Source: Ypsolopha sequella (Eukaryota; Arthropoda; Insecta; Lepidoptera; Ypsolophidae). From it: a stretch of 64,000 nt of DNA. Under the pieces are notes generated by a model. That model was not told the origin of the DNA, ran no database searches, and saw nothing but the letters and a program-made list of their open reading frames with translations. Position 1 is the first letter of the stretch, and every line of letters begins with the position of its first letter. Of the stretch, positions 1 through 64,000 are shown in pieces. The stretch covers positions 7,114,201 to 7,178,200 of the forward strand of contig OW204001.1 of the NCBI GenBank assembly GCA_934047225.1, given 5' to 3'. The translations under genes were made by a program, and so were the position numbers.

Positions 1-1407
1 TAAATATTTTCAAGCTTTTTCCTTCTAAAACAAATTGAATAAAAAAAGAATCTCATAGGAATCTTTACTTCTTTGAACCATACCTGAATATGTGATGTCT
101 TCTGCATTTTAGCCCGTATTTGGTGAGAAACTGATGATAAACAGTTTCTTATTTTTATGACTTTGTAGTAACGCGTGAAGCTTATTATAGCTTTAAATGA
201 TAAATTATGTAAAAACGAATTCCAAGGGGTCTTAGAATAAGGATCAACGTATGTTTATGCAGAGCTGCAATTTTCTAAAGCGACAGGATGCAGCGTCTTC
301 GAAATTCTAAAATGTCGAATTTCACATTTTGTCCGGGATAATCGCCTTAAGTACAGTGTAGTGTAATATAGGTAGGTATAAGTGTTTTATGCAGAGAGAA
401 ATATTATAAAGTCAAAAGAAAATCATAATAATAATTAAGGTATCAATCAATTGCTCTATTCAACAAGTTGCCATCTGAGTTAAACTACACTTTGTTCAAA
501 ACGAAGCCACGACAGTTCCTATTAGAGAAGTGCTTTTACGAAGTAGACGAATTGTAATTTAATTTGTTGATGTTTGGATTTATGTTTTATTTTTGCTTTA
601 TATTTATTTTTGTATTTAACGACATGTTTTTTTTAATGTAATTTTTTGTCTTTGTTTTTAATTTAACAGTATTTTAGTTTCTAAGGATTGATATTCAAAT
701 GCAATATTTATTGTTAAATGAATTAAATAAATGAAATGAAATGTATGTAAGTTGAGCCTCTTTGACTACTCCGTGACGGTCCACGCTCTGAAACATCACT
801 GACACCACTTTTAGCATGTATGTGACGATAGACTTTTTATATTGGTTTTAACAAAGAAGTTGTGTAACAGCAAGTTTATCCCTTTTGCTCAGGCCAATTT
901 TCAAATATTGGCAAGCATACAAACACAGTCCTTAATCAGTAGTGTTTGATAGTTTCTGGATGAATTCTGCAACGAGTGGTCCACAAATTATAGAGGGATA
1001 CTACGTATCAGATAGCCCTCTCGCCTGTAGTTAACCTCAGACACGTCTTCTGCCTCCTGATTGGCTGGGGGAAAACGATATATCACTTTTTTTATTATTC
1101 ACATCTTATTGTGTAGGCCAAGACACCAACTCTAAACAGCCATATTAAAAAAAAAAGCAGGGAGGCAGACCTTTCGTTTTTCATAGGACTAAAATTGCAC
1201 AAAAGTTGGAAAACCTTACGATTTTTCCTACTTTTGTGCATTTTAGTCCTTAAATGAAACAAAATTAGATACGAAATAAAACAAATCTATCTATTTTATT
1301 ACCTTTTTAATTTTTTAATTTTATATTTAAGTAAAGCTTTTGCTTGCATATGCTGCAAGTTTTTGACATTTTCGAAACGAAATACATCTGCGCCTCTTAA
1401 TATTTTG
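1..1407. other. Left flank, no gene recognised
   Basis: AT-rich sequence with no open reading frame I can assign. A possible further exon of the THAP-like gene ends near 88 on the minus strand (exon end followed by gtatgg), but phase continuity with the upstream exon could not be shown, so it is not called. A hairpin at 1186-1249 is listed separately. Confidence 0.4.
1186..1249. repeat. Short inverted repeat (hairpin)
   Basis: Arms of 23-24 nt at 1186-1209 and 1227-1249 (ggactaaaattgcacaaaag paired with its near-perfect reverse complement) surround a 17-nt loop. It may be the core of a small foldback element. No function is assigned. Confidence 0.6.
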
Positions 1408-2789
1408 TTAATGAATGACATTACACCAGCTAAAATTTGCCAGTCTGACTGTTATTTCCAATGATTTTGATGTTGAGGGTTCTGAAAATAATTGAAAATT
1501 GTTAATAATTTATAATTTATTTATTTACACACGCAACAATATAATACACAAAAGATAACAAATAAACCACCAGAAATGAAAAAATATTCAAAAAAACAAA
1601 AACCTGACGCCATGAAAAATTGTGAACTTAAAATTTTCGAACTTAATAAATGAACTGAAAGGATAGAAACAAGTAAAAATCAAATATTTAATTATAATAT
1701 TAATCAATAAGTATATCATCAGGGAACAGTGCAAATGGGGAGTTCGGGTGAGTGCTCTTAATTAAGAAACATGCACATGAAAAAACCTACATGATAAATA
1801 TAATAATGCTATATAATATGGTATAAAGATTTTAAATATAATAAGTCAATTTAACTATACCTGAATATCGATAATCGTGTTGAAAACTTGTAACACCTTT
1901 TTGAGTTTCAATAGAAGTCACACTCGGTTCAAATTGAGCAGGCCTAAGTGCTTATAATGGTGTGTGATCTAAAAATTATAAAAATTCTTAACATCTTCAG
2001 TTCAGCCAGCACTCTAATATAAACAAGGTGGCTTAGCTCACATAAATTATGTATATAATAATAATTCATAAGCCGCATAAGTCCGTCTTCACCCATACCA
2101 TTGCAGAACAGGGAACGGAGGTAAGCTTATTTTGTACAGAGAGTGTAAGAGAGAATGAGAGATAAATACTCTCTCAAAAGCCTGCTGCTGCTCCCCATGC
2201 AATTCTTTATCCCTATATGTGCATATTCACCAATCGCTGTGATACTTAACACAATTACAATTTCAATACAAAATGCCTGGATTAGTTAATCCACTGTCAC
2301 TGTATAACAAGATTAGCACCAACAACAATTACTCTGACCAAAATAAATGTAAGTAGGTAGGTACCTGTTGAAGTTCCCATGGTATGAATAGTTTTTTTTT
2401 TGTGGAGGTTGTTCATGATTTGACGCGGCATATGAATGTTCATTGTGCCTCTTCCTGGCATAGCTATGATCAGCTGTTGGATAATAATTCTCTGTGGACA
2501 TATAAAGATAACAATGAATATTAGTGTTAAAATGAGATACCTATTAATACTACACATAATAAGTAGGTAGCAAGTTTATTCTTACTAGTCATTCTTACCA
2601 GAATGAACTGGTTGGCTGGTTGATGGACTGGTTATTTCTTTAGCAGTAAATAATGCTGTGTAAGCATCGTCCAAAAGACGTGATTTCCATTTGTCTTTTG
2701 AGTCTTCTCTCAGAATTTGGGAATTTATGCAATTTAACGTCCTTTCGTGTATTATTGCATCCCGGCACACAACACTTATCATAACGCAT
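1408..2789 (-). CDS. THAP-like zinc-finger gene, reading frame broken in exon A
   Basis: Four minus-strand exons connect by phase: A 2789-2599, B 2491-2365, C 1943-1861, D 1481-1408 (stop TAA). Exon A from the ATG at 2789 reads MRYDKCCVPGCNNTRKDVKL then HKFPNSERR, which matches the start of a THAP C2CH zinc finger (paired cysteines, then HKFP). That frame stops at 2640. The frame that joins exons B-D is shifted by one base and contains DKWKSRLLDDA, with the tryptophan expected about 10 residues after the THAP proline. A single-base indel near 2680-2720 would unite the two. The second Cys-x2-His pair of the finger is not visible. Exons B-D encode a polar, Ser/Tyr/Gln-rich tail with no known domain. 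THAP domains generally bind DNA. The gene lies divergently from lin-54, about 0.6 kb away. Either an assembly error or a decaying gene is possible; the later exons keep good splice sites. Confidence 0.5.
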
Positions 2790-3383
2790 TCCTACAATCA
2801 CAATGTCACAGAGAAACAGTAAGTATTTAATGTAAATGGCACGAAAAAATATTTTTACGCCAATTTCTCGATATTCTCAACGACAACAAACAAACAAAAT
2901 GGCGTCTTGATCTAAGGAGAAGGCCGGGGTAGGAGAGGAGAGGAGGGGGAGAAATGTCATGTATCATTTTCCCAAAAAAAAAAAAGTCAAAATACGTGTC
3001 CGAAATATTTTGTTCCTTGATTAGGGCCCGTGGAGTGGTCTGACCCACTCGTTTTCTGATTTCTACTAGTAGAAACTATGCAGGAATGACAAGAAGAAAA
3101 TGTCGATGTCGATGCATCAATGAGACTGACATGACATTTTAACTTTTTAATTTACGTTCCGTTCACCTCCATTCATTACCAGTTTTTAAAATCAACGAAA
3201 TATTGCTTTCCGGTTTTAATTGTTTCTGCGTGAAACGAAAACCGTTTACATTGATTTCGACTGATTCAAAAAATACGTAAAATCGTGACCAAACGAATCG
3301 AATTTCGCACGTGATTTTTATTCGTGCGTGAATATACGATTCACGGCGAGTGATTCAAAAATACAGCTCCTGGTGTGTTGCAG
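2790..3383. other. Spacer between THAP-like gene and lin-54
   Basis: This interval may contain divergent promoters and untranslated or upstream exons of lin-54. I see no TATA box placed convincingly and no assignable ORF. The first lin-54 exon called here starts with an acceptor (gtgttgcag), so at least one exon lies further upstream, in or before this interval. Confidence 0.35.
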
Positions 3384-6300
3384 GTTGTGATGGGAGGGAC
3401 GACGAACACAGTGCGGTTCAGTAAACCGAAGCAGACCGTCGTCTCTGTCAAGTCTTCACCCTCGAAATTAGTGTCCATCGGGAAAGGTTGGTAACCACTG
3501 CTCTTTTCTCTACTGTCACTATTGTTAGGCTTCTCTCATGTTTATAACGCATCGAAGTCTGATCTGCGGGTCTACCACGTAATTCTGATTTTCATCAACA
3601 TCAACTTGAGATTGAAATTTGACGTGCGTGCGACGACACCCGCCTAACATGCCATCTCTTTTGCACGCACGTCAAATTTCAATCTCAAGTTGATGTTGAT
3701 GAAAATCAGAATTACGCGGTAGACCCGCGGCTCTGTGGGATAGTGGTTCGAACGTATCCACTAATAATTCAAAGTAGGGTTTTTTTTGGTTTTGCATTAA
3801 TTAACCATTTGATTTTTATGTGTCATATCTTACTATCAATACGAAAATCTTGTTTATTATCCAATGTAAGTTCAAAATGACTTAAAAGCAATATTGTAAT
3901 TTTAGTCGATTTTAATCTTAAAATTAGACTCGTTCTGAATCGTTTCGCGGGCATTTTGACGCACGTGATTTTTAACTTTATGAAAGTCAGTCTACGGGTT
4001 ATAATTGCAAAGCCGTTGTGCGCCTAAGGAAGGCCTCGTCTTAAGCTTGGAATTATTGTGTTACAGTGGCTCCAGGGCAAAAAGTATTGATATCGAACGC
4101 GCCAAAGAACTTGGTTCTAAAACAAGCGATACCACACAAAGCTATGACCACATTGAGCACCACGCAAGTAAGTATATGTTGATAACATTTTTACTTATTT
4201 GTGTTATTTTATAGGCTTCCGTACATCTGAATAAAAAAAAGTGTTTTATGTCGAGAAAAGACTTTTAAAATTATATAAAAATACCAGTACACCCGCGTTT
4301 CACCGAAGATTATTACGTCCCAACGTGATTGATGGTGAGCCCTATCGCCGTTCTTGGGGCACAATACAAGCTTTTTAGGGCATGCAGGTTTCCTTACCAT
4401 GTTTTCAAAATACAAACACTGCACATAAATTTTGAAAAACTCATTGGTGCATGGCCGACCGGGGACCGAACCTGGGTCTCAAGATTGAGAGGCCAGCATT
4501 CTACCGCCTGAACTACTCAGTATTGAAACACTCAGTAACACCTCTGACACCCCCTCGAGGAGTCATGTTGTAACGATATATAACATATATTAAAATAGCA
4601 GTATAAAGTGTTTTATAGCGTTTCGTTAGCAATAACATTATGATCACTTTATTTATAAAGCTATTTCAAGGTTATGTACTTACCGGGATCTGTTCCAGCT
4701 GAAAAAGACAAACCTACGCGAACAAGTGGGATGATTCCTTTTTCCCGGAACAGACTCACCGCCGAATTTACAAACGTGACTTAGTGTTTAAAAATTGTTT
4801 GTGAATGAACGAGACAACAGGATGTCCAAGCAAAAGATGCAAAAGTAAAGTTTTATGTTTAGTGCATGTACAGGGACAGGCCGAAAATCAGCGCTGTGTT
4901 ACTGCTCGACAGCCTGCCCTTTTTCGTCACATTTTGAATAGAATATTAGAATAGAATATTAATTTATTTCGCAAGAAGGGAGTACAGTACAAGTTACAAG
5001 AATTTAAGCTTAAAATCTAAGATACACATAAAGTACTAATAACAAATGTACGCTGTTATCCTAGATAGGATTTTACGCCTGTAGAAAGGAATAACAGCCC
5101 CGTTTCCTTGGAGGACAGAATAGGGTAAAAAAACATAAGTACTTAGTTAATAGGCTTAACAACATTAACTAGTTATAGGTAAAAGAGTGAGAAAAAGCTA
5201 TGTATATGTTTTGTAGTATGTTATATAATTGTTTTCTTGTAAGTTTAGTTTTTCAAGTTATTTTTATTGTAAGAATTTTCCCTGTTTTTATTTGTGATGA
5301 ATACTTTTCATTTTCTTTCTTTCTTTCAAGCAGCTCTTAACTTTAAGGGACGTTTGTGTATTCGGTGGCCAGGCTCGTTTAACTCTAAGTATTTATTTGT
5401 CCCAACAAAAATGTTCATTTGACGTTTTGTCAGGTGGTGAAAGGAGACAGTAGAGAGCGTCCCGTGAACATGACTGTAAATATGGCAGGAGGGCAGCGCG
5501 CTGAGCTGCACGAAGTTAATGGGGTATGTACACTATTGGATGTTTAGATGATTTGGATGTCTGTGTATCTTAGTTGTTATTTTGTAAAAAAAAAAAAACG
5601 GCCAATTGCAAAGCGGACTCGCGCACGAAGGGTTCCGTACCATTATCTATAAAAACGGCAAAAAACATGTCTGTTGTATGGGAGCCCTCTCAAATATTTA
5701 TTTTATTCAGTTTTTTAGTATTTTTTATAGCGGCAACAGAAATACACCATCTGTGATAATTTCAACTGTCTATCTATCACGGTTCATGAGATACCTGGTG
5801 ACAGACGGACAGACAGACGGACAGCGGAGTCTTAATAATAGGGTCCCGTTGGTTACCCTTTGGGTTCGAAACCCCAAAAAATAGCATCCAAATCCGTGCA
5901 GTGGCTTAAAAGCTATTAGCGAATTTTTCTACAGACTAAAATGGTCACTGGTCAGCTTCTTTTGGTCATAGTGAACTGAACTTTGGTTCAAGAAACCCTC
6001 TTGTTAACAGGGAAAACTGCACCCAAATCTATTTAGCGGTTCTGAGGTTTTAAGCGAACACCTACAGACCGTATTGTATATCATAGTACCGATGCCAGCA
6101 TAGCACGCTACCTATTGGCAATTCTTGTGACGTCAAATCGTGTATAAATAGAGATAAGAAGCAAATTAGAAAGCAGTGCCTGCATATGGAATCCGCATGA
6201 AGCCAAGTACATAACCATGCTTGAAAAAGTTCAGAAGGCTTTTCTAAGGTACTTGTACAAGCGGACTTATGGGTATTACCCTTTGCTTTACCCCACAATG

Positions 6301-9300
6301 TTTTTACTTGGTGCATTAGAAATGTATTCTTTAGACGTGGGAACGATGAATTAACAATCGCATTGAAAGTATTACGTGGACTCATAGACTGCCCCGAGTT
6401 ACATAACCAATTATGCTGACTATAATATATGATTTATATAAACAACGGCTCACCTCAATACGTGTTATGATCGGGAAAGCCGACTAGTTTCAGCAGATTT
6501 AGACTGCCTTCATCTGGGCGAGTAAAGACGTTTACGCGACGACGTTACGCCTCACACTGAGGTGAGCCGTTGTTTATGTAAATCATGAATTATCCTCAAG
6601 TCTCATTTAATACTATAATATATGTTCCTGACAAGTATATTACCAAAACACGATCCTCTCGAACACGAACACTTCTTGCAATTCCTTATTATAAAACTAT
6701 CTCACATGCAAATTCCCCTCTCTGCCGTATGATCAGTGGCCTGAACTCAGTCCTCAGGCATTAAATAGACATTTTTAATGATTCATGTAACCAAATTTTG
6801 AAGGTTTGCTCTGAGCATTGTGAACGTAATTATATTGTTAATATCTCTAGTTGTGTTTAACCACATATTGATTTGTATTATTATATTCTTTATTAATTAC
6901 TGTGACAAGTTTAATCATTGTAATTAATTAGTTAAATAAATTAATAAATAAAGAACTGCAGGCGACATACAAAAGTTTTGCCCGGGTATGTATACCGAGA
7001 GTTGTCTTGTATCGCAGGTACAGTACATTCGCCTGGTCAGTAACACAGGCACCTCGACTTCCACCAAAGTGGTGAACGCGACACCCAAGCAAGGACAAGT
7101 GGTCGCGCTGCCAGCCAATAAGACCATCATGGTCACTGATAAAATGGGTTAGTAAATTTTTCGTTTTGTTTTAATTCTATATGTATCCGCTTTTTTCCTC
7201 ATATTCTTAATTTTTTTATTAAAATCATAAAACATTAATTATATATAACATTTCTGATATGTTTTGGGTGGAGACTGGAGCCCATTTTATTTACTCGTAC
7301 GCATTACAAAGTAATTTATAAAAGAAATAAGTGTTTGTAATTTTTAAAATTACAATATAATTTTAATTCTTTATATATATTTATTTGTATTTGTGTTTAT
7401 TAATTTATACATTATATTTCCTCAGATATTCAATCAATCAATGAGATCTCAGTAACCCAGATTGTGTCAATGTTTCTAAAAATATCTTAAGTAATATAAT
7501 ATATATAATAATATAATTAAATGTTAATAAATTTATGAATGTAATGGTATCTTTAATAAGTACTATTTTTAATGTTCTGAGTATTTTTTGCATTGTTTTC
7601 TTATTTATTTATGATACCGGTAGTAAATAGTCATGTAAATAGCCTTAATTAGTAAATGGTACCTGATTAATATTGGGTGCAAACATATGCCATTCTTACA
7701 GATTCATCAGTTCATAATTCCTGTAATTCAATAGCTATTTCCATTATTTGTTTTTTGTTTGAAAGTTGATTTCAAGGTTTTACATCTACGTATTAAATTT
7801 TGTTTTTATTGTTAGTTTGATAACTAAAATTAAATCTTCAAAAACAGTTTGTCCTAAATGCCATCTATTTCCATGATAAGATTCATAATATTTTTTTACA
7901 GCTGACACTTTTCAAAAATTATATTAATGTTGCTGTTAGCTTAATGTTGTCTCATTCATACACAAAAAAAGGATAACATTTGAATTTGTCATTCCTATAA
8001 AAATGCAAATGTTAGTACTGAAAATTCAGTTACCTGCAAATTCTCCATATAAAACGGACATTTCATAGGTTTGCACCTAATATTGTAAATGGTATGTACA
8101 ATTGCATAATATTCATGTGACAAAATATTTTATATTTCCAGGCAATTTGATACAAATGGGAGCAGACAAAGTGACAAGCGGTCAGCCGCCGCCGCTCGTC
8201 TTCACAACAACACCGGGGAACAAAGGTTCGTCTTTGTGCAGGGTTCCATCGCGAAACGTGAACCCTTAGATGCAGCAAATCTTTATTCTTTATTGTACAC
8301 ACACGGAAATATAAACATAAACAAAATTACAGTGAAAATAGATGCACATTGGCGAATCTTCAGTGTCCGTCAGTCTGCAGGCTAATTATCGTATCTTATG
8401 CAGTGCTAATTTGGTGCTAATCATGCTGACGTTTACGTCGTAAATGTCATTTTCGTTGGCGAAACTTGATACATTTATTTATTACCATATAAAGCACTCA
8501 CTACGTACCTAATGTCACAGTGCTACAATAAGTAGAAGTTGCCCTCATTTTTTGATAATTTTGCACTTAGGGAGTGCTCAATAATAATATAATAAACGTT
8601 TATTTCAGATATTAAAGCCGATTCTGAAGGCTTTAATTTTATTTTTAATACTGTCAAAACTTATATTTTCCAAAGTACTTTAGCTTCTATTTGTAACACT
8701 TATGAACTGTTTTGCAATGAAGAAAATTTAGTTTTGACAGCACTAAAACTAAAATTAAAGCCTTCAGAATCGGCTTTACCATATCCATGTTGTTAGTAAC
8801 AGTTTTTTAAATTGCTAATGTTAGTAACTATTATATTTACAATTTTCTTACAATTACTTATTTTGCATTGGGTAGGATTGACAACTGCACCCAATGTATA
8901 ATGAATGGGTTGTCAATCCTATCCACGATCGTGCTCAGGATGCTGTTGGTAGAGGCTCGCACTCGGCGCAGCAGCGAGGTAGCGTGCAGCCTCATGATGC
9001 CGAAGTAGTCTAATGTGCCACAGCGAACATACCCGACGCGCTGCACCACCGCCTCAGTCCTATCAGCATCCTAAACGCGTTATTATACTGCATGCGCAGA
9101 ACTCTCACGGTCTTTTTAAGGTGGTTACTCCACAAATCGCAGGTGTAAAAAGATTGACAGAAGGCTGTAATAGTAGTTTATGCTACAAGGGCGAAAAGGA
9201 ATAAATTAAAACGTAACCGAGTAATTTATTGCTCTTACGCCCGTGTATCATACGTTTTACAATGCATAGTGTAAGGAAATAAAACAAATATAATCTTGTG

Positions 9301-12300
9301 AACTTTAAATTATAATTGGCTCAAAAGGACTGTATCCAGAGCCGTTGAACAGTGGAAAAAAAAGTATATCATTTATGGTACACAGGAAAGGTTGCAGGTT
9401 AGCCAACTTCTCGTACATAAATTTAAAAATATATATATTAAAACCCTAGGGCAAAATAATCGACTTTCTGTTCGGTTTTGACGCATAAAAAGGGGGCCTT
9501 TACGAGCACTTGCATTGAAATTAAATATAAATGTAATATCAAGTTTCGCCTGCGCAGTGACTGTCAGTTATACGCACTTCAATCTCGCGTTCGCGTCACA
9601 GTAATACGATAATCGGGTCTGCTCTCCGCCACATACCTCAAGATAGACTTAAAGCCGATTAACGGCATGAACCTGGAGAATAGAGGACACCACGATACTG
9701 ACTTAAGAAGTCTTGAATTTACGTACGCCAAGTCCGAAGCGTGCAGACCGAAAAGTTTACTGTCTTGCTTAGCTTAACGTTGAGGCGCTACGGAAAAAAA
9801 ATCGACACTTAGAACTTGCATATCTGCTTCAGTAAATAATGTATTATTCTGATAAGGAAGTATATATTATTTTTGGAATCTTTTTTTAGGGATCTGTTAA
9901 ACGGAAACGCGATTGGACAAATACAGCTCGATACAAATGTTGATTGAAATGAGGTCTTTTTCAACACCAATTCTCCTGGTTTGACAAGTTGGAATGACAT
10001 ATGGATTGCTATTATATTTTATTAGATGGATTATAACAGTATCTAGGACTTGCGGGTCTACCGCGTAATTCTCATTTTCATCAACATCAACTTGAGATTG
10101 AAATTTGACGTGCGTGCGACAACGCCCGCCTAACATGCCATCTCTTTTGCACGCGTTGAATTTCGCATGCATTTGCTTGAAGTTGATACAAATGAGAATT
10201 ACGCGGTAGAGCCCCTGGTTAAACGAAATTTTGATAGAAACATCAGATTTTTTGCTACTTTTCCACGAATCCGTCCTTCTCGCTCTGAGGTTTTATTCGC
10301 ATATGGAGTAAAAGGGACGCTAAAACTTACATATCGCCTTAATAAAACATTGTTTTTTTATCTTTCATAAAAGTAGACGATTAAACTGGAAAAATTAAAC
10401 GGAAATCTTCAGTGACGTCACATTTTGAAAACTTGCTTGGCGCTTTTGACAGTCAGAAAGCACATTTTGCAGCACACTACACGAAGTTGACGAGTTCCGT
10501 ACATTGTACGACGTACAATTACCACGTATTTACAAATATTTTAGACCATCACTGTTCGCGGATCCGGTTGCGATGAAGTATAATAGAAAACTCCTTGCAT
10601 TTGTATTTTAAAGGCTGACATCAAATAGAACACTGCTAACATTTTAGAAAATGGAAGCATTATTTTAAATTGATTTAAATGTTTTCTCTATTTGAAAAAG
10701 TAATGAAATCTAGAACAAAATGTAAAAGTCAGCGGATGACAATATCTCGTGTATTACAGTCTGACTGATTGAATAAATTTAATTTATTTGTTACACAGTT
10801 TCTGTTGCACCGAAACCCCAGCAGAGATTGGTGAGGATAGCGCCCGTCATGACGAAAACATCGCAGGCGAATACTTCGGTAAGTTTTTGTAAGAATTTCA
10901 AGATAACCATTCTGTATTTTCTCTGAAAATTATTGTCAGTCATATCTGTCTTGGGCGAGACATTTGGCTAGACGGGAAGACGGACCGTGTAACATAGTGG
11001 CAGACGAGGCCAGGAAAGCGTTCAGTGGATAGGCCTGTTGGTGTGCAATGGATGAGTCTGGGGAGAGACCGACAAAAATGGCGTGGAGAAGAAGAGGCCC
11101 ATGCCCAACAGTGGGTGGATGTGGGCTGAATGATGATGTCTGTCTGCTTGAATAACGTGCACCTTGTGATTTTAGGGTTCCATCACAAAATTAAATCCCT
11201 AGTAGCAAAGTAATACAGTGTCTATTTGACAGCTGCATAAATCAAGAATGGCTATTTTAGACAGAGCTGTAAGTTGGCACGTATGTGGTGAATTAATCCA
11301 GGACCTCAAGAAAAGGGGTCTTCGATGACGTCACATTTGGAAAATATTTTCGATATCCGTTGAAAACAGATTTTTTACGTTGACGAAACTCTTTGGTACA
11401 TTTAAGGCCCCTATTCGGAGTAACGGTCCTGCTCCAACGCTTTCATTTTACATTTAACTGTCCTGTTCAGTGGAAGCGGGCCGCTCAGAAATGGCGCGAT
11501 TTCAAAGTGTTTTTATTTATTATTTTGGAATGAGAAGGATGGGTTTTTAATATAACGGCCATTTTATATCTTATTTTGTACCACGTTTATTTTCGTATAA
11601 TTTTTATTTTCCAAAACCCTAACTGTGTTACCACAAAACGGTGTTTAACTTTAGACAGTGTTTAAATCTGTTATTGTCGCTTTTTGTTTCATATTGTAAA
11701 AAAGTGACAGCAACAGATTTAAACACTGTCTAAAGTTAAACACCGTTTTGTAGTAACACCGTTATAGTTTATGCCTATCTTTGTGATTTTAAAATGCAAG
11801 TAATCGCGTATAGAATGGCGGAAATATTAAGATCAAAAAGAGAAACGCAATATCACAGTTTAAAATGGATTTGAAAAGAGAAAAAATTGAGAGAACGCCT
11901 TAAGTTAGAACAGGTGGCGACAGAACAGCAGCGTTCTTTTTGTGTCTTGGCTTCGTGGACAAAAGTTGTGTCACTGACCTTTTCAACAGAATCATACTTA
12001 ACTATCCATTCACATCGGTTAAGTTATTTGTATGTACTCCATATATGTACTTGTACGTGTGATCTGTTAAATAAAAAGCTTTTTATTTAATATTTATTTA
12101 AATCGCGTTAGTTCACAAAGGGTGAAAAACATCAACTTCCAAACAACCAAAGTAAAATTTTACATAATGTTAATTTATTATGTTAAATATTTGTGTAACA
12201 GCAGCCGCGCCCCGGCCAGAGCCTGTTGGCGCCGATCACGCCGGACCGGCCGCGCTCCCCGCGCCCCGCGGCGCTCTCGCCCCCCTCCGAGGAGGACTCG

Positions 12301-15300
12301 AAGGCTGCGCTCAGGCAACTCATAGAGGACGTGAACAAGGAGATCGCTGAACAGACGGACGATAGAACAGAGTCTTACACGGATGACAGCACTAGGGTTC
12401 CGCAGCATGAGGTCGAGGTGGCATTTGAGAGGATGTCGGTGAGTTGGTCGTTCCTTTTATTTTAAACTGACTGACTGCGGACGCCACGCGCAGCGTCTCT
12501 CGCGTGGATCTCGTTTCTCTTGATCCCTTGTGGGTATTTCCCACAATCCCTTTTTAGCGGGTGCCTACGTCATACAATACACCTACAGTTCCTAGGTCCA
12601 GCCATTTGGTCTGGGCGTTGATAGATCAGTCATGCAGTGTATTCTTTTATATATATTCTGTCAAGAAAGTACCGGAAATCGATCATGTAAAAATCATTTA
12701 AAAACGGGATTGTCAAAATTCTTTTTGTTGCTAAGTTGGCACAACTGTCCTCTATACTCACGTGGAGTTTGAGCGTCACTTATAATTTAGTTTATTTTCA
12801 ATGCATGTGCTCGTAAAGGCCCACTTTTTATGCATCAAAACCGAACAGAAAGTCGATTATTTTGCCCTAGGGCTTTATTATTATTTTTTTTTTATTTATT
12901 CATAATGGTTGGCTAACCTGCAGCCTTTCCTGTGTACCATAAATGTCATAATTTTTTTTCCACTGTTTAACGGCTCTGGATACAGTCCTTTTGAGCCAAT
13001 TACAATTTAAAGTTCACAAAATTATATTTGTTTTATTTCCTCACACTATGCATTGAAAAACGTAGTATGATACACGGGCGTAAGAGCAATAAATTACTCG
13101 GTTACGTTTAAAACACTCGCTACGCTCGTGTTTTAAATCGTCCTTGTAATTTATTCCTTTGCGCCCTTGTAGCATAAACTACTATTACAGTGCGCCATTT
13201 TGTCAGTTCATCTCAAGTGTGTTTTGCGATCTTTATAATGGATAAAAATATCATGAAAAGAATGTCTTAAATTTTGCATTGCAAATAGAATTTCCTGTGC
13301 CGAAGCGCTGAAAATGTTACATAATTGTTCGGGCCAATACTTGTCACCAAACACCATCCATTGACGTCACAGCGGCGTGTGCCGCGTGGCGCTGTCGATC
13401 AGTGTGCATTCGGACAGCAGTCGAGTACATTCGTACCATTAAATTAGTGAACACAAAACATAAACATTTTATCATTTACTCTTTCTGCCCAATAACTCCA
13501 GCTGTCACCAGACAATAATGCTTACGGTGAATCGACTTTCTCAAAAACACGTGCGTATGTGTGCATTTAAAAGCGGTCGAGATTTTGTCGAAGATTTGCC
13601 TCGCTTTGGTCGGCCATCAACGTCTTGAACTGAACTTAACATCACTTAAGTATAGGAAATGTTGACTGAAAATCATCGTTTAAGTCTAAGAGAGGTAGCC
13701 GCTAAAATTTCTGTGTCTCACGAATCAATTCCTACCATTTTAAACGATTGTTTGGGCATGAAACGCGTTGCCGCTCGACGAGTGTCGAAAGACCTGAAGT
13801 TTCTGCAAACGTTGCAAACGCTCTGCAAACTTGGAAGGCTCCGAAATGTTTTACTAATGATACAATTATTTGGTTACAAAATAGTCAAAAGCAAATTTTA
13901 AATACTGACTTTGCTCTAGTCTCGATTTATTTATTTGGTAACTCATAATAGACTAGGAGCGCACAGTCGGTAACCGTACATTCGTAGTTGTGTAGAAAAA
14001 AAACACATCAAAATAATAAAGTTGGCTGGCGCAACCAGGAGCATTTTGTTTTTCCGGACTGTACAAAATGCTTAAGGTTGCGCCCAGCCAACCCTGTTTA
14101 TTTTGATGTAGTTTTTTTTCTACACTACTAAACGATGCTGAATCGTTTTTTTTTTTTCAATTAAATCGATCTTCGATAAAATCAGGCTGACCCATGTTAG
14201 TACCAACATGGGACGTTTAAACTTTATTTTTTTAAGCACCTTTTGCCAGCTCTCTGTAAAATAAGTATACATCGAGGTTTTTTCACTTGAAGCCCACATT
14301 CTCTTCGTTGACCACTGTACAAAATCGGATTCCAGAGCCCGGTACAAGAGGAAGACACAAACAACAGCTCAACCTCGCCCCGGGCTGGACACAAACAGCA
14401 GCTGGTCTGCAAGCAGGAAGAGCACCAGGAGCACCCGCTCATCGTGATACCCGCCAGCTATGTTGACGAGCATCACGACTCTAGCTACAGCGACCGGCGT
14501 GACCACTCCGTCGACCTATCCACTTTATATGTGAGTATAATACAGAGCCCGGTACTAGAGGAGGCCACAAGCAGACCTATCCGCTTTATATGTGAGTATC
14601 ATACAGAGCCCGGTACTAGAGGAGGCCACAAGCAGACCTATCCGCTTTATATGTGAGTATAATACAGAGCCCGGTACTAGAGGAGGCCACAAGCAGACCT
14701 ATCCGCTTTATATGTGAGTATCATACAGAGCCCGGTACTAGAGGAGGCCACAAGCAGACCTATCCGCTTTATATGTGAGTATCATACAGAGCCCGGTACT
14801 AGAGGAGGCCACAAGCAGACCTATCCGCTTTATATGTGAGTATCATACAGAGCCCGGTACTAGAGGAGGCCACAAGCAGACCTATCCGCTTTATATGTGA
14901 GTATCATACAGAGCCCGGTACTAGAGGAGGCCACAAGCAGACCTATCCGCTTTATATGTGAGTATCATACAGAGCCCGGTACTAGAGGAGGCCACAAGCA
15001 GACCTATCCGCTTTATATGTGAGTATCATACAGAGCCCGGTACTAGAGGAGGCCACAAGCAGACCTATCCGCTTTATATGTGAGTATCATACAGAGCCCG
15101 GTACTAGAGGAGGCCACAAGCAGACCTATCCGCTTTATATGTGAGTATCATACAGAGCCCGGTACTAGAGGAGGCCACAAGCAGACCTATCCGCTTTATA
15201 TGTGAGTATCATACAGAGCCCGGTACTAGAGGAGGCCACAAGCAGACCTATCCGCTTTATATGTGAGTATCATACAGAGCCCGGTACTAGAGGAGGCCAC

Positions 15301-18300
15301 AAGCAGACCTATCCGCTTTATATGTGAGTATCATACAGAGCCCGGTACTAGAGGAGGCCACAAGCAGACCTATCCGCTTTATATGTGAGTATCATACAGA
15401 GCCCGGTACTAGAGGAGGCCACAAGCAGACCTATCCGCTTTATATGTGAGTATCATACAGAGCCCGGTACTAGAGGAGGCCACAAGCAGACCTATCCGCT
15501 TTATATGTGAGTATCATACAGAGCCCGGTACTAGAGGAGGCCACAAGCAGACCTATCCACTTTATATGTGAGTATCATACAGCGCCCGGTACTAGAGGAG
15601 GCCACAAGCAGACCTATCCACTTTATATGTGAGTATCACACAGAGCCCGGTACTAGAGGAGGCCACAAGCAGACCTATCCACTTTATATGTGAGTATCAT
15701 ACAGAGCCCGGTACTAGAGGAGGCCACAAGCAGACCTATCCACTTTATATGTGAGTATCATACAGAGCCCGGTACTAGAGGAGGCCACAAGCAGACCTAT
15801 TATTATTATTATTAAAAATTCTTTATTGCACAAATAAAACATGTACATAGGCGAGCTTAATGCTAATTAGCATTTTCTTCCAGCTAACCTTTGGCGATGT
15901 AGAACTTGTCAAGGGTAGTGCTTCGATGAGGAAAAATTATTATGACTAGTATTAATTTTAACTAAAATTAATATATACGTTAAATACATAAAAAGGTAAC
16001 TTATAATCAAATACATATACTACATCTATATCCTAATAATACATACACTGATACATATAAATATATAAACACAAATAGTATTTATGAGAGGTTAAACAAA
16101 GATAATAACCTTAAACACGTATTTAGAGTTGACCCATTTGTTTATTTTGTAGATCAACGTAATGTTGATATACCTTGTTTTTAAAAGTAGTCACCGATGT
16201 AGCCTCGCGTATATGAAGTGGAAGATTATTCCAAAGTCGAATTGATGACACAGTGAAGGAATTCGAATACATTTGAGTAGAATGTTCTGGAGTACGGAGA
16301 AGCAGTGCTTTACTTGGACGTAGAAGACGTCCAAGGGAACTAAAGGGGATAAAACGATCTTTGAGATAGGGAGGAGAACATGAGTTGTTCAAAATACTAT
16401 AAAGAAAAGCAACGATGTGGGCATTTCTACGGAACTTAATATTAAGCCAACCCAATTCAGAGCGAGATTGTGAGATATGATCGTACTTTCGAAGACCAAA
16501 GATATAGCGAATACAAAGATTGAGAAGACGGTCAAGTTTGTTTAATAATTCTACAATTAAATCGGGAAAGCAGACATCAGCGTAGTCTAGAATGGGAAGC
16601 AACAGAGAATTAACCAACGTAACCTTAGCGGAGTATGGTAAGAACTTTTGCAGACGCTTTAAGGAATGCATAGATGCAAATATCTTTTTACTTACTTCAG
16701 CAACATGACGATCCCAGCTCATATTGTTCTGAATGTGAAGCCCCAAGTTTTTTACCTCAGTGCAGTAAGTTAGTGAGATTCCATGAAACTTTACTTGAGG
16801 CAGAGTGCTGATGTCAAGCTTATCCACTAGCGCTCTGCTGCCCAAGATCATAACCTGCGTTTTTGCTGGATTTACAAGAAGCCCGAATTGTTCTGACCAT
16901 AGACAAATGGAATCAAGATCTGATGACATCTTTTGTATGGTCACAGGTAACAAATCTTGTTTACAGGATAGATATAATTGCAGATCATCTGCGTAAAGAT
17001 GGAAAGAGCTAAAGTTAATAACGGTAGTAAGGGTGTTGATAAATATAGAGAACAGGAGAGGGGACAGTACGCCACCTTGTGGAACTCCAGCTGTTATGTC
17101 ACACCAATCAGAAAAAGTGTCGTTAAGACGTATACGTTGTTTGCGCCCAATGAGGTACGAATAGAACCAAGTTATGGTAGACTCAGATAAGTTTATAGAC
17201 CGGAGGATAGTGATGAGGATGTCATAATCAACACAGTTAAAAGCATTGCTGAAATCAAGGAGGGTCAAGAGAGTGAGTTGCTGTTCATCCATAGCTTTAC
17301 GAAAATCGTCAGTAATTTTAATGAGAGCAGAGCAAGTGCTGTGGCCAGGACGAAATCCCGATTGAAGGGGGTTAAGGAGATGGTTAGCATGAAGAAAGTT
17401 AAGGAGCTGACGATTTACTACACGTTCAAGCACCTTGGACAGGAAAGGAAGAATCGATATGGGGCGGTAGTGCTTGAATTCAGATGGATCAATGATTTTT
17501 GGCACAGGGACCATGTATGCCATTTTCCAAAGAGAAGGGAATGTATTTGAAGAGAGAGAAAAATTTATAATATGGCTAAGAGAAGGAAGAATAATTTTGA
17601 GAATGGGTAAGAGAAGATCACGGCCCAATGTATCATGACCAATGGCTTTACTAGGGATGGAGAGAATGATCTTTTCGATTGTAAAGTCAGAAACAGGTTC
17701 AAATGAAAATTTTTGGGACGTGACAGGAGGGGCTGCAAGAAGGCGCTGGATTGTTAGATGTTTTAAAGAATGGTCAATAATATGAGGCGGTGAAGAAAAA
17801 TGGTGGTTAAGACCATTTAAGTCAAGTGAAGGGTCTAGTTCCTGGTGACATTTACCAAACCCCAATTTACGCAAAAATCGCCAAAGATTATTTGGGGAAC
17901 AATTTTCTATAGAAGAATGGATGTGTTGGCGTTTTGCATTCCTGATCATTTGATTGCATTTGTTTCGCGCTGCCTTGAACCTATCCCAGTTTTCACCAGT
18001 GGCAACTTTTTTATGCTTGCATCGAAGACTGTCTCTGTACGCCATGGCTTTACGGATCACATCCGTGAGCCAAGGAGCTGGAGCATGTTTCATTCGGACA
18101 GGGTGAATAGGAGCATGGATGTCATATAAGTCAATGACAAGCTCATTAAAAATGGCAACCTTTTCATCGACGGTGGTAAGATGCTCCAACTGTGACCAAT
18201 CTATTCTTTGCGCATCAACAATGAGCTTGTCCCTGTTCATACCCGCGAAGTTACGCTGGAAGAGGACTTTGGGCTTAACTTTTGGGATTTTCAATTTATA

Positions 18301-21300
18301 GGACACGTAAATAAGATCATGGTGGGAGAAACCTGAAGCTGTAAACTGCCCATGACAGGAAACACGATCAGGTTTGGATGTCAAGATAACATCCAGAAGA
18401 GTATGGGAGTCACCGACATGATGGGTAGCATTAAGTTTCAAGATAGAGAGGTTAGTCGAAATTGACAAAGACAACAATTTGCGGGTACGGTAATAAAATT
18501 GTGAATCGGATTCACACAATAAATCCGTATTCAGATCACCCATGATGATGGCATGTTCATAATTAGGTAGGTGGTTAACGAGCAAGCCCTCTAGCGTATC
18601 AAAGTAATCCACTCTAGGAGGAGGATATACTACACAAAGAAGAAATTTTACTGTTTGAAAGTCGAGTTCAATAAAAAGATGTTCCATGGAAGCAGTATAT
18701 TCAGAAGGGGACTTAGAGATAATATTATACTTGATGTCAGAGCGCAGATAGATTGCCACACCTCCACAACCCGCACCTGTACGGTCATTCCTGATAAGGA
18801 CATAGCCTGGAATGGAGACTGAAGTAGATGGAATGGTAGGTTTTAAGTATGATTCTGAAATAAATACTGCATGAATATTATTGAAGTTACTTGAGAAGGT
18901 GGCAAGTAATTCAGAGTGATGGGCAGGAATGCTCTGTGCATTGAGGTGACAGAAGTTCAAACTTTTTTTATGAGGAGTGAAGGTTGTATGAAGCATATCA
19001 CCGAGATGAATAGGTGCTACTGTGTCATCAAGAGCATCAGAAAATAGGTCGTCATCAGAGTCAAGTGATTGAAATAAATCTGAGTTGTGTGAAAGATTCA
19101 TTAAAAACAATACAATACTAATAAAATAAAAATAAATACAGAATATTATATATAAATAAAATAAAATAAAATCTTTAAATTATAAAATTAACTACTTAAC
19201 TTGAGTTCAGGCCTGTAAGAACCACATCACCGCCAGCTCACTTAAAGTAGAAAATTGCACAAGAGTATAAACAGAGATTGGAGAAGTAACGTAACATTAA
19301 CATAAGTAACTTAACATAACTTTTAGGTAGGTACTTATAACAACAACACAACCGTTAAATAAAATCACAAAATAATAATATAAATTGCTAACGTAATGAT
19401 CAAGGTCAAGCCACACAACTTTATACCTACTAATTGTGGTAGTGAGATACGTATTAATGTTGCGGCCTTTGACAGTACGCCCGTGAAACTTTACATAATT
19501 CACTGTACACATTGTTCATGCAGATACTAAACGCAGAAAACGATCCTTGCACTCATCACACTTTGAACTTTAAGCGCTGCAAGCTATAAGTTTTGACTGA
19601 CAGTTCGTAGACTAATCACAGCTGCTTCGAGCGCTTCAGCGCATGAAATTAATGACAGATGAAATGAATTTTATGTGCGGTCAGTTGAGAAAATGTACTG
19701 AAAATTTCAGTGAAAATTTGAAACTGAAAAATTATGAAGAAAGGAAAGTATAATGAAGAAAGTATGTGCTAAGATGGTGCTGTACATTAAAAGTAAGTTA
19801 CATTCTGCTACATAGTTGCTTGAACAAGTTGCTCATGATTACAAAAACATGATCAAGTTACAGAATCACTAAGTTCATTTCCTCATTGTTCTTGCAGATC
19901 TTTCCTTCTTGGACTTGGCCTGCTCTGGATTAGGAGGGTTCGTCACAGAGATGTCTAACAGCTGCTTCATCGAACTGAGTCGGAGCTTTTCACCATCCAC
20001 AAGTTTCAAGTAGACGTTTCCGTCCTGAGACCAACATCTTTGAACACCATAGAGGAGACGTGCTTCATTGAAAATTTGCCTCCGGTGACCCGTCAGAAAT
20101 TCAGCAATTGAGATGTCACTACCCTTCAGTTTCGTCTTGCTTGCCCACACAGATGATCGAGCGGCAAAGTTAGAAAACTTCACAAGTATTGGGCGCGGAC
20201 GACTCTCATCATGAGAAGGCCTCCCAAGACGATAGCAACCCTTGAAAGCAGTTTGTGAAAAGTCTGTTACCTTAAGCTGATCCACAATGGTTTGAGAAAT
20301 CACAAGTTGCACATCCTCAGCTGAAGATTCCTTAATGCCTCGGAACAGTAAGAACTTGCGTCTACCCCGATTATCTATCTCATCAACCACTTGACTGAGG
20401 GATGAAATTTGATCACGAAGGAGATTTACAGCATCCTTCATCCATTCTCTGAAGAGATGGAATTCATTCGCAAGTTGGTCCATGCTCGGTGGTGAGCTCT
20501 TAACAGATGGGATGCGTGCTTCAAAGGCTGCCATACTCTCCAGAAACTTCTTTTCCATGTTGTTGATCGCCCTTTGAGGATCAAAAGCAGTATCAGCAGC
20601 AACTTTGGAGCCTTTTCCCTTAGGTGGTGCCATTGTGTGGATACTCAGCTGTGCAGTGTGTTGTGAGGTTATGTTGACAAAGTGAGGTGATGTTGTTTAC
20701 TTGGTCTATTGCATAGCAAAAGACAGTTCCACCACTTCTTTAAGCAGCAGTGCGGTTTTATTTGCCTCAATGTAAGTTATTCCTATAACCTATCCGCTTT
20801 ATATGTGAGTATCACACAGAGCCCGGTACTAGAGGAGGCCACAAGCAGACCTATCCACTTTATATGTGAGTATCACACAGAGCCCGGTACTAGAGGAGGC
20901 CACAAGCAGACCTATCCACTTTATATGTGAGTATCACACAGAGCCCGGTACTAGAGGAGGCCACAAGCAGACCTATCCACTTTATATGTGAGTATCACAC
21001 AGAGCCCGGTACTAGAGGAGGCCACAAGCATACCTATCCGCTTTATATGTGAGTATCACACAGAGCCCGGTACTAGAGGAGGCCACAAGCATACCTATCC
21101 GCTTTATATGTGAGTATCATAAAGTTCACGTGCTCAAATAGTTTGCACGCCTTAATACGCCGACACCAAGCGTCGGCTACTTCCAAGACACAGCATGTGG
21201 TGTAAAACCGCACTAGTAAAGTTTTTTTTCTATCGTAATTGTTGCATCGCTTATTATTATTTAGACGTACTTACTGCGGGTGTACTCAAACTATTTGAAC

Positions 21301-24300
21301 AAAAAAACTGTACTCTCTCTCATATTTGAACTTGGAGATTAGATTTATGCTGTCCTTTATTACATTTTATCTACTCCCATATACTACAATAATGTAATAA
21401 AAATATGAAAAGCGGTTTATTCATAAGTACCTACGTTGTTTGACCGATGTTATAATATTACATGTGCGCTGTGATTGGCCAAATTTATTATAGCAGCGCT
21501 AAACCATTAACGGAATCTGAAAATTATATACATTTATCATTATCAGAAATTCAATAAAATATTAGTAACTTGTAAAATAACAAACAAAACAAACTTGTTT
21601 CAGGAGGAGAGGTTCAGGATCGGCAATAGCTTCATGAACTCGGACATTAACGCCTTCCCGCAACCGACGTCGCCGCCAAACTTCGACAACGGTAAGAGCA
21701 GGCCCGGCACTCCCAACAAGATTCGGTCGATTGTTTATTGTTCGAGCATACGTCCATCTCTGACGCACGCATAGAAAGTGTGATAGAGATGGATATACGA
21801 CCGCACGATGTTCGATCGAATTTTGTCGCAATAATCGCCATACATGTGACTCCACAAACAACAACACTACCAGGGGCTCTACCGCGTAATTCTCATTTGT
21901 ATCAACTTCAAGCAAATGCATGCGAAATTCAACGCGTGCAAAAGAGATGGCATGTTAGGCGGACGTCGTCGCACGCACGACAAATTTCAATCTCAAGTTG
22001 ATGTTGATGAAAATGAGAATTACGCGGTAGACCCCCAGTACCGACCCACACAAGCACTCACAAATCACCTTTCAACGAAGTCCAGATGCGCAGGTGAGAA
22101 GCATCCTTCGTTGGCCTTGCCTTTAAGTATATTAAAGGTCCCATGAATCGACGGATAAACTCCGCGCTGGAAGGGGCGTGGCAATTAGTTGTCTCGCTCG
22201 GAGCAACATACCCTGCCTTAGTGCGAGAGAGAAGGTGTAGTTTTTGCCGTAAATGCCCATAAGTTAGTAATTCCGTTCCTATTCAATGATATAGATATAT
22301 TTTGAAATTTTATGGCTTTAATCATTAACTAGACACTGTTAACAAGGATTGCTTGTTGTTATATTTGTGACTAGAATAGACTTTAGCACTGGAAAGTAAT
22401 ATTTAAAATAGTGTGTTTTAGACCCGTTGGAACGAGTTTTTTGATCTCTGCATTTATTTTCCTAAAACATTGTGTTAAAAAAACCGGCCAAGTGCGAGTC
22501 GGACTCGCGCACGAAGGGTTCCGTACCATTATCTATAAAAACGGCAAAAAAAACATGTCTGTTGTATGGGAGCCCCCTTAAATATTTATTTTATTCTGTT
22601 TTTTTTAGTATTTGTTGTTATAGCGGCAACAGAAATACACCATCTGTGAAAATTTCAACTGTCTAACTATCACGGTTCATGAGATACAGCCTGGTGACAG
22701 ACGGACAGTGGAGTCTTAGTAATAGGGTCCCGTTAGTTACCCTTTGGGTAGGGAACCCTAGAAAACAACGGGGAATTATCTAGATATCATCATTAAAAAA
22801 TAAGGCATTATGAAAGAATGACAGAGGAACTCATTTACAGTTTTCTTACGTACTGTTCTTAAGGCGCTCTTATCCCGAAATCAGTTATTTCAAAGTCAAA
22901 TAGAACTTTCAAATATCGTCCAACACTTCCAAAAAAAAAAAAATACGCAATATAGTTCGAACCTCTATCTAGATCTTCCACGTATGTGTTACACGATCAG
23001 ATAAACTTTTCTCGATAGAAATAATTCACGAACACAGCATGTAATAAGGCCATTTAAATCATGCCATTTGCATAATTCCACTCTTTTATTAACGAAACAT
23101 ATCTGGTAATATTGCTCTTTAAATTTTCTAGGTCGACCACGTAAGTGGGTTTTAATAAACACATCCCTTATTTTTAAACAATTTAAAAACCGATAAAAAC
23201 AACGAAAAAGTACAAAAGTTATTTTCTTTACTCCTTACACGTAAAGAAAAAGACAGAGAGTCACTCTTCTGGGATAAGAGCGCCTTAAGAATGATTTTTT
23301 CTTACACAGTAACATTAAACTTCCAGATCTGGACAACCGGCCCCGCAAAGCGTGCAACTGCACCAAGTCTCAATGTCTCAAGTTGTACTGCGACTGCTTC
23401 GCGAACGGGGAGTTCTGTAACCGCTGCAACTGCAACAACTGCCACAACAATCTTGAGAATGAGGAACTCAGGCAGAAGGCGATCCGGGGTTGTCTCGATA
23501 GGAATCCTAACGCTTTTAGGTGAGCGACTTTGATGATGATGATGATGTTGAGGTGGGACGCCTGCTGGGCTCAGGCGGATGGTCGGCTCTCTATTTTGAG
23601 CTATTCCATCCAATTCCCATTGCTTAGAACTTTGGTATCCTAATGTCCCAGAGGCGTTCCCTCCTCAAATCTTCCGCTTCTTTTAATAAATATAAGTATA
23701 TCTGAGTACTCAAGATACTTGAGATCTTCCTCCTTGATGTGGTCATCACCAAGTATCTCCTATCTCAGGCTAGAATATATGAAGCATTCTCCTAAGTAAT
23801 GTTTACTCGTTTCCTCCTCGCCGCAGTGCGGGCACGAGGGATCTTCCTGATGTACCTTCATTATTGACAGATGTATGTTTAGCCTGCAGTGGCCAGTTAG
23901 AATACCCGCCAACATACCTAGGTTGTCTCTGCATAGGTTAAGAATATACTTTACTTTTTTGTAAGGTAAGCGACTTTGCTCGACGACTTAACTTTGTTGC
24001 GGGGATCATAAAACTGTTCGCTTTAACCAAACAAAGGCAGGTGTGACGAGCGGTACAGGCAGATGTCGCTCGTTACCGAGAACTGAAGGATTTGGCTCTA
24101 GACAGAGGACGACGCAAGGTGTTAGATGATAAACGAAATATATCCACTGTACAGACACGACTTTTTACAACTTATTTTTATTTATTTTATTTATGAACAA
24201 AAATCCACAGCAAAAACAGTAAACATAACTAAATATTCAAATTCAAATCTTTATTGTTAGTATATATATATAGGGTATCAAGATGAAGTTGCGATAGCTG

Positions 24301-27300
24301 AAAACTGGCGATAGTACCGGTCCATACAAACAACTATCCCTGACAAAAAATTGAGAATTAAAAAAAAAAAAGAAAAAAACTGTTGTTTTATGAAAATGTT
24401 GTTTTATTTTGGTTGGGTAGCTATGGAACAGCTGATTTTTTTTCGCGATTCGATAGTTGGCTCCATAGTAAAAGTTGTTCGTGTGACGAGTACTATCGCC
24501 AGTTTCCGGCTTCCGCAACTTCATCTTAACACCCAGTATAGATCGATATAGATGTGGCTTAAAATCTGTGGGATTACCTTACGGAATTTAAAAAGTTTAT
24601 CTTTGAGTTAAGTTAATAACACAAGTTATGTTGATAATTTGGTGCTGCGGAGCCCGTGGATTAGTAAAAAACAAGTCTTTGAAATAGATTTACAAACATT
24701 CCCCGGTAGGAATTTGTCGTTATTATAAAAAGCGTTATTTGTTCGCAGACCAAAGATCGGCAAATCAAAAGCAGGTGGTCCAGAGACGGTGCGACGGCAC
24801 AATAAAGGATGTAACTGCAAAAGAAGTGGCTGTCTCAAGAACTATTGTGAATGTTATGAGGTGCGTGATTTATTAGTACTGACTTATTAGTAGTTTATTA
24901 GACATAAATTGCTATTACTTTTTGATACTGAGCTGAACTTAACATATAAAGGTAAATGGTAAATATATTACGTCATTTACTATGAAAATGCCGTTTTCTA
25001 TGGAAAATTTTAAGAAAACTCAGTTTTCAGGACAAACATTTTTGCATTTTTTTTTAGGAATGATAAATCCAAATTTTATTTTAAAAAAATGCGTATGAAT
25101 GAGACAACATTAAGCTAACAGGGACTTTAATTAAAATTTTTGAAAGTGTCAGCTGTAAATAAATATTTCGAATCTCATCATGGAGAAATGATGAAAAAAC
25201 AAATAATGGAAATAGCTATTGAAATACAGGAATTATGGATTCATGAATCTTTAAGAAAATTTCGGCAATTTCATAGTAAATGACCTAATATTATTGTCAT
25301 TTCTCATTTCCTTTATTTTCTCAACTGATCGTATCCCGGCAGGCAAAGATAGCGTGTACGGCGATCTGCAAGTGCGTCGGGTGCCGCAACGTGGAGGAGG
25401 CGCTCGAGCGGCTGCTGCGACGTCGCGAGGCGCAGGAGCGCAAGGGGACAGACAGCGCCGCGTTGTTCCGACCGCCGCCGCTGCTGCATGTCAAGTGAGT
25501 TTGTGTGTTCACCGTCTGACAATACTTCCGGCACGATCGTGTCTCCTGCCACTTTACTAGTTAAAAGTTACACAAAATTACTTTTCTGCTTTTTTAATTT
25601 GTTTTTACTGTCGGGTCATACTTCCAAAATTTTAATACACGTTGGGCGCTCGTGATCAGTCAACGAGCTGTTAAAAACTGTAGCGTTTGATGTTCATTCA
25701 TTCGTTCATTCATGTATTTTATTCACTTGACAGTATATATTGCATTTGAATATAAACTAAATTAAAGTGTACTATTTTATTTATTTATTTATTTAAGTAA
25801 AACAAACAGCTATTCTATCATGCAATAAGTAGTACTAATGTTAAATTATAATTAAAAAATGCATGTTACATGAAGGTTTCCCTTGTCTTAATGTGAACAT
25901 AGGATTAAAGATTAATTTCAAATAAAATAGAAAAAAGTATTGGACTAGTCCGGCAATGTGTTCTTTCCCAATGTGACATGGGGCCTCGTCCCCAAATAAG
26001 ATACATCACGTGTTCTTACTTTGTAAATAACTACGGCATTTCCTAGAGACTGATTTTCTTTAGAGCTTCATGTTAATTCTAATCTCTTTCCGCAGACAAC
26101 CGTGCACGTTCATGACGACGGAAGTAATAGAGGCGGTGTGCCAGTGCCTGATCGCGGCGGCGGCGGAGCACGACCCCCGCACCCCGCAGTCGAGTGCAGT
26201 GCCGGACTGCGAAGAACCCGCGGACCCCGTCAAGGGGGTGCTCGACGAGTTCGCGCGCTGCCTGCAGGACATCATCAGCGCTGCACACCAGGGCCCGCCG
26301 CTACATATGATCGATGAGGTACGTGTGTGTACACTAGTAACATTTAAATAATGCGCGTATGAATCTTCGACATTCTTGGGCAAAAATCGTATTTTTGCTT
26401 TTTATACAATAATTTAGTGTTAAATATGATTCCTAGATGGCACTGTCGTATACTTTAGCAACAGAATCAAAGAATCATGACTATTTATTGTCGCTGCGCC
26501 TGCAAAATCAGTTGTGATTTTAAATTTAATGCAATTTTAATTCGTATCTAAATGAAAATAGCTCTTAAAAATTTTTAAATCACATAGCTGATTTTGCAGG
26601 CGCGGCGAAGTTATGTTATGAGTCATTAAACTAAACAAAAAGTATTGTTAATTTATTATGAAACGTATAATAAATAAGAAATAAATAAAAGTTTTTTTAT
26701 TTCATAACAATTTTTAAAAAACACTATAGCAGGGCTCTGTTAAGTATGAATCAGATCTATTTGTATGTTATTAAGTGAGTAAATCAACTTGATTTTTTAT
26801 CGATATTGATTATCGCAACTGCCCCATCACTTGCCCCCAAACTGAGCATTAGATAACGGGGTGTAGTTATGACATTAAAACTTCGACATTTTTGTCACAG
26901 AGCACAGATAGTGCTCGTCCGGTCGGCTATAGGCATCAGAGTGACACTCTGAAACCACTTCCACTTCTGTTTTCTGTCTAGCAAGTTTCCAAATACTAGG
27001 GCTAATAGGGCTAGGGAGAATAACGAATAACGGCGAAGATTTCAATGCGCATTAAATCTTTACCAAATCAGTATCCTCCCCGCACCCCCATAGTCGACCG
27101 CAAGTTGGCGATATTACTGTCCCCGCAGGTTGCTATGAGCTGGGACTTTGTGTATATAATTCACAATGACGTTTGTTTAAGAACGGTCAGAAAAGAGTAT
27201 CTAATGAAAACATTTACTAAAAGACATTAACTTGGGATCATAGACATTAAGAGATAAATACATAAATATATAGGTAGGTACTACGAACAAAATATACTCG

Positions 27301-30300
27301 ACGGCGATGCTTACAGTACTAAGCGGCCGAAAACAAATGACGTGCGAGCGCATTAGCAATTTGCGAGGATTATTTGTAGGTGAACAATTTAGTCTAGGGG
27401 GTTGAGAAACAGCAATGTCGCGTTTAACGGCCACGCATCGCCGCAGCGATGAAATGTGCAACGTGTTGCAAAGAGTTATAAACGACCATTTCGCATGATT
27501 TTGGCAAGCATCGAGCATCACAAATAATTTCCGATGCCCTCTGCATCGTATTCGTATATGTTACTAGCTTTTGCCCGCGGCTTCGCCCGCGTTAATTAAG
27601 TTTTTGTATAGTCGTATCGAATCTGTAAATATTTTTAGTTTTAGTAGTTGACCTGACTTTGATTTGGAGTATTTAAAGTGTTTTTGGTTCTCATCATCTC
27701 TAATTTCATCGCTATGTAAAGTGTTTTTGGCGAGGCCGAAGATCAAGACACGTTTCCGTCTTTGCCGAGGCCGAAGCCCGAGCCATTTTGCAGATCGACA
27801 CTATTTTTTGTTTTCTGAATTAATCCTCTGAATGTGTCTTTGGCTGTCTTTGATAACTGATTTAATCCCCTAGTATAGCATGTTTGGCGAGGCTAAAATC
27901 CGAGCCGCATTTCCAGTCGAGACTATCTTTTGTTTTCTAATTAATTTTAATCATCTGCTTAAGTATCTTTGGCGGTCTTTGGCGAAGCCGAAGGCAGGGC
28001 TGCGTTTCCGAAAGACACCATATTTTGATCTCTGAATTAATCCTCTGCTAAAGGGTCTTTGGTGAGAAATTTCCAAACGAATTTTTTTTTTGGTTACTGA
28101 TTTGATATAAAAGTAGCGTATGTCCTATTTCAGGTCTAGAACTACATTTAAAGCATTTTCAGCCCTATCAGTTCGGGAGGTACGGCGTGAAGATGTGCAT
28201 CACTTTTCTATAGGAACTTGACACCCAATTGCCTCTGAACTGATTAATGGGATAAAAAGTGGTCTACTATGTCCTATTCCAGTTCTAGAACTACATTTGT
28301 GCAAAGTTTCGCCTAATCGGTTAAGTAGGTACGGCGTGGAAGAGTAACAGTACATCACTTTTCTATAGGAACTTGACACCCCATTGCCATCCTATGGGAA
28401 CTGATTTATCGGATATAAAATAGCCTTTGTCCTATTCCAGGTTTAGAACAACATTTGTGCAGTTTCAACCCAATCGGTTCATCAGTTACGGCGTGAAAGA
28501 GTAATAAACATCCACCCATCCCAACTTTCGCATTTATAATATTAGTTGGATGTACCTAACATGAGAGGAGTGCATCCGCAAGACGAAAGAACATGAACTC
28601 ATCCCTTAAATTTTTATGGACATCAAAACACTCATTTTCTATTCCTTTTATTGGACTTAGAAAGTACTTACGAAAGTAAACACACCCCTAATACTTGCAA
28701 TATTTGTGAGGTACCTACATTGGGTCACTTCTAATTATATAGCCAAAAATACATACTGAAGACTTGGTAAGTAGTCAGTGACCCTTTTTGAGTAAAAACA
28801 CAACAAAAACAATAGGTTTGCTATACTAATTGACTGGGAGTTGTTCTTAAATTTGTAAAGTATAGGGCACAAATTTTATTTTGTGTTTTTCGCTAAAAGG
28901 GTCATTGAACCTTGTCTTGACCACTTACCGAGTCTCCCGTTTATACGGACGGACAGACGGACAGCCTAAATAACAAATTTAGTCATTTTACTTTGAAAAT
29001 GAAGGACTTTCCAAAGACAACTTCATCCCCCTTTTCACCCCTTCGAGGTTGGTATTATCACAAACGCTGAGACACGTATAAAGTAATTTTCAATTGTCAG
29101 TCTAAACACAAAATTTAAAGATCCTAACTTCGAAACAGACGAACTTTATAATAACGAACTTTCATTCAAACTTTCTTTTTTTTTACCGTCATCTAGACCT
29201 CGCCTAGCCCTTTTCTTAGAGTACCATGAACATGGGTCTAGCATCAGCCGTTTGGGAGATATGGGCCTGTAAAGTTTTGACACTTTCGGCAGACAGATCT
29301 CGTCCAGACCTTTTTCTAGACACCCATCAACATGGGTTTATATCCAGCCGTTTGGGAGATACAGGCCGTCAAAGTTTTGACATTAAAAAAAAAACTTTTT
29401 TTTGGCATCCCGTGGTCCAACCCCTAGGGATGTACTACCTTCCGTTTCTAAAATATTTTGCTTGGATATAGATATATATAGATAGATAGATAGGTAGATA
29501 GATAGACAGATAGATAGATAGATAGATTGTTGATATATAGATCGATAGATATCTCAAAAGGAAAAAATGGAACCCTAATAGGACCACTTGTGTGACTGTC
29601 TGTCTGTCCGTCTGTTATAGCCGATTTGCACACATACTTTGAAGAATTTTCATGTCCACTATATTAAATTGCAAAATCGATGCAATTTTCGTAATGAATG
29701 TCCAAGAAAACCATAAAAACGACACCCATATTGATATTTACACATTTCAAAATTTCAACCCCATCGCACCCCAACAGGAAATGATGTTATTTCACGTTCA
29801 CTACGTTGGATTTAGAAATCGTTGTTGTTTTCGTAATCAGCGACGCGATAAACCATACAAACGATACCCATGTTGATTTTCAGACTTTGTCACCCCATTT
29901 CCCCCTTTTAGGGGTTGAATTCTGAAAAAACCTGAAACACGTGTTTACTCATTTATGAATAGGAGTACTCCTGTGAAGTCTCGAATAAAATAGTCTAACT
30001 AATCTTGTTTCCCCATACAAACTTTGGACCCCCGTTTCACCCCCTTAGGGGTAGAATTTCGAAAAACCCTTTCTTATTCCTTGTTTACATTACAAAGGGA
30101 AGCTTTGTGCAAAATTTCAGCTTTCTAGGTCGAAGGGTTTGGGCTGTGCGTTGATGAGTCAGTGAATGAGTCAGTGAATGAATCAGTAAGTCAGTCAGGA
30201 CTTCTCTTTTTATATATATAGATCTGCTATTTTGACAGGTAAAAAATTTTCGTTTAACAAACATCCATCGCCGCGGTGATGCGTGGTTGTTAAATGCGAC

Positions 30301-33300
30301 AATTCTTGTACAGTTTGGGCAGAAAACGAATGTAAAATTAATCGCAAATTTATTGAGTTTCGGCGAGGAAGGGGCTGTGCGCGGGGGGATACTGCGCATG
30401 TGACAGATAACGTCAAACGCGCCTTCTGTACTGGCCCGAAATGTACAAGAGCGGTCTTGTTTTGCGCACTGTTTTATAGGCAGCGTTGCTTGCCAGTATC
30501 CCGTTTCTCTCGATCTATGAAAAATTTAATTGATAGAATAGTTCTTCCTTAGAGATCTATTTAGTGGGACCACGACCTCATGATGCAATCAGTGGGAATA
30601 AGTGATGAGACCACGAGCCTTAAACTGGTGGGACAGCGAGTACGGTGGGACAGAATAGGTGGGACCACGAGTCAGAAACCATCCTGTAGGAAATACTGAA
30701 ATGCTCATTTATTTATAAATGTAAATTTACTCGTAATTGTAAAAATACAGTAATCTATCAATAGATAAATAGTTTAAATTATTCATATTACATTAGTAAA
30801 ATTATAAATTTGTTCAATGTCAATGAAATATTATGTTATACAATGTCAAGAACAGTATTTAATTACTAATAATTATAATTATAATAGAACAAAACTTGAA
30901 AAAAGGAATTTTCTGAAATCCTTTCCTTGCGGATGTTTACTTCATACAAGGAACCTAAAGTCTTTATTTCACGTTTTTAGGCCCGGCTGTTCGGTCTAGG
31001 CGAGATCAGTCAATCAGGGTTTTATTTTTTATACTGGGTGTTAATATGATATTGCGGAAGCCGGAAACTGGCGATAGTACTCGTCCATACGAACAACGTT
31101 TACTATGGAACCCAACCCGCGAATCGTGTAAAAAAAAGCTGCTGTTCCATAGAAAAGTGACATAGCTCCGCAACCAAAATGTATGAAACAACTGTTCTTT
31201 TTTCTCGATTTCTCATTTTTTTTGTACGTAATCTTGTTCGTATTGACTAGTACTATTGCCAGTTTCCGGCTTCCGCAACTTCATGTTAACACTCCGTATA
31301 CGGATTTTCTACCACCGATATATAAGGTCTATCAATTTAAATGGAAAGTAATTTAAGAGGTGATTCAGTATCGTTAATACATCACATTCCACTGCAAAGC
31401 ACATTTTTTTGCCGGAACTTTTTTTTCACTTCTCAGTACAAAGTGGTCCGATCAGCTGACTCAGTTTGTATGGACAAGTGAAGAAAAAGTTCGCGCATAA
31501 AAAAGTAATTTGCAGTGGAATGTGATGTATTAACGATACTTCTTCTTCTTAGCGTGTCGATGGCATCAAACTATTATTATTTTAAACCTTTCCGGACCAG
31601 AAAGAGGCCACTTTTATGGCTCTGTCGTTGGCCTCAAAAAGATCGGTCATCGTGCAGGTGGTCGGGCACGATGGACATGACATGACGTGAGCCATGGTTT
31701 GCTGGGTGGCTCCGCAATCGCAGCTCCCGTTATTTGAGAAGCCCCATTTGAAAAGGTTGTGTCTGCAGCGGCCAACCTGGGTGCGCAGGCGGTTAAGCGT
31801 TTTCCAAATAGGCCACGGGTATTTGTTCCCAGGTGCCAGCTGCTCCTGTGCTGGGGCAAATGTGGTAGGAGGAGGGAGTGTTTCTCTCCACCGATAACAT
31901 CTCGCATTTGCTGGACCGTCAGTGAGAGCCTTGGTGCCCTTCAAGAAGCTGTTGCGACTTTTGAGTCGAGGTTGCTCTTGTTGGTACTTGTAGACCGGGT
32001 GCTGCGGGTCAGTTTCTTGCTTCAGCTTCTCCACTGCGCTCGTGATCTCCCTACGGACTGTTGGAGGGGCTATGCCTGCAAGTGGGTACAGCATACCGAG
32101 AGGGGTTGATTTAAGGCAGCCCGTTATAATGCGGCAGGTCTGGTTGAGTGCCACATCTACATCCTTTGCATGGGCTGACCGACACCAGACAGGACATGCG
32201 TATTCTCCAGCTGAGTAACAGAGTGCAAGCCCTGTTGTGCGGAGAACGTCCGGTTTTGCTCCCCACTTTGTGGACGTGAGACGTATTAGCAGGTTGTTTC
32301 GCGTACTCACTTTCTGTTTGATGTTAGCGCAGTTTTTCTTAAAAGTAAGAGACCTGTCGAGTGTTATGCCAAGGTATTTTGGACTGCAGCTGTGTTCGAT
32401 TACCGTCCCTCGCCAAAGGATGTTGAGTTGCCTGTTCGCATCTCGGTTGCGCAGATGGAATACGCATGATTGCGTTTTAGATGGGTTTGGCTTTAGTGCG
32501 TTTGAGTCATAGAATTGGCCAAGACTTTGTAGTGCTATTGTGAGGTTGTCTTCTGCCTCTTCGAAAGTCTTGGATTGTGTGGTCAACGCTAGATCATCCG
32601 CGTAAAGGAAACGCTCAGTGTTGGGGGTGGAAGGCTGGTCATCCGTGTAGATGTTAAATAGGATGGGAGCCAACACACTTCCTTGTGGCAGGCCATTCTT
32701 CTGGCATCGCCAACGGCTTTGCTTCGAGTTGAGGTGGACTTGGAAGCGGCGATTATGGAGCATTTCGCTCAGTATTCGCACAAAGCCGGGGTCTTGCGTA
32801 AGATTTGTGACCTTCCAGAGGAGACGCTTGATGTTTACTGTGTCATAAGCCGCAGATAGGTCTACAAAAATGGCACCAGTTACTTTGCCCAGTTCGTATC
32901 CATTTTCTATGTGTTGTGTTAGCTTTAGTATTTGACTGACGCATGACTTCCCAGGTCTGAAACCGGCCTGTTCTGGAATGAGGACTCGGTCAATTTTGGC
33001 GGTAAGTCGGTTCAAGAAAAGTCTTTCAAAGAGCTTGTACGTTTGACACAACAGTGATATAGGCCGGAAGTTCTTAGCATCATCGGGGAGTTTTCCTGGT
33101 TTGAGAAGGGCGATTACTTTTGATTTTCTCCACTGCTTAGGTATTTTTGCCTCAGAACAACATTTGTTGAAGAGGCTAAGCAGCCATGACACAGACATGG
33201 GGCCCAGGCCACGTAGTTGTTCTGCAGAAATTAGATCGACCCCAGCCGCCTTACCAGTCTTCATGGTCATAATGGCTTTGTCTATCTCTTGTAGCGTGAA

Positions 33301-35119
33301 AGGCCTGCTGATAGATTCCGATACGTTCTTGGGCTCTGTTGTCTTTTGAATTCTAGGGAGGCGGCAGGGAGCTTTGCCATTTTTCAAGAGTTGATGTGCT
33401 ACTTGATTTGATGTCACCTGTCCCTGGTTTGTCGCTGGTGGAGGGTCGCTTGTAAGTTTACGAACGGTTGACCACGCCTTCTTGCTATTATGCGTCATGT
33501 TGATACTGGTCACCATATCCATCCATTTTTGTGATCTGGCTTTACTCAGCTGTTGCATAAGTTCTTCGCCAGCCGTAATGGTGTCTTGTGAGAATGGATC
33601 TTTCGCGTATAGTGTCTCATATGTGGCTAGCAAGGTAGCAGAGTCTGCGTTCATGCCTGGGATGTAGGATGTTCGGCAACCTCTCGGAATGCACCTGCGA
33701 GACACAGACCATATTATGTCAACAAACTTTTCATAGTTCTCAGGTTCGGGAGAAATTTTGCGTAGCTCTTCGTCCACAAGTTTCGAGTATTTATTCCAGT
33801 TTGCCTTCGAAAAGTTGAAGCGTCTTTTGAAAGGCATGGCAATTGGGTTGACGACTGCTTGGATTTGACACATAATGGGCCGGTGTTGTGTTTTGGGTAA
33901 TGGCTGGCACACAGATTTCACACACTGAAGGCTGATGTTGGTGCTGCAAAATATCAGATCTGGATTGTATCCACGTTTCCATCGACAGCTATTGAAGGAA
34001 GCAGGTAGTTTGGCGTTGTGTACGAGTGTTAAGTCATTGGCTTCCGCCCAGTCCTCAACCGAATCCCCACTAGCGTCTGTGTTCCGGTACCCCCAGTTGA
34101 TACTGTGGCTGTTAAAATCCCCCACAACAATCTTGGTAGGGTGATTGTCAAAGTTGTCAGGTTTAGAAAACTTGAAGACTTGGCCTGGAGGCTTGTATAT
34201 GGACGTGACGGTGCAGGTTCCCATGTCCAGTGTAATAACTTCGGTGGAGTCCTTGTTCGTGAGTGAGACAGACGTGATGCAGGTATCAGGTGCCACGAAA
34301 ATAGCGCTGCCGTGTTTAGGGTGAGGAATCTCTGCCGTCAGGGTAAATCCGGGAATGTATGGCCTAGTTTGGCCGACGTCGCGATGTGTTTCTTGGACAC
34401 ATAAGATGTTGCATCGTGTCCTACGGCATAGTTCAGCGAGGAGTTCTGACTTGTCGTTTGAGAAGCCCTCTATGTTTATAGAGACAATTGTCAGGGCTGG
34501 CTCTGAGAAGAGCCTTTTGACAGTAGGTTTATTTGTTGCCATCGTGGTGAAAGGATTTGCCAATCAGTCTACCAGTATTGATTATTCGCTGATTGCCCAG
34601 GGTGCGCCGGGCGCTTGCACATGTAGTTCTGTGGGGTAGTTGCGCCACTCGGGGAGGCTCCTTTCTTGCACCCCAACATCAACATCAACATGTTACAACG
34701 ATACTGAATCACCTAAATTACTTTCAATTTAAATTGAAAGACCTTATATATATACAATTATATAAATTTTTTGATAAATATATATTTGTCTCTTTTTTAT
34801 AAGATTTTTAATGTAGTTTTAGTTGACTAAAATATAATAATAAAAAGGTAAAAATGAAAATTTTACTCAAGATATATTTCAGGCCCCACTGGGCCCGGCA
34901 TCAGTTGAGAAAAAAATATAAAATATAAATAAAATATAAAAATATTTAGCTTACAAAATTTGTTATTTCAGATAAAAGTTGTATAATTTTCGTTTTATAG
35001 TATTATTCAGTGATATATTCATTCTAGTTGTAAATAATTAATTGTATGTCCGTTGCAGGTACCAATACTATGATATGACAACGAAGAACACTAAAATTGG
35101 GAAGCACGTTAACATTTAA
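3384..35119 (+). CDS. lin-54: lin-54 / Mip120 homolog, tandem CXC (CRC) domain DNA-binding protein of MuvB/DREAM
   Basis: Exons: 3384-3486, 4067-4167, 7018-7147, 8142-8225, 10799-10878, 12202-12438, 14336-14530, 21604-21691, 23327-23519, 24749-24860, 25343-25494, 26096-26318, 30981-31018, 35059-35119. Phases agree at every junction and give 596 aa from the ATG at 3390; further 5' exons may exist because the first exon begins at an acceptor. LIN54 is the DNA-binding subunit of MuvB, which binds CHR promoter elements and, in DREAM or with Myb, represses or activates cell-cycle genes in the nucleus. The signature is unmistakable: CXC1 in exon 9 ([16 protein letters not shown], then CNRCNCNNC), a hinge ending DRNPNAF, and CXC2 over exons 10-11 ([17 protein letters not shown], then [10 protein letters not shown]). 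Each CXC keeps the tyrosine used for minor-groove contact. Exon 12 encodes the conserved C-terminal helical region ([13 protein letters not shown]). The N-terminal half is low-complexity. The last two exons are the weakest: exon 13 has the poor donor CAGG/gtttta. Confidence 0.9.
3566..3730. mobile_element. Palindromic MITE, family A copy 1
   Basis: The termini gcgggtctaccacgtaattc and gaattacgcggtagacccgc are the ends of arms about 66 nt long that are nearly perfect reverse complements around a 35-nt loop. Related copies lie at 10052-10216 and 21872-22037. Those two have unlike arms, so this copy looks as if one arm was replaced by a copy of the other. It lies in lin-54 intron 1. Confidence 0.8.
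4284..4527 (-). mobile_element. tRNA-derived SINE (copy 1)
   Basis: Read on the minus strand, the head looks like a tRNA promoter: an A-box-like tagttcaggcggtagaatg and a B-box-like ggttcggtcccc about 40 nt later. A body follows with the words gcatgccctaaaaagc, ttgtgcccc.. and cggcgatagggctcacc. The body is shared with the copies at 38826 and 37812. It is a pol III retroposon, not a working tRNA gene. Confidence 0.65.
4930..5130 (-). mobile_element. Possible LINE 3'-end fragment
   Basis: The sequence starts with a repeated aatagaatatt motif, as a tail read on the minus strand would, and continues with AT-rich non-coding sequence of 3'-UTR character. No coding remnant is visible, so the call is tentative. 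Confidence 0.3.
5588..5882 (+). mobile_element. Common lepidopteran interspersed repeat ('ggactcgcgcacgaaggg' type), copy 1
   Basis: It begins near cggccaattgcaaagcgg, contains ggactcgcgcacgaagggtt and the gacagacggacagacagacg run, and ends in the typical cccaaaaaa-like tail. A second copy at 22483-22767 aligns over its whole length with small indels. Both lie in lin-54 introns in the same orientation. I recognise it as abundant in Lepidoptera; whether it is a SINE or an RTE-type LINE 3' end I cannot settle. Confidence 0.7.
6056..6900 (+). pseudogene. LINE reverse-transcriptase C-terminal relic, interrupted by a MITE
   Basis: The plus strand reads [20 protein letters not shown] and then [15 protein letters not shown], the usual LINE pattern after the RT domain (LE.VQ..FLRYL). 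After the MITE at 6429-6586 it resumes with [20 protein letters not shown] and CRMISGLN. Frameshifts and stops show it is dead. It lies in lin-54 intron 2, just upstream of exon 3. Confidence 0.7.
6429..6586. mobile_element. MITE inserted in the LINE relic
   Basis: Terminal inverted repeats of about 29 nt: atgatttatataaacaacgg at the left matches, inverted, ccgttgtttatgtaaatcat at the right, each continuing into ctcacctca / tgaggtgag. The element splits one LINE coding remnant into two, so it arrived later than the LINE. Confidence 0.8.
7655..8085 (+). mobile_element. DNA element family F, copy 1
   Basis: Shares long matching stretches, such as ttcaatagctatttccatta and gttagcttaatgttgtctca, with the reverse complement of 24970-25290. 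In the second copy the ends are inverted repeats around catttactatgaaa. This copy is more diverged. It lies in lin-54 intron 3 and ends about 55 nt before exon 4. Confidence 0.65.
8614..8777. mobile_element. Foldback MITE
   Basis: The ends aaagccgattctgaaggctt and aagccttcagaatcggcttt are exact inverted repeats, extending imperfectly to about 48 nt per arm (actgtcaaaact / agttttgacag). It lies in lin-54 intron 4. Confidence 0.85.
8868..9165 (-). pseudogene. LINE C-terminal relic
   Basis: The minus strand reads [20 protein letters not shown] then [11 protein letters not shown], and in the next frame [20 protein letters not shown] then TNSIL. This is the typical pattern of a common insect LINE ORF2 end ([18 protein letters not shown]). 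Frameshifts break it. A 16-nt hairpin (8871-8886 with 8909-8924) sits at its end. It lies directly against family R copy 1. Confidence 0.65.
9166..9521 (+). repeat. Interspersed repeat family R, copy 1
   Basis: Four copies occur in the window: here, 12799-13190 (inverted), 40684-41048 and 61823-62192. Shared words in order are tgctacaagggcgaaaagga, cgtaaccgagtaatttattg, gactgtatccagagccgtt, caggaaaggttgcaggttag, ccctagggcaaaataatcga and ggcctttacgagcacttgca. There is no ORF, so it looks like a non-autonomous element. Confidence 0.8.
9782..10051 (+). repeat. Interspersed repeat family E, copy 1
   Basis: About 270 bp matching 63600-63872 in the same orientation, with shared words gcgctacggaaaaaaaatcg, cttcagtaaataatgtatta, aaacgcgattgga and ccaattctcctggtttga. 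In this copy MITE A follows at once; in the other, element K follows at once. Both junctions come right after taacagtat(c/t)taggac, so that sequence may be a favoured insertion target. Confidence 0.75.
10052..10216 (+). mobile_element. MITE family A, copy 2
   Basis: The left end gcgggtctaccgcgtaattc matches copy 1. The right arm ends gagaattacgcggtagagcc but its inner part (gcacgcgttgaatttcgcat) differs from the left arm. It is the same type as copy 3 at 21872, which lies in the opposite orientation. It is in lin-54 intron 4. Confidence 0.8.
10946..11141 (+). pseudogene. RTE-type LINE 3'-end relic
   Basis: The decayed frame reads [20 protein letters not shown] then [12 protein letters not shown], the familiar carboxyl end of lepidopteran RTE-type ORFs (DR.KWR..EEA..QQW). 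It closes with gctgaatgatgatg, a short (ATG)n tail. It lies in lin-54 intron 5. Confidence 0.65.
11619..11768. mobile_element. Foldback MITE
   Basis: Arms of about 65 nt, with ggtgtttaactttagacagt at the left matched by actgtctaaagttaaacacc at the right, surround a loop of under 20 nt. It lies in lin-54 intron 5. No coding capacity. Confidence 0.85.
12799..13190 (-). repeat. Interspersed repeat family R, copy 2 (inverted)
   Basis: Reverse-complement copy of the family at 9166. It reads tgctcgtaaaggcccacttt, cgattattttgccctagggc, ctgcagcctttcctgtgtac and ends ttgtagcataaactactatt. It includes the extra segment with cactcgctacgctcgtgttt seen in copies 3 and 4. It lies in lin-54 intron 6. Confidence 0.8.
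13237..13815 (+). pseudogene. Mariner-like transposase N-terminal relic
   Basis: Separate frames give [20 protein letters not shown], then [14 protein letters not shown], then [20 protein letters not shown], then [20 protein letters not shown]. This is the paired helix-turn-helix part of a mariner transposase (the GRPSTS linker is diagnostic). About 150 bp of foreign sequence splits it near 13345-13500, and the DDD catalytic half is absent. It lies in lin-54 intron 6. Confidence 0.75.
13985..14130. mobile_element. Foldback MITE just upstream of lin-54 exon 7
   Basis: The ends tagttgtgtagaaaaaaaac and gttttttttctacactacta are inverted, and the arms continue through acatcaaaataa and gttggctgg..gcgcaacc to about 62 nt. 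It ends roughly 205 nt before exon 7. Confidence 0.85.
14531..15800 (+). repeat. 61-bp minisatellite derived from lin-54 exon 7, left part
   Basis: The period is exactly 61 bp: the word gtgagtat recurs at 14531, 14592, 14653 and so on every 61 nt to 15751, 21 occurrences counting the true exon 7 donor. Each unit reads gtgagtatcatacag, then a 46-nt block from agcccggtac to cactttatat. That block equals the first ~24 nt of exon 7 fused to its last ~20 nt, so about 149 nt of exon was lost in the founder. Unit variation is slight: cgcttt versus cacttt, and ataatac versus atcatac versus atcacac. A LINE interrupts the last unit at 15801; the array resumes at 20788. Confidence 0.97.
16123..19110 (-). 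CDS. LINE ORF2: endonuclease and reverse transcriptase (995 aa)
   Basis: An intact 995-residue ORF. The N-terminal APE-type endonuclease (about residues 50-270) shows the catalytic landmarks [16 protein letters not shown] and [10 protein letters not shown]. The reverse transcriptase (about 480-740) shows [49 protein letters not shown] and the active-site [12 protein letters not shown]. The tail carries [10 protein letters not shown] and [12 protein letters not shown], usual in CR1-like elements. The endonuclease nicks the target and the RT copies the element RNA there (target-primed reverse transcription). No stop or frameshift interrupts it. About 0.76 kb separates it from ORF1, longer than in many LINEs. 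Confidence 0.93.
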   Translation of the reverse strand: MFLMNLSHNSDLFQSLDSDDDLFSDALDDTVAPIHLGDMLHTTFTPHKKSLNFCHLNAQSIPAHHSELLATFSSNFNNIHAVFISESYLKPTIPSTSVSIPGYVLIRNDRTGAGCGGVAIYLRSDIKYNIISKSPSEYTASMEHLFIELDFQTVKFLLCVVYPPPRVDYFDTLEGLLVNHLPNYEHAIIMGDLNTDLLCESDSQFYYRTRKLLSLSISTNLSILKLNATHHVGDSHTLLDVILTSKPDRVSCHGQFTASGFSHHDLIYVSYKLKIPKVKPKVLFQRNFAGMNRDKLIVDAQRIDWSQLEHLTTVDEKVAIFNELVIDLYDIHAPIHPVRMKHAPAPWLTDVIRKAMAYRDSLRCKHKKVATGENWDRFKAARNKCNQMIRNAKRQHIHSSIENCSPNNLWRFLRKLGFGKCHQELDPSLDLNGLNHHFSSPPHIIDHSLKHLTIQRLLAAPPVTSQKFSFEPVSDFTIEKIILSIPSKAIGHDTLGRDLLLPILKIILPSLSHIINFSLSSNTFPSLWKMAYMVPVPKIIDPSEFKHYRPISILPFLSKVLERVVNRQLLNFLHANHLLNPLQSGFRPGHSTCSALIKITDDFRKAMDEQQLTLLTLLDFSNAFNCVDYDILITILRSINLSESTITWFYSYLIGRKQRIRLNDTFSDWCDITAGVPQGGVLSPLLFSIFINTLTTVINFSSFHLYADDLQLYLSCKQDLLPVTIQKMSSDLDSICLWSEQFGLLVNPAKTQVMILGSRALVDKLDISTLPQVKFHGISLTYCTEVKNLGLHIQNNMSWDRHVAEVSKKIFASMHSLKRLQKFLPYSAKVTLVNSLLLPILDYADVCFPDLIVELLNKLDRLLNLCIRYIFGLRKYDHISQSRSELGWLNIKFRRNAHIVAFLYSILNNSCSPPYLKDRFIPFSSLGRLLRPSKALLLRTPEHSTQMYSNSFTVSSIRLWNNLPLHIREATSVTTFKNKVYQHYVDLQNKQMGQL
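19875..20633 (-). CDS. LINE ORF1: nucleic-acid-binding protein (252 aa)
   Basis: An intact ORF upstream of ORF2 on the same strand. It starts [17 protein letters not shown] and has a central region with heptad-like spacing (about residues 55-90, predicted coiled coil). An RRM-like/L1 ORF1-type segment follows, with [27 protein letters not shown] and [17 protein letters not shown], and a basic end ([13 protein letters not shown]). Such proteins coat the element RNA. No CCHC knuckles are seen. The call rests on position and fold-like motifs, not on a database match. Confidence 0.8.
   Translation of the reverse strand: MAPPKGKGSKVAADTAFDPQRAINNMEKKFLESMAAFEARIPSVKSSPPSMDQLANEFHLFREWMKDAVNLLRDQISSLSQVVDEIDNRGRRKFLLFRGIKESSAEDVQLVISQTIVDQLKVTDFSQTAFKGCYRLGRPSHDESRPRPILVKFSNFAARSSVWASKTKLKGSDISIAEFLTGHRRQIFNEARLLYGVQRCWSQDGNVYLKLVDGEKLRLSSMKQLLDISVTNPPNPEQAKSKKERSARTMRK
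20788..21121 (+). repeat. 61-bp minisatellite derived from lin-54 exon 7, right part
   Basis: The array continues past the LINE with gtgagtat at 20805, 20866, 20927, 20988, 21049 and 21110. Joining the two parts restores an uninterrupted array of about 26 units (roughly 1.6 kb). This part mostly has the atcacac variant, matching one unit near 15629, and two units have cataccta instead of cagaccta. It ends abruptly after the last donor-like word. Confidence 0.96.
21130..21301. mobile_element. Possible MITE downstream of the minisatellite
   Basis: gctcaaatagtttgcacgc at the left and gtgtactcaaactatttga at the right form a partial inverted repeat. The arms are short and imperfect, so confidence is modest. 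It lies 300 nt before lin-54 exon 8. Confidence 0.4.
21872..22037 (-). mobile_element. MITE family A, copy 3
   Basis: Inverted relative to copy 2: it begins ggggctctaccgcgtaattc, contains gcatgcgaaattcaacgcgt, and ends gagaattacgcggtagaccc. It shares the asymmetric arms of copy 2. It lies in lin-54 intron 8. Confidence 0.8.
22483..22767 (+). mobile_element. Lepidopteran interspersed repeat ('ggactcgcgcacgaaggg' type), copy 2
   Basis: It starts with the consensus-like aaaaccggccaagtgcgagt, which is fuller than in copy 1, and runs through cggcaacagaaatacaccat to gggaaccctagaaaa. Same orientation as copy 1. It lies in lin-54 intron 8. Confidence 0.75.
22859..23288. mobile_element. TTAA-flanked inverted-repeat element, copy 1
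   Basis: The left end ttaaggcgctcttatcccga and the right end gggataagagcgccttaa are inverted repeats beginning and ending with TTAA, the target of piggyBac-type transposases. The internal stretch aagtacaaaagtt..ctccttacacgtaaag matches, inverted, the left end of the element at 43900. No ORF, so non-autonomous. It ends 38 nt before lin-54 exon 9. Confidence 0.75.
23533..23968 (-). pseudogene. LINE 3' fragment with 10-bp target duplication
   Basis: Flanked by agcgactttg (23523-23532 and 23969-23978). The minus strand reads [40 protein letters not shown] and [18 protein letters not shown], the zinc-knuckle-bearing end of an RNase-H-type LINE ORF2. The element ends in an (ATC)n tail. It inserted only about 13 nt after the 5' splice site of lin-54 exon 9. 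Confidence 0.85.
24269..24540. mobile_element. Inverted-repeat element family G, copy 1
   Basis: Right end tttccggcttccgcaacttc..atcttaacaccca; left end gggtatcaagatgaagttgc. Family members also lie at 31031-31301, 62886-63142, about 50760-51120 and 52283-52372. The arms are about 50 nt, with an internal ctatggaacagctga motif. It lies in lin-54 intron 9. Confidence 0.8.
24970..25290 (-). mobile_element. DNA element family F, copy 2
   Basis: Ends are inverted repeats: acgtcatttactatgaaaat at the left and atttcatagtaaatgaccta at the right. The interior matches 7655-8085 in reverse complement. It lies in lin-54 intron 10, ending about 50 nt before exon 11. Confidence 0.75.
26405..26475. repeat. 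Short shared repeat S, copy 1
   Basis: Contains gattcctagatg, cactgtcgta, ctttagcaacagaatcaaag. An almost identical block lies at 47198-47252 in the SMYD 3' region. Probably the end of an interspersed element. Confidence 0.6.
26486..26609. mobile_element. Foldback MITE
   Basis: tcgctgcgcctgcaaaatca and tgattttgcaggcgcggcga are inverted ends, and the arms extend to about 35 nt. It lies in lin-54 intron 12. Confidence 0.8.
26610..27562. other. Intronic sequence of lin-54 intron 12, no gene
   Basis: No coding frame is assignable. A block at 27410-27460 (gtcgcgtttaacggccacgc) resembles the reverse complement of 30250-30300, see findings. Confidence 0.4.
27563..28548 (+). repeat. Lepidopteran 'gcccgcggcttcgcccgcg' repeat
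   Basis: It starts tagcttttgcccgcggcttc, a word very common in moth and butterfly genomes, and ends with cggttcatcagttacggcgt and cgcatttataatattagt. The middle holds degenerate internal repeats of tctttggcgaggccgaag. The 3' half has two related blocks of tttctataggaacttgacac. No ORF. Confidence 0.7.
28549..30540. repeat. Composite of decayed interspersed repeats
   Basis: It holds a diverged tandem duplication at about 29195-29370 (each copy contains cagccgtttgggagata and agttttgaca), a (GATA)n microsatellite, and the words gacggacagacggacag and gactgtctgtctgtccgtct. It also holds the motif gatgagtcagtgaatgagtc near 30150. These are familiar lepidopteran repeats, none with an intact ORF. Confidence 0.55.
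29463..29545. repeat. (GATA)n microsatellite
   Basis: An impure run of gata units (tagatagatagataggtaga and similar) inside the repeat composite of lin-54 intron 12. Confidence 0.9.
30541..30670. repeat. Degenerate cluster of gtgggac / ccacgag words
   Basis: gtgggaccacgac, gtgggaataag, gagaccacgagcc, ggtgggacagcgagt, ggtgggacagaat and ggtgggaccacgagt occur within about 130 nt at irregular spacing of roughly 15-35 nt. No family recognised. Confidence 0.5.
31031..31301. mobile_element. Inverted-repeat element family G, copy 2, next to lin-54 exon 13
   Basis: Starts actgggtgttaatatgatat and ends cttccgcaacttcatgttaa..cactccgta. Arms about 50 nt. It begins 12 nt after the proposed exon 13 donor, so the donor now sits at the edge of an element. 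Confidence 0.85.
31541..34696 (-). mobile_element. Single-ORF LINE nested in a MITE
   Basis: The target duplication aacgatact occurs at 31532-31540 and 34697-34705. The minus-strand element is 3156 bp: about 0.13 kb of 5' leader, one ORF, about 40 nt of 3' sequence and an (AAG)n tail. No ORF1 is present, so it is either 5'-truncated or a single-ORF type. The clade is uncertain. Confidence 0.92.
31582..34563 (-). CDS. LINE endonuclease/reverse transcriptase (993 aa)
   Basis: An uninterrupted 993-residue ORF. Endonuclease motifs: [25 protein letters not shown] and TQHRPIM, where the usual SDH triad motif is replaced by TQH. RT motifs: [55 protein letters not shown] and [13 protein letters not shown]. 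The C-terminus has a Cys/His knuckle, [19 protein letters not shown], near residues 945-965. The frame is open throughout, so the copy is young; whether it is active depends on the TQH change and the missing ORF1. It lies antisense inside the last lin-54 intron. Confidence 0.92.
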   Translation of the reverse strand: MANPFTTMATNKPTVKRLFSEPALTIVSINIEGFSNDKSELLAELCRRTRCNILCVQETHRDVGQTRPYIPGFTLTAEIPHPKHGSAIFVAPDTCITSVSLTNKDSTEVITLDMGTCTVTSIYKPPGQVFKFSKPDNFDNHPTKIVVGDFNSHSINWGYRNTDASGDSVEDWAEANDLTLVHNAKLPASFNSCRWKRGYNPDLIFCSTNISLQCVKSVCQPLPKTQHRPIMCQIQAVVNPIAMPFKRRFNFSKANWNKYSKLVDEELRKISPEPENYEKFVDIIWSVSRRCIPRGCRTSYIPGMNADSATLLATYETLYAKDPFSQDTITAGEELMQQLSKARSQKWMDMVTSINMTHNSKKAWSTVRKLTSDPPPATNQGQVTSNQVAHQLLKNGKAPCRLPRIQKTTEPKNVSESISRPFTLQEIDKAIMTMKTGKAAGVDLISAEQLRGLGPMSVSWLLSLFNKCCSEAKIPKQWRKSKVIALLKPGKLPDDAKNFRPISLLCQTYKLFERLFLNRLTAKIDRVLIPEQAGFRPGKSCVSQILKLTQHIENGYELGKVTGAIFVDLSAAYDTVNIKRLLWKVTNLTQDPGFVRILSEMLHNRRFQVHLNSKQSRWRCQKNGLPQGSVLAPILFNIYTDDQPSTPNTERFLYADDLALTTQSKTFEEAEDNLTIALQSLGQFYDSNALKPNPSKTQSCVFHLRNRDANRQLNILWRGTVIEHSCSPKYLGITLDRSLTFKKNCANIKQKVSTRNNLLIRLTSTKWGAKPDVLRTTGLALCYSAGEYACPVWCRSAHAKDVDVALNQTCRIITGCLKSTPLGMLYPLAGIAPPTVRREITSAVEKLKQETDPQHPVYKYQQEQPRLKSRNSFLKGTKALTDGPANARCYRWRETLPPPTTFAPAQEQLAPGNKYPWPIWKTLNRLRTQVGRCRHNLFKWGFSNNGSCDCGATQQTMAHVMSCPSCPTTCTMTDLFEANDRAIKVASFWSGKV

Positions 35120-35870
35120 GATGGCCGCCATTGCAAGTGATAATTTAACGTATAGAAATCAATGTGATTAAAACAATAATTGCATCTAATGTCACATTAA
35201 TTTAATAGAATCCATTTTGTGTAAAGGATTGCTTGAATGCATGTGCAGTTCTCCAACATGTAATTAAGAGCCTTGCTTTTGTCCGTTTAGCGATTCCATG
35301 GACTTGTAAGTTTATATAGGGCTCGACGTTCTCATGTGTGTAGTTAACGTACACAAAAGACTGTTTGAAAGAATTTTTATATTCTGACATTTAATTGTGC
35401 TTAATGAAATGAGCGATTTATCCATTCGCAATGGAATTTGTAATTTATATCACTGTTATTTTTGGACTGATTTATACAACTCGTTGTACATTCTTAAAAT
35501 AAATTAGCCAATGCCTTGTAAATACATTACTTGTATATTATATCGAAGGCAAATATGCAGAATTCGGCAGATTGTTAATATAGTATGAAATAGAAAGTCT
35601 CACCGAAAAGTAAAAAATAGGTGCGACGACGAGCGGAGCAAAGCGGGACGAGGAGGTGCGTGTTAGGTTTACATGTAAATAAATATGGGTAGCCGAGCGA
35701 AACGGAGCGGAGCGAGGCGACCCTTGTAGTTTTAAGAGAATTATGATATGCCTAGGCAGATCTTGATATGCCGAATTCTACGATATGCTGACGACATATA
35801 GATATCTTTCTAGTCATAAGAAATACCCTTGAGGGAAGGTGTTAATGTAAATAAAATGCAATATATTTCA
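35120..35870 (+). other. lin-54 3' region with repeat
   Basis: Follows the proposed lin-54 stop (35117-35119). A poly(A) signal candidate aataaa is at 35498-35503 and another lies near 35852. A repeat at about 35620-35800 carries gagcggagcgaggcgaccc and gcagatcttgatatgccgaa. It resembles, inverted, words at 41870-41945. Confidence 0.45.
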
Positions 35871-37259
35871 AATGTCTTGAGTTTTTTTTCATATTAAATA
35901 CAATTTCTTGCAAGGCTGCTTCATTTATTTCACGGCTGCTGGAAGATACTCCAAAAAGATAATAAAGATTAGCAAGGCAAAAAAAAAAAAAAAACTAAAA
36001 TTAGGTCGCTCTACCACACATGTGGCCGCATCATATGCCACGACCAAAATAGTAAGTATACTAAAATAGTATTTTTTGCAACTGTGACATAATTGTTAAT
36101 AATTTTGCACGAGTGTCCCAATGTGTAATTATATTCAGTTGGACACAATCTGTTGAGGTCAGGATCAGTAGTGGACTGTATTTTTAAAACGAGTATTCAA
36201 ACTTCAAGCCTTTATTAAGAGAAACAATAGTAGCTGTAGTGAATAAGTGAAGTGAATTAAATTTACAAACAAAGGGCCTTATATTTATATCACAAACTAC
36301 TCTGTTATATAGTGCACGTAGGAGCGATGTCTATAGAGCGCGGAGAGGTGAAGCGAGAAGAAGGACGCCTGAGGTAGGCCAGCATGGACGCGAGTCAACA
36401 TAGTGTGTTCTCGCTCTATCTTGTCGCTCCGTCCCTTGGTCTGCTGACCAGCTTCCTTTCGCGTTATTCAGCCGCTTGCTTGTTGTCCGCAACACAATCT
36501 TTATCTACGACCATCAAAATAAACCCTCCGGAGCAACTGGACATTCTGTCTGTCCCACTTGTCCCATTGTGTTGTCCCATTTCACGAAAAATTAGAAGAA
36601 AGAACACTCGTCATGATACTGTCGTGATACTCGTCATGACGGAATTAGTGTGTTGATGCCTGAGACCAATCAGACGCGAGAACAGTAAAGGCTTAAGAAA
36701 TTAAGACAGACCGTTATTGCTTGTGATTGGTTCTCTAGCAGTGTTATAATAAATTTGGCCAATCGCAGCGCAGAATCAGGGTGTAATATAATATCGGATA
36801 AACAATCTAGGTACTTATAAAACTGCTTTTGATGTTGCAATTGCCTTTTTGCGGAATGGGAGTAGATAAAATATCTTGTTTCACCTGTACCCGTCTCAAA
36901 CTCTTTTTTGCCAAGCTGATGTAACATTGGTATTTTCTTTTCGTAAACAGATATTTTTGTTAGACTAGGTTTTTCACATTTTGTCAGCAAAACTTATTGG
37001 TAAATTTTTCACAACAATATATCTGTAAAGGTACAATGAATATGGAGCAAGTATAGGACATCGCTGGATAAAAATAGCGCTTCCCGAGGAGTCTATTATT
37101 AGCAACCAACTATTAGTTTCTCTGCTCCGGCGCACACGTGATCATAATACTGAAACCGATATATCTATGCACTTGCTTTCTATGAGGTTTATATTGCACA
37201 TTTTAATTGATATTTGTTAGAAAAGTAATACTTTTAAGTGGAATTAGTGACTGTGAGCC
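35871..37259. other. Intergenic, lin-54 to SMYD gene
   Basis: No gene seen. Short G+C-richer patches (36320-36470) look coding-like by composition but have no recognisable motif. The SMYD promoter should lie near 37100-37259. Confidence 0.35.
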
Positions 37260-40200
37260 ATGTCTGCTAACTACGTACGCTATGAAGTTGAGAAATCAGA
37301 TAAATTGGGCAGGTACGTGATGTTAATTGTTTTACTGGAAAAAGTTTGTAATCCCCGGCTTTTCTTTATACATCCTTTAAAGTGAAACCCGCATGCAATG
37401 TACGGGTTCCATCAAAGTATCTCGACCTCACATGTATTTTCAAATTGATAATAATAGGTTGACCACCTAATAATACTAAATAAGCATCTAAATTACTAAG
37501 TTAGCATAAACTAGGTTAGGTTAGGTTTCAACATATTATTTTTGATGCCAACTTAGTAATTTTGTTGCTGATTTTTGTATTTTGAGATGGTCAGTTAATT
37601 ACAATCAATCAATTGTTAACAACAATCGTTCACCATACATTAGTCCACTTTCCCGAGATCCAGATTTTCAATTCTATCAGATGGACGCACGGCTAGAGGC
37701 GAGAACAAGAATATTTTTTCTTATCTGATAATAAAACAGTAATTGTTATTTGGTAGTACCCAAATAATAAATAAAATTTTAATTATTTTCAATTTAAGTT
37801 TTTAACGTCTCTATGGGCGAGTGTTAGAGCGCTCGTCTGCTAACCTACAGGTCGTGGTTTTCCTGCTTGCTTCGGGTTGGTCCAATTGTGCCCGAAGTAC
37901 GGCGATAGGGCTTGCCAGTTCTTCCGTCGTTGAAAGCGGGTGTACGAAGTGTTGACTGACTCGCATTTCACAGTTCACACTTCCGAACATCTCCTACACT
38001 TCGGTTGCTTCGGTGATTCACAGGCCCGGATCTACGGTCGGGGGGAAGGGTAGGGGAGGGGGAAGGGAGAGAAATAATCGCTCATATTCAAATCCTACGT
38101 GTTGAATTTTTAATAATAAATTCAATATAGTAGATTTTGCGGAAAATCTCCAGGAAAATAATATTGAGAAATTAATTTTTCAATTAATTATTTTTAAAAT
38201 TTGTTTTTAACTTGATTGGTGTACAATGCTCAAACACTGTTTTTTTTTTTAATTAAAATAAACGTTGCAAAAATGTTTTAATTTTCATAACAAAGGCGCC
38301 AAATTAGCCCTGTAAAAATACGTAGAGCCGGGGATGGGGATTCATGTCGTGCCGATAGGTTTTGTTTTATTTTGATGTATAATTTGTAGATATGCCGTCG
38401 CAGCTAAAGACCTGCGAGCGACTGAGAAGGTGCTAACAGACCCTCCGTTCGTTCTGGGCCCGTACGGGGAGGCGTGTCTCGTCTGCTTCAACTGTCACTT
38501 GCCGCTGTTGAGCAAGTTCTTGTGCTGCAAGAATTGTGCCGTCGCGCCGATATGTCCCGGCGAGGGCTGTCCCGAACATCTCGATAGTGAGTTAAACTAC
38601 TACTCAATTTTTTTATGTAAAAATACCGTGGTTGGAGGGAAAGGAAAAAAAAAAGTACCCTAAATGTTGAAAGAAACTTTCACAGATTTTTGATAAAGCA
38701 TTACAACCGGGGAAATATGAAAAAAAACGTCCTGTATTTTTATGATACCGATCAAAATAATCAATCGGATTGACCCTTTCGATTCATATTATAAAATTAC
38801 AGGATATTTTTTTTTCTAATAACCGGTGGTAGCTAAGGAGTTGAACGCTGTGGCCTCTCGAATCTTGAGATCCAGTTTCGATCCCCGGTCGGGCATGCAC
38901 CAATGAGTTTTCAGGAATTTATGTTCTTACATAATTACCACTTGCTGAACGGTGAAGGAAAACATCGTAAGGAAACCTGCATGCCCTAAAAAGCGTGTAT
39001 TTGTGCCCGAAGTACGGCGATAGGCCTCACCCGCCTATCACATTGGGACGTAATAATCGTCGGCGAAAGGCGGGTGTACCGAGTGTGTACTGTGTATTGC
39101 ATTTCACAGTTTTCACTCCCATATATATTTTTTCCCGATTTCACCGGTTCGAATCCTGGTTCAAACAGGTGATTTATCAAACATTTTTTGAATGCAGTTT
39201 TACTTACTAATGAAAATAAAGGACCATGTTTCCTTTCAGTCTTTGCTTTTTACTTGTGGTTGTTGTGGACAGACACCCAAGCTTCGCCATAAGGGTTGTC
39301 GTTTTACGCAGGACCCTAAAAAATAATTCCTATATAGTGTCGGTATTTGCAATTGTCCTTATTCTGCAACATAAATTAGAATATATCGTAAGATGCTGTG
39401 TTACATGGAGATGACAGGAAAAAATGACGATAATGGTCGATGACGTCACAACCGTATTTTTTACTTATAAACAAAATGGTGATTGGATATTTGTTAATAT
39501 TTCAGAATTTCACAAAAAAACAGAATGCGATTTGTTTGCAAAATTAAAACTAAACAAAGGCCTTACTCCAATTACGTTAGTACAAAACGTAGGATCTCTG
39601 ATCGTCATTCGAGCGCTAATGAAAAGGACTTCTGATCCACAAGGCTGGGACGAATTCATGAAAATGGAAACACATTTACAAGAGAGAAGGAGTACTGATT
39701 TATGGGAATACTATGAAAGAACCGCGCAGGTATGTTTTAAATAAAGCTGGAAACTTGTATATCTAAAAATCCGTTGCATTTTCGTTTCGACGGAGAGTGT
39801 TTAGACTCGGATCCAACGACAATAATGTTATTTTTACAGTTCATAGAATCATTTGGCCTTCTCGACGGTGTTGAGGACAAGGAGTTGGTCAAAAAAATCT
39901 GCGCTGCAATTGACGTTAACAGTTTTGAGGTCCGCGGGCCAGCAATTCCTGCCATCGGATGCGCTGAGTTACTCCGCGGTATCTACATGAAGGCAGCCCT
40001 CTTGGCGCACAGTTGTGTAGGAAACACACAATTGGCTATCAATGATAACAATTTGCTCGTCTGTCACGTTACCAGCGATATAAAGAAGGGCGAACCGATT
40101 TATTACAACTATACGGATTCTTTAAAGGTACTGAATAATTCGAATAATCCGTTGCGATTCTTTCAATCATCATTAAACCTGCCTTAAATAATTAATTAAA

Positions 40201-43200
40201 ACAAAGTCGATCTAAAAAGATTTTGGCATCTTCATTTTGGTTTACAAGTTCTAGATTTAAACGAATTTTAGAGAAAGCCTAAATTTTCCACTATGTCCAT
40301 TATTTGATCCCATATAAAACTTTCAATATGGCGTCAGCAAACATCAGTTGCCCTTGTAATTCTGCATCTTGTTAAAAAATTTGCTAAATCGGCAAAAATA
40401 GCTGAAAAATGAAAATGAAAATAAAAAAAATCTTTATTGAAAATAAATGTAACAGTTAGTAGTTCCTGGCTCCCAAGCTAGAATTCTCTGTCCAATGGGT
40501 AGCCAGGCTTCTTTCGTACAGTATGAAGGTAGGTACATTTGCTAGTTATGTTTATGACTAGTTTAAAATAAGACTAATTAACAATAAATTAATCACACCA
40601 ATCGAACAATATTAGTGCGGGTAGGTGCCAACATCTCCAGTTGGAAGCAACTAAACATCTCGTTTAGTTTCAAAACAACAATAAGTAGTAGTTTATGCTA
40701 CAAGGGCGAAAATGAATAAATTACGAGGACGATTTAAAACACGAGCGTAGCGAGTGTGAGGAAATAAAACAAACATAATCTTTATACTTGCGATTGTCGG
40801 CACTTGGTGAAACTATCATAATCTTGTCAACTTTAAATTATGATTGGCTCAAAAGGACTGTATCCAGAGCCGTTAAACAGTGGAAAAAAGTATAACATTT
40901 ATGGATCACAGGAAAGGCTGCAGGTTAGCCAATCATTGTAAATAAATAAAATAAAATAATAATAATAAAGCCCTAGGGCAAAATAATCGACTTTCTGTTC
41001 GGTTTTGATGCATAAAAAGTGGGCCTTTACGAGTACTTGCATTGAAAAAATATTTAAAGTTATGAGTTATGGATACATGCGTATATTATTGTAAATAATC
41101 TACGTTTTCATTTAATGGTTTTTGAAATAGTTGCTACAATGAGCGGAAACAGAGACTTACCTACAAGAGGCAATGAACAATGTTTATGTCTAATCCAAAC
41201 CGTTACAAACAAATATCCGAATTCTTTGATAACATTTTACTCAAATGCAATTGTGCGCAGACCGGAATTACTACAGACCAAGCCAAGTAGGCACCTGGGT
41301 GAAATGGCATGCGAATTAATTCTAATATTACAATAGATATAACTTAAATTTAAATTTCAATGTTGACGGACTTTTGCTACACCCATTCTCATTTTATTTT
41401 TCTGCCATCAATACCCGAAATATGTGCGCCGCATTCCGGGTGACGTCAGATTTGCCAGCTGCCTACTTTTTAGGATGCCTTACGGAATTTGAATACAATT
41501 GTATTTCCAGGGCACAGCTCATCGTCAAACACACCTGATGGTTGGCAAACACTTGAAGTGTTCGTGCGAACGCTGCGCCGACCCCACAGAACTGGGGACA
41601 TACATCAGCTCAGCCAAGTGCCCTCAATGCAAGACCGGCTTCGTCTCGGAAGTAGAGGCTGAGAAGTGGAAGTGCCTGGGCTGCGAGAAGGGATACGAGC
41701 ATTCTAACATCGGTCATAAAGTCAAGTGTTGTGCGGACAAACTTGGCGTTATAAGTAAGTTGGCATTTTAATTTCTTTATAATATTTATATATAATATTA
41801 TAATATTATGGACAAAAAAATCTAATCAAGCATTGTTTTAGATGTTTGTTACAAATAAATATATAGATGTCATCGGCACATCGTAGAATTGATGGGCATA
41901 TATTAGGAGTTTCGCCTCGCTCCGCTTCGCTTCGCCCGGCTTCCCAAATGTATTTACATGTATGTATATCACACATTATATATCTACCTATATTTATTTA
42001 TATATCGTACATAATTTTGGGGTCATTTCCCCAAACGTCTAAGACAATGCTTGAGTCGATTTTTTTGTCCACCGTATATTTAAAATGTGCCAGGAGCTAC
42101 ATGAAAATCGATTTGCGAAACGGAATCTTGTGTTGCAGGAAATGGTCAGTTATTTTCAATATTAAAAGAGTGTTCAAATGAGCCTTTTGCATTTTTCACG
42201 CATATAATTACGTTCGGCTCCCGATCTAAAAAGTTTCCCTTGTCGCAAATTTACGGTTGTGTTGTTTCAAAGATAGTGGCGCCATCTACAAAAATGTTTG
42301 CAAGATAAATGATTTTGTTCATTTGCAGATAAGAAAGACGAAAAGGAGCTCGAAGAGTACATCAGAAACGTGTCTCTCATCCTCGCACCGAACCACTACC
42401 TTCTACTGGACGCTAAGCAACGTTTAGCCGGAGTCCTCAGAGACACCATCAATAGAGAACCGCATCCCACCAGAAAACTGATGAAACGCAAGGTGGAGCT
42501 CTGTGAAGAGTTGCTGCTAGTGCTGGAGATATTGTGCCCGGGGATTTCTAGAACTAAAGGTTGGTTTATACGGGAAACGGAAACGCAAGCTCTGTAGTCT
42601 GTCTGCCTGTTTGTACACAATGTACGGGTCCCGTCAACGTATAGTTAATCTGCGTATATAGGTATACACTTTTTATAGGTATTCCTCAAGAAGTCTCATA
42701 ATGTGATGTCCTCGAAGATTTTCCGTATTTTGCTTGGGAACCCAGACTAACTTTCTACCTACAAGCCAAATTTCACCTCAATTGGTTTAGCTATTCCCGA
42801 GTTATGCAGCGGACAGCAGACAGACAACAAAGCTTAATTTTACCATAAATAAATGTTTCCGTTTTGTGACGGAACCTTAATAATTATTTGTGCAACAAGG
42901 GACAAGAGAGCAAATTGCGATTGCTCTTTTGCGATTGCAGAGTGTGAATCCCGAGCAGGCGAAGGATTCTATTTCTATAATTTAAACACGAGTGAAGTGA
43001 GTGATTCTAAATTAGAATCCTGAGTGTAGTGAAGGATTCTAAGGCATAAGAAACAAACCACTATGCTCTCTTGTGATACATACAATTTTTCACCTCACAT
43101 AGCGAGAAAATACAAGATGTAAGAATTTCGAACGAATTAACTCACACTCGTATTAGTGTGATATATATGGCCACCATTGATTGAAAGAGGCGGCATGAGA

Positions 43201-46200
43201 ACTATCCACTTAGATAATTTACGGTTGTTTCTCCCACATAACTCGCTTCTTTTTGTATGAAAAAAAATGGTATCTGGCTCGAAAAAAACAAGTATTAGGT
43301 AGGTGCGACTCCGCCCGCCTTTTTTTTTTTTACGTGGCGTATTTTAAGATTTAGCGCCCTGGGGCTGTAAGGTTTGCCACCCCATAAACAACGAGAAAAA
43401 AGCAAAAAGTGTTGATTTGGGCTAAGAATGTAATGCATGAAAAACTAAAAAGGCCCTACACAGAAATAAACACCATTTATTCAATATATACCTAAATTTT
43501 TTCTAATGGCCAAATTGGTTACAAAATTCTTAAATGACACTATCATAATTAACGGATTTTGTCAAGTCAGCTTATAGACATTAAGAATAACTAATTCTTA
43601 ATTGCTTGTGCCGCCCCTCGCAGCCTGCTGCCCCGGGCCATGGCCCTTTTGGCCCTATACGCCACTGCATAGGGGTGAGCATATTGTCGTACTTACTGTT
43701 GCACTTTACGTCCATACTCGGAAACACCCTGACACCCTCTCACATATTTGTGTTTTTCAGCTATCACACTGTACGAGCTTCATGTCGCGTCGGTGCAGCT
43801 ATCGAAAAAGTTGTTTGAAGCGAGGGAAATAAGTAGCACTGCTTATTTGGTAAGAGCGAAATATTTAGATTTACTGACACATACCGGGAAATAAAAATTT
43901 ATATTAAGGGCGCACCGAGCGTTTGCCTTTGTCTCTGTCTTTTTGTTTACGTGTAAAGAGTAATAAAAATAACCAAACTTTTGCACTTTTTTAAATAAAT
44001 TCTTAGATAAATTACTATCGTGTACGAGGGGCATGCCAAAAGAAATTAGATACTCGAAAATTATAAAATTTATTCTTTATTACAAGTATCGATCTTTTCG
44101 AAGTATTCACCCTGAGCACGTATACACTTTTCCATACGTCTGAACTAATTGGAAAATACCACTGACCACTCTTCTTTAGACACCTCAGAAATCTCGAAAA
44201 TATAGGCAGCCAGTGCATCTTCTTTGCTTTCAAACTTCTTCCCCTTTATTTTTTTTTTTGATTTTTGGAAACAGGTAAAATCACAAGGTGCTAGGTCAGG
44301 GGAATTTGGTGAGTGAGGGAGGATTGACGCATTTTTTGAGTCGAAAAAATCAAGTGTTTTGGCAGACGTGTGCGACGCCGCATTGTCGTGGTGCCCGAGA
44401 AGGCGTCGGATTCCTGACTTCGGTCGCTTGTCACACCAAGCTGATATTACTGTTGGAGCACAAACTGTCACATACCATTCGGAGTTCATCGTTCTTTGAT
44501 TCTCTAGCACTACAGTAGCAATATGATCCGTTTTGCTGAAAAACGAGGCGACCATTTGTTTCTGTGTGCTTCGTGAACGGTGACATTTCGTTGGAGTTGG
44601 CTCATCTTCAAAGCACCATACAGTCGAATGTCACTTTGTTTCGGGATCATAGTTATAAAGCCATGTTTCATCACAAGTCAGTATATCATACACATTTTTT
44701 TTCTCGCCACCATCGAATTTATCTATCATGAACAGGCACCAATCCAACCGACGGTCTTTCTGTTCATCGGTAAGTTTGTGCGGCACCCATCTCAAACAAC
44801 ATTTACGGAGAGAAAGGTGGTCGTGAATTATGGTTTGCATTGCTGCTGATCCAATTCCCTGTTCTCGCTCCAGCTCTACATACATAATTCGTTGGTTTTC
44901 GCGAATAAGTATTCGACTGCACGAACGTTTTCTTCTGTGACCGCGGTTGGCAGCCGAACTGTCTTCGCTTCATCTTTGAGACATCCCCGTCCTCTTTTAA
45001 ATTCAGCGAACCAATTAAATACTGTTGCTCGCGAGCAACCAGACTCACCAAAAGTAGTAGCCAAAAGTTCAAAACATTCTTGAGGCTTAAAACTTTTTTA
45101 TAGTCATAATAAATCATAGCGCGACAATCACTTCGACTGAGCTCCATTGCTGCAAGCGAATTCCCGCCAGATTCTCGGAAAAATGATGCTCATCCAAATA
45201 AAAAAAAAAGAAATGAAGTGCGTTCTATTTTCAGATATATCAACAAACAACCAGCCTATAAGATGATATATAACTTTCCAGTGTCAATCAAAGGAGTAAA
45301 GAGTATCTAACTTCTTTTGGCATGCCCCTCGTATAAACGCTCCACTCATCTATGAACTTTATTTTTGTAAATTAATCATAATATCAAATTGCTTTTTTAT
45401 ATAAAAAAGGAGGGAAATAGAAGAAAAACTTACTCGAAAAGAGGTAATTTTTGTAATTTATTTTATCGAGCAAACTTTATCAAATCGTGTTTCAATCGTG
45501 TATACAGTCTAGCATATATACCCAATAATACCAATATATTTCCCTAGATTTTAATTTAATTGTTTACTACTTCAAACAAAGGTTATAAAAACATGTTTGT
45601 TTGTGTAAAAATCTCGGTGCGCTCTTAAGGTGATATACCGTGCTAGCAAAGGTCCCCGTTACTCCAGGCAGAAAGACCCGCAGTGCGAAAGGGACGGAAT
45701 CGGGGAAAATTGTCAAAAAGTCGGTTTTAAATGAATGCAAAATTAACTAAAATAGCTACAAAAAATTCCATAACCAGTAATTTAGGTATAGTTAAAACCC
45801 ATCTAAATAAATATTTTTCAAGTCTGTATACTATCCTAATTTGTCAGAATATCAAAAAAAGTGTAAATTTAGACCTGATTTCAATAATTATTTCTATCGA
45901 ATGAAATTCCTCCTATCGCGTTTCTGATAGACCAAAATCTAGTAAAAGGTCCCAAAATTGTTATACTAATTTATTTTACTTGGAACTTCATTAAAAGAGC
46001 AGATAAATAACCTCGAAAAGTGTAAATTTTCACGGTATAGCCCCTTAAGATATTCAAGTAAACGACATTTAGGTACTGTATCTCGCTTAGGTACTTGTCT
46101 GTCCTTTCGTTTTTGATAAAGCTGAGCTGGGTACTTCTGGAGCTGAAAAGATTTTTAGGCAATAAGATGGTGGCTGGGTGGTTTCCGTTTACGTTTTAGC

Positions 46201-46999
46201 ATGGTATATTCGGCCATGCGTTTTAGTTTACGTCCCTCATAGAGCTGGGAATCACACGAGCCAGTTCCGTTCTGAGCAAAAGGGACAAACCAATGTGTGG
46301 AAGCGACGTAGAACGGTTGCCCTCGTTCACCCGAGTCTAAATGGTATCTATAGGCATATAAAGAATATTTAGGGGCCGTCCATTAATCACGTGATGTTTT
46401 TTAGCAACTTTTTAACCCCCCCCCTTCCCCCATGGTGATACGTGGTGTGGTTTTAGACTACCCCTCCCCCTACCCAAAATCACGTGTATTTTTTTGGCAC
46501 AAAGTATATTAAAAATTTCAGAATATTATCTTTAAATTAAATTATATCTTTAATATGTATATCTATAAATATATCTTTAATTGCTTAGCAACGGCGAGTC
46601 AAGGTCACGCACAGTTTTTCGGTTTACAAATTGCGCGTTCAACGAAAAAATAAATACACGTGATATCTGACTACACCCCCCCCCTCCCCCCTTTCGAGCC
46701 TCACGTGATTAATGGACGACCCCTTATGTATCATTCTTAACGAGGTTTTATTTGATCCACAGGATGAACTGATGACTGCAGAGAGACATTTGAAGCGTTC
46801 TCTAGAAATGCTCTTTATAGAACCCGGTAATTCCCCTGAAGGTGAACTCTGTGCCAAGGCGTTAGAGGAGTACCGAGCATTGAAGGCCACTATAGCGACT
46901 GTCCTGGACGATATACATGCGGAAGGGGAGGTGGGGAAAGTCTTCATCAGTGACGTTACTAATGAGGAGCAGAGCTTGAACCCGCTAATAATAAGTTAA
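37260..46999 (+). CDS. SET and MYND domain protein, arthropod SmydA type (520 aa)
   Basis: Exons: 37260-37312, 38390-38586, 39506-39729, 39840-40127, 41511-41754, 42329-42559, 43761-43849, 46763-46999; phases fit and the ORF closes with TAA. The order is the SMYD one: the start of SET (GRYAVAAKDL), a MYND-like Cys cluster (CLVCFNCHLPLL, FLCCKNCAVAPICPGEGC and, across the junction, HLDKFHKKTEC), then the SET core (LLAHSCVGNTQLAI and KGEPIYYNYTDSLK). After that come post-SET cysteines (LKCSCERC, CPQCKTG, KCLGCEKG) and a C-terminal helical region. Family members methylate protein lysines; arthropod-specific SmydA paralogues are often divergent. Here the NHSC-type cofactor motif reads AHSC and the PN that follows reads GN, so activity is doubtful. 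Introns carry a mariner, SINEs and MITEs. I cannot say which SmydA paralogue this is. Confidence 0.88.
37812..37945 (+). mobile_element. tRNA-derived SINE (copy 2, diverged)
   Basis: An A-box-like gggcgagtgttagagcgctc heads a body with attgtgcccgaagtacggcg and gcgggtgtacgaagtg, shared with the copies at 38826 and 4284. The B box is poor. It lies in SMYD intron 1. Confidence 0.5.
38826..39075 (+). mobile_element. tRNA-derived SINE (copy 3)
   Basis: The head ggtggtagctaaggagttga with B-box-like gtttcgatccccggtc is followed by gggcatgcaccaatgag, ttgtgcccgaagtacggcga and ggcgggtgtaccgagtg. It is the best-preserved copy, in SMYD intron 2. Confidence 0.7.
40415..40560 (-). mobile_element. Possible LINE 3'-UTR fragment
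   Basis: aaaaaaatctttattgaaaa at the left reads on the minus strand as a ttttcaataaagattttttt tail. Behind it lies non-coding sequence with tagccaggcttctttcgtac. No coding remnant seen. Confidence 0.35.
40684..41048 (+). repeat. Interspersed repeat family R, copy 3
   Basis: Same family as 9166. It includes cgatttaaaacacgagcgta next to gcgagtgtgagg and ends gcctttacgagtacttgcat. It lies in SMYD intron 4. Confidence 0.8.
41808..42075. mobile_element. Inverted-repeat element in SMYD intron 5
   Basis: tggacaaaaaaatctaatca at the left pairs with gagtcgatttttttgtcca at the right; the arms run to about 35 nt through agcattgttttaga. The interior has cctcgctccgcttcgcttcg, echoing the repeat near 35700. 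Confidence 0.7.
42560..43760. other. SMYD intron 6, repeats but no gene
   Basis: Contains a repeat-like block near 42700-42880 (cgagttatgcagcggacagc and gttttgtgacggaacctta), a block of pseudo-palindromic words at 42890-43070 (acaagggacaagagagcaa..tgctctcttgtgat) and ggccatggcccttttggccc at 43640. None has a coding frame. Confidence 0.4.
44025..45331 (-). mobile_element. Mariner transposon with TIRs and TA duplication
   Basis: TA flanks (44023-44024 and 45332-45333) surround inverted repeats of about 32 nt, cgaggggcatgccaaaagaa at the left and ttcttttggcatgcccctcg at the right. The element is 1307 bp, normal for mariner. The transposase inside is frame-broken. Confidence 0.95.
44145..45147 (-). 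pseudogene. Mariner transposase, frame-broken
   Basis: Successive minus-strand frames give the N-terminal helix-turn-helix (CSRATVFNWFAEFKRGRGCL), then CCLRWVPHKLTDEQKDRRLD with the first catalytic Asp in LTCDETWLYNYDPETK. The C-terminal part follows, with LLGHHDNAASHTS and NSPDLAPCDFTCF. The spacing from the second to the third Asp is exactly 34 residues (D34D), the mariner signature. The three parts lie in different frames and the GRP-type linker is degraded (VRLPTAV), so this copy cannot make transposase, though all three Asp residues remain. Confidence 0.93.
46371..46725. mobile_element. Inverted-repeat element 'aggggccgtccattaatcac'
   Basis: aggggccgtccattaatcac at the left and gtgattaatggacgacccct at the right are inverted ends, next to poly-C (46417-46430) and poly-C/T tracts (46674-46690). 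I recall very similar ends in many insect genomes. It lies 37 nt before the last SMYD exon. Confidence 0.85.
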
Positions 47000-47665
47000 T
47001 GAATCAACGGCTTTATACCCTTTGTATTGCATCCCACGTGTGTAGAAGGACAGTAACAGCACAAAATAACCACTTACAGAAGTTCACTCCACATAACTAG
47101 CCAAAACAGGCGCACGCACACATTGACACGTACGTACGACGATATCAGTCGAAGTCGGTCGAATGCCAATGAGCGTTTTTCCTTATGTCAAATTTAGTGT
47201 TAAATAAGATTCCTAGATGTCACTGTCGTATTCTTTAGCAACAGAATCAAAGACAAAATTTGCAAAGATTCCAAACAAACGAAAAACCACTTTTGGCATT
47301 GATTGCTACGAAACACATTTTATCTATGGTGATATGGACAGCGCCATCTGGGGCAAAGCTAAGAACTAAGAAAAAAAAACAACCAGAAAAACGCTCATAC
47401 GAAATTCTGTCGCGATCATCAGCATCATACGTACGCGTCTATGCATGTGTGCGTCTGTTTTCGCTCGTTGTATGGAGTCGGCCTTCTGGTAATATCTATT
47501 TTGTGGTAACAGTGTGAGTTGTGAAAAGGTTTATTTTTTACCGTTATACCGGTTCAAGCCCTGGTGAATAGTCCGTTACAAAAAGCGTAAGCAAATTATA
47601 CAAAACAATAATTTCTGTTTGTATTCTATTTTATGTAAATAAAATGTTTTAAAAACCTACCGTTT
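47000..47665 (+). other. SMYD 3' region
   Basis: Follows the SMYD stop. It holds short repeat S copy 2 (47198-47252) and a poly(A) signal aataaa at 47638-47643, a plausible transcript end. Confidence 0.45.
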
Positions 47666-47774
47666 GTTTTTCAAAGTTTGTGATATGGAGAAATTCTACG
47701 TCTCTGTATGGAGATATTAAATTTTATAAACTTTGGTACAAAAAGTACAAATTCATCTTTACGTCATAAATACA

Positions 47775-48035
47775 TATCTCAGCTGAGTATCTCAGGGATC
47801 TCGGGATGTTTCCGAGTGTGGACTGTCATGTGCAAGTCACAGGTCACACTCGTACGCAGGTTTCATTGACGATTATAACGTCCCAGCGTGATCGGCGGTC
47901 AACTTTATTGAAATACTGCTGCGGGCACAAATATTAACCTTCCGAAGCACGCAGACTGAACACAAATGGACGGAATTTGAACCCATGACCAAGCGCGACG
48001 TCTACATTCAAACCACTAGACCACAGAAGCGGTCA
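47775..48035 (-). mobile_element. tRNA-derived SINE (copy 4)
   Basis: On the minus strand, accgcttctgtggtctagtg then gtttgaatgtagacgtcgcg form an A box, and catgggttcaaattccgtcc a B box about 40 nt on, as in tRNA genes. The body has ttgtgcccgcagcagtattt and ctgggacgttataatcgtc. The body words match the other SINEs; the head differs, so it may be a sister family. Confidence 0.7.
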
Positions 48036-48279
48036 TTTTCCTTACATCTCTCTCATTATTTTTGCCTAGGGCTCAAAACACAAATTTTCTGTACCTTTTA
48101 TTTACAAAATCTAAACCGATTAGTAGGCTATAAATAAGAAACGCAAGGTATTTCTAGAATATTCTGTATAAAGTGAAAATTGATATTAATGTTGTATACT
48201 TTGACTGGTTAGTTTGAAAACAGTGTAGCTGCAGCGTTTATTGAAAAATTCGGAACATAACTTGAAAAAAAAAAAAGTC

Positions 48280-49032
48280 ATAGGATGCGTTCCTAAACGC
48301 CGGGATAAAGGTAAAAATTAACCGTCACCCTTTCTACAACCCCTAGCGATGCGCATGATGAAATATTTCAACAATCGAGATAATTGCAATCGTTTTAATG
48401 TAACAATCGAAACATCCAATGCTTCGTTGACCAACAGAATGATCGAGAAATTTTTCGATTGATTTTTCGGTATGCTTCTTCACCTGAGCGAGAATAGAAG
48501 ACTGAAGCGAAATAAAAAACTAATCTACTTGCGTGTTCGTAATGAACGATGTAAATATAAAAATAAGAAGCTCTACACAAATCTATAGAATTTCATTTAC
48601 ATTGACGAGTGAGATATTAATAATCGAGACATTGGAACAATCGAAACAATCGATGAAAATATCTCGTCATCGCGCATCGCTACAACATCCGAGAGAAAAC
48701 GAACAGCTCGAATCTTTCAATAAACCTAGTCAGAAAATGTAAAATTCACATTGGGTAAGGTCATGGACAAATCGGTTACATAAATAAGCAGAATAAACCA
48801 AATAAATCAACCACCATAGTACATACCATGGTGGTTTAAAGTGTCTTGAAGTTAGCTGCACAATCACGTTTGACAGCCAATTTTTCCCCACGATTTTTGA
48901 CGTTTGTCGAGTTAGTCGTCGTGGGTGTTTATAGTGGAAATAGTTTATTGTGATCTGAAGACCGTACTCATTGAGAGTAAAATGTAACATTTCATTTATC
49001 CTACCCCCGGGTGTTTAGGAACGCAACCTAAT
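48280..49032. mobile_element. DNA element with a second MITE nested inside
   Basis: Outer inverted repeats: aggatgcgttcctaaacgcc at the left and gtgtttaggaacgcaacct at the right. Inside, at about 48341-48682, a second inverted-repeat unit runs from tagcgatgcgcatgatgaaa to gtcatcgcgcatcgcta, flanked by ctacaac on both sides (48334-48340 and 48680-48686). The pair sits 0.3 kb upstream of erlin. Confidence 0.75.
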
Positions 49033-49306
49033 TTCCGATAGAATAGAATAGGAGTTATTTAGGACCGATAGCATAAGATAAGCATATAATAGCCTCAAAA
49101 TCTAGAAACTTTATTTGTAAATAAATATCCCTTTATCTTCTGATTTTGCTTTGCTAGTTTACACGGGAATCTTTCAGCATACCGCTTCAATTGTCCATTG
49201 GTTTTTATGTGAGGTCAGTTCAATTTTTCTGGGTACAATTTAGGAAATGTATTTCGATGATAGATAACCTTAGTTTTCATTGGTTTTTTACAATTTCAGC
49301 CCGGCG

Positions 49307-52300
49307 ATGGCGGATCAATCGTCTATTCTTGCTTTAATGATACTAGCTGTGGGAGTCTCAGTACACTATTCATTGCACAAAGTGGAGGAAGGACATGCTG
49401 GGGTTTACTACAGGGTTTGTATTTTCTTTGTTGCAGCCTCTTTACAGTCGAAGGGATCCATCAGAAGAAGGCTATTTATAGTCTTAATTGGCAGTCTTAC
49501 CGGCATAACACATAACACATAATAAAAATAAAATTGCCTTTATTTCCAAGATCATAGATTTTACAGACAGTAGAATATTGTAGTAAAATCTAAGTTTAAC
49601 AATGGTATTGATTTGGCATAACACGTCTTAACTTATTTGATAGAACTAACCTTATTTTAAGCGTCCTGTCTTTTAATATAAACAATAATTTAAACAAACA
49701 TATATTAGTGTTGCAACCCGGGTAGGAAACCCACCCCAGTGTGTGTTTATGAACGACTATCAGGATGATAGGCAAACCTATTGGGAGACTTATGGTATAT
49801 TATCTGCACTTGACCCTTACAAGAGATATGGCTCAGGTTTCCAAACTTAATATACATATTAACTACTACTTTTTAGTTCTTATTAAGCTTAGAACCATTT
49901 TGTAATCCAATTTATTACAATAGGGTGGAGCACTCCTTCCAGTGATCAGCCAGCCAGGGTTCCACATGATGGTACCAGTATTGACTTCCTACAAAGCTAT
50001 ACAAGTGAGTTTTTTTACACACCAGTGCCCGTAGCACAGTGTTTAATACACGCGACGCGACTTAGTTGAATTACTGGTGTGAGGAGCGTGGCATACTGTT
50101 TAATCGCAAAAACATTGTGTCACGCTCCTTGCACTTGTGATTCAACTAAGTCGTGTCACGCGCGATTTTACACTATGCTACGAGTGCTGTACTCTGTACG
50201 CATAGTTTATTCTTCTTTTGAAAGGACAACAGAACAGAAATATTACATTACGACCAGTACAAAATTATATTTATTTTCAGTTTTGGAAAATTATGCAATT
50301 GTCTTCCCTATGCAACAAAAAATATATCTTTAAAAAATGTTGCTTGATTTCCGTACCATCAAAACTCATCTGACATTGTATGCACTTTGCTGATTTTCTT
50401 ATTTGCTATTTCCAGACGACACTGCAGACTGACGAAGTGAAGAACGTGCCGTGTGGGACGAGTGGAGGAGTTCTGATTTACTTTGAGAGGATTGAGGTTG
50501 TCAACAAGCTAGAGCCGACTAGTGGTGTGCAAAACTTAATACTTCTCGAATTCTCTCTCTTGGTTTAGCATATTGGCCATATTTTAATATCTGGGTCGAT
50601 ATTGAGCCAATAGCCCTAATTTCTTTTAATTTAAATTATCTATTTTAACTGTCACATCAGAAAAGAAAGCTTTTCTAGCAAAGCTTTGGTGTTAGTCTGC
50701 AAAACAAAACAACAAAAAAAAACTGCTGTGCTTGAATTTGGCATGTTTGTATGTTAAGTGGTTTTAAAAACGGAAACTGATGATTGTACTTGCAAAACAA
50801 AACAACTAATAAAAAACTACTGAAAATGAAAAATATTTCTACCGGACTAAACTTTGCCGTGTTTGTAGTTAAGTGCTTTAGAAACGAAAACTGATGATAG
50901 TACTCATCCATGAAAACAACTGTAACTATGGAACTGACCGTCAAATCGCAAACTAATCAGCTGTTCCATATAAATATCACATACCTATTTGACTAAAATG
51001 TATGAAGCAGTTTATTCCTTTTTGCTTATTCACGATTTGAGGTCTAACTACATAGTGTAAGTTGTTCCTATGGACGAGTGCCATCACCAGTTTTTGTTTC
51101 CAAACTCACTTAAATTATGATAAAAATTCCAAGAATTCTAATTTTCTTCTAAAACATTTAACGAGAAACCAGTTGCGATATTACATAGTAACTATTATAA
51201 TAATATGTGATATTAACTACGTACAATAACACAATAACATGAGACCCCGCTTTCCTTGTCCTGCCTGCGGTCGCTCATACTACAGGATATATTTACCTCT
51301 CGCTCGCCAGGTCTCTTGATTACCTTGATATACAGAACAAACGGTTGGGCCCATTCTAGTTCAATTATTGTTTAGTATAGTCTTAACCGTTAGTATATGT
51401 ATTTGAATACAAGTTACCAAATTTATGTATTTTATAATATTCTTAAAATATAGCTTGAGCCCTATGACAGCAGGACAGCGCTATACAATTTGTATATCTA
51501 ACTCTCTTTCTCATACTCAAATACGTATAGCGCTGACAGCTGTCACAGGGCTCAAGCTATATTTTACGGACTATAGTTAATATAAATTTAATTTTAATAT
51601 CATAAAACTGTTTTCTCATCATAGTTCCACTTCGCCAAAGGTTAGCTGGAAGAAAATGCTAACTAGCATTAAGCCCGCCTATGTACATATTTTTGTTTTG
51701 TGCAATAAATAATTTTTATTAATAATAATATGTCTCAGTTCTGGACGTGGTGCGTAACTACACGGCGGACTACGACAAGACCCTGATCTTCAACAAGGTG
51801 CATCATGAGCTGAACCAGTTCTGTAGCGCTCATACGCTGCACGAGGTCTACATCGATCTGTTCGATCAGATTGACGAGAATCTGCGCACTGTAAGTTCTA
51901 CAATTTTTAAAGAAAGAAAATATATGTATTTGTCAATAAACAACTAATTACACAAAAACTCAACATTAAATAGACAAAAAAGACGCAGCTCAGCAAAATG
52001 CTGATATGACGATATATATATTTTTAATTACAAATTAATCCACGGGGAACCAGAACTAGGACCTAGGGATTAACCACGCTAAAATTTATTAAGAGAACCA
52101 TATAAGTTGCTGACTATAAATGTTGTCCCTCTTGATCAACGACGCTCACACGCTTGCTGCCAGCCCTAGACTAGCTCACGCACACACACAAGCGTGTGCG
52201 GACAACCCAGTGCGCGCGTGAGAGTGTAGGTAAATAACTTGAGCGATCACTATGAAGTGTCGGGGGTGTGCCCAAGCTATGTAACTTTTTTATGCAACAG

Positions 52301-53470
52301 CTGATTTTTTTTCGCGATTCGATGTTTGGCTCCATGGTAAAAGTTATTCGTATGGACGATTGGAACGAGTTTTTTAATTTCATCGCAAGCATCGTGTTAA
52401 AAAGAACAACAGGGAATTCCAGATATAGCGTGTCGGATCAAACTTATCTAGGTATCAATAAAAAATAAGGTAATCTGGAAGAATGACAGAGGAACGCGTT
52501 TTGTATGGCAAAATCTCCTTACTGTAGATAGTTGAAAGAGCTACTAATATAACTAATATAATACAAGTACAACGATCTAAGGGATATTGTTTGGTAATGT
52601 TACAGGCCCTACAAAACGATCTGAATGAGATGGCTCCAGGACTGCGTGTGCAGGCAGTTCGTGTGACAAAACCGAAGATTCCCGAGGCTATTCGTAAGAA
52701 CTACGAGCTTATGGAGGCTGAGAAGTCCAAGCTTCTTATCGCGGCGCAACATCAAAAGGTTCACATATGTTTTACCCTCAAGTATTATGTATAACATAGG
52801 GATCCCGGAAAATATGTTTGATTACGTTATAAATAGAGATACCGAGGGTGTTACACGCGCCGCACCGGAGCGACCAACTTTTTTTGTAAATTTTGGCTGT
52901 ATTATCTAATTCATTAGGACCACTCTTCCCAATTTCTTGATATCAGAAAGGTTCTTAAAACCACAATGTTAAAATTTTATCTAGAAACATATTTTTGGTT
53001 AAATAAATTCAGCATCAACCCATATTTGAATTGAGTACAAGAAGCCTAGAATATGGAGTAAACAGACTTTGTTTTCGAAATCACAAGGAATTATCACACT
53101 TTTTCAGGTTGTGGAGAAGGAGGCAGAGACAGCGCGACGAAAAGCAATCATCGAAGCCGAAAAAGAAGCTCAAGTTGCAAAGATTCAATATGAACAGAAG
53201 ATAATGGAAAAGGAATCTCTACAGAAAATAGAGTTGATCGAAGACAGCATTCACAAAGCTAAACAACAAGCCATGGCGGAGGCAGACTTCTTTCATAAAA
53301 AGAAACAAGCTGAGGCCAACAAGGCTCTTTTAACTAGAGAGTACTTGGAACTGAAAAGATACGAGGCTTTGTCCCAGAATAACAAGATTTTCTTTGGCAG
53401 TGATATCCCCAAAATGTATATGCATGCGAATGTTGCTGATATTGCATCAAAAACTGATCCTGCAGACTGA
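49307..53470 (+). CDS. Erlin: Erlin (SPFH-domain ER lipid-raft protein, 321 aa)
   Basis: Exons: 49307-49414, 49924-50004, 50416-50524, 51739-51890, 52606-52758, 53108-53470. Phases fit and length is near the 339-346 aa of vertebrate erlins. Erlins are single-pass ER membrane proteins that form large rings, mediate degradation of activated IP3 receptors with RNF170, and restrain SREBP. The N-terminus has the membrane anchor ([18 protein letters not shown]), followed by the SPFH core ([81 protein letters not shown]). A charged coiled coil (about 195-285) and a conserved end, [20 protein letters not shown], follow. The acceptor of exon 4 lies against a LINE fragment. Vertebrates have two paralogues; insects usually one. 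Confidence 0.95.
49525..49730 (-). mobile_element. Possible LINE 3'-UTR fragment in erlin intron 1
   Basis: aaaataaaattgcctttatt reads on the minus strand like a LINE tail (aataaaggcaattttatttt), followed by AT-rich non-coding sequence. Weak call. Confidence 0.3.
50690..51120. mobile_element. Family G element, decayed, with a duplicated end
   Basis: aactgatgatagtactcatc, aatcagctgttccata and ggacgagtgccatcaccagt match family G. The left end is present twice, about 125 nt apart (each with gcaaaacaaaacaa.. and gaaactgatgat). It lies in erlin intron 3. Confidence 0.6.
51445..51565. mobile_element. Short foldback MITE
   Basis: aaaatatagcttgagcccta and agggctcaagctatatttta are inverted ends; the arms extend through gacagc and gcgctatac. 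About 120 bp, in erlin intron 3. Confidence 0.85.
51640..51730 (+). mobile_element. 5'-truncated LINE 3' end adjoining the erlin exon 4 acceptor
   Basis: gccaaaggttagctggaaga, aatgctaactagcattaagc, cgcctatgtacatat and tgtgcaataaataattttta match the reverse complement of the 3' end of the LINE at 15801 (about 15805-15895), ending in the same (AAT)n tail. The tail stops about 8 nt before the AG of exon 4. Confidence 0.9.
51730..51738 (+). promoter_or_regulatory. 3' splice site of erlin exon 4 at a LINE tail
   Basis: The acceptor reads tgtctcag before ttctggacgtgg. Upstream lies only LINE sequence (aataatttttattaataat), so the pyrimidine tract and probably the branch point are of LINE origin. 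Confidence 0.7.
51895..52140. repeat. Interspersed repeat T, copy 1
   Basis: tttgtcaataaacaactaat and gacgcagctcagcaaaat recur at 63255-63370. Probably an element 3' end. It starts directly after the donor of erlin exon 4. Confidence 0.6.
52283..52372. mobile_element. Family G element, partial
   Basis: aacagctgattttttttcgc, gattcgatgtttggctccat and ttattcgtatggacga match the right half of the family G copy at 24430-24485. It lies in erlin intron 4. Confidence 0.6.
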
Positions 53471-53734
53471 AGTTGAGCATTATTTTTATTTAACTGACTA
53501 GTCAATCGTGGTCATCACAGTATGTATAAAACCCAAAATTGTCCACTCGATCAGCAGTGTATCTCATAAACCTTTTTATACATTTGTGATATTATTTTAA
53601 TACTATGTGAAGTAGTAAATTGAATGAATCTGAGATTGTGTTTCTGAAGCACTAAATCACCATTTGACTGATTAATTTATGCAGTTTTAATTTAGTGTTA
53701 AATTAAACTAAGTAAATGTTGAAAAAATGCGTGT

Positions 53735-53740
53735 TTTATT
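53735..53740 (-). terminator. Poly(A) signal of eEF1B beta
   Basis: AATAAA on the minus strand, about 29 nt past the stop codon at 53769. The erlin stop is only 298 bp away on the other strand, so the two 3' UTRs are short or overlap. Confidence 0.6.
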
Positions 53741-53768
53741 GAAAAGGTGACTTAAAAACTGAATTCAT

Positions 53769-54736
53769 TTAGATTTTGTTGAAAGCGGCAATGTCTACGG
53801 ACTGGACGAAGTCTTCGAAGTCCTGGATCTTCTCGGTCAGGAGATCTACAGACACTTTGTCGTCTTCAATGACACACATGATCTGTAGTTTGTGGATGCC
53901 GTAGCCGACAGGCACGAGCTTGGAGGCTCCCCAGAGAAGACCATCCATCACAATGGTGCGGACCTGTTTCTCCATTTCCTTCATGTCTGTTTCATCATCC
54001 CAAGGCTTAACATCTAGGAGTATAGATGATTTGGCAATGAGGGCTGGTTTCTTGGATTTCTTCTCAGAGTATGCTTTGACGCGGTCCTCGCGGATCTTGG
54101 CCGCTTCTGCGCTCTGTAGAAGAAAACATTTTTAATGTAATTTAACAGGTTTTTCTTTCCTTACCAAGGTATTATTTATTTATTTAACGAGTAGTTACCT
54201 CTTCTTCGTCATCAGATCCAAACAGGTCAACGTCATCATCGTCCTCTTCTTTCTTAGCGGGCGCAGCGGCTGTGGGCTTGGCTCCAGCGCTGAGCGGGCT
54301 GACACCGGCGACGAATGCTTTGCGCTCGGCCGGTGTGTATGAGGCGATCTGGTTGTACCAGCGTAGAGCGTGCGCCAGGCTGGCGACGGGTGCCTTTCCT
54401 ACTTGTTCGAACACCTGCACATCGGCGGTCGAGGGCACGTAGCTGAAATGTCAGATATGCTATCAGATGGCTATCAGCTGATAATGAAAACGGTGAAAGG
54501 TCGCAAGGGTTACACAGACTGGACATCATCGTACAAGAAATCGATCGAGAATTCATGGGAAAGGGCTAATTATTCTAAAAGTAGGCAAGTTCCTTCAATA
54601 TTGAAGTTTGACGTGGTTATGAATTCCAACCTATAAGAGTTTGAAAAACAGCTTACCCGGAAATGTAACTTTTGTCGGCCAAGAAGTTGTTGAGCTCACT
54701 CAAGCCCTGTGAGGATTTTACGTCTCCGAAAGCCAT
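53769..54736 (-). CDS. eEF1beta: Elongation factor 1-beta (eEF1B beta', 222 aa)
   Basis: Minus-strand exons: 54736-54657, 54442-54199, 54113-53769; phases fit and the length of 222 aa is usual for insects. It is the guanine-nucleotide exchange subunit that reloads eEF1A with GTP in translation elongation. The N-terminal GST-C-like region has [19 protein letters not shown] and [19 protein letters not shown]. An acidic linker with a probable CK2 site follows ([17 protein letters not shown]), then the exchange domain ([39 protein letters not shown], ending DIAAFNKI). Exon-intron layout is compact (214- and 85-nt introns). Confidence 0.97.
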
Positions 54737-55022
54737 TTTTAGTGGATAAATTAGAAAAATTTACGCTCTAGCACCACACGGCCCGGCTGAAAATGATCGA
54801 GAGAAAGAAAGAGACGGAATATCTAGCTAAAAAGAGACAAATATTTTGGCATTAGGTAGTAGTGTTGTGTATACTCATTATTTCGATTAAATACGTTCTT
54901 TTTTAAGATTTGACTGTGGCCATAGTGGTCATAAGCTAGACTAAGATCGAAACCATTTTTCTCATAGACTTGATATTCTGAGCTTGATATACTGGCAGTA
55001 TATCCTAAATCTATGTTTTTAC

Positions 55023-55613
55023 TAAGGGTACGTTTCGTAACGTGTGATAATCACTCGGAGCGATGCGAATTTTACCCTGCATCGTTCAAAAATCGACCCG
55101 AGTGAAACCGAGGGTAAACGAACTGTTACCTGACAGTTGCGCTAAGTGTTTAGAAACGCTTTCGGGAAATGTGAATATCGCACTGACAAGTGCGATTTCT
55201 AACTCTGTTTGGGTACCGTTAAAATTCGCCTGACAGTTGTCATTTCGGATTTTTCGCGGGATTCGGACAATTTTTGAAAATAGAATTTAACATTTCCGTA
55301 CGAATACGGGAAAATGTTTCGAAACTGCTTCGACAGGATTATGGTTTGCAAATGCAAAGGTTGCAATGCCATCCATATTAAAAGCAATAGGTATTTAGCT
55401 ACTTTACTTAATTTATTTATTTTGATTTGAGGTTATGTATTTACTTGACGTGTGTCACTCCAGACCGTTTCAAAACGCTTTTCTCACGGGAATCACTCGC
55501 AAGCGTTTCAAAACCAGATCTTTCTTTCTCTTTCTGGTATATAGCTTTGTCTCTTTCTTAAAAACGAGTGAAATTTCGCACGAAGATCACACGTTCTGAA
55601 ACGTAGCCTTTGT
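55023..55613. mobile_element. Inverted-repeat DNA element
   Basis: aagggtacgtttcgtaacgt at the left and acgttctgaaacgtagcctt at the right are imperfect inverted ends (shared tacgtttc, aacgtgtgat). The interior has further self-similar words (cactcggagcgatgcga; cgtttcaaaacgc). About 590 bp, no ORF. Confidence 0.65.
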
Positions 55614-55650
55614 TTTTAATTTTTTACTACATTAAAGTTTTGAGGGTAAA

Positions 55651-55812
55651 GTGCGTTTTACGCAAGAATTCCCCCGTCAGAGTACTTATTGTAAAAAATT
55701 AAGATGAAAATGCGTTCTTTTCACGAAAGATAGTCAACGGTTTAAAGCATTTTCGTCTTAATATTTTATAACAATAAGTACTTTAACAGGGAAATTCTTG
55801 CGTAAAACGCAC
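55651..55812. mobile_element. Foldback MITE
   Basis: gtgcgttttacgcaagaatt and aattcttgcgtaaaacgcac are perfect inverted ends; the arms continue about 65 nt (gtacttattgt; agatgaaaatgc). It sits in the shared promoter region. Confidence 0.9.
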
Positions 55813-56417
55813 TGAGGCAGTAAAATATTTTCTAGTTACTTAGAGTGGTAATGGATATGCTCTAGGTGTACAGAAGAATAAAGAAAAAAAAGTATTTTTC
55901 ATAAATCCGTCACGCAGGCATCCCAAGATTGTTTTATTTGTTGAGTTTACTCTCGTGACCGGTTTTAAATTTATGACCAAATCTTTAAACATCGATTGAT
56001 ATGGAAAAATATCTGAATTTTGAACGCGTCCATTATTTTTTGACGTTTGACAAAGTGACAGCACTTTTCTGAAACTCAAAGTTTTGTGAAAATTTAGGTA
56101 TGGTTTTACAAATAAAGCGTAATTTGTGTTATTATATAGTGAAATGATATAACAAATTGGTTTCGCCCAAGATACTTTTATATATAATGTATCGTAGTGT
56201 TCATTTTGCAATACGAATTTAGGTTAAGTCTTTGAACTTATGTAACAATAACATACAAATCAATTGATTTTTTCGTATAAATCCTCTTACTTTGTGTACT
56301 TCAAAGTCATTTGAGACTATTCTAACACATATGTCTACAGAATATCACAAAACGAAAGCAAAAAGTGATTAGATCAGAGAAGAAAAGTGTTAAATTGTTT
56401 GGTGTTTTGGTGCAGAT

Positions 56418-59400
56418 ATGTTGCGCCAGCCGCTGTCTCGGGCGCTCTCGCTGCCGGTGCTCAGCTCGCCGTCGCGCGTGGTTCCGCTGGCAGCCCGTCG
56501 CTTCGCTGCCGAAGTGCCACAGCAGGATAACAATGTTGAACTATTCATTGATGACAAACCAGTTTATGTCCCACCAGGCACTACTGTTTTGCAGGTAAAA
56601 TCCTACTGATTTTATAATAATGATTTATGACACAACAAGAATACCATCAAAATTATTTTGTAAGAGAACTTGAGAGATGAACATCACTGTGTCTGTAAGA
56701 GATTGCTTTTAACCAGTACAATAATTATTATTGATTCTTGATAACAATTGATTACAATAGACTTCCAACATTATTGTGCCTCCTGCTACTCAGATGGTTA
56801 AGTGATAATACCTCCAATACAACCCTGCTACCTATTTTCAAATTGTTGCTTTATTTTGTTTTTTGGTTGGCCATAAGGAAATATTGTATTGTGGGACTGC
56901 AACTTTCTCTAAACTCCTTTTCCAATACAAATGAAATAAAAATAAAAAGATTTGAAGAAATTTCAATTCAAATTCAAGTATTTAGTTATGCCATTAGTTC
57001 CGTCCCTATTTTTGTATGAGTATTAATTTTTGAATGTTGTGACAAGTCGTGGGGTCTTCTTCCATCATCAGGCTGCCATTTCAGGTGTGCCAGGGTGTAG
57101 GCCTATCCATTTAAATTTTCATCCCTTAATGGCCTCTGATGGACACAAAATTAAACTAATGTTTAATAAATATTAAACTTTAATATTCCCCAGGCTGCTG
57201 CAACAATAGGTGTAGAAATCCCTAGATTCTGCTACCATGAACGTCTAGCAGTGGCTGGCAACTGCCGCATGTGTCTTGTTGAAGTAGAAAGGTCTCCCAA
57301 GCCGATTGCCGCCTGTGCCATGCCTGTCATGAAGGGTATGAGAGTGAAGACCAACTCAGACCTGACAAGGAAGGCTCGTGAAGGTGTTATGGAGTTTCTT
57401 CTGGTCAACCATCCTCTGGATTGCCCTATCTGTGACCAGGGTGGTGAATGTGATCTCCAGGACCAGTCCATGGCTTTTGGATCGGACAAGAGTCGTTTTA
57501 CTGATATTCACTTCTCTGGGAAGAGGTAAGTTGCTCATGTTTGTATTTTTCTGCTTAGTTTTAATAAAAGAAACATTTGCCTCAGACCAAATCAAAATTC
57601 AAGATGGAGCGCTATCAATATTGAAGTGAGGCCAGTTTTGTAAACATGTGTGTGTTGCTGCGCAGTAAAAACTTATACAGATTGCACAATGTCTGAGTTT
57701 CAAGATGTGTATGAATGTGAAACTGTCTGACTTTTGGCCTGATTCACCCGTTACATAGAGTATGTTTTAATTCTTTATTTGGTCTGAGATTCAATGCATA
57801 TATTGAATGCACTGCAGCAAAATTCAGTGCTTAAAAGGGTATAAACAACTATTTTGACAGGTAATTTAAATGTTGCGAAATCATTTGCGATGCTGGTCAC
57901 TTGCACCATTCAACATGTAGAATAGTATTCATAACACATTTTGCATTGCTTGCTGCACATCTCAGCCCTCGACTACTGCAATGTTCTTCTTGAACTGCCA
58001 TCTTCTATCAGGGGTCGGATGATAGCTATATCTGTTCTTGAGACTGCTATTTGGAAAAAAGAAATGCTATTGATATGGAACTACTTCCTTAGTTCACTGT
58101 TGGCCTGGTGCTCTTTGATCTTTCCCTGTAGTATTAATTTTAGCAGTTCTGTAGTTGACTTTTTGCACATGTCTCCTTATCTTTATTGTTTTTTGGATTT
58201 CTAACTTTTAATTTAGTTTCTATAACACTCTACCCTCTTTCAATGTAACTCTAACTTGACTCTAAACTTCAAACTTCAAAACTTGTATTTGTTGAGACAT
58301 AGGTATAAAGATTTAACATGAAATATAATATAATTTGTCCCTGTATGCTCTGCCGTTAGGCGTACAAATGTTAAATCTTAAAATTAACGAATAAAGTACA
58401 ATTATAAGTATACAAAGTTATTTACATTAAATATTAGTACATTCTTAAACTAAATAAAATCAATATTAACAGGTATCATTCAAATAATTATCAATTGTAT
58501 AGTACATTTTATCAATCAGAAAGTCTTTTAGTTTAATTTTAAATACGTTAATATTTTCAATTGTTCTGATTGAAGCAGGAAGCTTATTATAAACTTTTGA
58601 GGTCATTCCGAACATGCTGTTCCCGAAGTGAGTAGTACTGTGAGAAAAGCATTTTATTTTTGTATTGAGTCGACGGTTACTGAATGTCTCAAAATAATTC
58701 TGATTAGACTTAACAAAAAGGTTTAAGATTAAGTAGTTTTGCTGCACTGTGTGTACGTGGTCTATGGTGCTAAGCCATTCTGAAACCCTGCTTACTTTAC
58801 TACCAACTTTTTCTTTCACCACAATGCTGGTTGGCTGGAAGAGACCTTGCTTGCCTATTTGCATTTTTTTTCAAATTTGTCTTTGTAAACAATACAATAA
58901 AGGATACATATATTTTGACAGGACCCTAAAAATTACTTAATGAATATGTTTTTATTGCCATCCTTTTCTGCCAAAATCGAGTTATCAGTAAATTTAATGT
59001 AGATGACAAAATTCACATAATGGCTGAATTGTCTTTACGTTTCATTAAGAAATTAATTACGCACGATTATTAAATAATATAAAATAATCTAAACCAAATA
59101 ATTATTGTATAGGGCTGTTGAAGACAAGGACGTGGGTCCCCTGATCAAGACGATTATGACACGTTGCATCCACTGCACTCGCTGCATCCGATTTGCATCT
59201 GAAGTGGCCGGTATTGACGACTTGGGTACCACTGGCCGAGGTACTGACATGCAGGTGAGCTTGAAGTCTTCAGATGTACATATTTTTTAATTAAGCTAGA
59301 TGTTTTGTTTGAAAATAGAGGAAACGCATCTTGCCGCGATGATCCAACCTTACGAACGGACACCAGTGATAGGCTATGTATTGGCAATTTTGTTGCGGCG

Positions 59401-62400
59401 TCTTAGCCATTAAAATCGTTTTCAAATAGAGAGCTTCAAATGCAGACGACTGTACTTTAGATGTAGATATCTACTAACTCAAGGATGGTGAACCTTTTGA
59501 GACCCGCGTGCCATTTTGCCACCAAAAATATTTTTCAAGGCATAAAATATTAAAAAAAAATCATTACCAAATATTTATTCTTTTTTTTTTTATTTGAAAT
59601 GATATGATAAATATGAACTTTTGTTGTGCCAAATCCATTTCTTATTGTTATATACAGTATTATGCCTAAGTCTACGACGTGAAAAGGCGTTTTTAAATTT
59701 AAAGAAAAATATTTATAAATAACTAGACGATACTTTTATATTTTTGTAGATACGCCCTTCCAGCACGATGCCCTCGATATGTATCTAAATAGATGACACG
59801 AGTGTATGTACTTTGCGTGCCAAAAAAGCGCGCCAAAAGGGAGAGCAATGCTCTTCCTTCACAGATATTGACTCCTACAACTTTGACTCTTATGTCTTAA
59901 GTCTTACAATTCCTTTTAAAATTCAAATTCTGTCAACCGTTTTCATTGTAAAATGTGACACGCTTGATTTTCATAGAGTTTAATGCACTTGCGTCATCTA
60001 TTTAGATCAATGTCTGTGGACTAGATTGATGGAGGAGGTGAGTGAAGTTTGTTGCTTATGGATATACGTTCTGCACCCCTGTACTCACCTGTAAATAATG
60101 TTGAAACCTATGAACAGGTGGGCACGTACGTAGAGAAGATGTTCCTGTCAGAGCTGTCGGGCAACGTGATCGATCTGTGCCCGGTGGGAGCGCTCACCTC
60201 CAAGCCTTTCAGCTTCGCCGCTCGACCCTGGGAGACCAGGAGGGTAAGTTTTACTACTACCTATTAATTTTCTCTTATGTAGCTACAGTATGTATCAGCC
60301 CACAAATGTAATGCGCATAGAAATCTTCGCCGGTTTTCGTAATCTCGAAATTACCCGAATCATGATTGTAGCCCTGAATATTGCAGTAGCACTTTGAAAC
60401 TTATTAAGAGAGAAAAAAGGAGTAATTTTAGAACATATTATGCAAAAATTAGAACCGAAAGCAATTAAGGGTGTAATTTTCTACCAAAATATTTTTTGCT
60501 ACATAAAATTGCATTGTTAATCATATAGATTCAAAATATATCAACATATTATTGTTGCGGTCTTAATGACATTATTTGTATTCACCGATTTCAAATGATT
60601 AATAAATATTGTGTAAGGTAAATGAATGGTAAATCTATAAAATTCCCATAGCTTAATTCCTAAAAGACTTTTTTTTCAGAGAAAATACGCCATTTTAGAT
60701 CATAGTTTTCATTATTATGGTATATAATTTGATCATTACCTTTTTATGATTTTTTAAAGAATTTTCAAATATGACGTCAGTTGGAGCATTTTATGCATTA
60801 TACTGGTTGTGATGTGTGATTGCTTATAAAAAAGTAGTCTGTCTCTGTTTGTCTACTCATCTCTCATCGATCTGTCAAATCAGTCTGAAGCAAATTATTA
60901 TAAATTTATCTTGATAGCAACGAACACATTTCTAAACAGCCTTTTCACAAGTGACGTCACACGAAGGCACAAAAGTATTCATAATCATGGGGTTTTTTAG
61001 ACCACAAGTTCTTAAATACGGCTTATTAAACTAAAATCTCGAAATGGTTTTCGAATTAACACACCTTAACATAATTTAATCTAATCTAAGATCTTATAAG
61101 GCTGAAATTTTATTGGTTTTTCTACTATTGTTTTAGTGATACTGATAATGAAAAGGGGTTTTATCTTATGTAATAATAAGCTACGTTTATAATGTTAATT
61201 TAAATTTAATTTAATGGACAAACCATGTATAACGGACACTGTTATATGGATAATAAATTATTGTATTGTATTGTTAAATAACTAGAAAGGTTTCTCTGCT
61301 TTCAGATCGATTCAGTGGACGTGCTGGACCCCCTCGGCAGCAACATCGTTGTGACAACGCGAACCAACGAAGTGCTTCGTATACTTCCTCGCACTAATGA
61401 GGTTAGAACTGAGTAACAGTGGCGAACGGTCCATATCACACGATTCCCATCGCTTCCTTTCTTTATTCACTGCTACTTATTTATTTATTTATATGCGATA
61501 ATATGTGATATGTGGTATCAGCAAGGGGAGGTATGCTGTTGTAATGAAACAAAAGCTTTTAAGGTTTTTGTTTATTTACTATATTTTAGTATACGGATAA
61601 TGCATATCATAAGTAGAGAATCAAAAATAGACTAAAATTAGACCAAAATAGACAAAAATAGACTAAAATTATATATTTAAATTATTATTATATGCGGCTT
61701 GACCCCATAACTTGGTTATAATTGGCAACCGCCGATCGGCGAGCTGCGCGCGCGGCTTGTGCGCTGAGCGTTGGCATATAGTCAACAACAATCACACGTG
61801 TAAGTGTTCAAGCCGCATATAATAGTAATTAATGCTACAAGGACGAAAAGGAATAATTTACGAGGACGATTGAAAACACGAGCGTAGCGAGTGTTTTAAA
61901 CGTAACCGAGTAATTTATTGCTCTTACGCCCGTGTATCATACTACGTTTTTCAATGCATGCATAGGGTAAGAAAATAAAACAAATATAATCTTGTGAACT
62001 TTAAATTATGATAAAGACTGTATCCGGAGCCGTTAAACAGTGGAAAAAAAAGTATAACATTTATGGTACACAGGAAAGGCTGCAGGTTAGCCAACCATTG
62101 TAAATGAAAAAAAGCCCTAGGGCAAAATAATCGACTTTCTGTTCGGTTTTGATGCATAAAAAGTAGGCCTTTACGAGCACTTCCATTGAAATAATAACTT
62201 AGTATATCAGCTCACGCGAGTTATAAAATTATTAATGATATATTTGTTAGGAAATCAACGAGGAGTGGCTATCGGATAAGTCCCGGTTCGCTTGCGACGG
62301 TCTCAAGCGGCAGCGGCTGGTGACTCCGATGCTGAAGGACAGTCGCGGCAACCTGACACCTTGCGAGTGGGAGGATGCCATGGTGGCCGCTGCGAGGGCG

Positions 62401-62424
62401 CTCAGGGACTGCCCTGCTGATAAG
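56418..62424 (+). CDS. NDUFS1: NADH-ubiquinone oxidoreductase 75 kDa subunit (NDUFS1), N-terminal part
   Basis: Exons in the window: 56418-56594, 57194-57525, 59113-59254, 60118-60243, 61306-61401, 62251-62424 (349 codons, about half of the ~730-aa protein). The rest lies to the right. It is the largest subunit of the complex I electron-input arm, in the mitochondrial matrix. The first ~28 residues are Arg/Ser/Leu/Ala-rich with no acidic residue, a typical targeting peptide ([14 protein letters not shown]). Cluster ligands are visible: 2Fe-2S in [20 protein letters not shown], the His/Cys set in [19 protein letters not shown], and [19 protein letters not shown] with [15 protein letters not shown]. 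The start of the molybdopterin-oxidoreductase-like domain is [14 protein letters not shown]. All junctions keep frame. Confidence 0.97.
57526..58279. other. NDUFS1 intron 2, left part
   Basis: No gene. A short stretch near 57960 reads [20 protein letters not shown], which resembles the LDYCN..L..LP segment of CR1-type LINE ORF2. It is too short to call. Confidence 0.3.
58280..58865 (-). pseudogene. LINE ORF2 C-terminal fragment
   Basis: An open minus-strand frame of 132 codons (58864-58466) ends with [20 protein letters not shown] then [17 protein letters not shown], the familiar close of a LINE ORF2 (..YN.LP..IR......FK..LK.FL). Non-coding 3' sequence follows. It is 5'-truncated. It lies in NDUFS1 intron 2. 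Confidence 0.75.
59255..60117. other. NDUFS1 intron 3, nothing assigned
   Basis: AT-rich, no coding frame and no family recognised. tagatgacacgagtgtatgt near 59790 and atgcacttgcgtcatctatt near 59985 may be weak inverted ends (shared agatgac / gtcatct). Confidence 0.3.
60244..61305. other. NDUFS1 intron 4, nothing assigned
   Basis: AT-rich with no coding frame, no inverted ends and no repeat shared with the rest of the window that I could find. Confidence 0.3.
61683..61826. mobile_element. Inverted-repeat MITE abutting repeat R
   Basis: tattatatgcggcttgaccc and gttcaagccgcatataatag are inverted ends. About 145 bp. Family R copy 4 begins immediately at its right end. Confidence 0.75.
61823..62192 (+). 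repeat. Interspersed repeat family R, copy 4
   Basis: Runs from taattaatgctacaaggacg through cacgagcgtagcgagtgttt and ccctagggcaaaataatcga to tttacgagcacttccattga. It lies in NDUFS1 intron 5, ending about 60 nt before exon 6. Confidence 0.8.
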
Positions 62425-62454
62425 GTATCTTACAAGCTGCGGTCGAATAATCTG

Positions 62455-62682
62455 CCCCCCTATTCTGTATCTTTGGTTGCCAACTGAGCCGGGTGCCTAT
62501 CATCAAAAACATCGATAAAAACTCAACTTTCAAAATTGCCTTTAGTGGGTATTGAACTATTTACGAACTGTATCGTCACTTCAAGTGCGAACATATCCTT
62601 AGACAATCAGAATTCGATAGTAAATCTATATTTTTGATGATAGACACCCAGTCCAGTTGGCAACTAGAGATACATAATAGGC
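62455..62682. mobile_element. Inverted-repeat element K, copy 1
   Basis: cctattctgtatctttggtt at the left pairs with actagagatacataatagg at the right; arms of about 50 nt (ttgccaactg, ctatcatcaaaaa). It starts 30 nt after the donor of NDUFS1 exon 6. A second copy begins at 63877. Confidence 0.85.
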
Positions 62683-62885
62683 CCGCAGGGCGAGTTAGGC
62701 GTTTCTGGAATAATTTATACTGTAAGGTGTGACTCCTTGATGGAACTTCATTCTAACACTAATTGGAACTCGTACAAGAAGACTTTGATTAGTGTTTCTG
62801 GAGTAATCAATGGTTGTATCAATTTATGCCACTCGGTGAGGCTTTTATCATGCTCGCCAGAAAATAAAACTCTACACACAGCTAA

Positions 62886-63142
62886 ATACTGGGTGTTAAG
62901 ATGAAGTTGCGGAAGCCAGAAACTGGCGATAGTACTCGTCCATACGAACAACTTTTACTTCGGAAACAAACCTCGAATCGCAGAAAAAATCTGCTTTTCC
63001 ATAGAATAGTTACATAACTACCCGAACAAAATGTATGAAACAACTGTATTTTTTTCTCTATTTTATTTCACGAAATGTTATTCTTTTGGACAAGTACTGT
63101 CACCAGTTTCCGGCTTCCGCGACTTCATCTTAACACCTTGTA
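62886..63142. mobile_element. Inverted-repeat element family G, copy 3
   Basis: tactgggtgttaagatgaag at the left and cgcgacttcatcttaacacc at the right; arms about 50 nt. It is the clearest copy of family G in the window. Confidence 0.85.
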
Positions 63143-63254
63143 CGTATATGTTCATAAACTAACATCTGCCTTCCAGAGGGGTATGAAGAGACTGCCTAAA
63201 GTCTACCTTTTCTTAAATCCTGACACCTCTTTTGAATTTAAGCAACAATTGAAA

Positions 63255-63370
63255 GAAAGAAAGAAAATATATTTATTTGTCAATAAACAACTAATTACAC
63301 AATAACTTAACATTAAACAGACAAAAAGGACGCAGCTCAGCAAAATCCTGTGAGTGCGTACATTTGGACA
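63255..63370. repeat. Interspersed repeat T, copy 2
   Basis: Matches 51895-52010 (tttgtcaataaacaactaat, gacgcagctcagcaaaat) with few changes. Confidence 0.6.
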
Positions 63371-63599
63371 GCGCTGATTTTCAGCTGTCCCTGTTCTCAC
63401 TAAATATTACATGTAGGGCGGGTAGTTTGGTATGAACACATACAGTCAGAACTTAGTCATCGTATCTTTACATATGTTTTTTTGTTTGCAGCGGTGTCTC
63501 TTTTTGTTTATTAATAAGATTATTTTTCACATGGTGCTTAAAAGAAGTCGTGTTCTCCCGCAAAGGTGGATGCAGATCGTTCCATGGTTCCATATCTTA

Positions 63600-63872
63600 T
63601 TAAGGCGCTACGGAAAAAAAATCGACACTTTAAGGACTTGCATATCTACTTCAGTAAATAATGTATTATTTTGATAAAATAGTATATTATTTTTGGATTC
63701 TTTTTCTAGGCATCTGTTAAAACAGAAACGCGATTGGAGAAATTCGGCTCGATAGAAATATTTATTGAAATGAGGTCCTTTTCGACACCAATTCTCCTGG
63801 TTTGAATATATAGAATGACATTATAGACTGGAACTATATTTTATTAGGTGGGTTTTAACAGTATTTAGGACC
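63600..63872 (+). repeat. Interspersed repeat family E, copy 2
   Basis: See the copy at 9782-10051. Ends gttttaacagtatttaggac, immediately followed by element K. Confidence 0.75.
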
Positions 63873-63876
63873 AGCC

Positions 63877-64000
63877 CCCCTATTGTGTATCTTTAGTTGC
63901 CAACTGCACGAGGTGCCTATCATCAAAAACATAGCTAAAAACTGAAATTTCAAAATTGCCTTTAGTGGGTATTGAAATATTTACGAACTGTGTCGTCACT
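63877..64000. mobile_element. Inverted-repeat element K, copy 2 (cut by the window edge)
   Basis: ccctattgtgtatctttagt, gttgccaactgcacgaggtg and tgcctttagtgggtattgaa match 62455-62580 closely. Confidence 0.85.

What the first reader, a model, noticed from the sequence alone, without database searches (positions are those of the whole stretch)
14336..21121. Minisatellite built from a lin-54 exon together with its own splice sites
Seen directly: about 26 units of exactly 61 bp follow lin-54 exon 7. Each unit holds a 46-nt block equal to the first ~24 and last ~20 nt of exon 7, preceded by an acceptor-like catacag and followed by the true donor word gtgagtat. So an internally deleted exon plus 15 nt of intron was amplified in place, giving 26 extra copies of the exon 7 5' splice site downstream of the real one. 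Known: a 15-nt intron is too short to splice, so the units cannot be spliced to each other. Inference: the array supplies competing donors. Using the first or second decoy adds 61 or 122 nt and shifts the frame, and the third meets an in-frame TGA, so any use should truncate LIN54 before both CXC domains. It could act as a dose control, a U1 sponge, or be neutral.
Basis: partly seen in the sequence, partly recalled or inferred. Interest (0 to 1): 0.88.

Follow-up and report, generated by a model that had tools for sequence, protein, structure and literature searches.

The report
Exon-born repeat of copied splice sites
In a moth gene (lin-54), a shortened copy of one exon together with its splice signals stands 26 times in a row right behind the real exon, and these decoys are likely tolerated clutter that would occasionally misdirect splicing rather than a built-in control.

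Summary
Exon 7 of lin-54 (14336-14530) is followed by exactly 26 units of 61 bp. Each unit is the exon's first 28 and last 18 nt plus 12 nt of intron 7 and 3 nt of intron 6, so 26 copies of the 5' splice site lie behind the real one. The organism's own genome gives the history. A segment with exons 7-8 lies on further small contigs: two copies carry arrays of 39 and 28 units, and four array-free copies show exon 7 running straight into native intron 7. Six more contigs keep only the array's tail. Exons 6, 9 and 12 match the window's contig alone. The array arose from exon 7, is probably as old as the segment duplication (about 4.8% diverged), and changes length fast. All 26 decoys match the real donor at -3 to +8, and every inclusion I modelled ends in a stop codon. 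Arrays in the fragments keep nearly the same donors, so no selected function is needed. I favour a leaky, unselected decoy array. The closest precedent is the human IFI6 minisatellite that supplies multiple splice donors. RNA use is untested.

The parts
14336..14530 (+). lin-54 exon 7 (195 nt, phase 0-0); parent of the repeat unit
   Evidence: Exon chain of 12 exons, 566 codons without stop; moth orthologues have the same exon region
14531..14538 (+). true 5' splice site of exon 7, GTGAGTAT
14531..15800 (+). left part of the 61-bp array: units 1-20 and the start of unit 21; decoy donors at 14592+61n, n = 0-19; units 4-16 identical
15795..15800 (.). left copy of LINE target-site duplication ACCTAT
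15801..20787 (-). non-LTR retrotransposon (LINE) inserted antisense inside unit 21; long ORFs 16123-19179 (EN + RT) and 19875-20696, both open as they stand
   Evidence: ORFs; Pfam RVT_1 E 1.2e-32 and endonuclease matches, (none for the second ORF); target duplication and register
20788..20793 (.). right copy of target-site duplication ACCTAT
20788..21109 (+). right part of the array: rest of unit 21 and units 22-26; decoy donors 20805, 20866, 20927, 20988, 21049
21110..21603 (+). 26th decoy donor (21110) running into native intron 7 (GTGAGTATCATAAAGTTCACG...), identical at its start to the array-free copies
21604..21691 (+). lin-54 exon 8 (88 nt, phase 0-1), next true acceptor
23327..23519 (+). 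exon 9, first CXC domain; matches one place in the genome

Best explanation
A 61-bp piece made of the two ends of lin-54 exon 7 plus its own 5' splice site stands 26 times in a row behind the exon, and it likely works as a leaky, unselected decoy array: most transcripts would use the true first donor, while a minority would run on to an early decoy, meet a stop codon and be destroyed. Shown: unit anatomy, 26 decoy donors identical to the real one from -3 to +8, an open 12-exon gene in the window, array-free and array-bearing partial copies elsewhere in the same genome, unit number 26, 39 and 28. Inferred: one tandem duplication from intron position +12 back to -3 before the exon, with 149 nt of the exon lost, followed by unequal exchange; the same exchange between the exon's 3' end and the last unit can erase the array cleanly, which probably explains the array-free copies. 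Predicted and untested: decoys 1-4 (exons of 256-439 nt) compete best because exon definition favours short exons. Extension or single mini-exon inclusion gives a premature stop before the CXC domains in every case modelled, so leakage would lower LIN54 slightly without making a new protein.
For: Array and donors. Exon-end match 41 of 46 versus at most 26 in 20,000 shuffles. U1 pairing -7.4 kcal/mol for the real donor and 26 of 26 decoys; the other 11 lin-54 donors span -5.1 to -9.5. Modelled accessibility is similar: 0.50 real, 0.43-0.53 for the 10 decoys sampled of 26. Stops in 26 of 26 extensions, and in 25 of 25 intact mini-exons plus the LINE-split one, spliced after exon 6 or after exon 7. 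Own-genome copies: two with arrays (39, 28 units), four without, six tail-only. Exons 6, 9 and 12 match only the window's contig. C141 and C64 differ by 11 units although 8,383 bp of flank is 99.976% identical. Precedent: IFI6 transcripts use two downstream repeat units as donors (passage, PMC4526556).
Against: No RNA data: decoy use may be zero, or not small. A paper seen in passages says the intron-proximal of two comparable donors is favoured (PMC6002489), which would make the true donor the least favoured of 27; a minority leak assumes that exon definition wins. Exon 7's own acceptor is among the weakest of the 12 by pyrimidine count (8 of 17; range 8-13), so strong exon definition is not assured. 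No fixed A/B unit difference, where 2.3-2.9 are expected (P 0.05-0.10), hints at recent transfer between copies rather than great age.
Confidence: 0.55

Rival explanations
1. Strictly neutral intronic minisatellite: the true donor is always chosen because exon 7 with its own acceptor is the only well-defined exon, and no decoy is ever used.
For: No sign of constraint on decoy signals (P = 0.36). The array is lost or reduced to a tail in other copies. It sits in the one copy that has exons 6, 9 and 12.
Against: Decoys match the real donor in sequence, U1 energy and modelled accessibility, and IFI6 shows that such units can be used.
Confidence: 0.25
2. Copy-number-set dose control: the number of decoys sets the share of lin-54 transcripts sent to decay, and selection keeps it.
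For: Every extension and mini-exon inclusion modelled is terminating; the array sits in the one copy that has exons 6, 9 and 12; unit number changes fast.
Against: Frame-breaking insertions usually give stops, so this is not special. Decoy motifs are no more conserved than chance. Fragment arrays keep nearly the same donors and are longer. No cross-species conservation shown.
Confidence: 0.07
3. U1 platform: tandem donors recruit U1 and shield the long intron from premature polyadenylation, or help define exon 7.
For: A 61-nt spacing leaves room for a U1 footprint of about -23 to +12 (passage, PMC6002489). 18 AATAAA/ATTAAA words lie in intron 7 on the gene strand, 16 of them inside the antisense LINE. 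U1 protection from intronic polyadenylation is stated for human, mouse and Drosophila (abstract, PMC5499120).
Against: The array is older than the LINE that brings most of those signals; no conservation evidence.
Confidence: 0.05
4. Crowded donors disturb exon 7 recognition so that exon 7 is skipped, which keeps the frame and gives a LIN54 lacking 65 residues.
For: Skipping exon 7 leaves 501 open codons; one butterfly model (Melitaea cinxia, P0029) lacks this region.
Against: A PLIV(I/V/L)P stretch of this exon is kept in 43 of the 58 top-ranked relatives, so the exon seems wanted; upstream donors are reported to enhance the authentic site (passage and cited title).
Confidence: 0.05
5. Assembly artefact: the repeat number or the extra copies come from misassembly.
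For: 13 identical units in a row; three array-free copies are 100% identical over 17-19 kb and may be one place assembled more than once.
Against: The LINE insertion leaves exact 61-bp register, 26.0 units; edge units carry distinct variants; arrays with their own variants on two other contigs.
Confidence: 0.03

Closest known systems
IFI6 (G1P3, 6-16) splice-donor minisatellite in human (Turri, Cuin and Porter 1995)
   Same: A minisatellite whose units provide multiple splice donor sites; two downstream repeat units are used as donors, giving three mRNA species (passage in PMC4526556). The 1995 paper is not held and was seen only as a reference and through citing passages.
   Different: From recall, the IFI6 unit is about 12 nt and little more than a donor consensus. 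Here the unit is a 61-bp shortened exon with acceptor-like and donor ends, traceable to its parent exon, with the array-free arrangement preserved elsewhere in the same genome.
Epstein-Barr virus internal repeat 1 (BamW repeats)
   Same: Each repeat unit hosts exons with their own splice sites, and unit number varies (passages, PMC5686732).
   Different: Units are 3 kb with a promoter and exons W1 and W2 that encode a protein's repeat domain; here units are 61 bp, neighbours are 15 nt apart and every inclusion modelled is frame-breaking.
[quoted passage not shown]
   Same: Tandem duplication across an exon-intron boundary copies splice signals (abstract).
   Different: There one duplication makes a new removable intron; here 26 copies make surplus donors and no new intron is evident.
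Earthworm metallothionein intronic minisatellite and exon duplications (PMC12783039)
   Same: Intronic minisatellite in an invertebrate gene; fourth-exon duplications seen in one clone but absent from the final transcript (passages).
   Different: In the passages seen, the intron-1 repeat is not described as derived from an exon.

Membership tests
Minisatellite / VNTR | Head-to-tail units of roughly 10-100 bp | tested here: met
   61-bp unit, 26.0 copies
Minisatellite / VNTR | Unit number varies between otherwise similar copies | tested here: met
   39 versus 28 units on C141 and C64; their three longest aligned pieces are 98.9-99.98% identical. These are copies in one assembly, not proven alleles
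IFI6-type splice-donor minisatellite | Array begins at an exon's 3' end and each unit carries a 5' splice site | tested here: met
   27 GTGAGTAT words on the gene strand, first is the true donor
IFI6-type splice-donor minisatellite | More than one unit used as donor in transcripts | not testable with these tools
   No RNA data for this organism
Tandem exon duplication (alternative exon cluster) | Complete exon copies that keep the reading frame | tested here: not met
   46 of 195 nt kept; 46 is not a multiple of 3; stop in every inclusion modelled
Tandem exon duplication (alternative exon cluster) | Introns between neighbouring copies long enough to splice | tested here: not met
   15 nt between neighbours; 76 nt only between units two apart
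Poison exon (AS-NMD element) | Inclusion brings a premature stop | tested here: met
   26 of 26 extensions; 25 of 25 intact mini-exons
Poison exon (AS-NMD element) | Conserved and regulated | tested here: inconclusive
   No related moth DNA could be searched; array absent from 4 of 6 exon 7-8 fragments in the same genome; decoy motifs not detectably constrained

The most novel reading that the evidence does not exclude
A gene that regulates its own dose by the length of a self-erasing array of decoy splice sites grown from its own exon: unequal exchange adds or removes decoys, each decoy sends a share of lin-54 transcripts to decay, and exchange between the exon's 3' end and the last unit can delete the whole array in one step and restore the ancestral gene.
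Probability: 0.07. Interest if true: 0.85.

Novelty: new variant of a known kind. Interest (0 to 1): 0.5.

Why it matters
It is a natural test bed for an open point in splicing: what decides between equal 5' splice sites. Here 27 donors with the same core sequence stand in line, 61 nt apart except across the LINE, enough for separate U1 binding by the footprint quoted in PMC6002489, and the true site is the one furthest from the next exon. Simple intron-proximity would ruin the gene; exon definition would save it. The same genome also holds the array-free arrangement and arrays of other lengths, so birth, growth and loss of an exon-derived minisatellite can be read directly. If decoys leak, such arrays would be a source of expression variation that ordinary annotation overlooks.

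Tried and rejected
Selection on decoys: rejected as undemonstrated. Five variable unit sites in the window, none in the 8 donor plus 3 acceptor positions, P = 0.36; fragment arrays also keep donors, with one GTAAGTAT variant unit in each.

Known structured RNA: no Rfam match in window 12000-24000. Viral origin of the unit: no exact match of a 28-nt core in viral contigs. Same-species or related read-through peptide: the 114-aa open frame running from exon 7 into the array had 3 candidates, none at E <= 0.01.

A second case in moths: the Tuta absoluta block repeat (see noticed) was searched; only P0035 itself and a Phthorimaea operculella LIN54 (P0050) came back, so no second assembly confirms it.

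Whether the duplicated segment reaches further: in the stretches fetched, 6 of 6 exon 7-8 fragments show only exons 7 and 8 by tblastn, and exons 6, 9 and 12 match C18 alone. Exons 1-5, 10 and 11 were not searched genome-wide.

Genome-wide count of units by pattern and a genome search with exon 8: not completed.

Papers: Hicks 2010, Hodson 2012 and Turri 1995 are not held; I relied on passages of papers citing them. No row listed in them showed a lin-54 or lepidopteran case of this kind; several lists were capped (for example 8 of 48, 20 of 113), and the library holds open-licence papers only.
Full report
WHAT IS THERE. The window carries a lin-54 gene. Twelve exons between 3384 and 26318 join into 566 codons without a stop, all with GT and AG ends. 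Pfam finds the CXC (TCR, PF03638) domain twice. The best relatives are moth and butterfly LIN54 proteins, with Plutella xylostella first at 54% identity. Exon 7 (counting only exons in the window) is 14336-14530, 195 nt, phase 0 to 0. Moth orthologues carry the same region; a PLIV(I/V/L)P stretch of it is present in 43 of the 58 top-ranked relatives.

Directly behind exon 7 stands a 61-bp tandem array. Each unit reads: GTGAGTAT plus 4 nt (intron 7, +1 to +12), CAG (intron 6, -3 to -1), 28 nt of the exon's start, 18 nt of its end. The two exon ends match the unit consensus at 41 of 46 positions; 20,000 shuffles of the exon gave a mean of 14.8 and a maximum of 26. On the gene strand GTGAGTAT occurs 27 times in the window: the true donor and 26 copies.

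The array is split inside unit 21 by a 4,987-bp LINE on the minus strand, with reverse transcriptase and endonuclease matches and a 6-bp target duplication ACCTAT. Setting it aside with one copy of the duplication gives 1,586 bp, exactly 26.0 units in register, so the LINE entered an existing array. Units 4-16 are identical; variants sit at both edges.

SPLICING ANATOMY. From -3 to +8 all 26 decoys equal the true donor, so modelled U1 pairing is the same, -7.4 kcal/mol; the other 11 lin-54 donors span -5.1 to -9.5. Modelled local accessibility is 0.50 for the true donor and 0.43-0.53 for the 10 decoys sampled of 26. The acceptor-like ends have 7-8 pyrimidines at positions -20 to -4; exon 7's own acceptor has 8 and the 12 real acceptors range from 8 to 13.

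Extending exon 7 to any of the 26 decoys ends in a stop (codon 351 in 24 cases, 330 and 361 in one each) after leaving the normal sequence at codon 310, before the CXC domains. A single mini-exon after exon 6 or after exon 7 also stops, for all 25 intact units and for the one the LINE splits. Chains of two to six copies of one representative mini-exon stop too. Skipping exon 7 keeps the frame (501 codons). Frame-breaking inserts usually terminate, so this alone shows no design.

HISTORY FROM THE SAME GENOME. After many unanswered tries the own-genome search ran (866.8 Mb, 151 contigs). I group the places found as follows. A is the window (C18). B is C141 and C64: exon 7 with 177 of 195 identical bases, exon 8, and arrays of 39 and 28 units without the LINE. 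C is C129, C115, C99 and C65: exon 7 (176 of 195) and exon 8 but no array; the donor runs straight into GTGAGTATCATAAAGTTCACG, the same native intron that follows the last unit in the window. D is six contigs (C150, C119, C82, C50, C39, C35) with a 71-nt remnant: the last 25 nt of the array's last unit plus about 46 nt of intron 7. Of the other exons I searched 6, 9 and 12 genome-wide, and each matches C18 alone; in the stretches fetched, 6 of 6 B and C copies hold exons 7 and 8 and no other lin-54 exon. So the copies look like a partial segment. Three C copies are 100% identical over 17-19 kb, so the number of real copies may be lower than the number of contigs.

Over 1,209-1,210 aligned bases A differs from B by 58 (4.8%) and from C by 55, while B and C differ by 13-15 (1.1-1.2%). 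At the exon sites that separate the copies, the unit shares position 18 with B and C but positions 12, 21 and 22 with A, which places the unit's birth near or before the A versus B/C split. The array was then probably lost in C by exchange between the exon's 3' end and the last unit, which share about 30 bp. The alternative is that B received its array from A: no unit site is fixed differently between A and B where 2.3-2.9 differences are expected (P 0.05-0.10). I cannot exclude that.

Unit number moves fast: C141 and C64 differ by 11 units although 8,383 bp of flank is 99.976% identical. In B the exon's own 3' end carries the array's G variant, changing a Thr codon to Ala; this looks like the array converting coding sequence (inference).

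HOW IT MOST LIKELY WORKS. PMC6002489 (passages) states that the intron-proximal of two comparable donors is favoured, for reasons not known, and that U1 covers about 23 nt upstream and 12 nt downstream of a donor. By that rule the true donor is the worst placed of 27. Against this stands exon definition, which favours short exons; exon 7's own acceptor is not a strong one by pyrimidine count, so this is not assured. The natural precedent points to a leak: in human IFI6 a minisatellite provides several donors, and two downstream units are used (passage in PMC4526556, citing Turri 1995, which was not held). I therefore expect mostly correct splicing with a small leak to the first few decoys, removed by nonsense-mediated decay. 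That step is inference; no RNA was available.

FUNCTION OR NOT. Nothing found demands a selected function. Variable sites avoid the splice signals no more than chance (P = 0.36). The fragments keep the donors almost as well: 38 of 39 and 27 of 28 GTGAGTAT, the odd one in each being GTAAGTAT. Array-free copies exist. Against me: the one copy with exons 6, 9 and 12 does carry the array with 26 of 26 donors unchanged, and no relatives' DNA could be searched, so conservation between species is unknown.

VERDICT. The functional ideas remain open and are not favoured. The kind of thing is known (splice-donor minisatellite); a shortened exon with both splice ends as the unit, in an insect, with its history preserved in one genome, is a new variant as far as my searches go (calls listed in Tried and rejected).

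Noticed in passing
P0035 (Tuta absoluta LIN54 model), residues about 218-375: The gene model repeats a 40-residue block four times just before the CXC domain. The linker PGKPA would fit read-through of a G|GTAAGCC donor, that is exon-8 copies with their own 5' splice site; a CXC2 exon copy follows with VGLCLLFIM between.
   Followed up: partly
L041, L042, L043-L046 (C141, C64, C129, C115, C99, C65): The lin-54 exon 7-8 segment was copied to small contigs, near-identical within groups; it looks like an amplified, perhaps W-linked or heterochromatic, segment.
   Followed up: partly
L035-L040: Six contigs share 98.6-99.2% similar sequence (aligned pieces of 3.5-5.9 kb) that contains a 71-nt remnant of the array's end plus intron 7.
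   Followed up: partly
window 14336-14530 versus C141/C64: Exon 7 differs more between the window and B copies (18 of 195) than the intron 7 to intron 8 segments with exon 8 do (35 of 921; Fisher P 0.0026, not corrected for multiple tests); HPLIVIP became LPLYVIP in the fragments.
   Followed up: partly
window 31582-34563, minus strand: A second long open frame (993 codons) that by eye looks like another non-LTR retrotransposon polyprotein.
   Followed up: no
P0029 (Melitaea cinxia), P0050 (Phthorimaea operculella): P0029's model lacks most of the exon 7 region (possible exon skipping); P0050 has a 29-residue tandem duplication upstream.
   Followed up: no
window 13656-13901 and 44145-44969: Open frames that by eye resemble mariner-type transposase remnants, one of them in lin-54 intron 6.
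   Followed up: no
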